This document shows, piece by piece, positions 1 to 50,048 of a DNA stretch of 50,048 nucleotides. The DNA is taken from positions 1 to 50,048 of the forward strand of contig NZ_KB889705.1 in the NCBI RefSeq assembly GCF_000372745.1, read 5' to 3'. The position numbers and the translations under genes were made by a program. The notes below the pieces were generated by a model. It was not told the origin of the DNA, made no database searches, and saw only the letters and a program-made list of their open reading frames with translations. Position 1 is the stretch's first letter; each line of letters starts with the position of its first letter. This stretch comes from Embleya scabrispora DSM 41855 (GTDB lineage Bacteria; Actinomycetota; Actinomycetes; Streptomycetales; Streptomycetaceae).

Positions 1-5
1 CCCGG

Positions 6-1378
6 GAAGTCCCCACACGCGTGGGGGTGAGCCGTCGTCCTCCGCGCGTCCGAACGCCGGGCCCGGGAAGTCCCCACACGCGTGGGGGTGAGCCGCACGG
101 CGATCATCACCGACGACTACGACACGGCGAAGTCCCCACACGCGTGGGGGTGAGCCGATCCGCCCACAGCCTCGCGAGCGTTGCGTTCGGAAGTCCCCAC
201 ACGCGTGGGGGTGAGCCGCAGGTCGGCGCTACCCCACCAGCTCACGACGGGAAGTCCCCACACGCGTGGGGGTGAGCCTCTGCGGTGTCGTGGCTGAATC
301 CGATCGGAAGCGAAGTCCCCACACGCGTGGGGGTGAGCCGCCTTGGTCGTCGGTGCGGACGCCGCTGGTGCAGAAGTCCCCACACGCGTGGGGGTGAGCC
401 GTCGGACATAGGCGTGATCGTCGTCATCGAAGAGAAGTCCCCACACGCGTGGGGGTGAGCCGCGGCCGGGTTCGATGGCGCACAGCTCGGCCGCGAAGTC
501 CCCACACGCGTGGGGGTGAGCCGTCGATCCGGCCTTGGTCGTGCAGCTGGGCCCACGAAGTCCCCACACGCGTGGGGGTGAGCCGGCGCTCGCTGGCGGC
601 ACCGTGATCTGGGCGGAGAAGTCCCCACACGCGTGGGGGTGAGCCGAACCTTCCTCCGCGACACCATCGACGTTGCACGAAGTCCCCACACGCGTGGGGG
701 TGAGCCGTCACGCAGGAACGCAAGGCCCAACGGCGTGCCGAAGTCCCCACACGCGTGGGGGTGAGCCGCCCGAACGCGGACGACACCAAGCCGAAACCCG
801 GAAGTCCCCACACGCGTGGGGGTGAGCCGGATCATGCCGATATCGCCCCCGTCGGCTGGCTGAAGTCCCCACACGCGTGGGGGTGAGCCGACCGCCACGG
901 CCCCGGGCTCCGAGGTCAAGCCGAAGTCCCCACACGCGTGGGGGTGAGCCGCTCAACTGGTAGTGCTGGGTCGCGGCGGTGTTGAAGTCCCCACACGCGT
1001 GGGGGTGAGCCGGTGCGCGGCGAGGACGATGTAGATCCGGACGGGAAGTCCCCACACGCGTGGGGGTGAGCCGGCCCAGGGGTCACAGTCGAGTTGGGCC
1101 CATGCGAAGTCCCCACACGCGTGGGGGTGAGCCGGGCAAGAAGAGCGGGAGCGCCGGGAGCACCGGGAAGTCCCCACACGCGTGGGGGTGAGCTGGCGGT
1201 GGACAGGGCGCTGATCCGGCGGTCCTCGAAGTCCCCACACGCGTGGGGGTGAGCCGAACGAGGCCGCCACCGAGGCGACCCCCGGCATGAAGTCCCCACA
1301 CGCGTGGGGGTGAGCCGGTCGGCCGCAAACTCCAGGAGTGGGGAACGGAGAAGTCCCCACACGCGTGGGGGTGAGCCG
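6..1378 (+). CRISPR. Type I-E-like CRISPR array, 23 repeats (left end outside window)
   Basis: Twenty-three 29-base repeats begin at 6, 67, 129, 190, 251 and so on to 1350, with period 61 (twice 62), giving 32-33-base spacers. Each repeat begins GAAGT and contains the core CCCCACACGCGTGGGGGTGA followed by GCCG. A 5-6-bp stem with a G-rich 3' side and a GAGCCG end is typical of type I-E repeats processed by Cas6e. By analogy with I-E repeats the plus strand is the transcribed strand, so the leader should lie upstream of base 1. Repeat 20 (1167) ends GAGCTG and repeat 5 (251) ends GCCT; the altered repeat near the right end fits the old, leader-distal side. The matching effector genes are 22 kb away (23227-31278). 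All spacers look different from one another by eye. Confidence 0.97.
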
Positions 1379-1386
1379 CGGTATCG

Positions 1387-1773
1387 ATGTATCGCGCGGG
1401 AGCCGACGAACGAACCCTTGTCCGGCTAGCCGCCCCCGCTGTGACCACCGAGGGGCCAGCGTTGCGGGCCACCATCGGTACCGCCGACGTGATGAGCGAC
1501 GAAAACGTCATCCTCGGCGGCGGATTCTTCGCGGCCAGCGGACACTACGCGGGATCGTGGACCTTCGAACTCAACCCCGCCGCCCACAGCACATACCTCG
1601 ACTTCCTCCGCATCGAATCCGACCACCGAGCACAGGGATTCGCATCCGCTCAGACCGGACACTTCGAGAACTGGCTGATCTCCCAGGAGCACCGGACGGT
1701 CAGCCTCCTCGCGAACATCGACATCGGCGGCTACGCATGGGCCCGCAACGGCTACTCCTGGACCGACGAAGAC
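1387..1773 (+). pseudogene. GNAT-type acetyltransferase remnant
   Basis: The reading frame from ATG 1387 gives a recognisable GNAT-like core: a short beta strand ([17 protein letters not shown]), then HFENWL and [20 protein letters not shown]. This resembles the acetyl-CoA-binding R-x-x-G-x-A segment and the last strand-helix of GNAT enzymes. After about residue 128 the frame loses similarity and runs into a DinB-type fragment in another frame, so the protein is no longer intact. The start is only eight bases beyond the last CRISPR repeat, and ATG 1492 is a possible internal start. Substrate unknown. I regard it as a decayed chromosomal-type gene. Confidence 0.5.
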
Positions 1774-1811
1774 GGGACCGGGTCCGCCGGGGCCGGCGCG
1801 ACCACGTCCGA

Positions 1812-1982
1812 GCGTTGCCGGTCGCCGGGAACAGCCTGGATACCCGGGCCAAGGGAGCCGTCCGCGACGGTCTCCGTGTCGACCTGCGCTGGATCATCCT
1901 CCACCTCACCGAGGAGACGGCCCGCCACAACGGCCACCTGGACATCCTGCGCGAGATGCCCGACGGCACGACCGGCGACCAG
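1812..1982 (+). pseudogene. DinB/DUF664 family C-terminal fragment
   Basis: In reading frame 3 (phase of base 1338) a short stretch reads [18 protein letters not shown] followed by [14 protein letters not shown]. This is the characteristic C-terminal helix of DUF664/DinB-like (mycothiol-dependent-type) proteins, in which H-x-x-E-E-T-A-R-H carries metal-ligand histidines. Only about 55 residues survive and there is no start. It is fused by frameshift or deletion to the preceding GNAT remnant, so the region is a composite of decayed genes. Confidence 0.6.
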
Positions 1983-2009
1983 ATACGGCGGAGATCACGC
2001 GCGGAGTCG

Positions 2010-2330
2010 GATCGAGGCGATGGTGACGGTGCCGTGGAAGATGTAGCCGCGCTTGTCGAACCTCGTGGCCATGGCTCGGGCGTTCTTCAACGCGCTTGTT
2101 CGCCCGGCGCCACTCGCAGATCGATATCACCGGATCGCATGCTCCGAACCTGGTCCGGTCGCCCTGCGAGTGAAACCGATGACGAGTCCTGTTCACGCCG
2201 CCCTGCCCCGAACCCCGACCGGCCGTACAGTCACAGATCGTCAACCCGGCGTCATCGACGAAGGTGTCCCGTGCCGCCTCAACCCGGTACTGGGTTCCGA
2301 AGGTCCCGCGCCCGACCACAATTCGTGAAG
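2010..2330 (-). pseudogene. IS5-family transposase C-terminal remnant
   Basis: On the minus strand, bases around 2080-2010 read [16 protein letters not shown] then [11 protein letters not shown]. This is the conserved C-terminal segment of IS5-type DDE transposases ([23 protein letters not shown]). The part just upstream (CEWRRANKR) continues the similarity in a different frame, so at least one frameshift has occurred. No complete catalytic triad, start codon or terminal inverted repeat could be identified. It is a dead insertion-sequence relic. Confidence 0.65.
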
Positions 2331-2336
2331 GACTCC

Positions 2337-2752
2337 ATGGACGTCCCCGCCCCCCACGCCTGGCCCGTCTCGGTCAAGGGCGTCGTCGTCGACCCGAAGA
2401 CCGGGTCCTGCTCCTGCGCAACGAGCGCCGGGAATGGGAACTCCCGGGCGGACGCCTGGAATTGGGCGAGGAGCCCGCCGAGTGCGTCGTCCGCGAGATT
2501 GCGGAGGAAACCACCTGGGACGCGAAGGCCGGCCCCCTGCTCGACACGTGGGTGTACCGGCCCATCCCCGGCCGGCACGTCCTGATCGTCACCTACGGCG
2601 TCCACCCCCTCGACACCGCCACCACACCGGTCCTCAGCCACGAACACAAGGAGATCGGACTCTTCGGCCGGGCCGAGATCCCCGACCTGTTCATGCCGGA
2701 CGGATACAAACGCTCCATCGACACGTGGTTCGACCACCCCCACCGGGCCTGA
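2337..2752 (+). pseudogene. NUDIX hydrolase with an apparent frameshift
   Basis: ATG 2337 opens [19 protein letters not shown] in one frame. Near 2395-2400 the similarity moves to the next frame and continues [20 protein letters not shown] to a stop at 2752. The NUDIX box is clear: [21 protein letters not shown], with the final G of the consensus replaced. NUDIX enzymes cleave nucleoside diphosphates linked to another moiety; the substrate cannot be predicted. Restored length would be about 138 residues, normal for a small NUDIX protein. One frame break could also be a sequencing error, but neighbours on both sides are decayed too. Confidence 0.65.
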
Positions 2753-2787
2753 CCCGAACCGTGCCCACGAGAGCCGACCCGGCGACG

Positions 2788-3540
2788 ATGTGGCGGTGGG
2801 CCACCCCCGCTGGCCAAACCGTCCTCACCACCCGCGACCTCGCCCGCATCCTGCGCCACCACCGCGCGGTCAACGCCCTGATCCCAACCGTGCCGGGCGA
2901 AGTCCTGGGCTAAGAAAAGACGTTCATCTCCACGCTGGAGAACCATCGCCGGACCATTTCCGACGTCGAATCCCGACGGCGCGTCGCCGTCCACCTGGGC
3001 ATCCCACCGCACGTCCTGGCGTGACCGATCCGGGAGACGTCGACTTCGCCGTGATGCTCCGGTTCGGAGACTCCACCGTCCGCCTCGCCGAGATCGCCCG
3101 CCGAAGCGGACAGGCCACCGAGGCGGTCAACGAACTGTGGCCACTCGTCGCCCGCCCGGAGGCTCGCGTCGCCGACGGCCACATCGAACGCGATGTACTC
3201 CCTCTCCTCGGCCGTGCCCACACCGGCCTAGGCGTGGCCCTCGCACACATCCTCCCCGAAGAGCGCATGGCCACCGCCGCCCACTGGACCGGCAGGGGAT
3301 TCGCCGTCACCCGCCGCGGTCCAACCCTTCCTTGCCCACGCCGCCGAGCACAGGGGGCTCTTCGACCGGACCTGTGCCACCAGCCGACGACTGCTCGACC
3401 GAACGGACCACGACGGACTGTTCAACCCGCTCACCCACCACGAGATCCACCTGCGCGGCCTGGTCGCCCTCGAGCCGCGCACCCGCCTCCGACTCCCCCG
3501 TCACAACCCGCGCCGCGCGCGCACCTCCCCGACCACGACG
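2788..3540 (+). pseudogene. XRE-family regulator remnant with multiple frameshifts
   Basis: Fragments in three frames line up in order. First, 2788-2913 gives MWRWATPAGQ..TTRDLARILRHHRAVN, the start of an XRE helix-turn-helix. Then about 2917-3021 gives TLENHRRTISDVESRRRVAV followed by HLGIPPHVL. Next, about 3020-3290 gives an alpha-helical, TPR-like part (EIARRSGQATEAVNELWPL, HTGLGVALAHILPEERMATA). Lastly, about 3330-3480 gives LLDRTDHDGLFNPLTHHEIH. This matches Streptomyces XRE regulators with a C-terminal TPR-like half. At least three frame breaks make it non-functional. Confidence 0.6.
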
Positions 3541-3578
3541 GCGACTTCCCGGGAGGCACGACGTGAGCAGGCACGACC

Positions 3579-6500
3579 ATGTCCGAAGGTAGGGCGGACG
3601 GACGCACACCGATCGTGATCCGTCTGGGAAAAGACCCCGGCGTCCACGACATCGACCCCGCCGACCGTGATCTCAAGGTCATCCTGCGCGCGGAAGGCTT
3701 CGAGCCGGGAATCGACGAACCCCGAGTCTGGAAACCACCGCCGGACCGGGCGGGCGCCGCGATGGCCCACCTGCAGGCAGTCCTCGCAAAGCACCCCGCG
3801 TACGAGGTGGTCCCCCAAGAGACGGCCACAGACCGCGCCGCCCACCGAGCCCCCGAGTCGGCGGCCACCGTTGTACATGCCGGCACGGAGACCGCCGACT
3901 CGGGTACCCCCACGTCCGCGGCTCTCCCGTCACCCCACCCCGAAGACACCGGGCCGACCACCGACGGCACCCGCACCGACGGCCGCCCCATCGCCGAACC
4001 GCAGAACCCGCCGCCCGATCAGCCGATTTCGGCGCCCGACGGCCCCGACCAGCCCGCCACCGACGACACCGAGCAGCCGAACCCCACCACCTCTCCCGAC
4101 CCGGCGCCGGACCCCGCGCACACCGCCACCGATTCCGCCGAGACGAACCACGACCCGGACGAACCCCCGCCCTACACCACCCGGGACGACGCCCACGCCC
4201 AAACCCGGAGCATCGACGACGCCGCCCACGCGTGGAAGGCCTCCATCGACAACCGATCCGACACACCGGACCACGTCCGCGAGCTCCGGGCCACCCTCAC
4301 CGACGCCCTCCGCGCCGCCCGAACCGCCCACGACATCCACCTCGGCGATCCCACCGACGCCACGGACACCCCGACCGTCGGCTCCGACAACCTCCGCGTC
4401 CTCGCGGACCACGCCCGCACCCTGGTCTCCACCATCGAGAATCTGAGCCCGGCACTCACCGCCCGGACACGGAATCCCGAACGCGCCGCCCTCCGCGCCA
4501 TATGGCAGCGCGCGCGCCACCACATGGACACCCTCGACGCCACGATTCGCGACCTCGACAGCGGCAATCCGCGGACGCTCGCCTGGACCCGAACCCACAC
4601 CACACCACCGACCGAGGCCACACCACCCACCACCACCGAAAACCCCACCACCGAGACCGCCCAGGCCAAACCCGCCGACGCCCCTACCCGACCGCCCCAA
4701 CCCGCGACACCACCCACCGACCCGCCCCCACCACCGCGATCCGAGTTCGACCACTGGAACGGCATCGCGCTCGAATCCGCCCACCGCCGCCACGCCCGCG
4801 ACAACCGCCGGAGCCAGGGCCGAAGCCGCAACCCCCTCCGCCGCCGACACCACAGCGCCCTCATCCGCGCCTGGAACATCGCCACCGACCCCCGCGTCCC
4901 CCCGGACACACCCAGCCGGCACCTCCGGGACCTCCGCGACCGAGGCGACCGCTACGCCGCCGTAGCCCGAGCCGCCGCCAGACTCACCGCCTCACCCCAA
5001 CGCCGCATCGAACGCGAGGCCCTGCACGAACTCCGCGTCGCCGCCGAACTCCACGCCCGCCACCTCCACCGCCAAGCCGACGCCCTCGACCCGCCCCACC
5101 GGCGACCGCGACTGCGGACCACGCGCTCCCCGTTCACCCCACGCCCACCCCGCCGGCGACCCGACCCCGACACGCTCCTGGCCCGCGTCGCCGAAGCGGA
5201 GGAACACGCACGACAGGGGATCGCCGGCCGCGACGCCCGAGCGAAGGCCCACCTGCACGCCACCGGGCCCGAACACGACCGACTCGTCCGGGACATCCGC
5301 GTCGAACACGCGACCGCGCACCAGGTCATGCGCGACGTCCGCGACCGCGCCTGGTGGCGCCGCGCCGACCCCGGACAGATCGCCGCCGTCTGGCAACGCG
5401 CCGTCGAATGGTCCGCCCACCACGACGTCGCCGCCGCACAAATCCTGCGCCACATGCAAGGCCGCATCCTCCAACACCACGGCGTCGAACTCCCCACCCC
5501 GGCGGTCAACGGCGTCAACCTCAACACCGCCATCGCCCGCGGCCACCCCACCCCCGCCGAAGGCCCCGCCGCCCACTGGACCTACACCGTCCGCGACCCC
5601 CTCCCGCACACCCGACTCATCGACCAGGGCCGACACACCGCCCTCGCCCGGGACACCCCCGACACCGTCGGCCGCCGCGTCCTCGCCGACCTCGCCGCCC
5701 GAGGCACCGACCCGGCGACCCTGCGCCGCGCCGTCGTCGAGGTCGTCCCCGCCGACCGACCCGACGCCGCACCCGTCGTCGTCACCGCCGCCCGGATCCC
5801 CGAGATCGGCCGCGACCAGGCCGCCCGCGACCGCGCCGAACACGACCTCGCCCAGGCCGGAGCCGCCCTCAAGTCCGCCCTGGACCACCGCTGGTGGGAG
5901 GACGCCCGCCCGGTCGAGATCGGCTGGATGTGGCGTGGCGTCCAGGACTGGGAAGAGGGCTCCGCCCGTACCGACGCCCTCACCTTCCTCGCCGACCGCG
6001 TCCAGGCCCACTTCGGCATCACCCTCGCCCCCGAGACCCCCGCCGTCGTGGTCACCGAACGCGTCCGCGAGTACGACCCCGCGCCGCTCGACCCCACCGG
6101 CGCCCCCGAGCGCGCCGTCGCCGCCCAAGCCGCCCGCCTCTTCGACCGCGCCCACCGCATCGAAGCCCGCATCGCCGCCGGGGACATCCCTGCGGCCGAC
6201 GCCCCCGCCATGCGTCAGCAGGCCCGCTCCCACACCCTCCGCGCCCGCCACCTGGCCGGCCTCGCGAGCGACCCCGAGGAAGCGCGACACCTGCTCCGCG
6301 CCGCCCGCCCCCCGGCCGTCGACACCGACCGCATCCACCGCGACATCGCCGCCGAGTACCACCGGTCCTGGGGCCGCGCCCTCACCGACGACGAATCGGC
6401 CCGACTCCGCTCGATCCTCGAACGGGACACCGGCGACGCCGACACGGACCGCACGCCCGCGGCCGACCACGACCCGACCCGATCCGTCGAAGAGCCGCCC

Positions 6501-6905
6501 CGACGGCCGACGGCCGACTCCCCCGTACCACCGGACACTTCCCGGCAGCCGCCCCCGCCGAGCCCGGAAGCCGGACACCGCGAACGCGTCCCCGCACCGG
6601 TCGAACCCGCGTCTCGACAGCAGGATCCCCACCCGGGAACACCCGAACCGACGCGTGAGGCCGCCCGGGTGAGCGCGTCCGTCACCGATCGAGCCGACAA
6701 CCCGCCGGCGCAGGTCCCGCGATCCGAGTCGGACGGCGCGACCCTGCGGATGGCCGATCGCCTCCTGAGGCAAGCCGAAGACGCCTTGGCGGCCGAGCAC
6801 GCCCGGCCCCGCCCCCACCACCGATCCGGGCGGCACTCCGTCTCACCGGTCGGCCCGGGCGTACCGGCACCGACCGACGACGCCGTACCCGAGCTGAGCG
6901 GATAG
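3579..6905 (+). CDS. Large W-rich tandem-repeat protein paired with MobF relaxase
   Basis: A 1108-residue protein of unknown family. Residues 1-80 form a small predicted alpha/beta domain (TPIVIRLGKDPGVHD, LKVILRAEGFEPG). Residues about 85-390 are a Pro/Thr/Asp-rich linker with an embedded helical segment. From about 390 it is Arg/Ala-rich and helical. Two related modules follow: residues about 570-645 (RAWWRRADPGQIAAVWQRAV..LRHMQGRI) and about 770-822 (HRWWEDARPVEIGWMWRGVQ..LADRVQAHFG), joined by an approximately 120-residue beta-containing linker. The C-terminus is again disordered. No membrane segment or nucleotide-binding loop is visible. The same two-module layout recurs in the 20444-22060 protein, and each lies beside a MobF relaxase, so a role in conjugative DNA processing (relaxosome or coupling) is inferred. 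ATG 3579 lacks a strong ribosome-binding site. Confidence 0.8.
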   Translation: MSEGRADGRTPIVIRLGKDPGVHDIDPADRDLKVILRAEGFEPGIDEPRVWKPPPDRAGAAMAHLQAVLAKHPAYEVVPQETATDRAAHRAPESAATVVHAGTETADSGTPTSAALPSPHPEDTGPTTDGTRTDGRPIAEPQNPPPDQPISAPDGPDQPATDDTEQPNPTTSPDPAPDPAHTATDSAETNHDPDEPPPYTTRDDAHAQTRSIDDAAHAWKASIDNRSDTPDHVRELRATLTDALRAARTAHDIHLGDPTDATDTPTVGSDNLRVLADHARTLVSTIENLSPALTARTRNPERAALRAIWQRARHHMDTLDATIRDLDSGNPRTLAWTRTHTTPPTEATPPTTTENPTTETAQAKPADAPTRPPQPATPPTDPPPPPRSEFDHWNGIALESAHRRHARDNRRSQGRSRNPLRRRHHSALIRAWNIATDPRVPPDTPSRHLRDLRDRGDRYAAVARAAARLTASPQRRIEREALHELRVAAELHARHLHRQADALDPPHRRPRLRTTRSPFTPRPPRRRPDPDTLLARVAEAEEHARQGIAGRDARAKAHLHATGPEHDRLVRDIRVEHATAHQVMRDVRDRAWWRRADPGQIAAVWQRAVEWSAHHDVAAAQILRHMQGRILQHHGVELPTPAVNGVNLNTAIARGHPTPAEGPAAHWTYTVRDPLPHTRLIDQGRHTALARDTPDTVGRRVLADLAARGTDPATLRRAVVEVVPADRPDAAPVVVTAARIPEIGRDQAARDRAEHDLAQAGAALKSALDHRWWEDARPVEIGWMWRGVQDWEEGSARTDALTFLADRVQAHFGITLAPETPAVVVTERVREYDPAPLDPTGAPERAVAAQAARLFDRAHRIEARIAAGDIPAADAPAMRQQARSHTLRARHLAGLASDPEEARHLLRAARPPAVDTDRIHRDIAAEYHRSWGRALTDDESARLRSILERDTGDADTDRTPAADHDPTRSVEEPPRRPTADSPVPPDTSRQPPPPSPEAGHRERVPAPVEPASRQQDPHPGTPEPTREAARVSASVTDRADNPPAQVPRSESDGATLRMADRLLRQAEDALAAEHARPRPHHRSGRHSVSPVGPGVPAPTDDAVPELSG

Positions 6906-7163
6906 GCCCCGCCCCACCCGACGAAAACCCGGCCCCATCGGCGGAACGCACCGCACCGGCCCCCGGTCCCCACACCCCGGGAACCGGTGCGTCCCGGCCC
7001 CGCCTCCCGCGCACCGTCACAACACGAACAGGCCCCGCACCTTCCGGATCATGGACATCGGAAGCCGCGCCCCATCCCCCACCCGCCGGCCGCAACTCGC
7101 CGACCGCGCCCCCACGTCACCGACGACCGGGCCCCACTCGGCCACCCCACCCGCCGGCCGCCC

Positions 7164-8711
7164 GTGCTGACCATCGCCCCCCGCAGCGACGTCACCTACC
7201 TGGCCAAGCAGGTCGCCCGCGGCGCCGAGCACTACCACCTCCGCGACGCCGCCATCGCCGGCGAACCCCCCGGCCACTGGCTCGGCCGCGGCGCCCCCGA
7301 CCTCGGCCTGTACGGCACCGTCGACCACGCCGTCCTCGAAAACCTCTACCACGACTTCGTCGACCCCCGCCGCCGCGACGAACTCGCCGCCGCCATCGCC
7401 GACATCACCGACCCACTCGGCACCGACGCATGGACCGCGGCCGCCGACGCGGCCCGGGACACCGTCCGCCTCGGCCCCCGCCCCAGGGACTACACCACCG
7501 GCACCCGCGCCGCGATCGCCGAGGCCCTCGCCGCCGAACCCGACGCGACCCCCGCCCGACGCCGGCAGATCGAGGCCCGCGTCCGCGGCAAGGCCCGCAC
7601 CGCCGTCAAGTACCTCGACCTCACCTGGTCCGCCCCCAAATCCTGGTCCATCCTCCACGCCGCCCTCCAACTCGCCGGCCGCGACACCGACGCCGACCGG
7701 GTCTGGGAAGCCTGGCTGACCGGAGTCCGCACCGGCCTCGAGTACCTCCAGGACAACGCCGGATTCGCCCGCGCCGGCCGCCACGGACGCACCTCCACCG
7801 GAGCCTCCACCGGCCGCTGGGTCGGCGCACACCGCTGGACCGTCGCCGCCTTCCCCCAACACACCTCCCGCGACGACGACCCCCAACTCCACGTCCACAC
7901 CGCCGTCCTCAACCGCGTACACGCCGACGACGGCGCCTGGCGCACCCTGGACAGCCGCGGCATCCACCGCCACAAGCAGGCCGCCGGACACCTGTGCGAA
8001 CGCGCCGCCGAAATCACCCTCACCCACGTCCTCGGCGTTGAATTCGCCACCCGCCCCGACCGCCGCGCCCGCGAGATCGTCGGCATCCCCGAATCCCTCC
8101 GCGCCCGCTTCTCCTCCAGGCGCCGCGCGATAGCCGCGGAAGTCACCGTCTACGCCGCCAAGTTCACCGCCGCCTACGGCCGCGAGCCCTCCGCGTACGA
8201 ACTCACCGCCATCGCCCAACACATCACCCTGCTCCGCCGAGAGGACAAAAAACGAGTCCCGCTCCCGCGCACGGAACTCCTGACCCGCTGGGCCGAAGCC
8301 GCCCACCGCGACCCGGGCGTCGCCCTGACCGACATCCCCGCGGCCACCCTGCACCGCATCGGCCCGGAAGACGCCGAACACCCCGACCGAGCGGCGATCG
8401 TGGCCCGCGCCACGACGACCCTAGACGCCGTCAAGGACGCCTGGACCCGCCCGGACCTCGTCGCGGAACTGTGCCGCCGACTCCCCGACCGCCTCGCCAC
8501 CCGTAACGTCCGGCACTTGGTGGACGACCTGGCCGACCAAGCCCTTGTGGGCGTCGTCCGATCAGACCCTGTCTCGTCGGGGCCGAGGGGCGGGTACATC
8601 GTCGAGGCCGCGTCGTTGCGAATGCGCCACTCGATCGGCGGCGACCACGAATCCGCCTCGATCGTGGGTCGCCTCGCTCCGGCACCGCGCGTGGTTGCCG
8701 CCGTCGAGTAG
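7164..8711 (+). CDS. MobF (TrwC/TraI-type) relaxase, helicase half missing
   Basis: GTG 7164 gives MLTIAPRSDVTYLAKQVARG, the usual N-terminus of MobF relaxases, so upstream in-frame sequence from 6987 is excluded. The relaxase core shows the metal-binding histidine motif HTSRDDDPQLHVHTAVLN and the following FSSRR..I..E segment. Relaxases nick oriT and form a covalent tyrosine-DNA link; the family normally continues into a RecD-like helicase. Here the protein stops at about 515 residues, with no Walker A or DEXX motif, compared with 1608 residues in the second relaxase at 15309. An IS256-type remnant begins some 60 bases past the stop, so loss of the 3' half by insertion or deletion is likely. 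It could still nick DNA but not unwind it. Confidence 0.85.
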   Translation: MLTIAPRSDVTYLAKQVARGAEHYHLRDAAIAGEPPGHWLGRGAPDLGLYGTVDHAVLENLYHDFVDPRRRDELAAAIADITDPLGTDAWTAAADAARDTVRLGPRPRDYTTGTRAAIAEALAAEPDATPARRRQIEARVRGKARTAVKYLDLTWSAPKSWSILHAALQLAGRDTDADRVWEAWLTGVRTGLEYLQDNAGFARAGRHGRTSTGASTGRWVGAHRWTVAAFPQHTSRDDDPQLHVHTAVLNRVHADDGAWRTLDSRGIHRHKQAAGHLCERAAEITLTHVLGVEFATRPDRRAREIVGIPESLRARFSSRRRAIAAEVTVYAAKFTAAYGREPSAYELTAIAQHITLLRREDKKRVPLPRTELLTRWAEAAHRDPGVALTDIPAATLHRIGPEDAEHPDRAAIVARATTTLDAVKDAWTRPDLVAELCRRLPDRLATRNVRHLVDDLADQALVGVVRSDPVSSGPRGGYIVEAASLRMRHSIGGDHESASIVGRLAPAPRVVAAVE

Positions 8712-8769
8712 ATCCGGGTCCGGGCGCCATCACCATGACCGGCTCCGCCCGCGGGCGAGGGATCGTCGG

Positions 8770-9125
8770 AGATCCGGCCACCTGATCCCGGAGGTCCCGC
8801 AGGCGGGTTCTGCGGCGGGTGCCGTTGCGGGCGTTCCCGCCCCGGCGCGCGCTCGCCCCACCGGTCCGGGCCTGCTCGGCCGCGAGGTGTTCGTCCATCT
8901 CCGCGTCGAGCGCATCCTCCATCAGGTGCTTCGCGAGCGCCTGCAACAGGCCGCCCTCACCGAGCAGACGCACCCCGCCCTGGCCTGCTCGGCCGCCTTC
9001 TCCGCCAGCTCGGCCACGGCCGCCGTCAACGTAGTGTCCACGCCCTGCCCGGTAGCCGGCGCGGACGTTCCCGAAACGTCCTCCACCGCACTCGACCCGG
9101 TCGTCGTAATCGCCACATCGGTCAT
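8770..9125 (-). pseudogene. IS256-family transposase N-terminal remnant
   Basis: ATG 9125 on the minus strand has AGGGAG eight bases upstream and begins MTDVAITTTGSSAVED. After a frameshift the typical N-terminal region of IS256 transposases follows: LLGEGGLLQALAKHLMEDAL, then DAEMDEHLAAEQ and GGNARNGTRRRT. Nothing resembling the catalytic DDE domain remains. The fragment abuts the shortened relaxase gene 7164-8711 and probably explains its missing 3' half. The 130 bases between this start and the NUDIX stop at 9259 hold no gene. Confidence 0.75.
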
Positions 9126-9258
9126 CGGATACTCCCTTTGCGCAGGGTGTACACCGAGTCCTTGATAGTCCCTCCAAGGGTTCTCGGCCGATCCGGAATT
9201 CCCCACACCTAGGCATCGTGGGGGCGGTGGTTGTGGTGTGTGTCGGGGGCGGAGGGGG

Positions 9259-9783
9259 TCAGAGCCATTGGTATGTGTCGTCGTTCATGGGGGGTAGTAG
9301 GGCGGATGTGGTGTCGAGGGGTGTGTGGGGGTGGGGGAGTTGTGCGAGTGGGATGGGGGGGAAGAGGTTGAGTTTCGTGGTTTCGCGGTAGTTGGTCCAG
9401 ACGATGGTTCCGGGTGTTTGGTTGTCGTCGATTTCGGTGGTGTGGAGGTGGTGGCGGGTTCGGGGGTGGATGTGGAGGCGGAAGACGAGGTGGAGTTTTC
9501 GGGGTGGGGTGGTGGGTCCGGGGCGGGTGACCATGGCGTCGATGATCCAGGTGAGGTCGGGGCCGGTGTGGGTTTGTTCGGGGTGTAGGCCGATTTCCTC
9601 GGCGAGTTCGCGTGTGAGGGCGTCGAGGAGGGGTTCGCCGGGTTCGACGTTGCCGCCGGGGAGGGTGTAGTGGTCGATTCCGTCGGGGTTGGTTCTTTTG
9701 ATGAGTGCGACGGTTTCGTGTGCGAACACGGCTGCGGCGACGCGGATTTTGATGCGGTGGAAGGGTGGTTGGGTTGGGGTCAT
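9259..9783 (-). CDS. NUDIX hydrolase of the ATP-grasp/radical SAM locus
   Basis: 174 residues from ATG 9783, which overlaps the stop of the upstream gene (ATGA). The N-terminus reads MTPTQPPFHRIKIRVAAAVF. A canonical NUDIX box spans residues about 43-66: G-NVEPG-E-PLLDALT-RELAEE-I-GL, matching GX5EX7REUXEEXGU exactly, so metal-dependent hydrolysis of a nucleoside-diphosphate derivative is expected. The remainder (TWIIDAMVTRP.., KLHLVFRLHI) is the ordinary NUDIX fold, and the size is normal. It is the second gene of a two-gene operon divergent from the ATP-grasp/radical SAM genes. It may prepare or detoxify a nucleotide substrate for that pathway, but that is inference from position. Confidence 0.9.
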   Translation of the reverse strand: MTPTQPPFHRIKIRVAAAVFAHETVALIKRTNPDGIDHYTLPGGNVEPGEPLLDALTRELAEEIGLHPEQTHTGPDLTWIIDAMVTRPGPTTPPRKLHLVFRLHIHPRTRHHLHTTEIDDNQTPGTIVWTNYRETTKLNLFPPIPLAQLPHPHTPLDTTSALLPPMNDDTYQWL

Positions 9784-10286
9784 CGGGGGTTCTCGTTGTC
9801 GGTCGGGGGTGTGGTTTTGGTGGTGGAGCGGTTGCCCATTCCGCGTCGTGAGGTGTGCCAGTCGATGACTTCTCCCCAGGAGCGGAGGCCGTCGGTGTCG
9901 GTTGTGGGGAATGGGTTGGTGGAGTCGTCGGGGTAGAGGCGGGGGTAGTTGCGGATCTCGACGTAGTCGCGGTCGAGGCGGCGGGCGATTTCGGCGAGGG
10001 TGACGCGGTCGTGTCGTGGCCAGTGTCGGTCGGGTCGTGTGGGTGGTCCGAATTCGGGGTTGGTCGTGGTGTGGGCCCGGATCGCGGCTTCGACGGCGTC
10101 GCGGGGGTAGACCTTCATGGGTCGGCCTCGGGTGGCGCGGCGTTTGCCCAGGCCTTCGGTGGCCGCGGGCCATTGGGGCCAGTGGACCCATTCGCGGGTG
10201 ACGGTCGCTTCGGTGACGTCGTAGTGGGCGGCGACGTGGTGGACGGTCCAGAATTCGGGTGTGTCCCAGGGGATGATCTCGGTCAT
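9780..10286 (-). CDS. Tandem helix-turn-helix DNA-binding protein
   Basis: 168 residues from ATG 10286. Two MerR/excisionase-like helix-turn-helix units are visible. Residues about 10-70 read FWTVHHVAAHYDVTEATVTR and end with VYPRDAVEAAIRAH; residues about 95-140 read VTLAEIARRLDRDYVEIRNY and end with RSWGEVIDWHTSRRG. The C-terminal tail is polar. The layout, two wHTH units each closing with a short Y/W-D-x-x-E/A-I helix, also occurs in the protein at 14218-14640. The gene is first in the minus-strand operon, and the 3' neighbour overlaps it by four bases. A regulator of the divergent ATP-grasp/radical SAM operon is the simplest role; recombination directionality factor is an alternative because such proteins are also excisionase-like. 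Confidence 0.8.
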   Translation of the reverse strand: MTEIIPWDTPEFWTVHHVAAHYDVTEATVTREWVHWPQWPAATEGLGKRRATRGRPMKVYPRDAVEAAIRAHTTTNPEFGPPTRPDRHWPRHDRVTLAEIARRLDRDYVEIRNYPRLYPDDSTNPFPTTDTDGLRSWGEVIDWHTSRRGMGNRSTTKTTPPTDNENPR

Positions 10287-10313
10287 GGGGGGTGCTTTCC
10301 GCGGGGGGACTTT

Positions 10314-10329
10314 TTCCGAATCTACTACG
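10314..10329 (-). promoter_or_regulatory. Promoter-like motif shared by both divergent operons (minus copy)
   Basis: Read on the minus strand this is CGTAGTAGATTCGGAA, 28 bases before ATG 10286. The same sequence with one change (CGTAGTAGAATCGGAA) lies 12 bases before ATG 10869 on the plus strand. TAGATT/TAGAAT is a reasonable actinomycete -10 hexamer. The 15/16 identity at both operon heads suggests a common promoter or operator. Confidence 0.55.
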
Positions 10330-10514
10330 CTGGTCGGTGGTGGTGGCCTCGTGTCCGTCGTGGGGTCGGCCGGGGTGGGGTGGTGGCGTTTCGGGGTTCG
10401 TTCCCGGGCGCTCGCCGCCCCGGACCCCGGCGGCCTCCGGGGAGGGGTGGGCGTGCGGCGTGCGTGGGTGCCCGCTCGGGTCGTCGGTGGCGCCGGGCGC
10501 GGAGGTTGCGGTGT

Positions 10515-10667
10515 GGGTCGGTGCTCGTGTCGCTCCCCGTTCGGCCGCCGAGGGCTTACCGCGTCCGGCGTGGGGGTCAACCCGGGAAGAGCGCCCGGGT
10601 TGACCCCCACGCCGGACGCGGTCGGGGCTGTGCCCGGCCGAACGGGGAGCGACACGAGCACCGACCC
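10515..10667. repeat. 153-bp nested perfect palindrome
   Basis: Outer arms 10515-10547 and 10635-10667 are perfect 33-base inverted repeats (left arm starts GGGTCGGTGCTCGTG). Inner arms 10559-10586 and 10594-10621 are perfect 28-base inverted repeats (inner left ends GTGGGGGTCAACCCGGG), around a 7-base loop AAGAGCG. Asymmetric internal loops of 11 and 13 bases separate the two stems. Nothing in either strand reads as a gene. It sits alone between the divergent promoters of the HTH/NUDIX and ATP-grasp/radical SAM operons. Possible roles: transcription barrier, structured RNA, oriT or replication start for the adjoining relaxase, or a palindromic MITE. Confidence 0.9.
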
Positions 10668-10706
10668 GGGGGGAGCGGTGCGCGCCCGCGCACCGCTCCC
10701 CCCGGG
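10665..10706. repeat. 42-bp near-perfect hairpin next to the nested palindrome
   Basis: Two perfect 20-base arms (10665-10684, beginning CCCGGGGGGAGCGG, and 10687-10706) flank a 2-base centre. It overlaps the end of the 153-bp palindrome by three bases, so the 192 bases 10515-10706 are almost all self-complementary. Confidence 0.9.
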
Positions 10707-10755
10707 GGCATGTCGCGTCCGGGGCGACCGGCGGTTCCGGGGATGGGAAGGACCA

Positions 10756-10785
10756 TTGACCGATGGCACTTGCGACCGGTATCAT
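10756..10785 (+). promoter_or_regulatory. Candidate sigma-70-type promoter for the ATP-grasp operon
   Basis: TTGACC at 10756-10761 and TATCAT at 10780-10785 are separated by 18 bases, 84 bases upstream of ATG 10869. It lies just downstream of the palindromes. A second candidate start is the shared motif at 10842-10857. Confidence 0.5.
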
Positions 10786-10841
10786 GGAGGTGTCGGACGG
10801 AGGAAGGGAGACGGGAACGAGCCTCTTTTTTTACCCGAGAC

Positions 10842-10857
10842 CGTAGTAGAATCGGAA
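10842..10857 (+). promoter_or_regulatory. Promoter-like motif shared by both divergent operons (plus copy)
   Basis: CGTAGTAGAATCGGAA, matching 15 of 16 bases of the minus-strand motif at 10314-10329. It overlaps the ribosome-binding site GGAAGGA, so if TAGAAT is the -10 the transcript would be nearly leaderless; otherwise it is an operator. Confidence 0.5.
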
Positions 10858-10868
10858 GGAATTAGTTC

Positions 10869-12359
10869 ATGCGAGACGACACGACATCCCAGCCGCACGG
10901 GTTGGCCGACCGCACGGCCACCGCACACGAGGAACTGACCGCCGCACTCGCGGGTCGCCCGCTCGTCAACTACGACCGCCACACCTCCGCCGGACGCGTC
11001 GCGCGCACCGGTCCCGCCCCGGTCGCGGCATTCCGCCCCGCCCTCGCCCTCGGCTCGTACTCCTCCTGGGACGCCGCGCGCGCCAGCGAGACCCTGGCCG
11101 CCGAGGACGACACCCACGAGCGCGGCGGCGGAGACGGCAAACACCAGTGGTGGCCCGTCATCGCCGACCGAGCCGCCGCCCGCGTCGCCGATTTCCCGCG
11201 TCCGCCCGTCGTCGCGGGATGGTGGGCGGTTCCCCACCTGTCCGACCTCGCCGGGCGAAACGGCACGGTCGCGGGCATCCCCCTCGCCACCCGCCACACC
11301 ATCGAGGACAAAGCCGCCGTCGGGCACATCCTCCGCGACGCGGGAGTCCACGACCACATGATCATCCGCGCGCGCACCTACACCGGGCGACACCTGCCCG
11401 ATCCGGCGGTCATGCGCAGGGACGTCGGTTCGCGCCGTCTGGTCGTGCAGTCGGGCCACGTCGGGGGCGGACGCGGCACCGTGTTCGTGAACGGCCGTCA
11501 CGACATGCCCCGAGCCGCCGCGCTCCCCGGTCCGTGGCGCGTCTCCGCGTTCGTCGAAGGCTGGAGTTCCAACACCACCGTCGTCTCCATCCCCGACGGA
11601 CACGGAGGCGTGCGCGTCTACGTCGACCGCCCCTCGCACAACCCCATGGCGATCACGGCCGTCGGTATCGGTCCCGCCAAGGGCGCCGGGAACGACTGGT
11701 CGTCCGCGTGGCCCGCGTCCGGCGTCCGCGACATCATCGACGCCGCCACGCGCATCGGTCGGTGGGCATGGCGCACACACCGCCTTGTCGGCATCTGGGG
11801 CATCGACACCATCTGGACCCCGCACGGTCCCGTGATCAACGAGATCAACGCCCGCAGGCAGGGCACCACCGAGGTCTCCGGCGTCAACCAACTCCTCACC
11901 GGATTCCCGCCGTTGGTGGTGGCCCATCTGACCACCCAACTCGGACACCGCGTGACGTGGCTGCCGTCCCCGGACGACTTCAACACGACCACCCTCGACA
12001 GCGCCCGAGGCGGCAAGCCCGCACCGTACTACCTCAAGATCCGAGCCCGCCGCCGCATGACCGCGCCGAACGACTTCCCCGGCGCCGGAATCTACCGACT
12101 CACCCCGAACGGTCTCCAGTGGGACCGCCCCGGCGCCAACCCCATCCAAGCCGACAGCGACACCGGACACGTGCTGTTGGCCAACGTCCCCCGCGCCGGA
12201 ACGATCTCCCACCCCGGAGCCGAGATGGGCACCGTCGAGGGAATCACCGCCGGACCCGCCAGCCCGTTCGGCGGACCCCACGACCTCTCCCCCACCGGAC
12301 GCGTCGTACTCGCGGCGTTCGACCGCCTGTTCACCCACACCGAAGGAGACCAGCAGTGA
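10869..12359 (+). CDS. ATP-grasp family ligase-like enzyme
   Basis: 496 residues; ATG 10869 is preceded by GGAAGGA at a good distance. ATP-grasp features appear in order. Around residue 140 is TIEDKAAVGHILRDAGV (the DK..x..L...G linker), then RLVVQSGHVGGGRGTVFV (flexible Gly-rich loop that clamps ATP) and VSAFVEGWSSNTTVVS. Around 310-335 is IWGIDTIWTPHGPVINEINA followed by RRQGTTE, which supplies the metal-binding E-x-N of the family. ATP-grasp enzymes join a carboxylate to an amine, thiol or similar group through an acylphosphate. The N-terminal 130 and C-terminal 130 residues match nothing I recognise, so the substrate is unknown. It overlaps the radical SAM gene by four bases (GTGA), so the two products are probably made together. 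Confidence 0.85.
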   Translation: MRDDTTSQPHGLADRTATAHEELTAALAGRPLVNYDRHTSAGRVARTGPAPVAAFRPALALGSYSSWDAARASETLAAEDDTHERGGGDGKHQWWPVIADRAAARVADFPRPPVVAGWWAVPHLSDLAGRNGTVAGIPLATRHTIEDKAAVGHILRDAGVHDHMIIRARTYTGRHLPDPAVMRRDVGSRRLVVQSGHVGGGRGTVFVNGRHDMPRAAALPGPWRVSAFVEGWSSNTTVVSIPDGHGGVRVYVDRPSHNPMAITAVGIGPAKGAGNDWSSAWPASGVRDIIDAATRIGRWAWRTHRLVGIWGIDTIWTPHGPVINEINARRQGTTEVSGVNQLLTGFPPLVVAHLTTQLGHRVTWLPSPDDFNTTTLDSARGGKPAPYYLKIRARRRMTAPNDFPGAGIYRLTPNGLQWDRPGANPIQADSDTGHVLLANVPRAGTISHPGAEMGTVEGITAGPASPFGGPHDLSPTGRVVLAAFDRLFTHTEGDQQ

Positions 12360-14014
12360 ACCACGCCCTTCCGTCCCCGACGGACCAACTCCGGGCACTG
12401 CCCGACGAGGCATTCACCCGACTCCAGTACCTCGCCCCCGCCGCCGGATGCTTCAACCGGTGCGCATTCTGCTCCCAGGCAGCCGGACGCGACGTCTGGC
12501 AGCTCACCCGCCCCGGTCTCTACACGCTCATGAACGCCATGGCCACCGTCGCCGACGAACGCGGCATCGCCATCGCCCGAGGACGCGACGCCCACCGCCC
12601 GGGAACGATCTTCCCGTACCTGGACAACGACATCGCGAGCTACCCCCACCTCGACGACTACCTGTCGCTCGCCCGCGACACCCTCAAGACCAAGGTCCGA
12701 ATCTCCACCGTCGGCTTCTCCGCCAACGCCCCGGACCTCACGGCCATGCATACCCGCATCGCCACCACCCTCGCCGACGTCCTGGACGGGGTCCGACTCT
12801 CCATCACGCCCTACACGACCGGATGGATCGACCACAACGCCGACTCCACCAGTCGAGCCCAGTTCACCGCAGACGTCGCGAACATCCTGCGCACCTACCG
12901 CCCCGTGTTCGACCGTCTGGGACACGGCGCAGCGACCGCCGCCGTCGAACTGCGCTTCGCACCGCTGTTGGGCAGGGTGCCCGTCACGGACACCCACATC
13001 GACGGACACCACGTCATCGCCGCCGGGCCACACACGCTCATCGCCGTCGAACCGACCACCGAACCGGCGCCGACCACCCGCGTGACGGGACTCGGCCCCG
13101 ACAATCAACCCGAATTCACCACACCGCCCCGGCGCTACGTGCACATCACCGCCCGCGACACCACACCCAACCCCGCCACCGTGCGCGCAGCCCTACGCGA
13201 CACCCTCACCCACCCCCACCACCGTCGCGAAGTCGACCTCTACCGATTCCGCAACGCGGACGGCCCGTACTACGCGATAGAACCCAACTTCCCCACCGGC
13301 GGGGGCTTCACCGCACTCCACATCTACCCCGCCACCAACCGGCGCGAGACATCCGGCTACACCGACGCCACACGGCCCTTCCTCAACGCCATCCTCACCG
13401 TCAAGGCAGCCCGGGGACTCGCCCGCCGAGACGCCTTCCCCGACGCCACCTGGACCGACGTGGACAACGTCCTACGCGTCCTCACCGACCGCGCCACCGC
13501 GCTCGACACCATCGACCCGACCGCCGCAACCCACATCCGCACGGCCATCCTCCCGGTCGTGACCACCTACATCACCGCCATGCGCACCGCCGACATGCCA
13601 CCGTCCGCAGTCCTGTCCCGGGAATTCACCATCGACACCGGCCAAATCGTCAACCAGGGTCGCGCACGCGGACTCTTCCGAGGACTGGTCACCGTCGCCG
13701 ACGAGCCGATGACCCCCCGAGAAGAACGCGGATACGGAGAAGTCAGCCTCTCCAGCATCCGGGGAACCGTCTGGCGCATCGCCCCCGTACCCTTCGCCAA
13801 CGAACGACTGACCACAGCCGTCAAGGGCGACAAGAACACCGCCGCCCGAACCCCGACCATCGTGATCGAAGAACTCGACCCCCGCCACCTCCGCAACACC
13901 GACCGCGCCACAGGAAAGCCGCTCCGCCGCTACTTCCTGACCGGCGTGGACATCGAGCGCGTGACCCTTGAACAGGGACACATCCGCCGCTCCTTCCCCG
14001 GCATCACCCAGTAA
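12356..14014 (+). CDS. Radical SAM enzyme of unknown family
   Basis: 552 residues from GTG 12356, with GAAGGAG upstream inside the ATP-grasp gene. Residues about 25-50 read LQYLAPAAGCFNRCAFCSQA; C-FNR-C-AF-C is the C-x3-C-x2-C motif binding the [4Fe-4S] cluster of radical SAM enzymes. Downstream, TIFPYLDNDIASYPHLDDYL, KVRISTVGFSAN and VLDGVRLSITPYTTGW fit successive strands of the partial TIM barrel. The second half (about 300-552) includes REFTIDTGQIVNQGRARG and VWRIAPVPFANERLTTAVKG and matches no family I know; no SPASM or B12 domain motif is obvious. It is last in the ATP-grasp operon and is followed by a perfect terminator hairpin. Confidence 0.88.
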   Translation: MNHALPSPTDQLRALPDEAFTRLQYLAPAAGCFNRCAFCSQAAGRDVWQLTRPGLYTLMNAMATVADERGIAIARGRDAHRPGTIFPYLDNDIASYPHLDDYLSLARDTLKTKVRISTVGFSANAPDLTAMHTRIATTLADVLDGVRLSITPYTTGWIDHNADSTSRAQFTADVANILRTYRPVFDRLGHGAATAAVELRFAPLLGRVPVTDTHIDGHHVIAAGPHTLIAVEPTTEPAPTTRVTGLGPDNQPEFTTPPRRYVHITARDTTPNPATVRAALRDTLTHPHHRREVDLYRFRNADGPYYAIEPNFPTGGGFTALHIYPATNRRETSGYTDATRPFLNAILTVKAARGLARRDAFPDATWTDVDNVLRVLTDRATALDTIDPTAATHIRTAILPVVTTYITAMRTADMPPSAVLSREFTIDTGQIVNQGRARGLFRGLVTVADEPMTPREERGYGEVSLSSIRGTVWRIAPVPFANERLTTAVKGDKNTAARTPTIVIEELDPRHLRNTDRATGKPLRRYFLTGVDIERVTLEQGHIRRSFPGITQ

Positions 14015-14036
14015 CCGCGAAACCCCGCACGAAACA

Positions 14037-14073
14037 GGTGTGCCGGACCCGAGAGAAGCGGGTCCGGCACACC
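14037..14073 (+). terminator. Terminator hairpin after the radical SAM gene
   Basis: Perfect 14-bp stem (left GGTGTGCCGGACCC, right GGGTCCGGCACACC) with a 9-base loop, 22 bases after the stop at 14014. There is no T-run, as is usual in actinomycetes. Confidence 0.8.
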
Positions 14074-14217
14074 GCCACGTTACCCCACCCCCACCGACAA
14101 CCCCCCGACACACAACGCCCACGGCACGCAACATGCCGTGGGTACTCGCGCGCACACCAGGCTTCGGGTACAAGTAATCACCACCCACCCCGGCCCAACC
14201 GCCCGCGAGGAGCGTCC

Positions 14218-14640
14218 TTGATCCGCGCCAACCACCAGGCCATCGACACACAAGACGCCCTCACCATCTACGGCATCTCCCTTCGCACCTTCCGCCGCCG
14301 CATGAACACCCCCACCCCCGACCAACCCACCCCCATCAACCCCACCCACGGCAGTCGCGGACACCGACAACTCTGGGACGCCGAAGAAATCCGCGCACAC
14401 GCCGAAGGCAGGCCCCTCCCCCCACACACCACCGAAGACCACCCCCAAGACCTCTTGGACCGCACCGAAATCGCCACACTCATCAACATCCACCCCGACA
14501 CATTCGCCAAAGACCCCTACGCCCCACCCCCCGACCACACCATCTACGACATCCCCCACTGGTACCGCCACACCATCGAGCACTACCGCGACAACCGCCC
14601 CGGCAAGGGACACCCCAGAACCCCACCACCACAACCCTGA
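14218..14640 (+). CDS. Second tandem helix-turn-helix protein
   Basis: 140 residues from TTG 14218, chosen because GCGAGGAG lies seven bases upstream. Two HTH units are visible. Residues about 8-65 read IDTQDALTIYGISLRTFRRR and end LWDAEEIRAHAEG; residues about 78-125 read LLDRTEIATLINIHPDTFAK and end YDIPHWYRHTIEHYRDNRPG. The layout mirrors the HTH protein at 9780-10286, although sequence identity looks low. It lies downstream of the ATP-grasp/radical SAM pair, past the terminator, so it probably has its own promoter in 14074-14217. A regulator of the locus is the best guess; an excisionase-like role is possible. Confidence 0.75.
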   Translation: MIRANHQAIDTQDALTIYGISLRTFRRRMNTPTPDQPTPINPTHGSRGHRQLWDAEEIRAHAEGRPLPPHTTEDHPQDLLDRTEIATLINIHPDTFAKDPYAPPPDHTIYDIPHWYRHTIEHYRDNRPGKGHPRTPPPQP

Positions 14641-14981
14641 ACCAAAACAGCCCTCACACCTGGTGCACTATCAGTGGTCATGCGCGTGGCGGGGCGATCG
14701 AGGACCGCTGGGCAAGGGGGCCGCCGCCCCACTGCTGGTTGCGGCGGGTCGAGCGGGTCGAACCGACTCGGGCCGCGCGACGCGGACTCTACGGCGCGTG
14801 CTCCGTGGTTGACTCGGGGTCGTACTCGGGACGGCGTCGAGGGTCGGCCTGGTCGGGCTCTTCGGCATGGCTCGGTTCTGGCTCTTGAGAGTGGAGTGCG
14901 ACTCAGGCAAGTCGTTGCCTGATTACCTCAGTGTTTGGCCACGGATCGGTTACGTACCTGTGAATGTGCAGGTCGGCAAGT
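14641..14981. other. Gene-free stretch upstream of the mini-CRISPR
   Basis: No convincing gene on either strand: the open frames here lack a ribosome-binding site and recognisable motifs. The last 90 bases (from about 14890) are less GC-rich than the surroundings and directly precede the first repeat at 14982, so they may contain a leader and promoter for the mini-array. Confidence 0.4.
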
Positions 14982-15071
14982 GAACTCCCCACGCAGGTGG
15001 GGGTGAGCCGAACAACGCCCAGGACGACCTCGACGTCAACGTGAACTCCCCACGCGGGTGGGGGAGCTGGG
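14982..15071 (+). CRISPR. Mini-CRISPR: two diverged I-E-like repeats, one spacer
   Basis: Repeat 1 is at 14982-15010 and repeat 2 at 15043-15071, with the same 61-base period as the main array and a 32-base spacer at 15011-15042. Repeat 1 begins GAACTCCCCACGCAGGTG and ends GGGGGTGAGCCG. It differs from the main-array repeat mainly in the stem-loop (ACGCAGGT instead of ACACGCGT). Repeat 2 has degenerated over its last six bases (GGGGGAGCTGG), as terminal repeats do. Orientation is the same as the main array. Confidence 0.85.
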
Positions 15072-15249
15072 GCTGGCCATCCGGTGACTGCCGGAGGTGC
15101 CGGCTCCCGCGGAAGTTTGCCAAGTCCCCTCGCCCACCACATCACCTGCAGGCACACTCCCTGGCCCTACCGCCCCCGCCCCCTCGCCCTGATCCCGCCC
15201 GTCACATCGTCGTTGGTGGGCAAGTGACGGTGCTTCCTAGCATCGCCGC

Positions 15250-15312
15250 ATGACGGCTCGGGCAATGGTTCAGGCGCGACGGCGCGGCGCGGCGGGGGTG
15301 GTCGCGCTGTGA
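15250..15312 (+). CDS. 20-residue leader ORF coupled to the relaxase gene
   Basis: ATG 15250 opens a very basic 20-residue peptide, MTARAMVQARRRGAAGVVAL. Its stop TGA (15310-15312) overlaps the relaxase start codons GTG 15309 and ATG 15312. This arrangement would allow translational coupling. It may be chance, as no strong ribosome-binding site precedes it. Confidence 0.3.
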   Translation: MTARAMVQARRRGAAGVVAL

Positions 15313-18300
15313 TGACGCTCCACAAGCTTGGGCCGAACGGGTGGGAGTACCTGGTCGATTCGGTGAGTGTGGCCGACGAGGGGCGTGGGCTCGGGCAGGA
15401 TCTTGTCGCCTACTACGCCGCGACCGACAACCCGCCCGGTGTCTGGACGGGTGCGCTCGCCGAGGTGTTGGGGGTCGCGGGTACGGAGGCGGGCCGCGAG
15501 CAGATACGGAATCTCTTCGGGCACGGCCGGCACCCGATGCTCTTCCGGGAGTACGCGCGCACCCTCGTCACATCGCTCGACGCCGGCGCCACCTCCGGCG
15601 CCCTCCCCGGCCTCGGCCCCGACGTCACCCCCGGCATCGATCCCGACGCGCTCGCCCGGGCCCTGGAACGGCACCCCTCCGTGGTGGAACGTGTGTTGCC
15701 CGGCGCCGACATCGCCCATCGGGTCAACGAACGCATGGCCGTCGAAGGCGTCGACGTCACCGGCGCGGCCCGGACCGCGCTCCGCGACCGGATCCGCGGC
15801 GAGGAACGCGCCGCCGACGCCCGCCGCGTCGCCCACCTCGCGCGCCGTCTGGCGAAGAGCGCCAGCGCCGACGAGCGCGTCCTGGCCGACGTCCTCGTCC
15901 GCGCGAGTCCCGCCCACCTCGCCGCCGCCGCGGACGGGCTTCAGCTCGGGCGTGCCTTCCCCGTCCACCGCACCGTCGCCGAGCGCGCCGCGACCCGCTT
16001 TGTCGCGCATGCCGTCGCCCACCCCCACGCCACCGAGGCCGAACTCGCCCACGCCAAGGCCGAGATCCTGCGCGAGGAGGACACCCGCGGCGAACGCCAG
16101 GCCGTCACCGGGTTCGACCTCGTGTTCTCCCCGCCCAAGAGCATCTCCACCGCCTGGGCCCTGGCCGTGGTCACCGGCGACGACGCCACCCGGCTCGCCC
16201 TCGAGGAGGCGCACAACGACGCCGTACGCGCGGTCCTCGCCCGCCTGGAGAACGACGTGGCGTTCACCCGCCTCGGCGCTGGCGGCGCGGCGCAGGTCAA
16301 GGCGGACGGCGTCGCCGCGGTGGCGTTCGTGCACCGCACCTCCCGCGCCGGCGACCCGGACCTGCACACCCACGTCATCGTCTCCACCAAGACCCTCGGC
16401 CCCGACGGACGATGGCGTTCCCTCGACGGACGTGCGCTGTTCGCGGCCAAGGTCGCGCTCAGCGAGCAGTACAACTCGACCGTGCTCGACGGCGTCACCC
16501 ACCGTCTCGGCTGGGCGACCGGTGTCCGCGCCGACCAGGTCGACCACGGCAGCCGCGCGATCCGCGAACTCGTCGAGATACCCGTCGCGCTCAACGAGGC
16601 CTTCTCCTCCCGCCGGGCCCAGGTCAAGGCCGAGTTCGCCACGCTGTATCGGAAGTTCCGCGAGACGCACGGCCGCGAACCGCGCCGCGGCGAGGAGTAC
16701 GACCTCCTGCAACAGGCCACCTTGAACAACCGCCCCCGCAAGGACAAGGGCGGCACCGCCGCCGCCGAGGCCCGCCGGTGGCGGGAGATCGCCGAGAGTG
16801 TCCTGGGACCGGGGTACGCGACGTTCCTCGCCGGGCTGACGCACACCGCCCGGACACTGCGCGCCGACGACATCGGCGTCGAGCGGATCGCCGCCTGGGC
16901 CGCCGCCACCGTCGACGGCGTTCAGCACCACCGTTCCACCTGGACCGTGCGCAACCTCGAGGCGGAGGCTCAACGCGTCACCCGCGACACGGCGTTCGCC
17001 TCCTCCGAGGACCGCGCGGCGACGGTGTCCCGGATCGTGCGCCTGGCCACCGCCGAGGACCGCCTGCTCGACCCGGACACCGGCACCCGCGTCGTCCGGA
17101 TCACCCCCGACGCCCTGATCGCCGAACCTGCGGCCCTGCGCCGCCCGGACGGCACCGGCGTCTTCCAACCGCACGCCGCCGTCCGTTACACCAGCACCGC
17201 CATCCTCGACGCCGAACGCCGCCTCCTCGCCCACGCCCGCGCCGGCGGCGCCCCCACCCTCTCCCGCGCCGCCGTCGACGCGGCCCTGGCCGAGTCCGCG
17301 CGCGAACACGGCCGCACCCTGGCCCCCGACCAGCGGGCCGCGGTTCGCCATCTCGCGCACAGCGGCACCTGGTTGACGTCGCTGATTGGCCCGGCCGGCA
17401 CCGGCAAGACCACCACCCTGCGCGTTCTCGTCCGCGCCGCCGAACTCGACGGCTGGACCGTCGTCGGCCTCGCCCCCTCCGCCCGCGCGGCCCGCGTCCT
17501 CGCCGACACCGCCGGGATCGCCACCACCGAGAACACCCACCAATGGGCAGCGCAACTGCGCGGCGGCGCCGTGGCCCCCCACCCGCGCACCCTCGTCCTG
17601 ATCGACGAGGCCGGCATGGCCGGCACCCTCACCCTGGACGCCATCACCCGCGCCCACGTCGCCGCGGGCGGCGTCGTACGCCTGGTGGGCGACCCGCAGC
17701 AGCTCGCGGCCGTCGAATCCGGCGGCGTCCTGCGCCACCTGCAACGCCACGCCGACAGCGCCGAACTCACCAGCGTCTGGCGCTTTCGCGAACCCGACGG
17801 CACCCCGCGCACCTGGGAGATCGACGCCTCGCTGCGACTGCGCGACGGCGACACCACCGTCGTCGAGGAATACCTGCGCCACGGCCGCGTCCACGACGGC
17901 TCGCTCCAGTCGATGACCGACCGGGTGTACCGGGACTGGCGCGCCGACACCGCCGCCGGCCGGGTGTCCCTGATGATCGCCTCCACCAACGCGCTCGCCG
18001 GCGAACTCTCCGAGCGCGCCCGCGCGGACCGCGTCGCCGCCGGCGAGGTCGAGCGCGACGGCGTCGCGTTGGCCAACGGCGGCCGCGCCGGCGTCGGGGA
18101 CCGCGTGGTCACCCGCCGCAACGAACGCGCCATGTCCCTGTTCGCCGGCCGCGACTGGGTCAAGAACGGCGACGTCTGGGAGGTCACCGGCCGGGGCCGC
18201 GACGGAGCGCTGACCGTACGCCATACCGAGCACGGCGGCACGATCACCCTGCCGCCCGCCTATGTGGGCAGCAGCGTCGAACTCGCCTACGCCTCCACCA

Positions 18301-20135
18301 CCCACCGCGCCCAGGGCATGACCGTCGACGTCGCCCGCGCCCTGGTCAGCGCCGACCTCGGCCGTGAGAACCTGTACGTGATGGCCACCCGCGGCGCCGC
18401 CGCCAACCACCTGTACGTCGTCGTTGACGAAGGCCTCGACCTCGACGGACACGTCCCGGCCGGCCAACGCCGCACCGCCCGCCAGGCGTTGACCGCCGTG
18501 ATCGCCCGCGGCACCACCGAGAACGCCGCCCACGACGACATCGCCGCCGCCCTCACCGCCCGCACCTCGCTCGCGACCCTGACGCCCCGGTACCGCTACG
18601 CCCACGGCCTGGTCTCGTACCGCCTCGACGACGAGGAACAGGCACGCGCCGCGGACGTCGTCCGCGAAGCCCTTCCCGACCCGCTCGTCGACCGGGCCCT
18701 CGACGACGAGGCCTGGCCCGCCCTCGCCTACTACATCGCGCTCGCGGGCACCCGGGATCGCGACGCGCACGACACCCTGACCCGCGCGCTGACCCAGGAC
18801 TTCTCCGTGCCGCCGGGCGAGGTCGTCGAGGAGTTCGCCGCAGTGAACAGTCCGGCGCAACTGCTCGCGTGGCGCATGGAACAGCGGCTGTACGGCGAGG
18901 ACAAGCCGCCGCGGTCGGGAACGATGCCGTGGCTGCCCGTCCCGCCCCGGCCGGAATCCGCCCGCGAACACGACACCGCCGACGTCATCGCGTACGCCCG
19001 CTCCACCTACGAACGGATCGAGGCCCGCGCCGCACACCTGGCCGTCGCGGCCGTCGTCGCGCCGGGCCTCGACGGCGCGGGCGACGACCAGTCCTGGACC
19101 GTCACCCTCGGGGCGCTTCCCGAGACCGGGGTCGAACGCGAGGGTTGGCTGCGCACGGCGGCGGCCGTGGCCGCGTATCGGGAGACGTTCGAGGTGCGCG
19201 GGCCGCTTCCGCTCGACGAGCCCACCGAGGGCGAGTCGATCGTCAAGACCGTGGCCCGCGACCACGTCGCCGCGATGCTCGCAAAGCAGCGGAGCGGCGA
19301 GTCCGTTGTTCGGGCGTCGGACGGCGACCGGCCCGGTCCGGGGCGCGACCTGGCCGCCGCGGACGCGCCCGCGCTCGACGCGCTCGCCTCGGACGCCGCC
19401 ACGCTCGACGCGGCGGCTCTCGCCCGCGCCATCGAGCACACCCGGAAGCAGCACCTCGCCCGGAAGAACCGGGCCGCGAAACTCCACGACCGGGCCGACA
19501 CCATCCTCGCCCGCGCCGAGGCCGGACAAGGCCCGGCCGCGCGCGGTTTGTACGCCGACTCGGTCGAACTGACCCGACGCGTCGACGCCATCGAGCGCGT
19601 CCCCCTCCTGGAGAAGACCCTGCGCGCCGCCCACGACCGCCTCGGCACGGCCGTCGTCGCCCTCGGCACGGGCCGCCCGAACAGCCTCGACCACGCGCGG
19701 GCGCGGGTGGAACGCGCTCGCATCGAACGTGTGAGCGGCCTCCTCGACCGGGCCCGGCAGGCGGCGGGATCCGAGTACGAATGGGACGCGGTACGCGCCC
19801 GGCACACCCACCTGACCCGCACGCTCGACCTCCACCGCGAGGCCGCCGCGGCCGTCGACCGCGCCACCGGACTTGCCGTACGCGCGGACGCGGACCGGCT
19901 TGCCACCCGGGCCCACCAGGCCCGCGCCGAACTCGACGCGCTGCAAACGGAACTGCGCGCGCGGGTCGGCGGGGGCGGGGGACGCGGCCTCGGCGACATC
20001 ACTCGGGCACTCGACGCAGTCGCGACCACGAGGGCGCCTCGGCGAGCCACCCCGACCGGCGGGGCCGTCGGGCCCGGCGGCAGGCCGGAGCGGCGGCCGA
20101 TGGTGCCCCAGGCGGGCCCCGAGCTCGCCCCCTGA
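15309..20135 (+). CDS. MobF conjugative relaxase with RecD-like helicase
   Basis: 1608 residues (GTG 15309 or ATG 15312). Relaxase domain at about 240-480: FDLVFSPPKSISTAWALAV, then DPDLHTHVIVSTK containing the metal-binding histidines, and FSSRRAQVKAEFATLYRKF. The SF1 helicase domain follows: Walker A LIGPAGTGKTTTLRVLV (about 695), Walker B LVLIDEAGMAGT, LVGDPQQLAAVESGGVL, and the C-terminal motif YASTTHRAQGMTVDVARALV. The last 500 residues are helical and Ala/Arg-rich. The protein should nick oriT, stay covalently bound to the 5' end and unwind the strand for transfer by a type IV secretion system. It is about three times longer than the shortened relaxase at 7164. A long antisense frame beneath it is a codon-bias shadow. 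Confidence 0.95.
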   Translation: MMTLHKLGPNGWEYLVDSVSVADEGRGLGQDLVAYYAATDNPPGVWTGALAEVLGVAGTEAGREQIRNLFGHGRHPMLFREYARTLVTSLDAGATSGALPGLGPDVTPGIDPDALARALERHPSVVERVLPGADIAHRVNERMAVEGVDVTGAARTALRDRIRGEERAADARRVAHLARRLAKSASADERVLADVLVRASPAHLAAAADGLQLGRAFPVHRTVAERAATRFVAHAVAHPHATEAELAHAKAEILREEDTRGERQAVTGFDLVFSPPKSISTAWALAVVTGDDATRLALEEAHNDAVRAVLARLENDVAFTRLGAGGAAQVKADGVAAVAFVHRTSRAGDPDLHTHVIVSTKTLGPDGRWRSLDGRALFAAKVALSEQYNSTVLDGVTHRLGWATGVRADQVDHGSRAIRELVEIPVALNEAFSSRRAQVKAEFATLYRKFRETHGREPRRGEEYDLLQQATLNNRPRKDKGGTAAAEARRWREIAESVLGPGYATFLAGLTHTARTLRADDIGVERIAAWAAATVDGVQHHRSTWTVRNLEAEAQRVTRDTAFASSEDRAATVSRIVRLATAEDRLLDPDTGTRVVRITPDALIAEPAALRRPDGTGVFQPHAAVRYTSTAILDAERRLLAHARAGGAPTLSRAAVDAALAESAREHGRTLAPDQRAAVRHLAHSGTWLTSLIGPAGTGKTTTLRVLVRAAELDGWTVVGLAPSARAARVLADTAGIATTENTHQWAAQLRGGAVAPHPRTLVLIDEAGMAGTLTLDAITRAHVAAGGVVRLVGDPQQLAAVESGGVLRHLQRHADSAELTSVWRFREPDGTPRTWEIDASLRLRDGDTTVVEEYLRHGRVHDGSLQSMTDRVYRDWRADTAAGRVSLMIASTNALAGELSERARADRVAAGEVERDGVALANGGRAGVGDRVVTRRNERAMSLFAGRDWVKNGDVWEVTGRGRDGALTVRHTEHGGTITLPPAYVGSSVELAYASTTHRAQGMTVDVARALVSADLGRENLYVMATRGAAANHLYVVVDEGLDLDGHVPAGQRRTARQALTAVIARGTTENAAHDDIAAALTARTSLATLTPRYRYAHGLVSYRLDDEEQARAADVVREALPDPLVDRALDDEAWPALAYYIALAGTRDRDAHDTLTRALTQDFSVPPGEVVEEFAAVNSPAQLLAWRMEQRLYGEDKPPRSGTMPWLPVPPRPESAREHDTADVIAYARSTYERIEARAAHLAVAAVVAPGLDGAGDDQSWTVTLGALPETGVEREGWLRTAAAVAAYRETFEVRGPLPLDEPTEGESIVKTVARDHVAAMLAKQRSGESVVRASDGDRPGPGRDLAAADAPALDALASDAATLDAAALARAIEHTRKQHLARKNRAAKLHDRADTILARAEAGQGPAARGLYADSVELTRRVDAIERVPLLEKTLRAAHDRLGTAVVALGTGRPNSLDHARARVERARIERVSGLLDRARQAAGSEYEWDAVRARHTHLTRTLDLHREAAAAVDRATGLAVRADADRLATRAHQARAELDALQTELRARVGGGGGRGLGDITRALDAVATTRAPRRATPTGGAVGPGGRPERRPMVPQAGPELAP

Positions 20136-20443
20136 TCCGCCGGGCCGCGCTGGGACGGGTCCGTACGGGTGGGCGATCAGGGGCGGGGGCGGCGCGGATC
20201 GCACCGAAAGGCCTTCCCGGGATCGGTCACGCCCGCCCGCTCCCCCGCACCTTCCCCGGTGACGGCCGACGTGCGATCACCGGACGAGAGGACGAACCCA
20301 TCGGCGCGACCCACCCGCCGGTCGGCGATCCACGGACCCCGCCCGGTAGCTCATTCGTCGGCCCCTCCGTCGGCCCTTCGCCCGGCCCTTCGCCCGGTCG
20401 TTCGTCTGGCCGTTCGCCCGGTTCCTCTCCGGGACATGAGCGA

Positions 20444-22060
20444 GTGGACCTGGCGTGGGAGGCGTGGACCGGCAATCCGCACGGCGAATGGTCTGACACC
20501 GACGACGCGGCCCGGGCGCTGAACCGAAGCTGGCACGCCCTGCGCGTCGCCCTGCGCTGCGGCGAAGACGCCGAAGTCCTCCTGGCCCGGCGGTACGCCG
20601 ACCTGGCGGCCGCCGCGCGCGCGACGCTTCCGCACGTCCACCCGGACGCGCGGCGAGCGCTGAACGCCGTGTGCGAACGAGCCGCCGAGCGAGCGGCGGA
20701 ACTACGGCGGCCGGTAGACCGCGCATCCGTGCCCAGGGGCATCGCACGCGCCGAGGCCACAGGCGAGCAGCCTCGCGCTCGGACCGGCGCGGTGGTGGCA
20801 GCGGTACAGGCGAGCCGTGCCCGACTGAACACGGCTCACGCAGCTTGGCGGGCCGGCGAGGACATCGTCCCGAGGGGCGGCGCCGAGGTCTTCGCCGCAC
20901 TCGACCGGGCATGGACGGCGACGCGGGACTACCGTCCGGTCGAGGGGATCGACGAAGCGGACGGTGCCACCCGCGCCGAGCAGGCCGAGCAGGAGGGCAG
21001 GGCTTGCCTGACCCTTGCCCACCACGCCCACACCCTCGCCGCCCTCCCCCAGGGCACGCCCACACGCGCCCGGTTGCACGACCTGCGCGTCCACGCCGAA
21101 CACACCGCGCACGCGCTGCGCGCCCTGGCCCGGCTCACGAACCCGCCACCCCCATACGCCGACGACGGGCCCGACCGAGGCGGCCGTCCGACTCGGCGCG
21201 GCGCTGCCGACCCCCCGTCGACGACCCGCCCCATCCGCGCACGGCTCACCGCGCGCACCCTCGGCGCCGCGATCGCCCGGACCGAACTCACCCGCCCCCC
21301 GGCGCCGGACCGCGCATCCGACCCGGACGGCAACGGACTCCGCGCCCTGTACCGCGCCGACCGCACCGTGATGCGAGCCGTGTGGCATCGCGCCTGGTGG
21401 GCGCGGGCCACCCCGGAAGACATAGCTCAAGCCTGGACATCGACGTCCCGATGGGCCGCCTCCGGAAGCGCCTACGCCGCGACGACACTCCGCCGACTCC
21501 GCGGCCGCGTCCGCCAGTACACCGGCCTCGAACCCCCACCACCGAACCCGGGCCCGGACCTGAGCGCGGCCCTCGCGGCCGAATTGATCCATCCACCCCA
21601 CGGCCACATCGTCTGGTGGCACTGCACCGCCCACGACCCGACCACCGGCACCCAAGTCCTGCCGGAATCCCGCGAACCGGCCACCGCGTGGGAGCATCCG
21701 GAGGAGGTGGCCGCCCGAATACACGCCGACCTCGAACACATCCACGGTCTGCGAGCCGACATCCTGCGCCGAGTCCACATCACCACGACACCGGAAACCA
21801 CCGACGCCGATCACCGCGCAGCCGTTGGAACCCGCGTCCGCAGCACCGACATCAACCGCATCCGCCAAAGAGCGGCCTTGCGACACCGCCAAGAGCACCA
21901 CACCACCCGGCGAGCCGCGCTCCTACGCCAAGACCTCGACACCACCTGGCGTTCGACCGCCACCCCCGCCGAGACCACCGCCCTCGAACGCGAGGTACGC
22001 ACCTGGCCGCCAGGCCCCACACGCGAAGACATGCTCACGTTCCTACAACACCAGACCTGA
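20444..22060 (+). CDS. W-rich tandem-repeat protein, paralogue of the 3579-6905 protein
   Basis: About 538 residues from GTG 20444. The same frame is open upstream through a Pro/Ser/Gly tandem repeat (PSVGPSPGPSPGRSSGRSPG, near 20360-20430) but contains no start codon, so the true N-terminus is uncertain. Module 1 at about 300-362: HRAWWARATPEDIAQAWTST followed by TLRRLRGRVRQYTG. Module 2 at the extreme C-terminus: DTTWRSTATPAETTALEREV and MLTFLQHQ. A beta-type linker with W-x-C-T-A-H-D sits between them. The order and spacing are those of the modules in the first paralogue, whose long disordered regions are missing here. It follows the full-length relaxase, so a relaxosome role is inferred. 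Confidence 0.75.
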   Translation: MDLAWEAWTGNPHGEWSDTDDAARALNRSWHALRVALRCGEDAEVLLARRYADLAAAARATLPHVHPDARRALNAVCERAAERAAELRRPVDRASVPRGIARAEATGEQPRARTGAVVAAVQASRARLNTAHAAWRAGEDIVPRGGAEVFAALDRAWTATRDYRPVEGIDEADGATRAEQAEQEGRACLTLAHHAHTLAALPQGTPTRARLHDLRVHAEHTAHALRALARLTNPPPPYADDGPDRGGRPTRRGAADPPSTTRPIRARLTARTLGAAIARTELTRPPAPDRASDPDGNGLRALYRADRTVMRAVWHRAWWARATPEDIAQAWTSTSRWAASGSAYAATTLRRLRGRVRQYTGLEPPPPNPGPDLSAALAAELIHPPHGHIVWWHCTAHDPTTGTQVLPESREPATAWEHPEEVAARIHADLEHIHGLRADILRRVHITTTPETTDADHRAAVGTRVRSTDINRIRQRAALRHRQEHHTTRRAALLRQDLDTTWRSTATPAETTALEREVRTWPPGPTREDMLTFLQHQT

Positions 22061-22328
22061 GGCCCGCCCTCCGCGGACCGCGGCGGTAGGTGCCCAACCT
22101 CTCTCCGCAAAACACCACCCTCAGGACCGACCTGGGGGTGAGCCGCGCTCCCGCTCCGTGCGTTTCGGCGAGGGCGACGTCCGCGTCTGATCGTCCATCG
22201 GCGCATCGTCCAGGACCGGGACTCGCCGACACCACGCGGGGGCGGGCGACCGTACCGGGCGGTGTTCACGATGCGGGCCGGGTAGCAGCCACGAGCAGAG
22301 ATCCCGAAGACATGCTCTGTAGTCGGTC
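22061..22328. other. Intergenic stretch with a half CRISPR-repeat match
   Basis: No gene is visible. Around 22129-22143 the 14 bases CTGGGGGTGAGCCG equal the 3' half of the CRISPR repeats, preceded by a possible degenerate 5' half. There is no second copy 61 bases away, so it is at most a relic. Confidence 0.35.
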
Positions 22329-22334
22329 TATAGT
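22329..22334 (+). promoter_or_regulatory. Candidate -10 of the toxin-antitoxin operon
   Basis: TATAGT ends six bases before ATG 22341, and no ribosome-binding site precedes that ATG. This suggests a leaderless transcript, common in actinomycetes. The -35 region is weak, and the related TGTAGTCGG just upstream may be part of an autoregulatory operator. Confidence 0.45.
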
Positions 22335-22340
22335 GGCCCT

Positions 22341-22616
22341 ATGACAACGACGACGATCCAGGTCCCGCGGGAGACCCGCGATCATCTCGCGCAGCTGGCC
22401 AAGGAACGCGGGTTGAGCATCGGCCAGCTGGTCGAGGTACTCGCGGCCGAGCAGCCCACCGCCGCCCAACGCGCCGAGCGTCTGGCCGCCGACCGCGAGG
22501 CGGTGCGCTCGGTGATCGGGGTCCCGATCACCGACGAGGAATTCGAGCAGGCGCCCGACATCCTGGCCAACATCCACCGGATCGCCGCGGAGAAGGCCCG
22601 GAAACCCCTCGCGTGA
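22341..22616 (+). CDS. Antitoxin of a PIN-type toxin-antitoxin pair
   Basis: 91 residues beginning MTTTTIQVPRETRDHLAQLA. The N-terminal 45 residues have the strand-helix-helix pattern of ribbon-helix-helix repressors (TIQVPRETRDHLAQLAKERG then LSIGQLVEVLA). The acidic, helical C-terminal half (ITDEEFEQAPDILANI) is typical of the toxin-binding part of VapB-like antitoxins. It overlaps the toxin gene by four bases (GTGA). It should neutralise the toxin and repress the operon by binding near its own start. Confidence 0.75.
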   Translation: MTTTTIQVPRETRDHLAQLAKERGLSIGQLVEVLAAEQPTAAQRAERLAADREAVRSVIGVPITDEEFEQAPDILANIHRIAAEKARKPLA

Positions 22617-23011
22617 TCATCCTGGACACCGGCGCCGTCAAAGCCCTCGCCGCCGGCCACAAGACGCTCAACCTCCTCGCCGGCAACATGGCCCGCACCC
22701 CCGGGGATCATCTCGTGATCCCGGCCCTGTGCCTGACCCAGGCCGAAGCCGACGAACAGGACGTCTCCCGCCGAGTCCTGGCCCTGACCAGCGTGAACGT
22801 CGACCCCCTGGACACCGTCGCGGCGATCGGCGTCGGCACCATGATCCGCGACAGCCTCGGCGGCCCGGACACCTGCCACGCCCTGTACTGCGCCCTCCCC
22901 CGGGCAGAGTTCACCGGCATGTCCATCCTGCTCACCCCGCACGAGGACGCCTATCCCCCGGGCATCATCACCGTCGACATCGACTCACCCGGCATGCTCG
23001 GACACTGGTAA
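22613..23011 (+). CDS. PIN-domain toxin (VapC-like)
   Basis: 132 residues from GTG 22613. The N-terminus MIILDTGAVKALAAGHKTL carries the first metal-binding Asp of PIN domains (IILDTGAV). Acidic residues E/D near TQAEADEQD and the C-terminal GPDTCHALYCALPR provide candidates for the remaining active-site positions. VapC toxins are endoribonucleases that cut tRNA or rRNA; the target cannot be predicted. It is transcribed towards the cas operon and ends about 215 bases before the end of cas6e. Confidence 0.7.
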   Translation: MIILDTGAVKALAAGHKTLNLLAGNMARTPGDHLVIPALCLTQAEADEQDVSRRVLALTSVNVDPLDTVAAIGVGTMIRDSLGGPDTCHALYCALPRAEFTGMSILLTPHEDAYPPGIITVDIDSPGMLGHW

Positions 23012-23226
23012 CCCAGGTCGCCGAGAACCGGGTCCCGGACTGGCAGGCACCCGGTGCGGGAGATCGAACCCGCTCGTCGCGAGTTGCTCCGAGAACAGAA
23101 CCCACGGAACGTCGAGCGGGGCGCTGCGTGCGGGAATGTCCGGCTCGCTCCGGGGTGCTCGACTCCGATTGTTGAAGCTGGGCGGGGAAGACCGATCCGG
23201 TGCCGAGGAAGGGCACCCGCCGGTGT

Positions 23227-23895
23227 CTACTCTTCCGGCCGTAGGGGCGCGATCGTCAGCAGCCCGCACCCATATGCCCGCCCTTTTCCGACGCCACCGA
23301 TCATCGCGGCCCGCAGCGCGTCGGGATCGACGATTTCTGCGGTGCCCTCGAAGCGGACGCGGTGGTGGCGCACCTTCTGAGCGCCACCACCGGTGCCGCT
23401 CCGGCCGACAGCGGCGTCCAGGGGGTGGGAGAGGTGGGTGTAAATCTTGAGACCGGCCAGGCCCGCCCGACGGTGCCACCAATCGTCGGCGTGGCGGCCG
23501 TGGAGGGCAACGAGGGGAGGCAGGTTCCTGTACAGCTCCCGCGTGGTGTGGCCGGGGCGGCGAACGGGGTTGGCATCGCAGCGGTAGGACAGGCGGCGGC
23601 CATGGGCAAGGGCGTTCAGGAGCGGCTCGATGTCGCGAGAAGCCGAGTCGACCGCGTATCCGTTCGGGAACCGCCCGGGAGCGACCTTTGTGTTGCTCTG
23701 GACCATGAGTACGACCTGTCGCTCGGCCTGCTCGACCCGGTGCAGTACACCGAAGTGGCTTCGTGCCCCTTCGATTTTGGGCAGGTCCGGGAAGAGGGAC
23801 ATCACGCGCCGGTGCATGGCGACGGCGTCGCGCAGTTCCCTGCGCACGTCGGCCCGGGAAGTGTCGAGAGTGAGGCGGGCGAGCCAGGTGGTCAT
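23227..23895 (-). CDS. cas6e: Type I-E pre-crRNA endonuclease Cas6e
   Basis: 222 residues from ATG 23895, which overlaps the cas5 stop (ATGA). Residues 24-35 read AVAMHRRVMSLFPD, placing the catalytic His of Cas6e at position 28. The C-terminal Gly-rich stretch IGGVGKGRAYGCGLLTI is the RNA-binding Gly loop of Cas6 proteins. Cas6e cuts repeat hairpins and remains on the crRNA 3' end as part of Cascade. It is the last gene of the operon and should process transcripts of both arrays at 6-1378 and 14982-15071. Confidence 0.95.
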   Translation of the reverse strand: MTTWLARLTLDTSRADVRRELRDAVAMHRRVMSLFPDLPKIEGARSHFGVLHRVEQAERQVVLMVQSNTKVAPGRFPNGYAVDSASRDIEPLLNALAHGRRLSYRCDANPVRRPGHTTRELYRNLPPLVALHGRHADDWWHRRAGLAGLKIYTHLSHPLDAAVGRSGTGGGAQKVRHHRVRFEGTAEIVDPDALRAAMIGGVGKGRAYGCGLLTIAPLRPEE

Positions 23896-24743
23896 ACGGC
23901 GGCCTCCGGACCGTCGGGCGAGGGCACGGCGGTGGTGTGCAGATGGGCGGCGAGGGCTTTGAGGTAGTTGTTGCCGAGTTCGCCGGTGTACAGGTGCTCG
24001 GGCGGGTGCCAGGAACCCCGGTAGAGCCGACGGGTGCGGAAGGTACGCCGGTCCGCGGCCGTGTCGACCGGTTCGTCTTGAACCTCGGTGCCGGGGCGGG
24101 TGCCGTCGTCGGGATCGTCGGGATGGCGTGGAAGCCAGCCGAGGGGGCGGTCGGCGAGCAGCGTCACCACGGGAGCCGGGGCCAATGCGGGCAACGGGAC
24201 TAGAAGAAGGCCGCCGAGGACGTCGGAGCTGCGGTCGAGCAGGACGGGCCCCTCGGGTGGGCAGCCGCGACGGCCCAGGTACAGGGGCCAACGCGGCGCG
24301 GCCAGCGCCTCGGCGCAGCGGTCGAGTACCCGCTCCTCCTGACCGCTGAGTGCGCAGACGAAGGCGGCGTCGGCGAGGTAGAGACGGTGGCCGTACACGG
24401 TGGACGTGTTGGCGCCGCGGGTGCCGCCCTTGGCCGTTTGCACGGTGTCCTTCGGGGCGAGGCCACCGCCGACGGTGTGCAGGTCGCGCAGCACGTAGCC
24501 GGCGCGGTCGATGCGGACGGTGAGTCTCAGTTGTCGCAGATCGTCGTTGGCCTGCCCTCGATGTCGGCCGAGCGCGCAGGACAGGAGGCCGAGCACACCG
24601 GACTTGGTGGGAAAGGCCGCGGTGTCACGCTCTTCGGTGAAGTGGCTGCGCTCTCCCCAGGATTGCAGCGGCGCGGCGAGGCGCAGCAGCAGCCCGGGCT
24701 CCTGTGGCGGCTGGGGCGCCTGGAGCGGCTGTGGTGCGGTCAC
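23892..24743 (-). CDS. cas5e: Cascade subunit Cas5e
   Basis: 283 residues from GTG 24743, overlapping the cas7 stop (GTGA). The conserved N-terminus LLLRLAAPLQSWGERSHFTE and the segment FPTKSGVLGLLSCALGR identify Cas5 of type I-E. The C-terminal RRLYRGSWHPPEHLYT and ELGNNYLKAL complete the RAMP fold. Cas5e caps the 5' handle of the crRNA and contacts the large subunit. Length is somewhat above the usual 220-250 because of an acidic, Pro-rich insert near residues 205-235. Confidence 0.93.
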   Translation of the reverse strand: MTAPQPLQAPQPPQEPGLLLRLAAPLQSWGERSHFTEERDTAAFPTKSGVLGLLSCALGRHRGQANDDLRQLRLTVRIDRAGYVLRDLHTVGGGLAPKDTVQTAKGGTRGANTSTVYGHRLYLADAAFVCALSGQEERVLDRCAEALAAPRWPLYLGRRGCPPEGPVLLDRSSDVLGGLLLVPLPALAPAPVVTLLADRPLGWLPRHPDDPDDGTRPGTEVQDEPVDTAADRRTFRTRRLYRGSWHPPEHLYTGELGNNYLKALAAHLHTTAVPSPDGPEAAV

Positions 24744-25936
24744 GCGCCGCCCTCCAGCGGGGCGAACGCGGCCGCCACACCGGCCTCGACCAGTGCGTCG
24801 AACGTGTCGAGGCGGGTGCCCAGTCCTTCGATCTCCCGACCGGTGCCGGCCCAGTGGGCAGCGAGGATGCGGTCGGTGCCCATGAGCGTGGTGGCGGTTT
24901 GTGCGTACTCGACGAGCTGGTCGCGGGAGGCGGTGCCGTGTCCGCCGCCTTGCGCGGAGCGCACGGGGGTCTCGAAGGCGGCGGCGAAGGACAGCGGGCG
25001 GTCGCTGCGGACGCTGATGTGGACGAGGTCCGGTGCGGTGTGCGGTGCGGTGGAGTTCTTCTTCGCCTGCGGCAGGGAGCGGATGAAGGAGGAGAGGAAG
25101 GCCCCGGCGATGTTGCGGGCGTCCTCGGAGACGTCCCGGGGACCGTCGGAGGAGGTGTGGACCTTCCCCATGTTGGTGACGAGTTCGCGTAGGTCGATGG
25201 TGGCGAACCGGTAGAAGGTGCCGGCGGAGAACTCGGCCTCGTTGAGGTGGCCGCTGCCGGTCTCGCCCCATGCCGCGTTCAGGTCGTCGACGGCGGTGAA
25301 GTAGTCGACTTGGACATCGCTGCGGTGGGTGGTGAAGGCGTGCGCGACCTGGACCGCGCCGTCGACGTCCGCGTCGTCGACTTCGGTGAGCATGCGGCCG
25401 AAGGTATGGATGACCGCGTTGCCCCGACGGATGATCTCTTGCACGTCGGCCGCGGGGAGCGGCGACTTGTCGGACGCCTTTTCGATCTTCTTTTTCTTGA
25501 TCTTGTCGGGGTGTTCGGCGGCGAGGTCGGCGAGTTCTTCGATCGACTCGGCGGACAGGTAAACGAGTCCGTTGGTGATGGCCTCGTAATCCTCCTGGTC
25601 CGGCTTCCCTTCGATGCCGAACTTGATGTTGGAGGCTGCCACGATGTGAGCGCCGGCCAGCCGTGCTCCTTGCTGATCCCAGCCGTGCTTCTCTGCGAGA
25701 ACCTCGGCAACGGCCCTGCCGATCCGACGAGTTCGGGTGGCGAACTGGCCGATCTCCTTCTGGAACTCCTGGCGCAGCGCCCTCTTCCAGGACTGGCTGC
25801 TGACGCGGGTGCGCCGTACGCCGCCGTAGTCCACCGTCTTGACGGCGTTGAGGTCGTCGCGGTTCAGCGTGGATACGGGGACGCTCTGAAGGACGTGTAC
25901 GTCCACGAAGCAGGCGGGCAGGTGCGCGGTCGGCAC
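24740..25936 (-). CDS. cas7e: Cascade backbone subunit Cas7e (Cse4/CasC)
   Basis: 398 residues from GTG 25936, chosen because AAGGAG lies just upstream; in-frame sequence further upstream belongs to cse2. The signature STLNRDDLNAVKTVDYGGVR followed by RTRVSSQSWKRALR is the highly conserved N-terminal region of Cas7e. The central part has a charged insert, DKIKKKKIEKASDK. Six copies normally line the crRNA in Cascade. It overlaps cas5 by four bases. Confidence 0.95.
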   Translation of the reverse strand: MPTAHLPACFVDVHVLQSVPVSTLNRDDLNAVKTVDYGGVRRTRVSSQSWKRALRQEFQKEIGQFATRTRRIGRAVAEVLAEKHGWDQQGARLAGAHIVAASNIKFGIEGKPDQEDYEAITNGLVYLSAESIEELADLAAEHPDKIKKKKIEKASDKSPLPAADVQEIIRRGNAVIHTFGRMLTEVDDADVDGAVQVAHAFTTHRSDVQVDYFTAVDDLNAAWGETGSGHLNEAEFSAGTFYRFATIDLRELVTNMGKVHTSSDGPRDVSEDARNIAGAFLSSFIRSLPQAKKNSTAPHTAPDLVHISVRSDRPLSFAAAFETPVRSAQGGGHGTASRDQLVEYAQTATTLMGTDRILAAHWAGTGREIEGLGTRLDTFDALVEAGVAAAFAPLEGGA

Positions 25937-25973
25937 GGAGGACTCCTTCTGGAGTGGTGTGCGAGGAGGGCGG

Positions 25974-26636
25974 TCAGGCGGTGGACGACGATCCGGGCTG
26001 AGGCACGGCCTGGGCGACGTCGGTTTGGTCCTTCGTCTTCCACTCGTCACGGTGGAGGGCGCGGAAGTAGTCCTGCTGCCAGCGGGTTCCGATGTCGGCC
26101 GCGTGCCAGGGCCAGCGGGTCAAGTCGTTCAGCAACTGGGCCCAGTCGGGTTCGACCTCGTACTGGCGCAGGAGGCGGGTGGCCGGGGGGAGGTAGCGGT
26201 GCAGCCCGGTAGGGCTCTGGCGGACGAGGAGGTCCAGTCGCCTGCGGGTACTGTCGCGCCGACGTGAGCGTTCTTGTGCGGGAGCGTTGAGGACGGCCTC
26301 GGCGAGGGTGTGGCCGAAGCTGGGGCCGTAGGTATCGATCGGCTGCTCCACCTCCGTGTCATCCGCCGGCCGGCCGCGGACAACGTGGCGGGGCTGGTCG
26401 GCGATGAGCGCGGCGATCGCGTAGTAGGCGCGGTCCCGCTCCCGGTTCCGCTTGTCCGGCAGCCAGTGCGCGACGAACTCATGCATCCCGGTCACCTGGT
26501 CGATGTCCTTGCCTACGCCGCGGCGCAGGCGCGCGTGTACCCCGGGGTTATCGGCACACAACCGCCGGATCTCCCGTACGAAACTCAGGTGTTCGGTGCG
26601 GCGTGCCCGTGTGGCGGCATCGCGGACCTCTGTCAT
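25974..26636 (-). CDS. cse2: Cascade small subunit Cse2 (Cas11e/CasB)
   Basis: 220 residues from ATG 26636, 29 bases after cas8e. The all-helical protein shows Cse2 hallmarks: RLCADNPGVHARLRRGVGKD near the N-terminus, then YYAIAALIADQP and, in the C-terminal half, RRLDLLVRQSPTGLHRYLP and LLNDLTRWPWHAADI. Two copies normally bind the belly of Cascade and stabilise the non-target strand. Nothing unusual is seen. Confidence 0.9.
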   Translation of the reverse strand: MTEVRDAATRARRTEHLSFVREIRRLCADNPGVHARLRRGVGKDIDQVTGMHEFVAHWLPDKRNRERDRAYYAIAALIADQPRHVVRGRPADDTEVEQPIDTYGPSFGHTLAEAVLNAPAQERSRRRDSTRRRLDLLVRQSPTGLHRYLPPATRLLRQYEVEPDWAQLLNDLTRWPWHAADIGTRWQQDYFRALHRDEWKTKDQTDVAQAVPQPGSSSTA

Positions 26637-26665
26637 GGGGCACCTTCCGATCGGCGTGGTGGTGA

Positions 26666-28282
26666 CTACTTGTTCTTGCGCTCAGGGCGCGTCATCCACA
26701 GCAGGCCACGGGCGTCCAGCACGGCTTGGTTGCCGCGGACGGTGCGGGTGAGCGGCTCGGTCGTGCGCGCATATGCCTCGCGGGCCAGTCCCAGAAAGGC
26801 GTCGCGCGCGGCGCGGATGTCCAAGCCGCCATCGGGGTCCTTGCCGGTGCGATCGAGGTGGTCGAAGCGAATCCAGAACTCACGTTCGGCAGCGGGCCAG
26901 TACAGGGCCTCGGCCTGTGGGACGAGTTTGCCTGCGTGCTTGGGATCGCCCCTCGTGTACAGCGCCCAGGCCTTGCGTACCGCTTCGGTGAGGTTCTCCC
27001 CGTACCGTTCACCGAGCCTGCGCAAGCGACCGACCGCGACCTGAGCATCGGGGAACCGATCGGACAGGTGGCCCACAGTCGCGGAAGTGAGTCCGCTGAC
27101 GAGCTGGGTGTTCTTGGCCTTGTTCTGATCGAAGCCGAGTGCCCGGACGCGCAGTTGCTCGGTGAGCTCTACCGCCGTTGCGAACACCTTTGGTGGCTCC
27201 AGCGTGGTTTCCTCGCCGTCGGCCTCCGGCGGCCGGTGCAGCAGCAGACCGTCCAGGTCCCTCCACAGGGCTCGGTTCGCCTTGGCCCGCCGGGCGGTGC
27301 GAATCTCCTCCCCCGGCTTGTTCTTGTCGAGCCTGCGTTCCCAGATGAGGTACGGATCGTCGAAGGCTCCGGGGAGGCGGTATGCCCAGGTGATGCGGGC
27401 GTTCGTGACGCGCTCTCGGCGAGCATCGGGCTGGAGTAGGAGAGCATGCCGCGAGGTGTCCGTCCACCAGCCGCAGGGGCCGACCGGCACCGGCGGAGCG
27501 CCCGCCGGGTCGGTCGGCTCGTCCCGCTCCCAGGGGCACAGATCTTCCTCGCGTCGCACCTCTGTCCCCGGCCGCACGAGCCCGGCGAGCAGGGTGACCA
27601 GTAACGAGTCCCCTTCCGGGTGGTAGGAGAGCGAGCTGAAGAGCGGTCCGCGCTTGGCCTCGGAGATCCGCTCCCCGTGGAGTGCGCGGGCGGTGCACTT
27701 GCCGGGAGCGCCGTAGTAGTGCCACATCAGCAGGTACGGCACTGCCGTGGCTGCGGAGGGCGGGCGCGGGGCGCTGTCGCGAACGTGGCCGAACCAGGAG
27801 TGGTTGTTGCCCGAAGGCCGGGTCATCACCAGCTTGTTCACGCCGGTCGACTCGGTGCACTCGTCCGCCAGACGCGAGTCCTGCAGCCACGGACGGCCGG
27901 TGGCGTCGTCGAAGAGAAAGAATCGCTCGTGACGCTGGGAGATGTAGTTCTCGATGCCGCCCTGCGGCAACGCGCGGTGTTTCAGGATGCGCGCGCGCCG
28001 GTGCATCCAGTCGCCGTTCCGATCCCGGTCGTCCTGATCCTGGGCGTCCCGATCCTGGTCGTCTTGATCCTCGTAGTGCCGCCGCTCCTGGTCGAGCTTG
28101 GTGACCCGCGCGGTGAGCGCGTACAGCACCCGCAGGAGCGCCGACTGGGCGGCGGCAAGCGGGACATCCAGGGCTTCGATGTGCTGGCAACGCTCCAGAA
28201 GCCCCCGGAAACCGACGGACTCGGGGCCATCCTGGCCGGGGAGCCAGCGCACGGGGATCCACGGCTCGTCGAAGAGATTCAT
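26666..28282 (-). CDS. cas8e: Cascade large subunit Cas8e (Cse1/CasA)
   Basis: 538 residues counting from ATG 28282 (MNLFDEPWIPVRWLPGQDG, the classic Cse1 N-terminus). The open frame extends 38 codons further upstream, but that part is not family-like. LLRVLYALTARV, HRRARILKHRALPQGGIENY and the GNNHSWFGHVRDSAPRPPSA region follow in the usual order. Cas8e recognises the PAM and recruits Cas3. The 182 bases between cas3 and this start hold no extra gene. A short D/R/Q-rich low-complexity insert (DDQDRDAQDQDDRDRNGD) near residue 70 is unusual. Confidence 0.94.
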   Translation of the reverse strand: MNLFDEPWIPVRWLPGQDGPESVGFRGLLERCQHIEALDVPLAAAQSALLRVLYALTARVTKLDQERRHYEDQDDQDRDAQDQDDRDRNGDWMHRRARILKHRALPQGGIENYISQRHERFFLFDDATGRPWLQDSRLADECTESTGVNKLVMTRPSGNNHSWFGHVRDSAPRPPSAATAVPYLLMWHYYGAPGKCTARALHGERISEAKRGPLFSSLSYHPEGDSLLVTLLAGLVRPGTEVRREEDLCPWERDEPTDPAGAPPVPVGPCGWWTDTSRHALLLQPDARRERVTNARITWAYRLPGAFDDPYLIWERRLDKNKPGEEIRTARRAKANRALWRDLDGLLLHRPPEADGEETTLEPPKVFATAVELTEQLRVRALGFDQNKAKNTQLVSGLTSATVGHLSDRFPDAQVAVGRLRRLGERYGENLTEAVRKAWALYTRGDPKHAGKLVPQAEALYWPAAEREFWIRFDHLDRTGKDPDGGLDIRAARDAFLGLAREAYARTTEPLTRTVRGNQAVLDARGLLWMTRPERKNK

Positions 28283-28464
28283 CGCCTGTGGCACTTCCAC
28301 AGTTCTCCCGGTCTCCTGTTCGTTTCCGTCCCGCAGGGCCGCACGGCAAGTCCGTCTCGTCGGAATGGCGCGCACCAATGGTGCTGTCGAGGGCACCTTC
28401 CGTAGCCGTTGGTTGTCGGAGATCGTAAGCGGTCACGGCTCGCAGCGCGGCCCGTTTCGGGGAA

Positions 28465-31278
28465 TCAACCGAGTCTGACCAGGCCGGTCCTGGTGAGTTC
28501 GAGCCGCATGCTCCCGAGGAGTCCGGTATAGGTATCGCTGGCTCCGCTGACCACCACCGGGTACACGTGGTTCAGCCATGTCCGCTTCTTCCAGTGGTTG
28601 TACTTGATGTTGTCGAATCGATCGCGGCCGATCTGCGCCGAGATCCCGCCCTCGGGCGCCCAGTGCGCCGGAACCGAGATCGTATGTTGGGCCAGAGCGG
28701 CCACGGCCGGACTACGCTTGTCGCCCCCCACGAACGGCACCTTTTCCTTCCCCTCCGGATCCAGGTAGGCGGTCTTGTCCCGGAGGTGGACGCACAGAAC
28801 ATACGCCTGCTCGAACCCCATCGTGGCCGCGAGATGCGCCTCGGTGAGACCGCGCTCGGCCCGGGTCAGCGCATACAGGTCGTCGTGAACGTCCGCCGGG
28901 CTCGGGATGCCGGTGAGCCTGGCGTCGTGCAGCAGCCTGGCCTCGTGGCCGTGGGCCTCGGTGTCCAGTCGGCGCTGCCGCACAGCCGATACGTCGTCGA
29001 GAGTGGCCAGGTAACTGTCCGAGTCGTACACCTGGCGGATCAACCGCTCGACGTGATCGGGGAGAAGGAGTTCCGAACCGTGGGAACGGAGCGTTCGGAT
29101 CGTGCGCTGCCTCAGCGCTCGGTCCATCGGCGAATCGGCCTGTGCCTCGCTTCCCAGGAGCAGTAGATGCCGACCGCGGGAGGCACGGGCCAGCAGCGAG
29201 GGCAGCGGGACCACAGGTGTGACGACCCACTCGAAGCGGAAGGGGAGATGTTCGGCGAAGGAAGCGGTGGTAACGAGCACCGAATCGCCTTGCGCCGGGT
29301 CTTGGTGAGCTGCTGTGCACTCCGCCACAAGTTCGCGGACACGATATCGGGGGAAGCGCGAGTGCAGCAGCCGAAGCTCGCGGGGCATCGCGCGCCGGCG
29401 ATGCAGATGTTCGAGCGCACGGAAGGTCCGCTGGGCTTCCTCCTCACTGCTGCAGCACACGAGGGTCGAGCCGCTGTCCCCGACTTCGCGCATGACGGAG
29501 TCCACGTACGTGTCTGCGCCGCCGGGCCACGGGTGGACTTCGGACACGGAGACGCGCAGAACCGAGTCCGCAGGAGGATCGACCGCGAATTCGGTGACCG
29601 CGCCGTCCTGTCCGTCGACATGCAGCCAACCCGGCTGTGGCAGTTCCGCCGACGAGCGCGCGCCCTCCTGTCCGCTCCGCGTTCCCCGAGCCAGTCGCGC
29701 GCCCCTTTGATAGGCCTGCACCAAGCGATGGGCACTCGCGCCGGCCAGGGTGTCGGTCAGCAGCACGACGGATGCCCCGAGCGCCGCCAGCCACTCCACG
29801 AGCAGGCACAGGAGTTGATGCAGCCGGGGCTTCTGCGGACGCACGTCGTCCACCACGAGAACCTTCTCGCTGAGTGCGAAGAGCCGCACGGCGTTGTCCG
29901 GCACCGGCAGGACGGCCGGCAGGAATTGGTCGTGGGCGCCCACCCCGAGGGGAGCCAGTAGCCCGCGCCGCCGCAGGGTGAGCCACTGCTGTGCGACGGC
30001 CCGGGCCTGTGGCGTGTCGAAGCTGAGTTCGGGGATCTCCTCGGAGGCCGACTCGGGATCGCTGTCGAAGGCCATTTGGTGAAGACGGGTGAGCGTACCG
30101 AAGCCCTCCAAAAGCATGCCCGCCAACGACGCCAACTCTCCCGACGCCTCATCGAGGTGAAGCTCTTCCGGCAGGGCGAGAGCAATACCCCGAGCCCCGG
30201 ACGCCCGGCCCAACCGCGAGGCCGCGACCAGCCCGAGCCGCCGGCGGGCGGGCCCAGCCGGAGCGCTAACGAGCAGCATGCCGGGACCTGCGGGCTCGGT
30301 CGTTGTGAGCAACTGTTGCGCGAGCCGACCGTGCACGGAGCCGTCCGGGAACCCGGCCGCACTCAACAGCTTCTCCCTCGCCGGGGTGGCGAATCCGCAC
30401 TGCCCCAGAGTTCGCTGCTCAACCCCGGTCCGGGCCACCTCCCGGGCACGCTCCCAGTGCTGCGCAAGGGCTTTGCTGCAGCAGCACTCTTCGTCCTCGA
30501 GACGCCGCACCGTGTTGATCGACTCCTTGTCGCTGGCCATCCAGTCCGCCACCATCACCGCGCCGAGCACCACGACCGCGAGCTCGGCCGGGAGAGTTCC
30601 GGTGGGTACCGGGCCGTCGTGCGCGATCAGCGTGCGCAATACACGGACGTGGTGCAGGCGTTGCTCAGGCCACTTGCCCTTCCCGGCCTGCGGTAGGAAC
30701 GTCGCCGGATGCTTCAACTGCCGACGGTCCATCCGCGGGTGGAAGACTCCGTGGTGGCCACCGAGCAACTGCCCGATAGCGTGACCGACCCGGTCGCCGA
30801 CCGGCCCCTCGGGATCACCCGGCGGATAGCCCAGCTGTTCGAGAATCCCGGGCAGGGTCCAGTGCGTGATCTTGCCGTGTGGGCCCGCGCCGTTGTCCGT
30901 GCCGCCTGTGCCGTTCCAGTAGCGGCGGTCGGCGAATACCTTCTCGAAGCACCCCGGGTACCCCTTCCGCACTGAGTGCTGGTACGACGGTGAAATCTTC
31001 CCCACGTCGTGCAGCGCCGCCCAAAAGGCCAGTTCTCGCGTGGCATCGAGCTCCGACAACCCCAAGGCCAGAGCGATCCGGGCATGCATGCGCGGGCCGA
31101 CAGCCGACTCCCACAAGGCCGCGAAGTAAGCGCCGGTGTCGACGAGGTGGCACACCACCGGGTATGGGGGCTTCATGCCTTGCTCCTTGCCCCATAGGCG
31201 GACGTCCAGGAGCCGGGGATTGCCGTGGTGGCAGCGGTTGTTCTCGGCGCCGACGCCACATTCGGTGGTGATCTCCAT
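28465..31278 (-). CDS. cas3: Cas3 with intact HD nuclease but degenerate helicase motifs
   Basis: 937 residues from ATG 31278 (MEITTECGVGAE). HD domain: CHLVDTGAYFAALW, AALHDVGKISPSYQH (about residue 86), LLGGHHGVF and VMVADWMAS keep all expected His/Asp ligands. In the helicase part, the position of Walker A reads LLVSAPAGPARRRLGL (about 335-345) instead of G-x-G-K-T. DEVH is replaced by VLVVDDVRPQ (about 472), SAT by LTDTLAG, and the Q-R-x-G-R motif VI by LLARASRGRH (about 690-700). The surrounding fold is still recognisable, for example HQLLCLLVEWLAALGASVVL. The frame is uninterrupted and the length normal, so this is not simple decay. A Cascade-recruited, ATP-independent nicking nuclease is the inferred function. 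Confidence 0.88.
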   Translation of the reverse strand: MEITTECGVGAENNRCHHGNPRLLDVRLWGKEQGMKPPYPVVCHLVDTGAYFAALWESAVGPRMHARIALALGLSELDATRELAFWAALHDVGKISPSYQHSVRKGYPGCFEKVFADRRYWNGTGGTDNGAGPHGKITHWTLPGILEQLGYPPGDPEGPVGDRVGHAIGQLLGGHHGVFHPRMDRRQLKHPATFLPQAGKGKWPEQRLHHVRVLRTLIAHDGPVPTGTLPAELAVVVLGAVMVADWMASDKESINTVRRLEDEECCCSKALAQHWERAREVARTGVEQRTLGQCGFATPAREKLLSAAGFPDGSVHGRLAQQLLTTTEPAGPGMLLVSAPAGPARRRLGLVAASRLGRASGARGIALALPEELHLDEASGELASLAGMLLEGFGTLTRLHQMAFDSDPESASEEIPELSFDTPQARAVAQQWLTLRRRGLLAPLGVGAHDQFLPAVLPVPDNAVRLFALSEKVLVVDDVRPQKPRLHQLLCLLVEWLAALGASVVLLTDTLAGASAHRLVQAYQRGARLARGTRSGQEGARSSAELPQPGWLHVDGQDGAVTEFAVDPPADSVLRVSVSEVHPWPGGADTYVDSVMREVGDSGSTLVCCSSEEEAQRTFRALEHLHRRRAMPRELRLLHSRFPRYRVRELVAECTAAHQDPAQGDSVLVTTASFAEHLPFRFEWVVTPVVPLPSLLARASRGRHLLLLGSEAQADSPMDRALRQRTIRTLRSHGSELLLPDHVERLIRQVYDSDSYLATLDDVSAVRQRRLDTEAHGHEARLLHDARLTGIPSPADVHDDLYALTRAERGLTEAHLAATMGFEQAYVLCVHLRDKTAYLDPEGKEKVPFVGGDKRSPAVAALAQHTISVPAHWAPEGGISAQIGRDRFDNIKYNHWKKRTWLNHVYPVVVSGASDTYTGLLGSMRLELTRTGLVRLG

Positions 31279-31457
31279 GCGAGTGTTGTAGCAGCCGTCA
31301 TGAGCCAACCGGCGGCGAACGGCGAGTACTTGGCGTACAGTCGACGGTGGGTCGAGGAGATCCGGCGCCACACGGCAGGGGATGCGTCCCCACGGCCAGT
31401 GACACCGCCCCGCGGGTCCAGCCGGCCCGTGGCACCGAATCTCCCAGAGGTGTCTAC

Positions 31458-31565
31458 ATGAACGAGTCCCAGAACCGCTGCGGTGGGTTCCTCAAGCTGG
31501 TCGCCGGCTCCTTCGTCGGCAAGGTGCTTGCGGGCATCCTGCTGGAGTGGTGGTCAGGGCAGTAG
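31458..31565 (+). CDS. 35-residue hydrophobic peptide divergent from cas3
   Basis: ATG 31458 is preceded by AGAGG nine bases upstream and opens MNESQNRCGGFLKLVAGSFV followed by GKVLAGILLEWWSGQ. Residues about 10-31 form a hydrophobic or amphipathic helix ending in two tryptophans, as in small membrane-acting peptides. A perfect UUCG-loop terminator begins 12 bases after the stop, which supports a real transcription unit. It is the first gene on the other side of the cas3 promoter region. No family is recognised; small toxin or holin-like peptide is one possibility. Confidence 0.5.
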   Translation: MNESQNRCGGFLKLVAGSFVGKVLAGILLEWWSGQ

Positions 31566-31576
31566 TCCCAACCCAC

Positions 31577-31598
31577 GGCCCGGACTTCGGTCCGGGCC
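31577..31598 (+). terminator. UUCG-loop terminator after the 35-residue peptide gene
   Basis: Stem GGCCCGGAC / GTCCGGGCC (9 bp, perfect) with tetraloop TTCG, followed by ACCTTGTT. Confidence 0.85.
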
Positions 31599-31616
31599 AC
31601 CTTGTTCCCGGGACCC

Positions 31617-31645
31617 GGCGATATCGCCCGGTCATCGATATCGCC
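31617..31645. repeat. Inverted repeat GGCGATATCG with 9-base spacer
   Basis: Left arm GGCGATATCG (31617-31626) and right arm CGATATCGCC (31636-31645) are perfect complements around CCCGGTCAT. It lies downstream of the recombinase gene (31892-32938). The size and layout fit a site bound by a dimeric protein or a recombinase; no function can be shown. The remaining bases 31646-31891 show no gene. Confidence 0.6.
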
Positions 31646-31891
31646 ACCCCCGAGATCGTGGGCCGGGCCACTGCGGTCCCGAGCGATGGCCCATACGGGC
31701 GGGTGCCGCTCAACGCGCCGCTCCGAGATGGATGTTCGTCCGGGGCCGGAACGCACGGACCAGACACAGGGCCTTCGCCCCGGATGAGCATGCGGATGGC
31801 GCCCATACTTACCCGCCCCGATGACAGGATCGGTGACCCGGATCCGCGCTACCGCCGGGGAACGCCCGGGCATCTCATCCCGGCGCCGCGG

Positions 31892-32938
31892 TCACAGCAC
31901 GCCATCGAGGACGTTCTCGTGGAATTGCCTTGCGCGGCGCACGTATTCATGGACGACCGGCGAGTTCGGACTCCAGCGACCGTGGACCGCGATGTCGTGG
32001 ACGGAGGCGCCTCCGTCGGCCGCGGCGGTGGCGCCGCCGGAGCGCAGGGAGTGTGCGGTCACCAGGTACGCGGAGGGCACGTCGGCCAGGACGGCGCGTT
32101 TGCGGACGATCCTGTTCGCGTGGTGATCGCTGAGCGAGGAGCCGATGCTCTGGCTCGAGCCCTTCCCGATCGAGCGGATCAGTCGTCCCGTGGTGACGCC
32201 GCGTTCAGCCAGCGCCGTACACCAGGCTGAGACGGCCCGCACCGGATCGATGTCGGGGTGTCGTCCGTGCGGGATGGCGACGACGACGCCCTCGGCCCTG
32301 CGGTCCGTCTTGGACCTGAGGATGCGTACCAGCAGGCCGCGTTCCTCCACGCTCACGTCATCCAGGTCCAGCGCGACGATCTCACTGCGGCGCCCCATCA
32401 GCGCGAAACCCAGGACCAGGATCACTCGGTCCCGCAGGCCCGACAGGGCGGTGGTGTCACACGTCGCGACCGCAGCACGCAGAGCGTCGACGCGCAGCGG
32501 CGGGGCCTTGCGCTTGGCCAACCCCCGGTCGGCGCGCTCGCGTTGGTGGTCGTCGATCACCTTGCGCGCGGTGGTGGTGTCCGGGATCGGCACCCCGTCC
32601 GCGCGGTGACGCGCGCACACCGCGTACATCGCCCGCCGGATGGTGGAGGGCGCGTAGTCGGCGACGACCAGGTGGGTGACGTAGGCGGCCAGAGTCGCCC
32701 ACGTCGTGGGCAACGCGACCCGCGGTGCGGGCCGCCCGGCACGGTCTCGGGCCGTCGCGCACCAGCGCTCGAACGCCTCCCAGTCCCGCGTGTAGGCGCG
32801 CACTGTCTCCCCGGAACGCCCGCGCAGAACCCGCCGGATCGTCTCGTCGGGCAATTCGAAGTCGGCCGCGCCATACGCGGGGACAACCTCGGCCTCCACC
32901 AACGACTCACTACGCGGGGCGAGTTCGCCCCCGCTCAC
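31892..32938 (-). CDS. Tyrosine recombinase (phage integrase/Xer-like)
   Basis: 348 residues from GTG 32938, which overlaps the stop of the small upstream gene (GTGA); the frame is open to 32962. The SAM-like N-terminal domain covers about 30-150 (TIRRVLRGRSGETVRAYTRD, ERWCAT). The catalytic domain contains the expected residues in order: Arg in GFALMGRRSEIVALDLDDV, Lys in ILRSKTDR, H-x-x-R in TAHSLRSGGATAAA, then HGRWSPNSPVVHEYVR with the His/Trp position and the nucleophilic Tyr. The enzyme should cut and rejoin DNA at a specific site. The 34-bp palindrome at 33163-33196, just upstream of this operon, is an obvious candidate. Confidence 0.92.
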   Translation of the reverse strand: MSGGELAPRSESLVEAEVVPAYGAADFELPDETIRRVLRGRSGETVRAYTRDWEAFERWCATARDRAGRPAPRVALPTTWATLAAYVTHLVVADYAPSTIRRAMYAVCARHRADGVPIPDTTTARKVIDDHQRERADRGLAKRKAPPLRVDALRAAVATCDTTALSGLRDRVILVLGFALMGRRSEIVALDLDDVSVEERGLLVRILRSKTDRRAEGVVVAIPHGRHPDIDPVRAVSAWCTALAERGVTTGRLIRSIGKGSSQSIGSSLSDHHANRIVRKRAVLADVPSAYLVTAHSLRSGGATAAADGGASVHDIAVHGRWSPNSPVVHEYVRRARQFHENVLDGVL

Positions 32939-33132
32939 CGCGCCGCCCTCGACCCGCCGCACACATCCGCCCGCCGCTCACGACGAACCCCGGACGCCGC
33001 AACCCGCCGACACAGGAAGCGCCCGTCGGCGCTCACGGCCCCGAGCCCCCCGAATGCGACTTGCGCCCCCTCCCAGCCGGGACGACCGCGTCGCTCGCCG
33101 AACCGTCTCCACAGATCGACGTCCACGCGCAT
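32935..33132 (-). CDS. Small basic protein coupled to the recombinase
   Basis: 65 residues from ATG 33132, with GGAGG nine bases upstream (the best ribosome-binding site in this part of the window). The sequence begins MRVDVDLWRRFGERRGRPGW and is rich in Arg and Gly. The stop overlaps the recombinase GTG start, so translation is probably coupled. No family is recognised; a DNA-binding accessory factor is a guess from charge and position. Confidence 0.5.
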   Translation of the reverse strand: MRVDVDLWRRFGERRGRPGWEGAQVAFGGLGAVSADGRFLCRRVAASGVRRERRADVCGGSRAAR

Positions 33133-33162
33133 GTTGCGTCCTCCGATCGGCCGCCCGACAGG

Positions 33163-33196
33163 TTCAGGTCCGGTAATGCATGTTACCGGACCTGAA
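33163..33196. repeat. 34-bp loxP-like palindrome, candidate recombination site
   Basis: Perfect 14-base arms TTCAGGTCCGGTAA and TTACCGGACCTGAA flank a 6-base centre TGCATG. Total length 34 bp equals loxP, and the layout is that of Xer/Cre-type tyrosine recombinase sites. It begins 31 bases upstream of the small gene that precedes the tyrosine recombinase. An operator controlling that operon is the alternative. Confidence 0.7.
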
Positions 33197-33460
33197 AGCC
33201 GCGAGTCCGCGAGACAGAAGTCATTCGAACTCGAATGTCTTCTGTCAGAAGCAACGAGAGCGAAGCCCCGCTCGCTTCGTGAGAACGGATGCCCCTCTGC
33301 GGACTCTCTGTGCAGGGAGACAGTCCGGAACCCTGAGGATCCCCGCCGGGAGGTGGGTCAGCCTCCGCGTGTCCACATTGCACAAATCCAGCTTGCATGA
33401 TCGGCGGCGCGTTTCGTGTGAACTGCCCGGGAGTCGTCTGCCGCCCGGGCTCTCCGTCCG
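33197..33460. other. Gene-free stretch
   Basis: No supported gene; composition is less GC-rich than the rest of the window. It presumably holds the promoter of the broken PIN-domain gene that starts at 33461. Confidence 0.4.
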
Positions 33461-34419
33461 ATGAGATATCGATTTCTTTCCGTTGATGCCGTCTGGAATC
33501 ATGAAGTGTTTCGACGATCTGACTTGGGGGATGTCGTGGTGCACGGGCAGGGGCTGTTCGACGGGTTCGAGGCCTATCGAACACCGAGCGATGCCGACTA
33601 CGAAAGCGTTCTTCGCCGGGGATTGATTGCCCTGGATACGAACGTTCTTTTGGATCTCTACAGGATGAATGCCCGCGTTCGCAAGGACATGATGACGGTC
33701 CTTCATACGTTGAAAGACCGCATCTGGATTCCACAACAGGTGATTGTCGAATTCTGGCGGAATCGTTAGGGCGAGGAACTTGTCGCGTACCACGAGAAGA
33801 AGTCAGCAATCACGCGGGAATCCTTGAAAGAGTCCATCGGCAATTCGAGAAAAGTCATCGACGAGTGGGTCGCCAGTGTTCACGCCGGCAGCAACGGGGA
33901 AATTTCCAAACCCCTCTACGACGCACTCGGCCGGATCGAGGATATCTACGGCGACCTCGACAGGATCCTCCGCGAACAGGCGGACCGGGCCACTGTCCTC
34001 GGCATGCGCGACACCAACACGGACCCGGTGATCAGGAAGCTGGAGCCCCTGCTCGACGGGCGGGTCGGACGTCCCTTCGACGAGCAGCGCCACGCCGAGG
34101 AGATCGCCCGGGCAAAGGAGCGGGCAGACGCCAGGATTCCACCCGGCTACAAGGATTTCGAGGACGGAAAGAAGGGTGATGCGGAGGCGGCCGGGGACTA
34201 CCTGGTCTGGCGGCAGCTCCTCGATGAGGCACTGGACCGGAAGACGGACGTCCTCTTCGTCACCAGAGACCGCAAGGAGGACTGGTGGCAGCACGTGTCC
34301 CGGAAACCCACGCGGCTTCCCCGCATCGAACTCGTCGACGAGCTTCGCGCAGTCACCGGACAAAGACTCTTCATAGTCGGGCCCAGTGTGCTCATGAGCC
34401 ACGTCAGTCGACGTCTTCT
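33461..34419 (+). pseudogene. PIN-like nuclease (DUF4935-type) with in-frame stop and frameshift
   Basis: ATG 33461 gives MRYRFLSVDAVWNHEVF and then GLIALDTNVLLDLYRMNARV and WIPQQVIVEFWRNR, a PIN domain with its first Asp and the following Glu. A TAG at 33767-33769 interrupts, but the same frame resumes at once (GEELVAYHEKKSAITRESLK) and continues through a long helical middle. The PIN C-terminal part is DYLVWRQLLDEALDRKTDVL then FVTRDRKEDWW, with the usual acidic positions. Near 34390 the frame shifts into the 34422 gene. PIN nucleases of this type cut RNA and are common in defence islands. Lower GC and codon use suggest a different origin from its neighbours. Confidence 0.7.
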
Positions 34420-34421
34420 CG

Positions 34422-34967
34422 TTGAAAGAGAAGTTCGACGAAGACTACGTGGCCGCCCTGCAGCGCATCGAATCGGCCGAGGCCGACTCGATCCGGCTGC
34501 GAAACTCCACGAGGAAACCCCGATATCGACTCGCCCAGGTTCCCAGAAAAAACAGCGGCGACTATGTCGAGACATTCTGGACGATGGCCCAGATGGTGGA
34601 CGACAACCCACTGCTCGACGCGTGCATAGGGAAATTCATGGAATGCTTCCCCAGTGTCACGCTCATTCCGGAGGCCCGTAGGCGTCTGATGAATCTGGTC
34701 TCGCTCGGGCTGGCCGTCGTGCACGATGACCGCATCCTCCTGACGGCCTCCGGAAGAAGGTTCGTCGGAAGTCGCGATACCACACTGCTCTGCGCTCTCT
34801 TCCTGGAAAGAATCGAAGGCGCCGTCGAAGCCCAGCAAATGTTTCGGCAGGGACTCGAGACCACCGAAATTAAAATCCGTCTCATGAGCCATCCCGAATT
34901 GGAGGTGAGCGCCACGCAATGCGATCTGCTGTTGCGCTGGTTCGAGAGGCTCGACCTGTCGACCTGA
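34422..34967 (+). CDS. Winged-helix-like protein or C-terminal part of the broken PIN protein
   Basis: 181 residues if translation starts at TTG 34422 (MKEKFDEDYVAALQRIESAE). The frame is open back to a stop at 34395, where it joins the PIN gene by a one-frame shift, so it may be the original C-terminal domain. Residues about 60-110 (LLDACIGKFMECFPSVTLIP, RRRLMNLVSLGLAVVHDDRI) look like a winged helix; ALFLERIEGAVEAQQMF follows. No family is recognised. A strong bidirectional hairpin lies 67 bases past the stop. Confidence 0.5.
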   Translation: MKEKFDEDYVAALQRIESAEADSIRLRNSTRKPRYRLAQVPRKNSGDYVETFWTMAQMVDDNPLLDACIGKFMECFPSVTLIPEARRRLMNLVSLGLAVVHDDRILLTASGRRFVGSRDTTLLCALFLERIEGAVEAQQMFRQGLETTEIKIRLMSHPELEVSATQCDLLLRWFERLDLST

Positions 34968-35034
34968 CCGGGCGCCCTTTCCGGCCGGACTCGACCCACT
35001 TTCCGGGAGACCTGCCCCACCATTGCTCTCACTC

Positions 35035-35076
35035 GTGTCGGAGGCCACGCCGGATGTCCGGCGTGGCCTCCGACAC
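35035..35076. terminator. Bidirectional terminator hairpin
   Basis: Perfect 20-bp arms (left arm starts GTGTCGGAGGCCACGC) around a 2-base centre. It lies between the convergent genes ending at 34967 (plus) and 35082 (minus). Confidence 0.9.
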
Positions 35077-35081
35077 GGTGG

Positions 35082-36815
35082 TCATTCCCCGTCGGGAAGT
35101 TCGCGCATGAACGCGTGGGTCGACTGGCCCCAATAGCAGCGGAGATTATCGAAGACGGCGGGGTCGCGATGCATGTTCTCGGCCTTGGCATAGGCAAGGA
35201 AGAGTAGGTCGAGGGCGGTTACAGTCTCACGGATCAAGGCGACAAGGTCGTCGACCTCGCTGCCGTTGATTCCTGCTTTGGCAACGGACTTGAGTCGGTC
35301 GTAGATGTCACGCACGAAGATGTGGCGGTGGTTCAGACGGACGATGGCCTTCTCGTTGAGATGATCGATCTCGAAGATTTCCTTTCCCGGCCAACCGCCG
35401 TCCATCAGCGTGAACGGGTTCTCCTGAATATGCTTGCGGACTTCCTCAGACTTTTCCTGGTTATCGGCCAGGCCGAGGTCCTCAAGGATCTCTTGAACGA
35501 TCCGTGCGTTGTCCTCCTTGGTGAATTGTTTGCCGGCCTGCCCCATCGGGGACGTCCTGTTGGCGCGTGACGCGGCCTGCGTTGCCGAGCTGTGCTCTTT
35601 GGCCTTGGCCAAGTCCGATGTCGCCACCTCGCCCCAGTGACGACGGATCTCCTGACGGGCAAGCCTGACGGGGCGTTTGAGCCATTCACGGAGCTCCGCC
35701 CGGAGCTTGTCGACCGGCACGGCACCTCTCTTGACGTTGCGTACCTGGAAGAAGTCGTCCAGCGCGGCGGGGAATGTCACCTCGATACCGATGTAACGGT
35801 CGACCTTGTCCACGCCAGCCGGAAGCAGCTTGGGCACGATGTCGTAGTTGATCTCGCGCCCGTTGCGGACCATGCTGATCTTCCCGGCACTGTCCGGGAT
35901 GTGGAACTCTCGGATATCGCGACCGTTGTTGTCACATTTGCCGCCTTCACCCTCTTTCCAGCGAAACTCGACGGGAGCAATGGTGACAGTGACCTCGATA
36001 CTCTCGCCATCGGCGATCTCGATCTTCGCCCGGTCGATCACCTTTCCCAGGAGGCCGGCCCTGGGGTATTTCTTGACGATGCGCGGGTTGTCCATGAGGA
36101 ACAACGGGTCGAAGAGAGTCACGTCGGTTCCGTCGAGCTCGATCCTCAATCCCGCGTCCAGGAACTTCCGATAGGCGCGGGCGATGAAGTTGCGCAGGTC
36201 GGCCAACTTCTCGGTGAGGCTCGTGCCGAAGGTGCCTCCGTCCCTGAGCTTATCGATCTTTCCGTACACCACGAGTGTGCCGGAGTCGAAGGCGGTGCCG
36301 TCTGTGTTCGTCATGGCTGCTGCGAATTCGTCGGGCCAGCCGTCGAGCTCACGTGCCCGGATGTGCGTCTGCTGCTCGTTCTTGATTTCCTCCAGGTCTA
36401 GATGGGCATGCCTGATGGCGTCGTCGCCTGATTGCTTGGTGTAGACGTCGATGCGCCTGCCGAGGCTGAGACCGGCAAGCTTGAGGCCGACTCCGAACCG
36501 TCCCAGACCGTCGCGGCGGCGCCCATATCGGTTGCTGAAGCCCATGGACAGCACCAAGGCGACGATGCTGGCTTCGATGCCCCGGCCGTTGTCGGCAAAC
36601 GCAATCGCGTTAATGGAGCGCCTGTCCGTTTCGTACCGCACGAGGACGCGGATGAGATTGGCGCCTGCCTCTACGGAATTGTCGATCGGCTCCCCGACTG
36701 CGGCAGTGAGGTCGAAGCCGGAGTCGCGCATGGACTCCAATGCGTTGGCGACCTGGATGATATCTGCCTGTGGCATGGATGGGGTGAAGAGCCGGGAAGT
36801 GGAGTCGGTGCTCAC
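35082..36815 (-). CDS. GHKL (Hsp90/MORC-type) ATPase of a sigma-like operon
   Basis: 577 residues from GTG 36815, overlapping the stop of the 42-residue gene (GTGA). The Bergerat fold is clear: motif N VGEPIDNSVEAGAN, motif G1 FADNGRGIEA, motif G2 DGLGRFGVGLKLAGLSLG. The S5-like transducer part includes FHIPDSAGKISMVRNGREIN and YIGIEVTFPAALDDFFQVRN. A Lys/Glu-rich helical stretch around 400-460 may dimerise or bind DNA. Such ATPases act as ATP-driven clamps, and MORC/MutL relatives occur in restriction-type systems. It is a different protein from the MORC ATPase at 38438. Its operon partners are a sigma-region-4-like protein and a 42-residue protein. Confidence 0.88.
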   Translation of the reverse strand: MSTDSTSRLFTPSMPQADIIQVANALESMRDSGFDLTAAVGEPIDNSVEAGANLIRVLVRYETDRRSINAIAFADNGRGIEASIVALVLSMGFSNRYGRRRDGLGRFGVGLKLAGLSLGRRIDVYTKQSGDDAIRHAHLDLEEIKNEQQTHIRARELDGWPDEFAAAMTNTDGTAFDSGTLVVYGKIDKLRDGGTFGTSLTEKLADLRNFIARAYRKFLDAGLRIELDGTDVTLFDPLFLMDNPRIVKKYPRAGLLGKVIDRAKIEIADGESIEVTVTIAPVEFRWKEGEGGKCDNNGRDIREFHIPDSAGKISMVRNGREINYDIVPKLLPAGVDKVDRYIGIEVTFPAALDDFFQVRNVKRGAVPVDKLRAELREWLKRPVRLARQEIRRHWGEVATSDLAKAKEHSSATQAASRANRTSPMGQAGKQFTKEDNARIVQEILEDLGLADNQEKSEEVRKHIQENPFTLMDGGWPGKEIFEIDHLNEKAIVRLNHRHIFVRDIYDRLKSVAKAGINGSEVDDLVALIRETVTALDLLFLAYAKAENMHRDPAVFDNLRCYWGQSTHAFMRELPDGE

Positions 36816-36940
36816 GTTGCGCTCCTTGTCGACGACGTTCCACTGACGAGGTAGGCCGTAGCTGTAGTGGATTTTGTGCCGTTCTTCGGGAAGGCGAGGG
36901 CATGCTGCCGTATCAGTTCGCGGCAGCCGCAGGTCTTCAT
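36812..36940 (-). CDS. 42-residue protein between sigma-like and GHKL genes
   Basis: ATG 36940 opens MKTCGCRELIRQHALAFPKN and ends TSSTRSAT. It overlaps the upstream gene by four bases (ATGA) and the downstream ATPase gene by four bases (GTGA); this double overlap is strong evidence that it is translated. It has two cysteines near the N-terminus (CGC) and a Ser/Thr-rich C-terminus. No family is recognised. It may be an accessory subunit or a shortened remnant of a larger protein. Confidence 0.6.
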   Translation of the reverse strand: MKTCGCRELIRQHALAFPKNGTKSTTATAYLVSGTSSTRSAT

Positions 36941-37407
36941 GAGGTCGTTGTCCGGGCGTAGGCCCTGCGGGCCCGCGCGCGGAGACGGGAGATGCGCTCG
37001 CGCATCCGACAGGGGCTGATGTTGAAGGCGGCCGCCAGTACCGCGATGTCCGGGTCGATCGTGAGCATTTGTACTAGAATGCGTTCCTCGTGCGTGAACG
37101 TGGGGGTGGTCTGCAACCACTCGCGGAGCTCCACGGTCGCGAAGTCGTCCTCCAGGCAGCTCGGTTCCTGATGCGCCCGGATCTCGCTCAGGGGCGTAAC
37201 CGGCACGAGGGCACGGCGCTCACGCAGGACGGTCCCGGAGTGTGCCAGGGCGCTGCGGACCTGGAAGGGCGCGGGCGAGGTGCCGTTGAGCCGAATGACC
37301 TCGTCCGAGGCGCGGTCGATGCGCTCGAGTTCGTACATCTCGCAGTGCCTCTTGGCACGGCATTGAAGCAGCGTGAGGGCACGCTGCGCCTGCTCGGTGA
37401 GCAACAC
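36937..37407 (-). CDS. Sigma-70 region-4-like HTH protein
   Basis: 156 residues from GTG 37407, with AGGAG close upstream. The last 50 residues (THEERILVQMLTIDPDIAVL, AAAFNISPCRMRERISRLRA) form a helix-turn-helix of the sigma-70 region 4 type. The N-terminal part (QRALTLLQCRAKRHCEMYEL, RIDRASDEVIRLNG) is helical, but no region 2 motif is obvious, so a genuine sigma factor is doubtful. It heads a three-gene overlapping operon with the 42-residue protein and the GHKL ATPase, and may control that operon or recruit the ATPase to DNA. Confidence 0.7.
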   Translation of the reverse strand: MLLTEQAQRALTLLQCRAKRHCEMYELERIDRASDEVIRLNGTSPAPFQVRSALAHSGTVLRERRALVPVTPLSEIRAHQEPSCLEDDFATVELREWLQTTPTFTHEERILVQMLTIDPDIAVLAAAFNISPCRMRERISRLRARARRAYARTTTS

Positions 37408-37510
37408 GTCTCCTGAGTCTGACTGCGTCCCCCGTACGGTGGGACGCGGTCGCGTTCTGTGGAGGATCTGAAGTTGGTGGGACGGGCACCGCGCGGGCCG
37501 GTCCTTGACG

Positions 37511-37753
37511 ATGTTCGAGATTCGGTCTGCTCGTGCCTCAACTACGAAGGGCGGGTGGGGAGATGAGGTCTTGCGCTTCCGGCGGGACGATTCTCACCAA
37601 GTCCACTGCCTGGTGCCCGTTCCGGGGAGGGAGTACCGACGGGAGCCTTGCAGCGACTTCGCCGTGGTGCGCCATTCGTTCGAGCACTCCTTGCATACCC
37701 GTCAGTGTCGGTCGGCGTGCGCGGCGACGAAGTACCGCTTCATGTCAGGGTGA
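37511..37753 (+). CDS. Small hypothetical protein, weak evidence
   Basis: 80 residues from ATG 37511 (TTG 37505 also possible). The middle is rich in His and Cys: DSHQVHCLVPVPG, REPCSDFAVV, RHSFEHSLHTRQCRSACAAT. This could form a zinc site. There is no clear ribosome-binding site, and neighbouring sequence is a relic region, so it may be an old gene fragment. Confidence 0.25.
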   Translation: MFEIRSARASTTKGGWGDEVLRFRRDDSHQVHCLVPVPGREYRREPCSDFAVVRHSFEHSLHTRQCRSACAATKYRFMSG

Positions 37754-37824
37754 ATTCCCGGAGATCGGCTCTACCCCCAGGTGGGGACACCTCACCGCCC
37801 AGCGCTTCACCGCAGGTGGGTTGG

Positions 37825-38165
37825 TCGCGGGATGCGATTCCGGCGGCTTTCCCGGAGCCGGGGCGCGACGCCAACGTGTCCCCACGCGGCGCGGTCTCCC
37901 GTGACCCCGCCGCACGCGCCCCCGGCCTCGGGATCCGCTGCCGCGTTCCCGATCCTGCCCGGTCTCGGCGGGGTCCGACCTGGTCGATCGCGATGCCGGC
38001 CAAGGGGTACGAGGGGGACGCCCCGCAGGTTGTCGTCGTGGGCGCGACCGTCGTGGTGGCCACGCCGACCGATCCGACCTCGGCCGGCTACGAGTTCGGC
38101 GTCCCGGCACGGGCCACGAGGCCGCAACGGGTCGAGCTGCGGGATCCGGCGACCGGCGCGCCCGG
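37825..38165 (+). pseudogene. Fragment duplicated from the lipoprotein gene at 48460
   Basis: The sequence matches 48515-48870 along its length at roughly 80 % by eye. In the readable frame it gives WSIAMPAKGYEGDAPQVVVV and EFGVPARATRPQRVELRDPA, corresponding to WSIAMPPKGYEDDAPQVVVG and EFGVPARAARPQRVELRDPA in the other copy. It lacks the signal sequence start and the C-terminal propeller. The two copies flank the MORC/Z1 island, in the same orientation. Confidence 0.75.
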
Positions 38166-38437
38166 AGCCCGTGACGAACCCGGCTCCGCGCACCGACTCC
38201 GGCATCGGATCCGATCTGCGCGCGGCACCACGGGAGCCCGACTCAAGACGCCCGATTCGGGCGGTCTTGCGTTGTCGGTGTGTTTGGACGGGCCGTCGCG
38301 CCGGGCCTGTCGAGGGCGCTCAGATTCTGCCTACCGACCGTCGGCAGGGCGCAAATCGTCGACGGTATGGCGTTTTTCGCGCGTAAGCAGTTGACTACCC
38401 CGGGGACAGGTATGACCGACGTTCGCACACCGCAGTA
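38166..38437 (+). promoter_or_regulatory. Upstream region of the MORC/Z1 operon
   Basis: No gene. TTGACT near 38385 followed at a short distance by TATGAC is the nearest match to a promoter, but the spacing of about 14 bases is too short for a confident call. An AT-richer patch (GCGTTTTTCGCG) precedes it. Confidence 0.3.
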
Positions 38438-39967
38438 GTGGCGCGCGTGGTGCCGTCGGGGAACTCGGGTGGGGATCGGGGGGACGTGCCGGGCACGGAT
38501 GGGCGTCAAGTGCTGCCACCGCACCCGTCCGCCCTGATGGAGTCGTTACGGGCGTTCGGCTACGACATGTCGACCGCCCTTGCCGATCTGGTCGACAACA
38601 GCATCGCGGCGGGCGCGCGGGAAGTGCGCATAGAGTTCTCCTCCGATCCCGGCGGCGCCTGGGTCGCGGTGGTGGACGACGGTTGCGGCATGACCGAGAG
38701 CCGGTTGCACGAGGCCGTGCGCTTCGGCGGACTCGGCCCGGATCGGCCCCGCGACAAGAGCGACCTGGGGCGTTTCGGTCTGGGGTTGAAGACGGCCTCG
38801 CTCTCCCAGTGCAGGCACCTGACGGTGATGAGCCGAACCCTCGGCGGTACGACCTCGGTGCGTTCCTGGGACATGGACCTCGTCCGGGACACCGGGGATT
38901 GGTGTGTCCTGACGGCTGCGGACGAGCAGGCGGTTCGCATCGCGGAAGAGGTCGGTTTCACCGGGATCGGAACGATGGTCCTCTGGCGCCACCTGGACCG
39001 CGCGGGCGACGGCCCGCTCCTGGCCAGGCGCCTCGCGCGGACCAGGGCCCGCCTGGAGATGTGGTTTCATCGCTTCCTGGAGTCGGGGCGCCTGCGCCTC
39101 TCGCACGGCCGGCGCGAGAGTGTGGCCTGGGATCCCTTCATGCGGGACCTCATGGCCACCCAGGACACCGGTCCCGAACTTCTCCGCGGTGCCGGTGAGG
39201 CCGTGCGGGTGACGCCGTACGTTCTCCCGCATCCCGCGAGGCTGACCGAGTCCGAACTGGCGACGGGCGCCGGACCGCGCGGGTGGAACGCGCAACAGGG
39301 CTTCTACGTCTACCGCGGCGACCGCATGGTGTCCGCGGGCGGATGGCTGGGACTGCGTGACCTCACGCAGACACCTACCACGCGCCTGGCACGCATCGCC
39401 GTCGACATCTCCCCGTCCGCGGATGCCCGTTGGCAGGTCGACGTGCGGAAATCGCGGGTCCACCCGCCGGCCGAGCTGGAGAACCGCCTCTTCGCCTTGG
39501 CCGAACACACGCGTGAGGCCTCACGCCGGGTCTTTCGTCGGCGTCAGCCCGGGTCCTCCGGCGCTCCGGGCGCGGCCGAGGTCGCCGTGGTGTGGCAGCA
39601 GGTGCGCCGTCCGGACGGCCGGGTGTGCTACACGGTCAACCGGCGACACCCGTTGACCGCGGCCGCCTTGCAGTCGTCGGACGCAGGCGCCCTAGAGGCG
39701 ATCCTGAGACTCGTGGAGGCGTCGCTGCCCATCGGGTACATCGCCCTGGAGGCACAGGCCGACATGACTCGCGTACCGCAGGCATCCCTCGAAGGCGCCA
39801 CCGAGGACCAGGCCCGAGCGGATTTGGAAGCCATGCTCGGGGCCCTGCCGGCCGAACCGGCGATGAGGCGAGCCGTCCTGCGGGTCCTCGCCACCTCCGA
39901 GCCGTTCAACCGATTCCCCCGGTTGTTGGAGCAGATCGCCGCCCACGACCCCGCAGACGGAGCGTGA
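38438..39967 (+). CDS. MORC-type GHKL ATPase of a restriction-like defence island
   Basis: 509 residues from GTG 38438; other GTGs at 38447 and 38450 are possible. Bergerat-fold motifs: N TALADLVDNSIAAGA, G1 AVVDDGCGMTE, G2 SDLGRFGLGLKTASLSQ. The S5-like part follows with QGFYVYRGDRMVSAGGWLGL and DARWQVDVRKSRVHPP. This architecture is the bacterial MORC/MutL-like family described from restriction-modification neighbourhoods together with Z1 helicase, DUF4420 and AIPR genes, which is exactly the gene order here. It should act as an ATP-operated DNA clamp that licenses or moves the nuclease. It overlaps the Z1 gene by four bases. Confidence 0.92.
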   Translation: MARVVPSGNSGGDRGDVPGTDGRQVLPPHPSALMESLRAFGYDMSTALADLVDNSIAAGAREVRIEFSSDPGGAWVAVVDDGCGMTESRLHEAVRFGGLGPDRPRDKSDLGRFGLGLKTASLSQCRHLTVMSRTLGGTTSVRSWDMDLVRDTGDWCVLTAADEQAVRIAEEVGFTGIGTMVLWRHLDRAGDGPLLARRLARTRARLEMWFHRFLESGRLRLSHGRRESVAWDPFMRDLMATQDTGPELLRGAGEAVRVTPYVLPHPARLTESELATGAGPRGWNAQQGFYVYRGDRMVSAGGWLGLRDLTQTPTTRLARIAVDISPSADARWQVDVRKSRVHPPAELENRLFALAEHTREASRRVFRRRQPGSSGAPGAAEVAVVWQQVRRPDGRVCYTVNRRHPLTAAALQSSDAGALEAILRLVEASLPIGYIALEAQADMTRVPQASLEGATEDQARADLEAMLGALPAEPAMRRAVLRVLATSEPFNRFPRLLEQIAAHDPADGA

Positions 39968-42834
39968 CTCACTTGACCGCACAATCCGTAGGCTTGGCGC
40001 TCCAATTCGCCGAAAGCATGTTGTTGGAGGTCGCCCCTCGCGATCGAACGCCGGAACGAATCCGGGAGATCGCCGGCAAGGCCCAGCTGCTGATGTCGAC
40101 GCTGAACACCGAGGTCTCGGCGGAACAGATCGCTCGCGAACTCGAATCCAGGTTCGACGTGTGGGTGCCCCGGGAGATCTCGCTGCTGGATCCGCAGGAC
40201 CACGACGCGTGGCTCAACCAGCGCAGATACGACGTGGAGTGGGCCTACTGGGAGCGCTACAAGAAGTGGCTCTCCCACGGATCGGGCTGGAAGCCCCCGG
40301 CCGTGGAGGCCTTGGACGAGGCGACCGACACCGTTCTGGGGCTCATGGAGGACCCGATGCGCCCGGGGGAATGGCGCAGCAAGGGGCTCGTATACGGCCA
40401 GGTGCAGTCCGGGAAGACCGCAAACTACACCGGGTTGATCTGCAAGGCGGTCGACGCGGGATACAGGGCCGTCATCGTGATGACCGGCGCGCACGAGAGT
40501 CTGCGGCACCAGACCCAGGCCCGCCTGGACGCGGAGTTCCTCGGGTTCAACACGAGCGTCACCCGCCAGCGCACCGCCGAGTCCAAGTACATCGGCGTGG
40601 GAACGCTGAGCATGAAGAGCCCGCCCCTGTGTCTGTCCATCACCTCGCGGGACAAGGACTTCCAGTCCGCGGTCTTCCGAAGCACACCGGTGGACCTGCG
40701 CCAGGTGCGCCTGTTGGCGGTGGTCAAGAAGAACGCGAGAATCCTCGACAACCTGGCCAAGTGGCTGGGTGACTTCGCCAAGGGGACACCGGACGGGCGG
40801 TTGTCCGACCTTCCCGTGCTGGTGATCGACGACGAGGCCGACTACGCCTCGGTCGACACGAAGCGGCCCCGCGCCAAGCGCGCGCAAAGCGACCCCGAGC
40901 ACGATCCGACGAGGATCAACCAGGCCATACGCAAGCTCTTGGGGTTGTTCGAGAAGCGCACCTACGTCGCCTACAGCGCGACGCCGTTCGCCAACATCTT
41001 CATATCTCCCGAAACGGACCATCCCACCCACGGCGAGGACCTGTTCCCCGAGAGCTTCATGGTCGCGCTGAAGCCACCCTCGAACTACACGGGTCCCGAG
41101 GTGGTGTTCGGCCTGGTGCCGGAGGACGCGGCGTTGGAGACCCATCCGCTTCCCGTGCACCGTCCGGTGACCGACCACGAGGGCTGGATGCCCGAGGGGC
41201 ACACCAAGGGGTGGGTACCGCCGAGGTCGCTACCCGCCTCGCTCGACGAGGCGCTGGACGCTTTCGTGCTCTCCACCGCGGTGCGCCGTGCCCGCGCGGA
41301 ACTGGGAACGGCGCGACCGAGCCACGCCACCATGCTCGTACACGTTACGCGCTTCACCGACGTGCAGGCCGCGGTCGTGCAGCAACTCCGCGAACGGCTG
41401 CGCGACATGGACGACACGTGGTCCGACCGCGGGGCGGCGGGGACGCGGTTACGGGGGCGTCTTCGGTCCTTATGGGAACGGGACTTCCTGTCCACGCGCG
41501 AGGAGTTGACCGCCGTACACGGGCATCTGGGCAGCGTCATCGGGTCCGCGGTCGCCTACGATCGGGTCGAGGCACATGTCCAGGACGTCCTGTCCGACGC
41601 CGCGGAGGGTGTCAAGGCGGTCAACGGTCAGGCGTCCGACGTCCTGGAGTACGAGTCGAGTGCGCCGGCCACCGTGGTCGCGGTGGGCGGGGACAAACTG
41701 TCGCGAGGCCTGACGCTGGAGGGCCTGAGCGTCTCGTACTACCTGCGCGCCTCCCGCACCTACGACACGCTGCTGCAGATGGGGCGTTGGTTCGGATACC
41801 GACCGGCGTATCTCGACGTCACGCGCCTCTACACCACCCCCGAGCTCGTGAAGTCGTACGTCCACGTCACCCGCGCAAACCGCGAACTCATGGACTTGAT
41901 CTCGGTGCTGGCCGAGACGGGTAGCAGGCCGCTCGACGTCGGGCTGCGTATTCGTGACGGTCACGAACACCTCCAGGTGACCGCGGCGGCCAAGATGCGC
42001 AACACGAAGAGCATCTGGCTCACCTTCGCGGAGCGGCGCGCGGAGACACTGCACATGCTTACGCGTCCCGAGGCACTACGCGCCAACAAGGCCCGCCTGG
42101 ACGCACTGATCGACGCGATCACACCCTGTGCGATCGTGCCGGCGGAGCTTCGGCCGCCCGACACGGGCCAGGGATTCATGCGTCGCAACGTCCCGGCTCA
42201 GGCGGTGATCGAATTCCTGGACGGCTTCGCGTGCCCGGGACGGGTCTCCCAGGCGAATCCGAGAAACCTCATCGACTACATCCACAGCCAGAACGCTCGT
42301 GGGGAACTGGTGCGGTGGACCGTGGCGGTCACCGGCGGCAGCTCGAAGCAGCGCCTGGAGGTCGCGGGGGAATCCGTGCGGCTGGTGAGACGCAAGCCCG
42401 TGGGGGGCGCGGTCGAGGTCGGCCGCGACTTCGAGGTCGGCGTCCTGGTGAGTCCCGTGCACGAGGCGATCGGCCTGACCCGGGATCAATACGACGACGC
42501 ACGCAAGATGACCCACGCATCGTCGGACACCGACACTACGCGCGGGCCCCTGCGGCGGAGCGATCCGAGGAACAGCCGTCCCAGTGGCCGAGAGTTGCGA
42601 CGACGGCGTGATTGCGCCGAGGGCTTGTTGTTGGTCTATCCCATCGAGACGGCCGGCTGCGTTACGGGCGCCCCGGATGGGCTCCCGCTCGTGGGTTACG
42701 CGTTGTCCTTCCCGCCGTCCCCGACGGCGAGGCCCTTGTCCTATCGGGTGACCGAGACCTATCTGCGTGAGCTGGTCACGATGTTGACGGTCGAGGACGA
42801 GGATCCGCAGGGGGACGACCGATGGTTGGACTGA
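39964..42834 (+). CDS. Z1-domain superfamily helicase/ATPase
   Basis: 956 residues from GTG 39964 (overlap GTGA with the MORC stop). The N-terminal helical region leads into Walker A at about residue 141 (LVYGQVQSGKTANYTGLI), then VLVIDDEADYAS at about 286, YSATPFANIFIS at about 337, the Z1 core VGGDKLSRGLTLEGLSVSYY at about 576 and LLQMGRWFGYRP at about 607. All ATPase motifs are intact. Z1 proteins are superfamily 2-like DNA translocases found in MORC restriction-type systems. The end overlaps the DUF4420 gene by 13 bases. Confidence 0.95.
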   Translation: MTHLTAQSVGLALQFAESMLLEVAPRDRTPERIREIAGKAQLLMSTLNTEVSAEQIARELESRFDVWVPREISLLDPQDHDAWLNQRRYDVEWAYWERYKKWLSHGSGWKPPAVEALDEATDTVLGLMEDPMRPGEWRSKGLVYGQVQSGKTANYTGLICKAVDAGYRAVIVMTGAHESLRHQTQARLDAEFLGFNTSVTRQRTAESKYIGVGTLSMKSPPLCLSITSRDKDFQSAVFRSTPVDLRQVRLLAVVKKNARILDNLAKWLGDFAKGTPDGRLSDLPVLVIDDEADYASVDTKRPRAKRAQSDPEHDPTRINQAIRKLLGLFEKRTYVAYSATPFANIFISPETDHPTHGEDLFPESFMVALKPPSNYTGPEVVFGLVPEDAALETHPLPVHRPVTDHEGWMPEGHTKGWVPPRSLPASLDEALDAFVLSTAVRRARAELGTARPSHATMLVHVTRFTDVQAAVVQQLRERLRDMDDTWSDRGAAGTRLRGRLRSLWERDFLSTREELTAVHGHLGSVIGSAVAYDRVEAHVQDVLSDAAEGVKAVNGQASDVLEYESSAPATVVAVGGDKLSRGLTLEGLSVSYYLRASRTYDTLLQMGRWFGYRPAYLDVTRLYTTPELVKSYVHVTRANRELMDLISVLAETGSRPLDVGLRIRDGHEHLQVTAAAKMRNTKSIWLTFAERRAETLHMLTRPEALRANKARLDALIDAITPCAIVPAELRPPDTGQGFMRRNVPAQAVIEFLDGFACPGRVSQANPRNLIDYIHSQNARGELVRWTVAVTGGSSKQRLEVAGESVRLVRRKPVGGAVEVGRDFEVGVLVSPVHEAIGLTRDQYDDARKMTHASSDTDTTRGPLRRSDPRNSRPSGRELRRRRDCAEGLLLVYPIETAGCVTGAPDGLPLVGYALSFPPSPTARPLSYRVTETYLRELVTMLTVEDEDPQGDDRWLD

Positions 42835-43817
42835 CTCCTGCGGCACTGCGGGCGATGTTCGAGGCGGCCCAGGCGGGAGAGCTTCGGGGCGTGGGGGGCA
42901 CGCGGCGCCGTCTCCTGCCCGAACACGCCCTGGACATCTTCGTGGAGGTGCGCTTCCCCGATGGGGAATGGGCGCTGCTGGTCTCGAGCACCGAGAACCT
43001 GGGCGACCGGGAACTGGTACTGGCCGCGGGGCTGACGTGTCGTTGCCGGGAGGGAAGGCTCGAGGTCGTCGCGCAGCCGACCACCGACCGACACATGTTC
43101 TGTGTGCTGCTCGCCGATCTCCTGAACCATCTGCGATGGGCCCAGCATCGAGCCGCCACCGCCCTGGTCGCCAGGCTCACGGCGTGGCAGGCGATGCTGG
43201 GGCGAGGGCCCCGGGACGGGCTCAGCCGTGCGGAGTCGATCGGGCTGCTCGGGGAGTTGCTCGTCCTGCGCGACGTCGTGCTCCCCTTCACAGGGGCGGG
43301 AGCGGCGAAGTCCTGGGTGGGGCCCACGGGTGCCGCCCAGGACTTCCGGGCCGAGGACTGGGCGCTGGAGGTCAAGTCCGTCTCGGCGAACACGCTGCGC
43401 TGCATGATCAACGGGGCCGGTCAACTGGACCGCTTCGGCCTGCGGGAACTGGTCCTCGTGTATCAGGTGCTGGCCCGCGATGACCTCGGTGTGACCCTGG
43501 GGGCCCTCGTCGAGGAGGTGAGGACCCATCCCGCGCTGGGCGCGGATCGACCGTTGGTGGACAACCTGCTTCTTCAAGCCGGATGGATGGACGCGCATCG
43601 GGAGCGGTACGAACGCGATCGGTACCGCCTCTCCCGCCGGTACTGCTATCGCGTACGTAACGACTTTCCTGTGCTCGCCCCGACCGATCTTCCGCACGGA
43701 GTATTGAACGTGTCCTATTCGATCGACCTGTCGACCTGCGCGCACGCGCTGGTCGACGAGCCCGCCCTGGGCGACATACTGGCGCCGCCTCCGAACCGGG
43801 AGCGTTCCCGTGCCTGA
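42822..43817 (+). CDS. PD-(D/E)XK motif nuclease, DUF4420
   Basis: 331 residues from ATG 42822. The active-site region is ESIGLLGELLVLRDVVLPF, then SWVGPTGAAQDFRAEDWALE with VKSVSA: the Glu, the Asp in QDF and the E-V-K of a PD-(D/E)XK nuclease are all present. The rest (VTLGALVEEVRTHPAL, YRVRNDFPVLAPTDLPHGV) is as in DUF4420 proteins. It is the expected DNA-cutting subunit of the MORC/Z1 system. Start and stop overlap both neighbours, indicating one transcript. Confidence 0.9.
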   Translation: MVGLTPAALRAMFEAAQAGELRGVGGTRRRLLPEHALDIFVEVRFPDGEWALLVSSTENLGDRELVLAAGLTCRCREGRLEVVAQPTTDRHMFCVLLADLLNHLRWAQHRAATALVARLTAWQAMLGRGPRDGLSRAESIGLLGELLVLRDVVLPFTGAGAAKSWVGPTGAAQDFRAEDWALEVKSVSANTLRCMINGAGQLDRFGLRELVLVYQVLARDDLGVTLGALVEEVRTHPALGADRPLVDNLLLQAGWMDAHRERYERDRYRLSRRYCYRVRNDFPVLAPTDLPHGVLNVSYSIDLSTCAHALVDEPALGDILAPPPNRERSRA

Positions 43818-45573
43818 ACCGGAGTGGGAGGGTTTCGCGCGGTCCCTCGAAGCCGCCGTGGTCGACCGCGTTCCCGACGAGTCCGCGGAACGCCGGCGCA
43901 ACGCCTTCCTCGAAGTGGTCTGCGACTACCTCGTCAACGACGGCGTGGTCGAGGACGTCACACCGTGCTATCTGCGCAAACAGGTCCGCCGCCGCACGCT
44001 GGAGGTCCACGGCTACGAGATCAGCGACGGGGGCACCTCGCTGGACCTGTTCATCGTGCGCGCCGATCTCGGCGCGACGGCGTTGGCCCGCAGAGACGTG
44101 CAAACGGCGTTCAACGCCGTCGAGGCCTTCGCGGAGGAATGCGCCGCGGGAACCCTCGCCGAGCTCGAGGACACCAGTCCCCAGTTCGACATGGCGGACA
44201 CCGTCCACAAGGCGTGGCCGGGTCTCACACGCATGCGGGTCTTCCTTCTCACCGACGGCCGGACCACGCTGGCGCACGTCGACGCGAAGACGGTCGCCGG
44301 CCTGCCCACCAGCTACGAACTCTGGGACATCGCACGACTGTTCCGCCTCGCCACATCCGGCCGTCAACAGGAACAGATCGTCATCGACCTGGCGGACTTC
44401 GGAGGCCCCGTGCCGTGCCTGCCGGCACTGCGGGGAGGCGAGTACCACTGCCTCCTGGCGGTCCTGCCCGGCCAACTGCTGGCCGACCTGTACGACACCT
44501 ACGGCGGCAGGCTGCTTCAACGCAACGTCCGCGCCTACCTGCAGGCGCGCGGCAAGGTCAACAAGGCGATCAGCCAGACCGTGCGAGAGGCCCCGGGACG
44601 ATTCCTGGCCTACAACAACGGCATCTCCGCCACGGCGACCGACGTCGGCCTGGAGGAGGGACCCGACGGCCAGATCATGCTCGCCCGCCTCGTGGACCTG
44701 CAGATCGTCAACGGCGGTCAGACCACCGCGTCCCTACACCACACGTCGCTGCGCGATCGCGCCGACCTGGCCGACGTCCGGGTGCCCGCGAAGTTCACCA
44801 TCGTCCAGGAGGCCGACGCCCTGGACGAGTTCGTGCCGAAGATCTCCAAGTACGCGAACTCGCAGAACATCATCCGTGAGGCCGACTTCGAGGCGAACAG
44901 CCCCTTCCACGTGGAGCTGGAGAGGCTGTCGCGGGCCCTGTGGGCACCGGCCGTCGGCGGAAGCACACGGCAGACCCGCTGGTACTACGAACGCGTTCGC
45001 GGGCAGTACCAGGTCGCGTTGAGCGAGCAGCGAACGGAGGCCCGCAAACGGCAGTTCCGCCAAGAGCACCCTCCGGCCCAGCGGTTCGGCAAGACGGAGG
45101 TCGCCAAATACGAGATGTTGTACCTGCGGCATCCGCACCTGGTGAGCCGCGGAGGTCAGAAATGCTTCCAGATCTGGACGTCGGACGTCGTGAGCGCGTA
45201 CGCGTCGCCGCCCTCCGCCGCCTACTTCAGGGAATTGGTCGCCAAGTCGATCCTCTTCGAGGAATCGCGGAAGCTGATCCGCGCCCTGAGCGCAGCCGAC
45301 GATCACCAGGGATACCTGGCCCAACTCACCAACTATGTCGTCGCTCTCCTCGTCGACCGCGCCGGCGGTGCGGTCGACCTGGACCGCGTCTGGAAATCGC
45401 AGTCGCTGCCCGAACACATCGCCGCGCTGCTGCCGGGGCTGCTCGCCTCGATCCGTCCGATCCTGACGCACCCGCCCGGAGGAGCGAATGTCACCGAATG
45501 GTGCAAGAAGGAAGAATGCTGGAAGACCGTGGTCGGCGCCGACTGGGGACTTCCCCCGACGTTCCTGGGGTAG
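43810..45573 (+). CDS. AIPR (abortive infection phage resistance) family protein
   Basis: 587 residues from GTG 43810, overlapping the DUF4420 stop by eight bases. The AIPR signature is present: GRFLAYNNGISATATDV (the NNGI element) and LVDLQIVNGGQTTASLHHTS (IVNGGQT), followed by KISKYANSQNIIREADFEAN. Family members are phage-resistance proteins of uncertain biochemistry that regularly accompany Z1 and DUF4420 genes. It is the last of four tightly overlapping genes. Confidence 0.93.
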   Translation: MPEPEWEGFARSLEAAVVDRVPDESAERRRNAFLEVVCDYLVNDGVVEDVTPCYLRKQVRRRTLEVHGYEISDGGTSLDLFIVRADLGATALARRDVQTAFNAVEAFAEECAAGTLAELEDTSPQFDMADTVHKAWPGLTRMRVFLLTDGRTTLAHVDAKTVAGLPTSYELWDIARLFRLATSGRQQEQIVIDLADFGGPVPCLPALRGGEYHCLLAVLPGQLLADLYDTYGGRLLQRNVRAYLQARGKVNKAISQTVREAPGRFLAYNNGISATATDVGLEEGPDGQIMLARLVDLQIVNGGQTTASLHHTSLRDRADLADVRVPAKFTIVQEADALDEFVPKISKYANSQNIIREADFEANSPFHVELERLSRALWAPAVGGSTRQTRWYYERVRGQYQVALSEQRTEARKRQFRQEHPPAQRFGKTEVAKYEMLYLRHPHLVSRGGQKCFQIWTSDVVSAYASPPSAAYFRELVAKSILFEESRKLIRALSAADDHQGYLAQLTNYVVALLVDRAGGAVDLDRVWKSQSLPEHIAALLPGLLASIRPILTHPPGGANVTEWCKKEECWKTVVGADWGLPPTFLG

Positions 45574-45791
45574 TCGTCGAACGTCCGTCCACGAACCATG
45601 TGTCGGTGAGCGGCTCGAATGCGGGATACTGCGTGCCTCGGAGATCGTTTCGTTCGCGGGGCAACCCCGCGTTCGCGCGCGGACGGCGCGGCCACTCTCC
45701 GAACACTCTTTGACCCGCGGGCTCGGTTGATGCCCGGTCCTTGCGTGTGATCTGTGTGCTCGACGTCGGTGTTCGTTGAAGGGTGGGGAGC
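45574..45791. other. Gap between AIPR and methyltransferase genes
   Basis: 218 bases with no supported gene. TTGATG near 45727 may be a -35, suggesting that the methyltransferase has its own promoter. This would make biological sense, because host methylation should precede nuclease expression. Confidence 0.3.
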
Positions 45792-47678
45792 GTGGCTTAC
45801 GGGGTGCGCCTCGAGCGCAGCGACTATCTCAAGCTCCCTCCGCACGCGGACGCCTGCACGCCGGAGGACTTCCCCGCTTGGCTCGCGCGACGATCCCCCG
45901 ACGAGCGGCTGGCCGTCGACCTGTTCTCCGGGGCTGGCGGACTGAGCCTGGGGTTGGAGCAGGCCGGGTGGACGGTTGCCCTCGCCGCCGACTACGACGA
46001 ACGCGCCCGCGAGACCCACGCGGGCAACTTCCCCGGCCTGTCGCTGTGCACCGACCTGGGAAACCCGGACGAACGGGACCGTCTCGTCGAACTCCTGAGC
46101 CACGCCGAGATCGACCTGGTGGCCGGAGGACCTCCCTGCCAGCCGTTCAGTCGCGCCGGACGGAGCAAGATCCGCAGCCTGGTGCGGGAAGGCGTCCGCG
46201 AGGCCATCGATCTGCGCAAGGAACTCTGGCGTGCCTACCTCGACGTCATCCTCAGGGTGCGCCCCCGCGCCGTTCTCATGGAGAACGTCCCCGACATGGG
46301 CCTGAGCGACGATTTCTTCGTCGTCCGCAGCATCGAGCAGGAGCTCGAGGACGCGGGCTACTACACCCAGGTCCGGCTGGTGGACGCGTGGAACTACCGG
46401 GTGCCCCAACACCGCAAGCGACTCATACTGCTGGCGCGACGCGACGCCGAAGCCTTCCCGTGGCCGCGGCCGCACAGCCGCACCACCCTTCGCGACGCGA
46501 TAGAGGACCTGCCCCCTTTGCCCGAAGGCAACACCGGACAACGGGAGTTCGCCTACCGCGCGAAGGCCGGTCTCTCCGAGTTCGCGCGCCGCATGCGCGC
46601 CGGCGCCCCCAGGGGGCGCGTCCACGACCACATGACACGCCCGGTCCGCGACGACGACCGGGAGATCTTCGCGGGGATGGACTCCAAGTCGTCGTACCGC
46701 GACGTCCCCGAGCACCTGCGGCGCTACGACTCCGAGCACTTCAAGGACAAGTACAAGAAACTGGACTGGGACGAGCTCAGCCGCACGATCACCGCACACA
46801 TCGCCAAGGACGGATACTGGTACATCCATCCCGAGCAGCTCCGGACGCTGACCGTCCGCGAGGCCGCGCGCGTGCAGACCTTCCCCGACCGATTCCGCTT
46901 CGCCGGGAACCGCAGCGACGCTTTCCGACAGATCGGCAACGCCGTACCGCCGCTGTTGGGCGAGGCCGCCGCCCAGGCCCTGTTGCCCGTGCACACGAGC
47001 GCGTCCGCGCCCCCGCCCGAGCCCGAGGCGCGCCCCTACTGGCTCCGGGTCCGCGAAGCATTGACCGCATGGGCCGTACGTGAGACCACGGGGCCGAACT
47101 GGGCCGTGCTGCCGGGGCCGGACGTGATCCCGGCGGCGGCTGCCCTGTCGGCGCTGCTGACCGCCGCCCGAACGGCCCCGGCCGTCGTCGGCAGGCAACT
47201 GGCGCCCCTGCGGGGCAGGCAACGGCTGACGGAACGCGACCTGATCGCCGTCTCGGCCGTCGTCAACGGCGACCGGGCCCGGCGGGGAATCGAGGAACTG
47301 CTCATTCGCAAGCGGGAACGCTCGAGGTCGATCACCAGGGCGGAACTCCCCACCGCCCTGGACATGCGCCCCGGTGAACAATCCCTCTTTCGTCTGCTGA
47401 CCGGCGAAGACCTGCTTTTGGTCGGCCAGGGGTCCTTACGAGTGGCCGCCCGCGTCACCGGCTCCGCATCGGACCGGACGAACCGTCTGAGCGACGGACG
47501 CGTCGACCTCTCGAAGATCATAGGAGCCGGCGAGCAGGCACCGTTGCGCATGGCCGCGATCCGACTCATCGGCAGCTCCTACTGCCGCGAGACCGACCCG
47601 ATGTGCGGCTCGTGCCCGCTGCGCGCGTTCTGCGTGAAGAGGGATTCCCTGGACACGGGCGCGACGCTCCTGGGCTGA
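45792..47678 (+). CDS. Cytosine-5 DNA methyltransferase fused to an EndoIII-type Fe-S domain
   Basis: 628 residues from GTG 45792, chosen because GGGGAG lies just upstream (GTG 45783 is too close to its nearest purine run). Methyltransferase motifs: I AVDLFSGAGGLSLGLE, IV GGPPCQPFSRAG with the catalytic Cys, VI LMENVPDMG, VIII YRVPQHRKRLILLAR, IX-X LTVREAARVQTFPDRFRF and QIGNAVPP, ending near residue 400. The following 230 residues are not part of normal Dcm enzymes. They end in YCRETDPMCGSCPLRAFC, a C-x6-C-x2-C-x5-C motif (first Cys about residue 598) identical in spacing to the [4Fe-4S] loop of endonuclease III/MutY glycosylases. The preceding LLTGEDLLLVGQGSLRVAAR may be a degenerate HhH-GPD hairpin. 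It is probably the host-protecting enzyme of the MORC/Z1 island. Confidence 0.9.
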   Translation: MAYGVRLERSDYLKLPPHADACTPEDFPAWLARRSPDERLAVDLFSGAGGLSLGLEQAGWTVALAADYDERARETHAGNFPGLSLCTDLGNPDERDRLVELLSHAEIDLVAGGPPCQPFSRAGRSKIRSLVREGVREAIDLRKELWRAYLDVILRVRPRAVLMENVPDMGLSDDFFVVRSIEQELEDAGYYTQVRLVDAWNYRVPQHRKRLILLARRDAEAFPWPRPHSRTTLRDAIEDLPPLPEGNTGQREFAYRAKAGLSEFARRMRAGAPRGRVHDHMTRPVRDDDREIFAGMDSKSSYRDVPEHLRRYDSEHFKDKYKKLDWDELSRTITAHIAKDGYWYIHPEQLRTLTVREAARVQTFPDRFRFAGNRSDAFRQIGNAVPPLLGEAAAQALLPVHTSASAPPPEPEARPYWLRVREALTAWAVRETTGPNWAVLPGPDVIPAAAALSALLTAARTAPAVVGRQLAPLRGRQRLTERDLIAVSAVVNGDRARRGIEELLIRKRERSRSITRAELPTALDMRPGEQSLFRLLTGEDLLLVGQGSLRVAARVTGSASDRTNRLSDGRVDLSKIIGAGEQAPLRMAAIRLIGSSYCRETDPMCGSCPLRAFCVKRDSLDTGATLLG

Positions 47679-48459
47679 TCGAGGACATATTGCGCGCCCG
47701 AGGGCAGGTCGCCCCGTTTCGGATCTCGCTCGCGAGGCTGGCACGGGCGTCACGGACCGGCGGGTCGACCACTTCGGGCCGCCGCGGCTTAACCGCCCCC
47801 ACTCGATCGCCACGTGCTTCTCCGACCTTGCCGGGGCTCCCCTTTTCCGCAGGCTGTCCGGCCCCGCCGGTGCCGGGTCGGTGCCCGTCCCGTCGGTCTC
47901 CGCGGGCTCGGGCCGGCAGTCGAACGGACCGACGTCGCCGGAAACGTGGCCTCGAGGACGCCCGGTCCGAACGGTACGGCATGGGATCACCCGGTTCCCC
48001 CACCTGGCGTACGCGAGTAGCCGGGCCGCCACATCGTCGGAGCCAGGTGGTCGAGTTGGGACCGATCCTCACCGCTGCCGAGTCGTCCGACGGTTCTCGC
48101 CGGCGGTGACTGGCCAGCGTCCGCACCTCGCGTCCGAGGAACGTCCTCGAACTCCGCGTCGCCACGTTCGGTCGCAAACCCCCGGCCGTCAGGTCGATCC
48201 GGAAAAACCACCGTGTGCCCCGTACGTTCAAGTGCCACCTCGCCAGTCGGGTCGGGCGGGGACGCGGGAGACCGGCCGCGTCCCCGGTCACACCGGCGCC
48301 GCCGTCGGCACCTCCTGTGATGTGGGCGGGCGGCGACGGGATCCGACGTTTCCCCGTGTGCTGTCGCGGCTGCGGGGACGAGGCCCGTTCACACGTTCGT
48401 CGGCCGGATCGAACACAGGGGATCCCGATGGCCGTCGACACGGACACGGGGAGGATCGC
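47679..48459. other. Gene-free stretch between the methyltransferase and the lipoprotein relic
   Basis: Several open frames exist on both strands but none has a ribosome-binding site, a recognisable motif or support from position. I see no tRNA or clear terminator. Probably decayed sequence at the right edge of the island. Confidence 0.4.
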
Positions 48460-49813
48460 GTGCGGCGGATCTGGGCGGTGATGGTCTCGGCGGTCGTGCT
48501 CCTGGGCGGTGGGTCGGTCTCGGGATGCGATTCCGGCAGCGGCCTTCCCGGGCCTGGGCGCGGCGCAGGCGTGCCCGCCGACCCGGCCCCACGCGACGCG
48601 ATCTCCCGTGACCCAGCCGCACACGCCCCCGCGTCGGGAGCCGCCGCCGTGTTCCCGAGTCTGCCCGGTCTCGGCCGGGACCCGGCCTGGTCGATCGCGA
48701 TGCCGCCCAAGGGATACGAGGACGACGCGCCGCAGGTCGTCGTGGGCTCGACGGTCGTGGTGGCCACGCCCATCGGTCCGGCCTCGGCCGGCCACGAGTT
48801 CGGCGTCCCGGCGAGGGCCGCCAGGCCGCAGCGGGTCGAGCTGCGGGATCCGGCGACCGGGGTGACGCGCGGGACCTTTCGGGTCCACGGCGCGGTGACG
48901 GCCGAGACCTGGCGGGGGCGTCCGGCGATCGTGGCGCGAGGCCGGCGCGTCACCCCCGCCGACGGGCTGACGCCGGAGAAGCGCGATTTGGCGCGTCGAC
49001 GCCTGGGACGAACATGGCGCACGGATCGGCGGGGCGGACCTGCCCCCGGCCGACGCAGGCTCGCGCGACACCGCGGTCGTGGACGGGTGGCTGGTCACCC
49101 CCCCACCCGCGAGAACACGCGTCGCGCCGTCCACATCGCGCCGGCGGACGGCGGCGACGCGGGCGTCACCGTATCGTGCGCCACCGGCGGCTGCGATCCC
49201 ACCGACGCCTACAGCGGATCGCCCCTCGTCCTCGGCGACACGCTGCTCGTCTCCGACCAGGGCGGCCCCGGTGCCGACGCGCCGGGCAACGTGACGGCCT
49301 ACGACGTCGCGACCGGCACCCGACGATGGTCCACCGACGGGGTAGCCGCGCCCGCTTCCGCAGGCGTCTACCCGGCCGCGTACGCGCACGGCCTGCGTCC
49401 GGTCGTCCTGGGCCGGGTCGGCGTCGACGCGGTCGCGATCTCGTGCAGTCCCACGTCCACGCGGTATGGGCGTGGTCGTGGGACTGCACGACCGCCGTAC
49501 CGGGGCGTTGATCGCGACCGGGCCCGAAGTCCCCGACGGGGTCTCGGTCTTCCGGACCGACGCCGCCGGCACCCTGGCCGTCGTCTGCGGAGATCGGTGC
49601 GCCGCGTGGGAACCGGCGACCGGCCGCACGCTGTGGCAGCAGGGCCGCGACGAACTCCCCTTCGTGCCGCGCGAACTGGTCGGCACCGTCGTGTACGGAG
49701 TGCGGAAGGACCGGGGCGCCAGCGGTTCGACCACACCGCTCGCCTTGGACGCGCGCACCAGGCAGGTGCTGTCGCCGGTACCACCCGGTGTCATGGTGGC
49801 TATGACGTCTTGA
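48460..49813 (+). pseudogene. Lipoprotein with PQQ-type propeller repeats, frameshifted
   Basis: GTG 48460 begins MRRIWAVMVSAVVLLGGGSV followed by SGCDSG: a lipoprotein signal peptide with Cys at residue 23 (lipobox SVSGC). The first frame is coherent to about 48990. Similarity then moves through other frames (GCDPTDAYSGSPLVLGDTLL, VTAYDVATGTRRWSTDG near 49190-49350) and ends in the frame of 49466 (VVVGLHDRRTGALIATGPEV, WEPATGRTLWQQG) at stop 49813. D-x-x-T-G-x-x-x-W repeats mark a PQQ-like beta-propeller. At least two frame breaks make it inactive. Its 5' part is duplicated at 37825-38165. Confidence 0.65.
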
Positions 49814-49932
49814 GTTGGCCCCGGCGGGACGCCTTGGGTTCTAAAGGTGGTTGCAACACCTGACCCTGCGGGGTGCTGCGATGGCCAAGCCGCGGCGAAC
49901 GGCGGATTCCAGCAATCGTCGCAACACGGTGG

Positions 49933-50048
49933 TCATTCCAGTGTTGCGGCGAGCTTGGCGAAGAGGTTCGCGGGGGTGTTCCAGCCGAGGGTCTTGCGGG
50001 GGCGGCTGTTGAGTTCGGCGGCGACGAAGGCGAGGTCCTCGGCGCCGA
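49933..50048 (-). CDS. IS30-family transposase, C-terminal end (cut by window edge)
   Basis: The minus strand from 50048 reads GAEDLAFVAAELNSRPRKTL then GWNTPANLFAKLAATLE and stops at 49933. A-E-L-N-x-R-P-R-K-T-L-G-W-x-T-P is the conserved end of IS30 transposases. The catalytic part lies beyond the window. Sequence 49843-49862 (GGTGGTTGCAACACCTGACC) probably contains the terminal inverted repeat of the element. Confidence 0.9.
   Translation of the reverse strand, partial: GAEDLAFVAAELNSRPRKTLGWNTPANLFAKLAATLE

Follow-up and report, generated by a model that had tools for sequence, protein, structure and literature searches.

A type I-E Cas3 of Streptomycetaceae with intact HD nuclease ligands and destroyed helicase motifs, conserved beside a divergent small open reading frame

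Introduction

Type I CRISPR-Cas immunity is understood to combine the Cascade complex with a processive Cas3. The helicase point mutants K458A, D608A and R887A of Cas3 are nickases (PMC8753164). Helicase-dead EcoCas3 retains ATP-independent cleavage of single-stranded DNA, and type I effectors bound without Cas3 repress transcription (PMC9427990). Reduced type I-E systems include a minimal Streptomyces variant whose neighbours are STAND NTPases and small proteins of the membrane (Shmakov 2018, cited in PMC12231136) and systems lacking cas1/cas2 but carrying tnsB/tnsC (Faure 2019, cited in PMC12231136). CAST I-E5 is noted for its active HD domain (PMC12669027). Here we describe a type I-E locus of Embleya scabrispora DSM 41855 in which a full-length Cas3 has lost its helicase motifs; the window is the whole analysed stretch of 50,048 nucleotides of contig NZ_KB889705.1.

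The type I-E locus

The operon is ordered cas3-cas8e-cas11-cas7-cas5-cas6e and thus contains the complete cas8e-cas11-cas7-cas5-cas6e effector set of type I-E, and the array on the same contig has 29-nt repeats with spacers of about 32 nt, as is typical of this subtype.

28465..31278, minus strand: cas3, 937 aa, HD ligands intact, helicase motifs destroyed
30532..31155, minus strand: HD domain of cas3, residues 42-249 (TIGR01596 match and ligand check)
30232..30267, minus strand: former Walker A of cas3, residues 338-349, SAPAGPARRRLG (alignment with relatives)
29833..29856, minus strand: former motif II (DEAH box) of cas3, residues 475-482, VVDDVRPQ
29746..29763, minus strand: former motif III (SAT) of cas3, residues 506-511, LLTDTL
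29239..29277, minus strand: former motif V of cas3, residues 668-680
29170..29196, minus strand: former motif VI of cas3, residues 695-703, LLARASRGR
26666..28300, minus strand: cas8e (cse1)
25974..26636, minus strand: cas11 (cse2)
24740..25936, minus strand: cas7e
23892..24743, minus strand: cas5e
23227..23895, minus strand: cas6e
6..1378, plus strand: CRISPR array on the same contig as cas3, 23 repeats GAAGTCCCCACACGCGTGGGGGTGAGCCG and 22 spacers of 32-33 nt

The cas3 gene lies on the minus strand (28465-31278), the plus strand being interrupted there by several stops. The open frame around it spans 28465-31371 and would encode 968 aa if begun at GTG; the ATG at 31278, giving 937 aa, agrees with the start sites of the closest relatives.

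No cas1 gene was found in the draft genome with a Pfam profile and one type I-E Cas1 query, and, judged by cas1, the cas1-cas2 adaptation pair was not recognized. The arrays of the genome comprise 115 repeat matches and 96 spacers, distributed over the window and eight stretches of four other contigs. The window repeat has a CCCCAC/GTGGGG stem, and a search pattern that assumes CCCCGC stems returns no array; a reading of the genome as devoid of arrays, drawn from that pattern, is wrong. The phage search, which took in the arrays holding 69 of the 96 spacers, produced two matches worth reporting, one of 30/32 positions in the phage FF47 terminase gene and one of 29/32 in Streptomyces phage Raleigh, the latter spanning the spacer exactly (E of 0.2 on its own); neither is flanked by AAG or AAN (flanks CGT and GCC). 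The best match to the own genome outside the arrays was that of the spacer at 463-494 (89%, E of 0.002), which we rejected as a case of self-targeting because the match is good in the 3' half only, whereas the seed half differs and contains a gap.

Intact HD ligands, destroyed helicase motifs

The window Cas3 aligns in register with the Cas3 of Thermobifida fusca (4qqw, 6c66; phmmer, E about 4e-76). In this alignment, APMGEGKTEA of T. fusca faces APAGPARRRL, VVDEAHAV faces VVDDVRPQ, LLSATL faces LLTDTL, VATQVVEQSLDLD faces VTTASFAEHLPFR and LLQRAGRC faces LLARASRG. Because the T. fusca motifs fall on the degenerate stretches, the true helicase motifs do not lie elsewhere in the protein. Compared with 22 helicase-intact relatives, the window Cas3 has changed five residues that are invariant (22/22) among them, namely the Walker A lysine (to R, along with G344 to A), the glutamate and histidine of motif II (to D and R), the serine of motif III (to T) and the glutamine of motif VI (to A). 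By contrast, the seven HD positions H44, H90, D91, H134, H175, H176 and D245 are all kept, as they are in 22/22 relatives. The NCBIfam profiles reflect the same division: cas3_HD is matched with 54.9 bits, above its cut-off of 43.45, whereas cas3_core is matched with 39.6 bits, below the cut-off of 102.45 and the 155 and 154 bits of two intact relatives. The protein thus has the HD nuclease with metal ligands expected of a Cas3 helicase-nuclease but not the SF2 motifs I, II, III and VI; among 95 related Cas3 rows, 79 have all 19 checked residues intact.

These results bear out the sequence-only reading, which had proposed an uninterrupted 937-codon Cas3 with an intact HD nuclease and destroyed helicase motifs: all of the motif strings it quoted are present, the losses extend over motifs I, II, III, V and VI, and the frame is open, its assignment being corrected to the minus strand. 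Its further claim of a persisting fold-level pattern agrees with the structure predicted for the window protein (pLDDT 83, pTM 0.89), for which the best Foldseek match in the PDB is T. fusca Cas3 (TM 0.76); the Cas3 fold is, therefore, predicted to be retained.

Conservation of the motor loss

A scan of named genomes queried with just the window protein yielded 0 loci, and one queried with a two-sequence alignment recovered two. The Cas3 proteins of Streptomyces triticagri (73% identical) and S. huiliensis (74-75% identical) have the same motif losses with all HD ligands kept, and the cas3 frames of this three-genome window group are each open over about 940 codons. No relatives of the window Cas3 were found in viral contigs; phage records gave two partial Cas3 matches. 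The dead RecA1 domain of the window group is under purifying selection (dN/dS of 0.16, 0.33 and 0.18 for the three pairs), the HD part has values of 0.25-0.36, and RecA2 (0.42-0.52) and the C-terminal domain (0.39-0.54) are less constrained.

Decay of cas3 on a silent system could be suspected from the long Cas3 branch (2.38) and the missing cas1. However, we consider it very improbable, given that three genomes combine the same dead motifs with open frames, that RecA1 evolves at a dN/dS of only 0.16-0.33 and that 21 of the 23 window-array repeats are identical. Since relatives in other species keep the same motor loss, the motorless Cas3 seems to be a conserved design and not a gene that has broken down. 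The degeneration is, then, not peculiar to this copy, and the proposal that such a Cas3 was selected to act without translocation is well supported by the conserved losses and the constraint on RecA1. The regulatory role that the sequence-only reading offered as an alternative may likewise apply, the results speaking neither for nor against it.

The most likely reading, to which we give about even credence, is a type I-E effector with a remodelled Cas3 that cuts or nicks without ATP and without translocation. Cascade, equipped with guides from the arrays, would open an R-loop on matching DNA and, once bound there, recruit Cas3, the HD domain of which would cut or nick the displaced strand, no ATP being needed. 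Serving as a docking and strand-guiding scaffold, the dead RecA domains could neither pull nor unwind DNA, so that the target would be nicked or blocked in place rather than shredded. For the window system, we infer that Cas3 is recruited, that it nicks, that it needs no ATP and that the purpose is defence; nicking, in particular, is suggested by the intact HD ligands and by analogy with the published helicase mutants (PMC8753164, PMC9427990). Points against this reading are the HD ligand lost in the second helicase-dead group, the flanks of the two phage matches and the weaker constraint on RecA2 and the C-terminal domain.

A second helicase-dead group

A second helicase-dead group comprises 13 loci, five of them on linear plasmids. 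In the best Cascade trees, the two groups are united (SH-aLRT 90; 89/86; 84/89), although tests do not reject a topology that joins the window group to intact relatives (p-AU 0.105 and 0.164), and common ancestry is not claimed here. Both groups have lost 28 conserved positions, 4 of which changed to the identical residue; perhaps, the groups are related.

In the second group, H176 is replaced by G in 13/13 rows. Given the loss of this ligand, nicking may not be the function kept in these loci, and yet the protein is under purifying selection: dN/dS across 9 loci is 0.17 for RecA1 and 0.28 for the whole cas3, compared with 0.13 and 0.25 for 9 pairs drawn from 7 loci of intact relatives. This pattern, together with the transcriptional repression ascribed to type I effectors binding without Cas3 (PMC9427990), favours a block by binding only, whereby Cascade would hold the target and the Cas3 shell would stabilise it or obstruct polymerases, interfering with transcription or replication, with HD activity residual or unused. 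For the window group, where all seven HD positions are kept in three genomes and the HD part evolves at a dN/dS of 0.25-0.36, we regard such a block as rather unlikely.

An alternative that preserves the nick but supplies the missing motor in trans, from a host helicase or another Cas3, draws on the other Cas3 proteins in these genomes. No second type I-E Cas3 was found in the own genome, but the window protein is not the only Cas3 there, because contig C133 encodes an orphan type I-G-like Cas3g with helicase domains. Furthermore, 3/8 second-group genomes harbour a second Cas3 above the cas3_core cut-off. The other seven helicase-dead genomes searched, including the own genome and G395, have no such match, at a cut-off that also misses the I-G type, and no cas neighbour of Cas3g was recognized in the 17 kb inspected. 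Help in trans thus appears improbable.

The divergent small open reading frame

A small ORF diverges from cas3 in the window and is kept in the two relatives.

31458..31565, plus strand: divergent 35-codon ORF MNESQNRCGGFLKLVAGSFVGKVLAGILLEWWSGQ, kept in two relatives
31577..31598, plus strand: terminator-like hairpin 3' of the small ORF, found by eye and kept in S. triticagri

Divergent ORFs of 35-39 codons lie upstream of cas3 in 16/16 helicase-dead loci (13/13 and 3/3), with length and frame kept throughout. For the window group, coding is not evident from the substitutions (dN/dS 0.68-1.28; 11, 6 and 7 variable sites by codon position), so that the ORF is not presented as a proven gene; in the 13-locus group, the sequences (11 loci, then 13) provide moderate evidence for coding. 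The conserved ORF probably belongs to the cas3 unit.

This linkage raises the alternative of a guide-directed arrest or toxin unit, in which a membrane-active effector or toxin of 35-39 aa would be controlled by Cascade and the dead Cas3, and target recognition or loss of Cascade would stop the cell. The presence of the ORF in all helicase-dead loci fits such a unit, as does the specificity of the profiles of both peptide families, which match only their own kind at E < 0.1 among the loci searched. A Streptomyces type I-E variant accompanied by small membrane proteins has been recorded (Shmakov 2018, cited in PMC12231136), and CreTA and CrePA are precedents (PMC8501985, PMC12737573). However, profiles of either peptide family fail to recover the other, coding in the window group is unproven by substitutions, and a crude scan picked up a short hydrophobic ORF upstream of an intact cas3 (L064) as well. 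Nor does a crRNA-like element stand out upstream: the best candidate in the window has 17/29 matches, equalled by 8/60 shuffles, and in the 13-locus group only 1/17 locus-repeat comparisons beat all 60 shuffles. Two palindromes conserved there had by eye suggested a CreTA-like guide, a candidate rejected with 16/17 comparisons within shuffles, in a test by similarity only that a strongly degenerate element could escape. On balance, we consider the arrest unit unlikely.

Comparison with known systems

Taken together, the data tentatively suggest, at somewhat less than even confidence, an undescribed line of Streptomycetaceae type I-E systems in which Cas3 is no longer a motor: the groups of 3 and 13 loci, each with a divergent micropeptide gene, would be guide-directed nick, block or arrest devices, shredding being dispensable despite large arrays. 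If so, a natural, selected motorless Cas3 would show that target shredding is not required, would provide a source of natural nickase scaffolds and would make it testable in native systems how HD cutting and translocation share the work; the linked micropeptide gene is a concrete starting point in the search for a hidden partner.

The window system is nested among intact Streptomycetaceae type I-E systems in the trees and shares with them and with T. fusca (4QQW/6C66) the domain order, fold, HD ligands and operon. Unlike intact type I-E Cas3, its Cas3 has motifs I, II, III, V and VI destroyed and is predicted to lack ATPase activity and translocation. The variant of Shmakov 2018 resembles it in occurring in Streptomyces relatives, in belonging to type I-E, in showing no cas1 and in having a short hydrophobic peptide nearby, but lacks cas3, which is full length here; no STAND NTPase was recognized adjoining the window cas3. 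With the systems of Faure 2019 and CAST I-E5, it has in common the cas3-cas8e-cse2-cas7-cas5-cas6 operon without adaptation genes and the occurrence in Streptomycetaceae; tnsB/tnsC were not found among the window proteins scanned, a subset of the ORFs. The fusions of I-E2 and I-E3 (HNH-Cas5, PD-(D/E)xK-Cas11) are absent, Cas5 and Cas11 showing their own domains only. CreTA and CrePA likewise have a small gene next to type I cas genes in an operon (PMC8501985, PMC12737573), but differ in that no crRNA-like element was detected upstream of the window cas3. No report of a natural helicase-dead Cas3 variant was found in the literature searched. Close parallels are the engineered nickase (PMC8753164) and helicase-dead EcoCas3 (PMC9427990), in which helicase catalytic residues are lost and HD is kept, which is the predicted state of the window Cas3. 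These, however, are I-F and I-E proteins that carry point mutations made in the laboratory, whereas the window Cas3 is natural, carries many substitutions and is conserved between species.

A full-length Cas3 with an intact HD site and a lost helicase

The minus strand of the window holds an open frame at 28465-31371 (968 residues) that contains cas3, the start of which we place at the ATG at 31278, as in the closest relatives. The sequence-only reading had given the gene as 28465-31278 without a strand; its 937 residues stand when counted from this ATG, whereas the plus strand of the interval is not open, carrying several stops. Cas3_HD is recognized in the protein by Pfam at 1.7e-32, and the Cas3 C-terminal helicase domain scores 26.1 bits, slightly below the cut-off of 27; among NCBIfam models, cas3_HD exceeds its cut-off and cas3_core reaches 39.6 bits (cut-off 102.45). 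A phmmer search against the PDB places T. fusca Cas3 in register with residues 48-733 of the 968-residue frame, and the degenerate motifs originally noticed do lie at the true motif positions.

Helicase substitutions in the window Cas3 (replaced residues are invariant in 22 helicase-intact relatives)
Walker A: G344 to A, K345 to R
Motif II: E478 to D, H480 to R
Motif III: S508 to T
Motif VI: Q697 to A

Compared with the same 22 relatives, D477, R698 and R701 are retained. The claim of an intact HD nuclease is borne out at all seven checked positions (H44, H90, D91, H134, H175, H176 and D245), which we take, by T. fusca Cas3, to be metal ligands. Persistence of the fold is likewise predicted: the top Foldseek matches of an AlphaFold2 model (28 rows; mean pLDDT 83, pTM 0.89) are T. 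fusca Cas3 chains, with a TM of about 0.76. The genes cas8e, cas11, cas7, cas5 and cas6e follow cas3 downstream on the same strand.

Homologues sharing the losses are under selection

Among 95 Cas3 rows from the fetched loci (copies sharing the same C-terminal end counted once, possibly still with a few truncated duplicates), all 19 checked residues are intact in 79. The other 16 comprise a second helicase-dead group of 13, a close homologue of the window Cas3 (L095, genome G395; 681 of 936 residues identical), an N-terminally altered protein (L088) and a degenerate, unrelated one (L089). A scan of named genomes found window-type cas3 in both Streptomyces triticagri NEAU-YY421 and Streptomyces huiliensis SCA2-4, with dead motifs almost identical to the letter (APAG[PA]ARRRLG, VVDDVRPQ, LLTDT, LLARASRGR) and the HD ligands likewise retained; the window copy is thus not the only degenerate one. 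The window and S. huiliensis share 79%-91% identity in their Cascade proteins. Compared with S. triticagri, the window shows 72%-86% identity in cas3, cas8e, cas11 and cas7 and only 37%-38% in cas6e (window 23227-23895; S. triticagri locus L152, 17040-17708); the repeat also differs, as if cas6e and repeat had been exchanged together.

Pairwise dN/dS (Nei-Gojobori) for the three pairs of the window group
Whole cas3: 0.35, 0.39, 0.30
HD part: 0.36, 0.33, 0.25
RecA1 (dead): 0.16, 0.33, 0.18
RecA2: 0.52, 0.42, 0.51
C-terminal part: 0.48, 0.54, 0.39

Constraint is strongest on RecA1, which has lost both Walker A and B, in two of the three pairs and equals that on the HD part in the third.

A second helicase-dead group

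Of the 13 loci in this group, eight come from genomes and five from linear Streptomyces plasmids; NCBI labels the plasmid copies CRISPR-associated endonuclease Cas3''. The Cas3 of all these loci has the Walker A lysine replaced by arginine and has lost residues of motifs III and VI, with DEAH retained; median RecA1 dN/dS is 0.17 (9 loci, 36 pairs) versus 0.13 in intact relatives (7 loci, 9 pairs). CRISPR arrays occur in 9 of the 13 fetched stretches, a Cas1 match somewhere in five of the eight genomes, and a second Cas3 above the cas3_core cut-off in three. The HD site is impaired in all 13 rows by replacement of ligand H176 with glycine, and a binding-only block fits this group better than nicking; therefore, what the two groups have in common may be the lack of a motor and not nickase activity. 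The Cas3 tree has long branches in this region and was set aside. In Cascade trees, which are not decisive (alternative p-AU 0.105 and 0.164), the window adjoins the second group within intact relatives, and the helicase could have been lost once or twice in parallel.

A short ORF divergent from cas3 is present in 16 of 16 loci of the two groups. It has 35 codons in the window (31458-31565, plus strand), S. triticagri and S. huiliensis, with the common core GSFVGK.LA.IL, and 39 codons in the second group, with the pattern [MV]SRFL...ELV[SG]WL[FI]. In the loci searched, each profile matched nothing but its own family at E < 0.1, and neither matched the other. A terminator-like hairpin lies 3' of the ORF in the window, S. 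triticagri and the 13 second-group loci. When another 35 loci were crudely scanned, a similarly placed short hydrophobic ORF was seen in one (L064, Cas3 intact). Substitution patterns provide moderate evidence of coding in the second group (median dN/dS 0.35 in 11 loci; 16, 10 and 20 variable sites by codon position) and no coding signal in the three window-group sequences. Between this ORF and cas3, the 13 second-group loci also have two palindromes that are strongly conserved and separated by about 40 nt; they are possibly operators and do not score as repeat-like.

Arrays, spacers and surroundings

Features of the window contig
6-1378: CRISPR array, 23 repeats
7164-8711: TrwC-type relaxase gene
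15309-20135: TrwC-type relaxase gene
31892-32938: tyrosine integrase, adjoining the small ORF and cas3
35082-47678: Mza-like defence set
35082-36776: second MzaB-like HATPase, on the strand opposite to the rest of the set
38438-39967: MzaB-like HATPase
40018-42834: MzaC/Z1
42855-43817: DUF4420
43810-45573: AIPR
45792-47678: C5 methylase

The contig looks plasmid- or ICE-like because of its two relaxase genes, which suggest a conjugative plasmid or integrative element, the integrase beside cas3 and the Mza-like set. Beside the cas6e end, at 22341-23011, a weak ribbon-helix-helix match is followed by a 132-aa protein without a match in Pfam or NCBIfam, in a toxin-antitoxin layout.

Further arrays, whose repeats equal or closely resemble those of the window, lie in eight stretches on four more contigs of this genome; together with the window they yield 115 repeat matches (at most 7 mismatches, counting lone copies) and 96 spacers, one of which occurs twice. 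A lone repeat-like 29-mer, GAACTCCCCACGCAGGTGGGGGTGAGCCG, lies outside the arrays at 14982-15010. Searches across this draft genome (98.3% complete, 190 contigs) returned no cas1. The phage-record search covered arrays with 69 of the 96 spacers. Of the 32 positions of the window spacer at 341-372, 30 agree with the terminase gene of mycobacteriophage FF47 (E 2e-4), and related phages match as well. A spacer from a different array aligns with Streptomyces phage Raleigh along precisely its own 32 bases (29 identities, E 0.2), with mismatches at positions 22, 24 and 26, outside the seed. Neither protospacer is flanked by AAG or AAN; the matches suggest, short of proof, that the guides are phage-directed. 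The plasmid search covered the window array only, and its matches mostly resembled repeats of other arrays.

Other Cas3-like genes were encountered. Contig C133 of the same genome encodes an orphan type I-G-like Cas3g (L153, 6101-8659; 617 bits to TIGR02621) adjoining an aminotransferase gene. At locus L115 (7458-11051), a 1197-aa protein fuses N-terminal helix-turn-helix domains to a Cas3 part in which HD (D245N), motif II and motif VI are altered; visual inspection of the genes predicted in the 20 kb fetched revealed no cas operon, and the fusion is possibly a Cas3-derived regulator. Many genomes of the same family contain weak Cas3 matches (about 25%-31% identity) within open frames of some 1340-1740 aa, which may represent a distinct family of giant Cas3-like proteins.

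Comparison with known systems

Excerpts of PMC12231136 describe I-E loci that carry tnsB/tnsC, and Streptomyces I-E variants that lack cas1, cas2 and cas3 and have STAND NTPases and small membrane proteins as neighbours; those of PMC12669027 name I-E2, I-E3 and I-E5. Neither set of excerpts contains an account of a full-length but helicase-dead Cas3, nor did the literature searched, which mostly excluded subscription papers, report one. Helicase-deficient Cas3 has been engineered: as excerpted, alanine substitution within motif I, II or VI makes a nickase of a type I-F Cas3 (PMC8753164), and helicase-dead E. coli Cas3 retains ATP-independent cleavage of single-stranded DNA, the helicase being needed for target degradation (PMC9427990). 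The window Cas3 appears to exist naturally in the state that was engineered in its type I-F and E. coli counterparts. The favoured reading is therefore that it would cut or nick at the R-loop independently of ATP and without translocation; nicking or brief cutting without translocation was one of the two roles proposed from the sequence.
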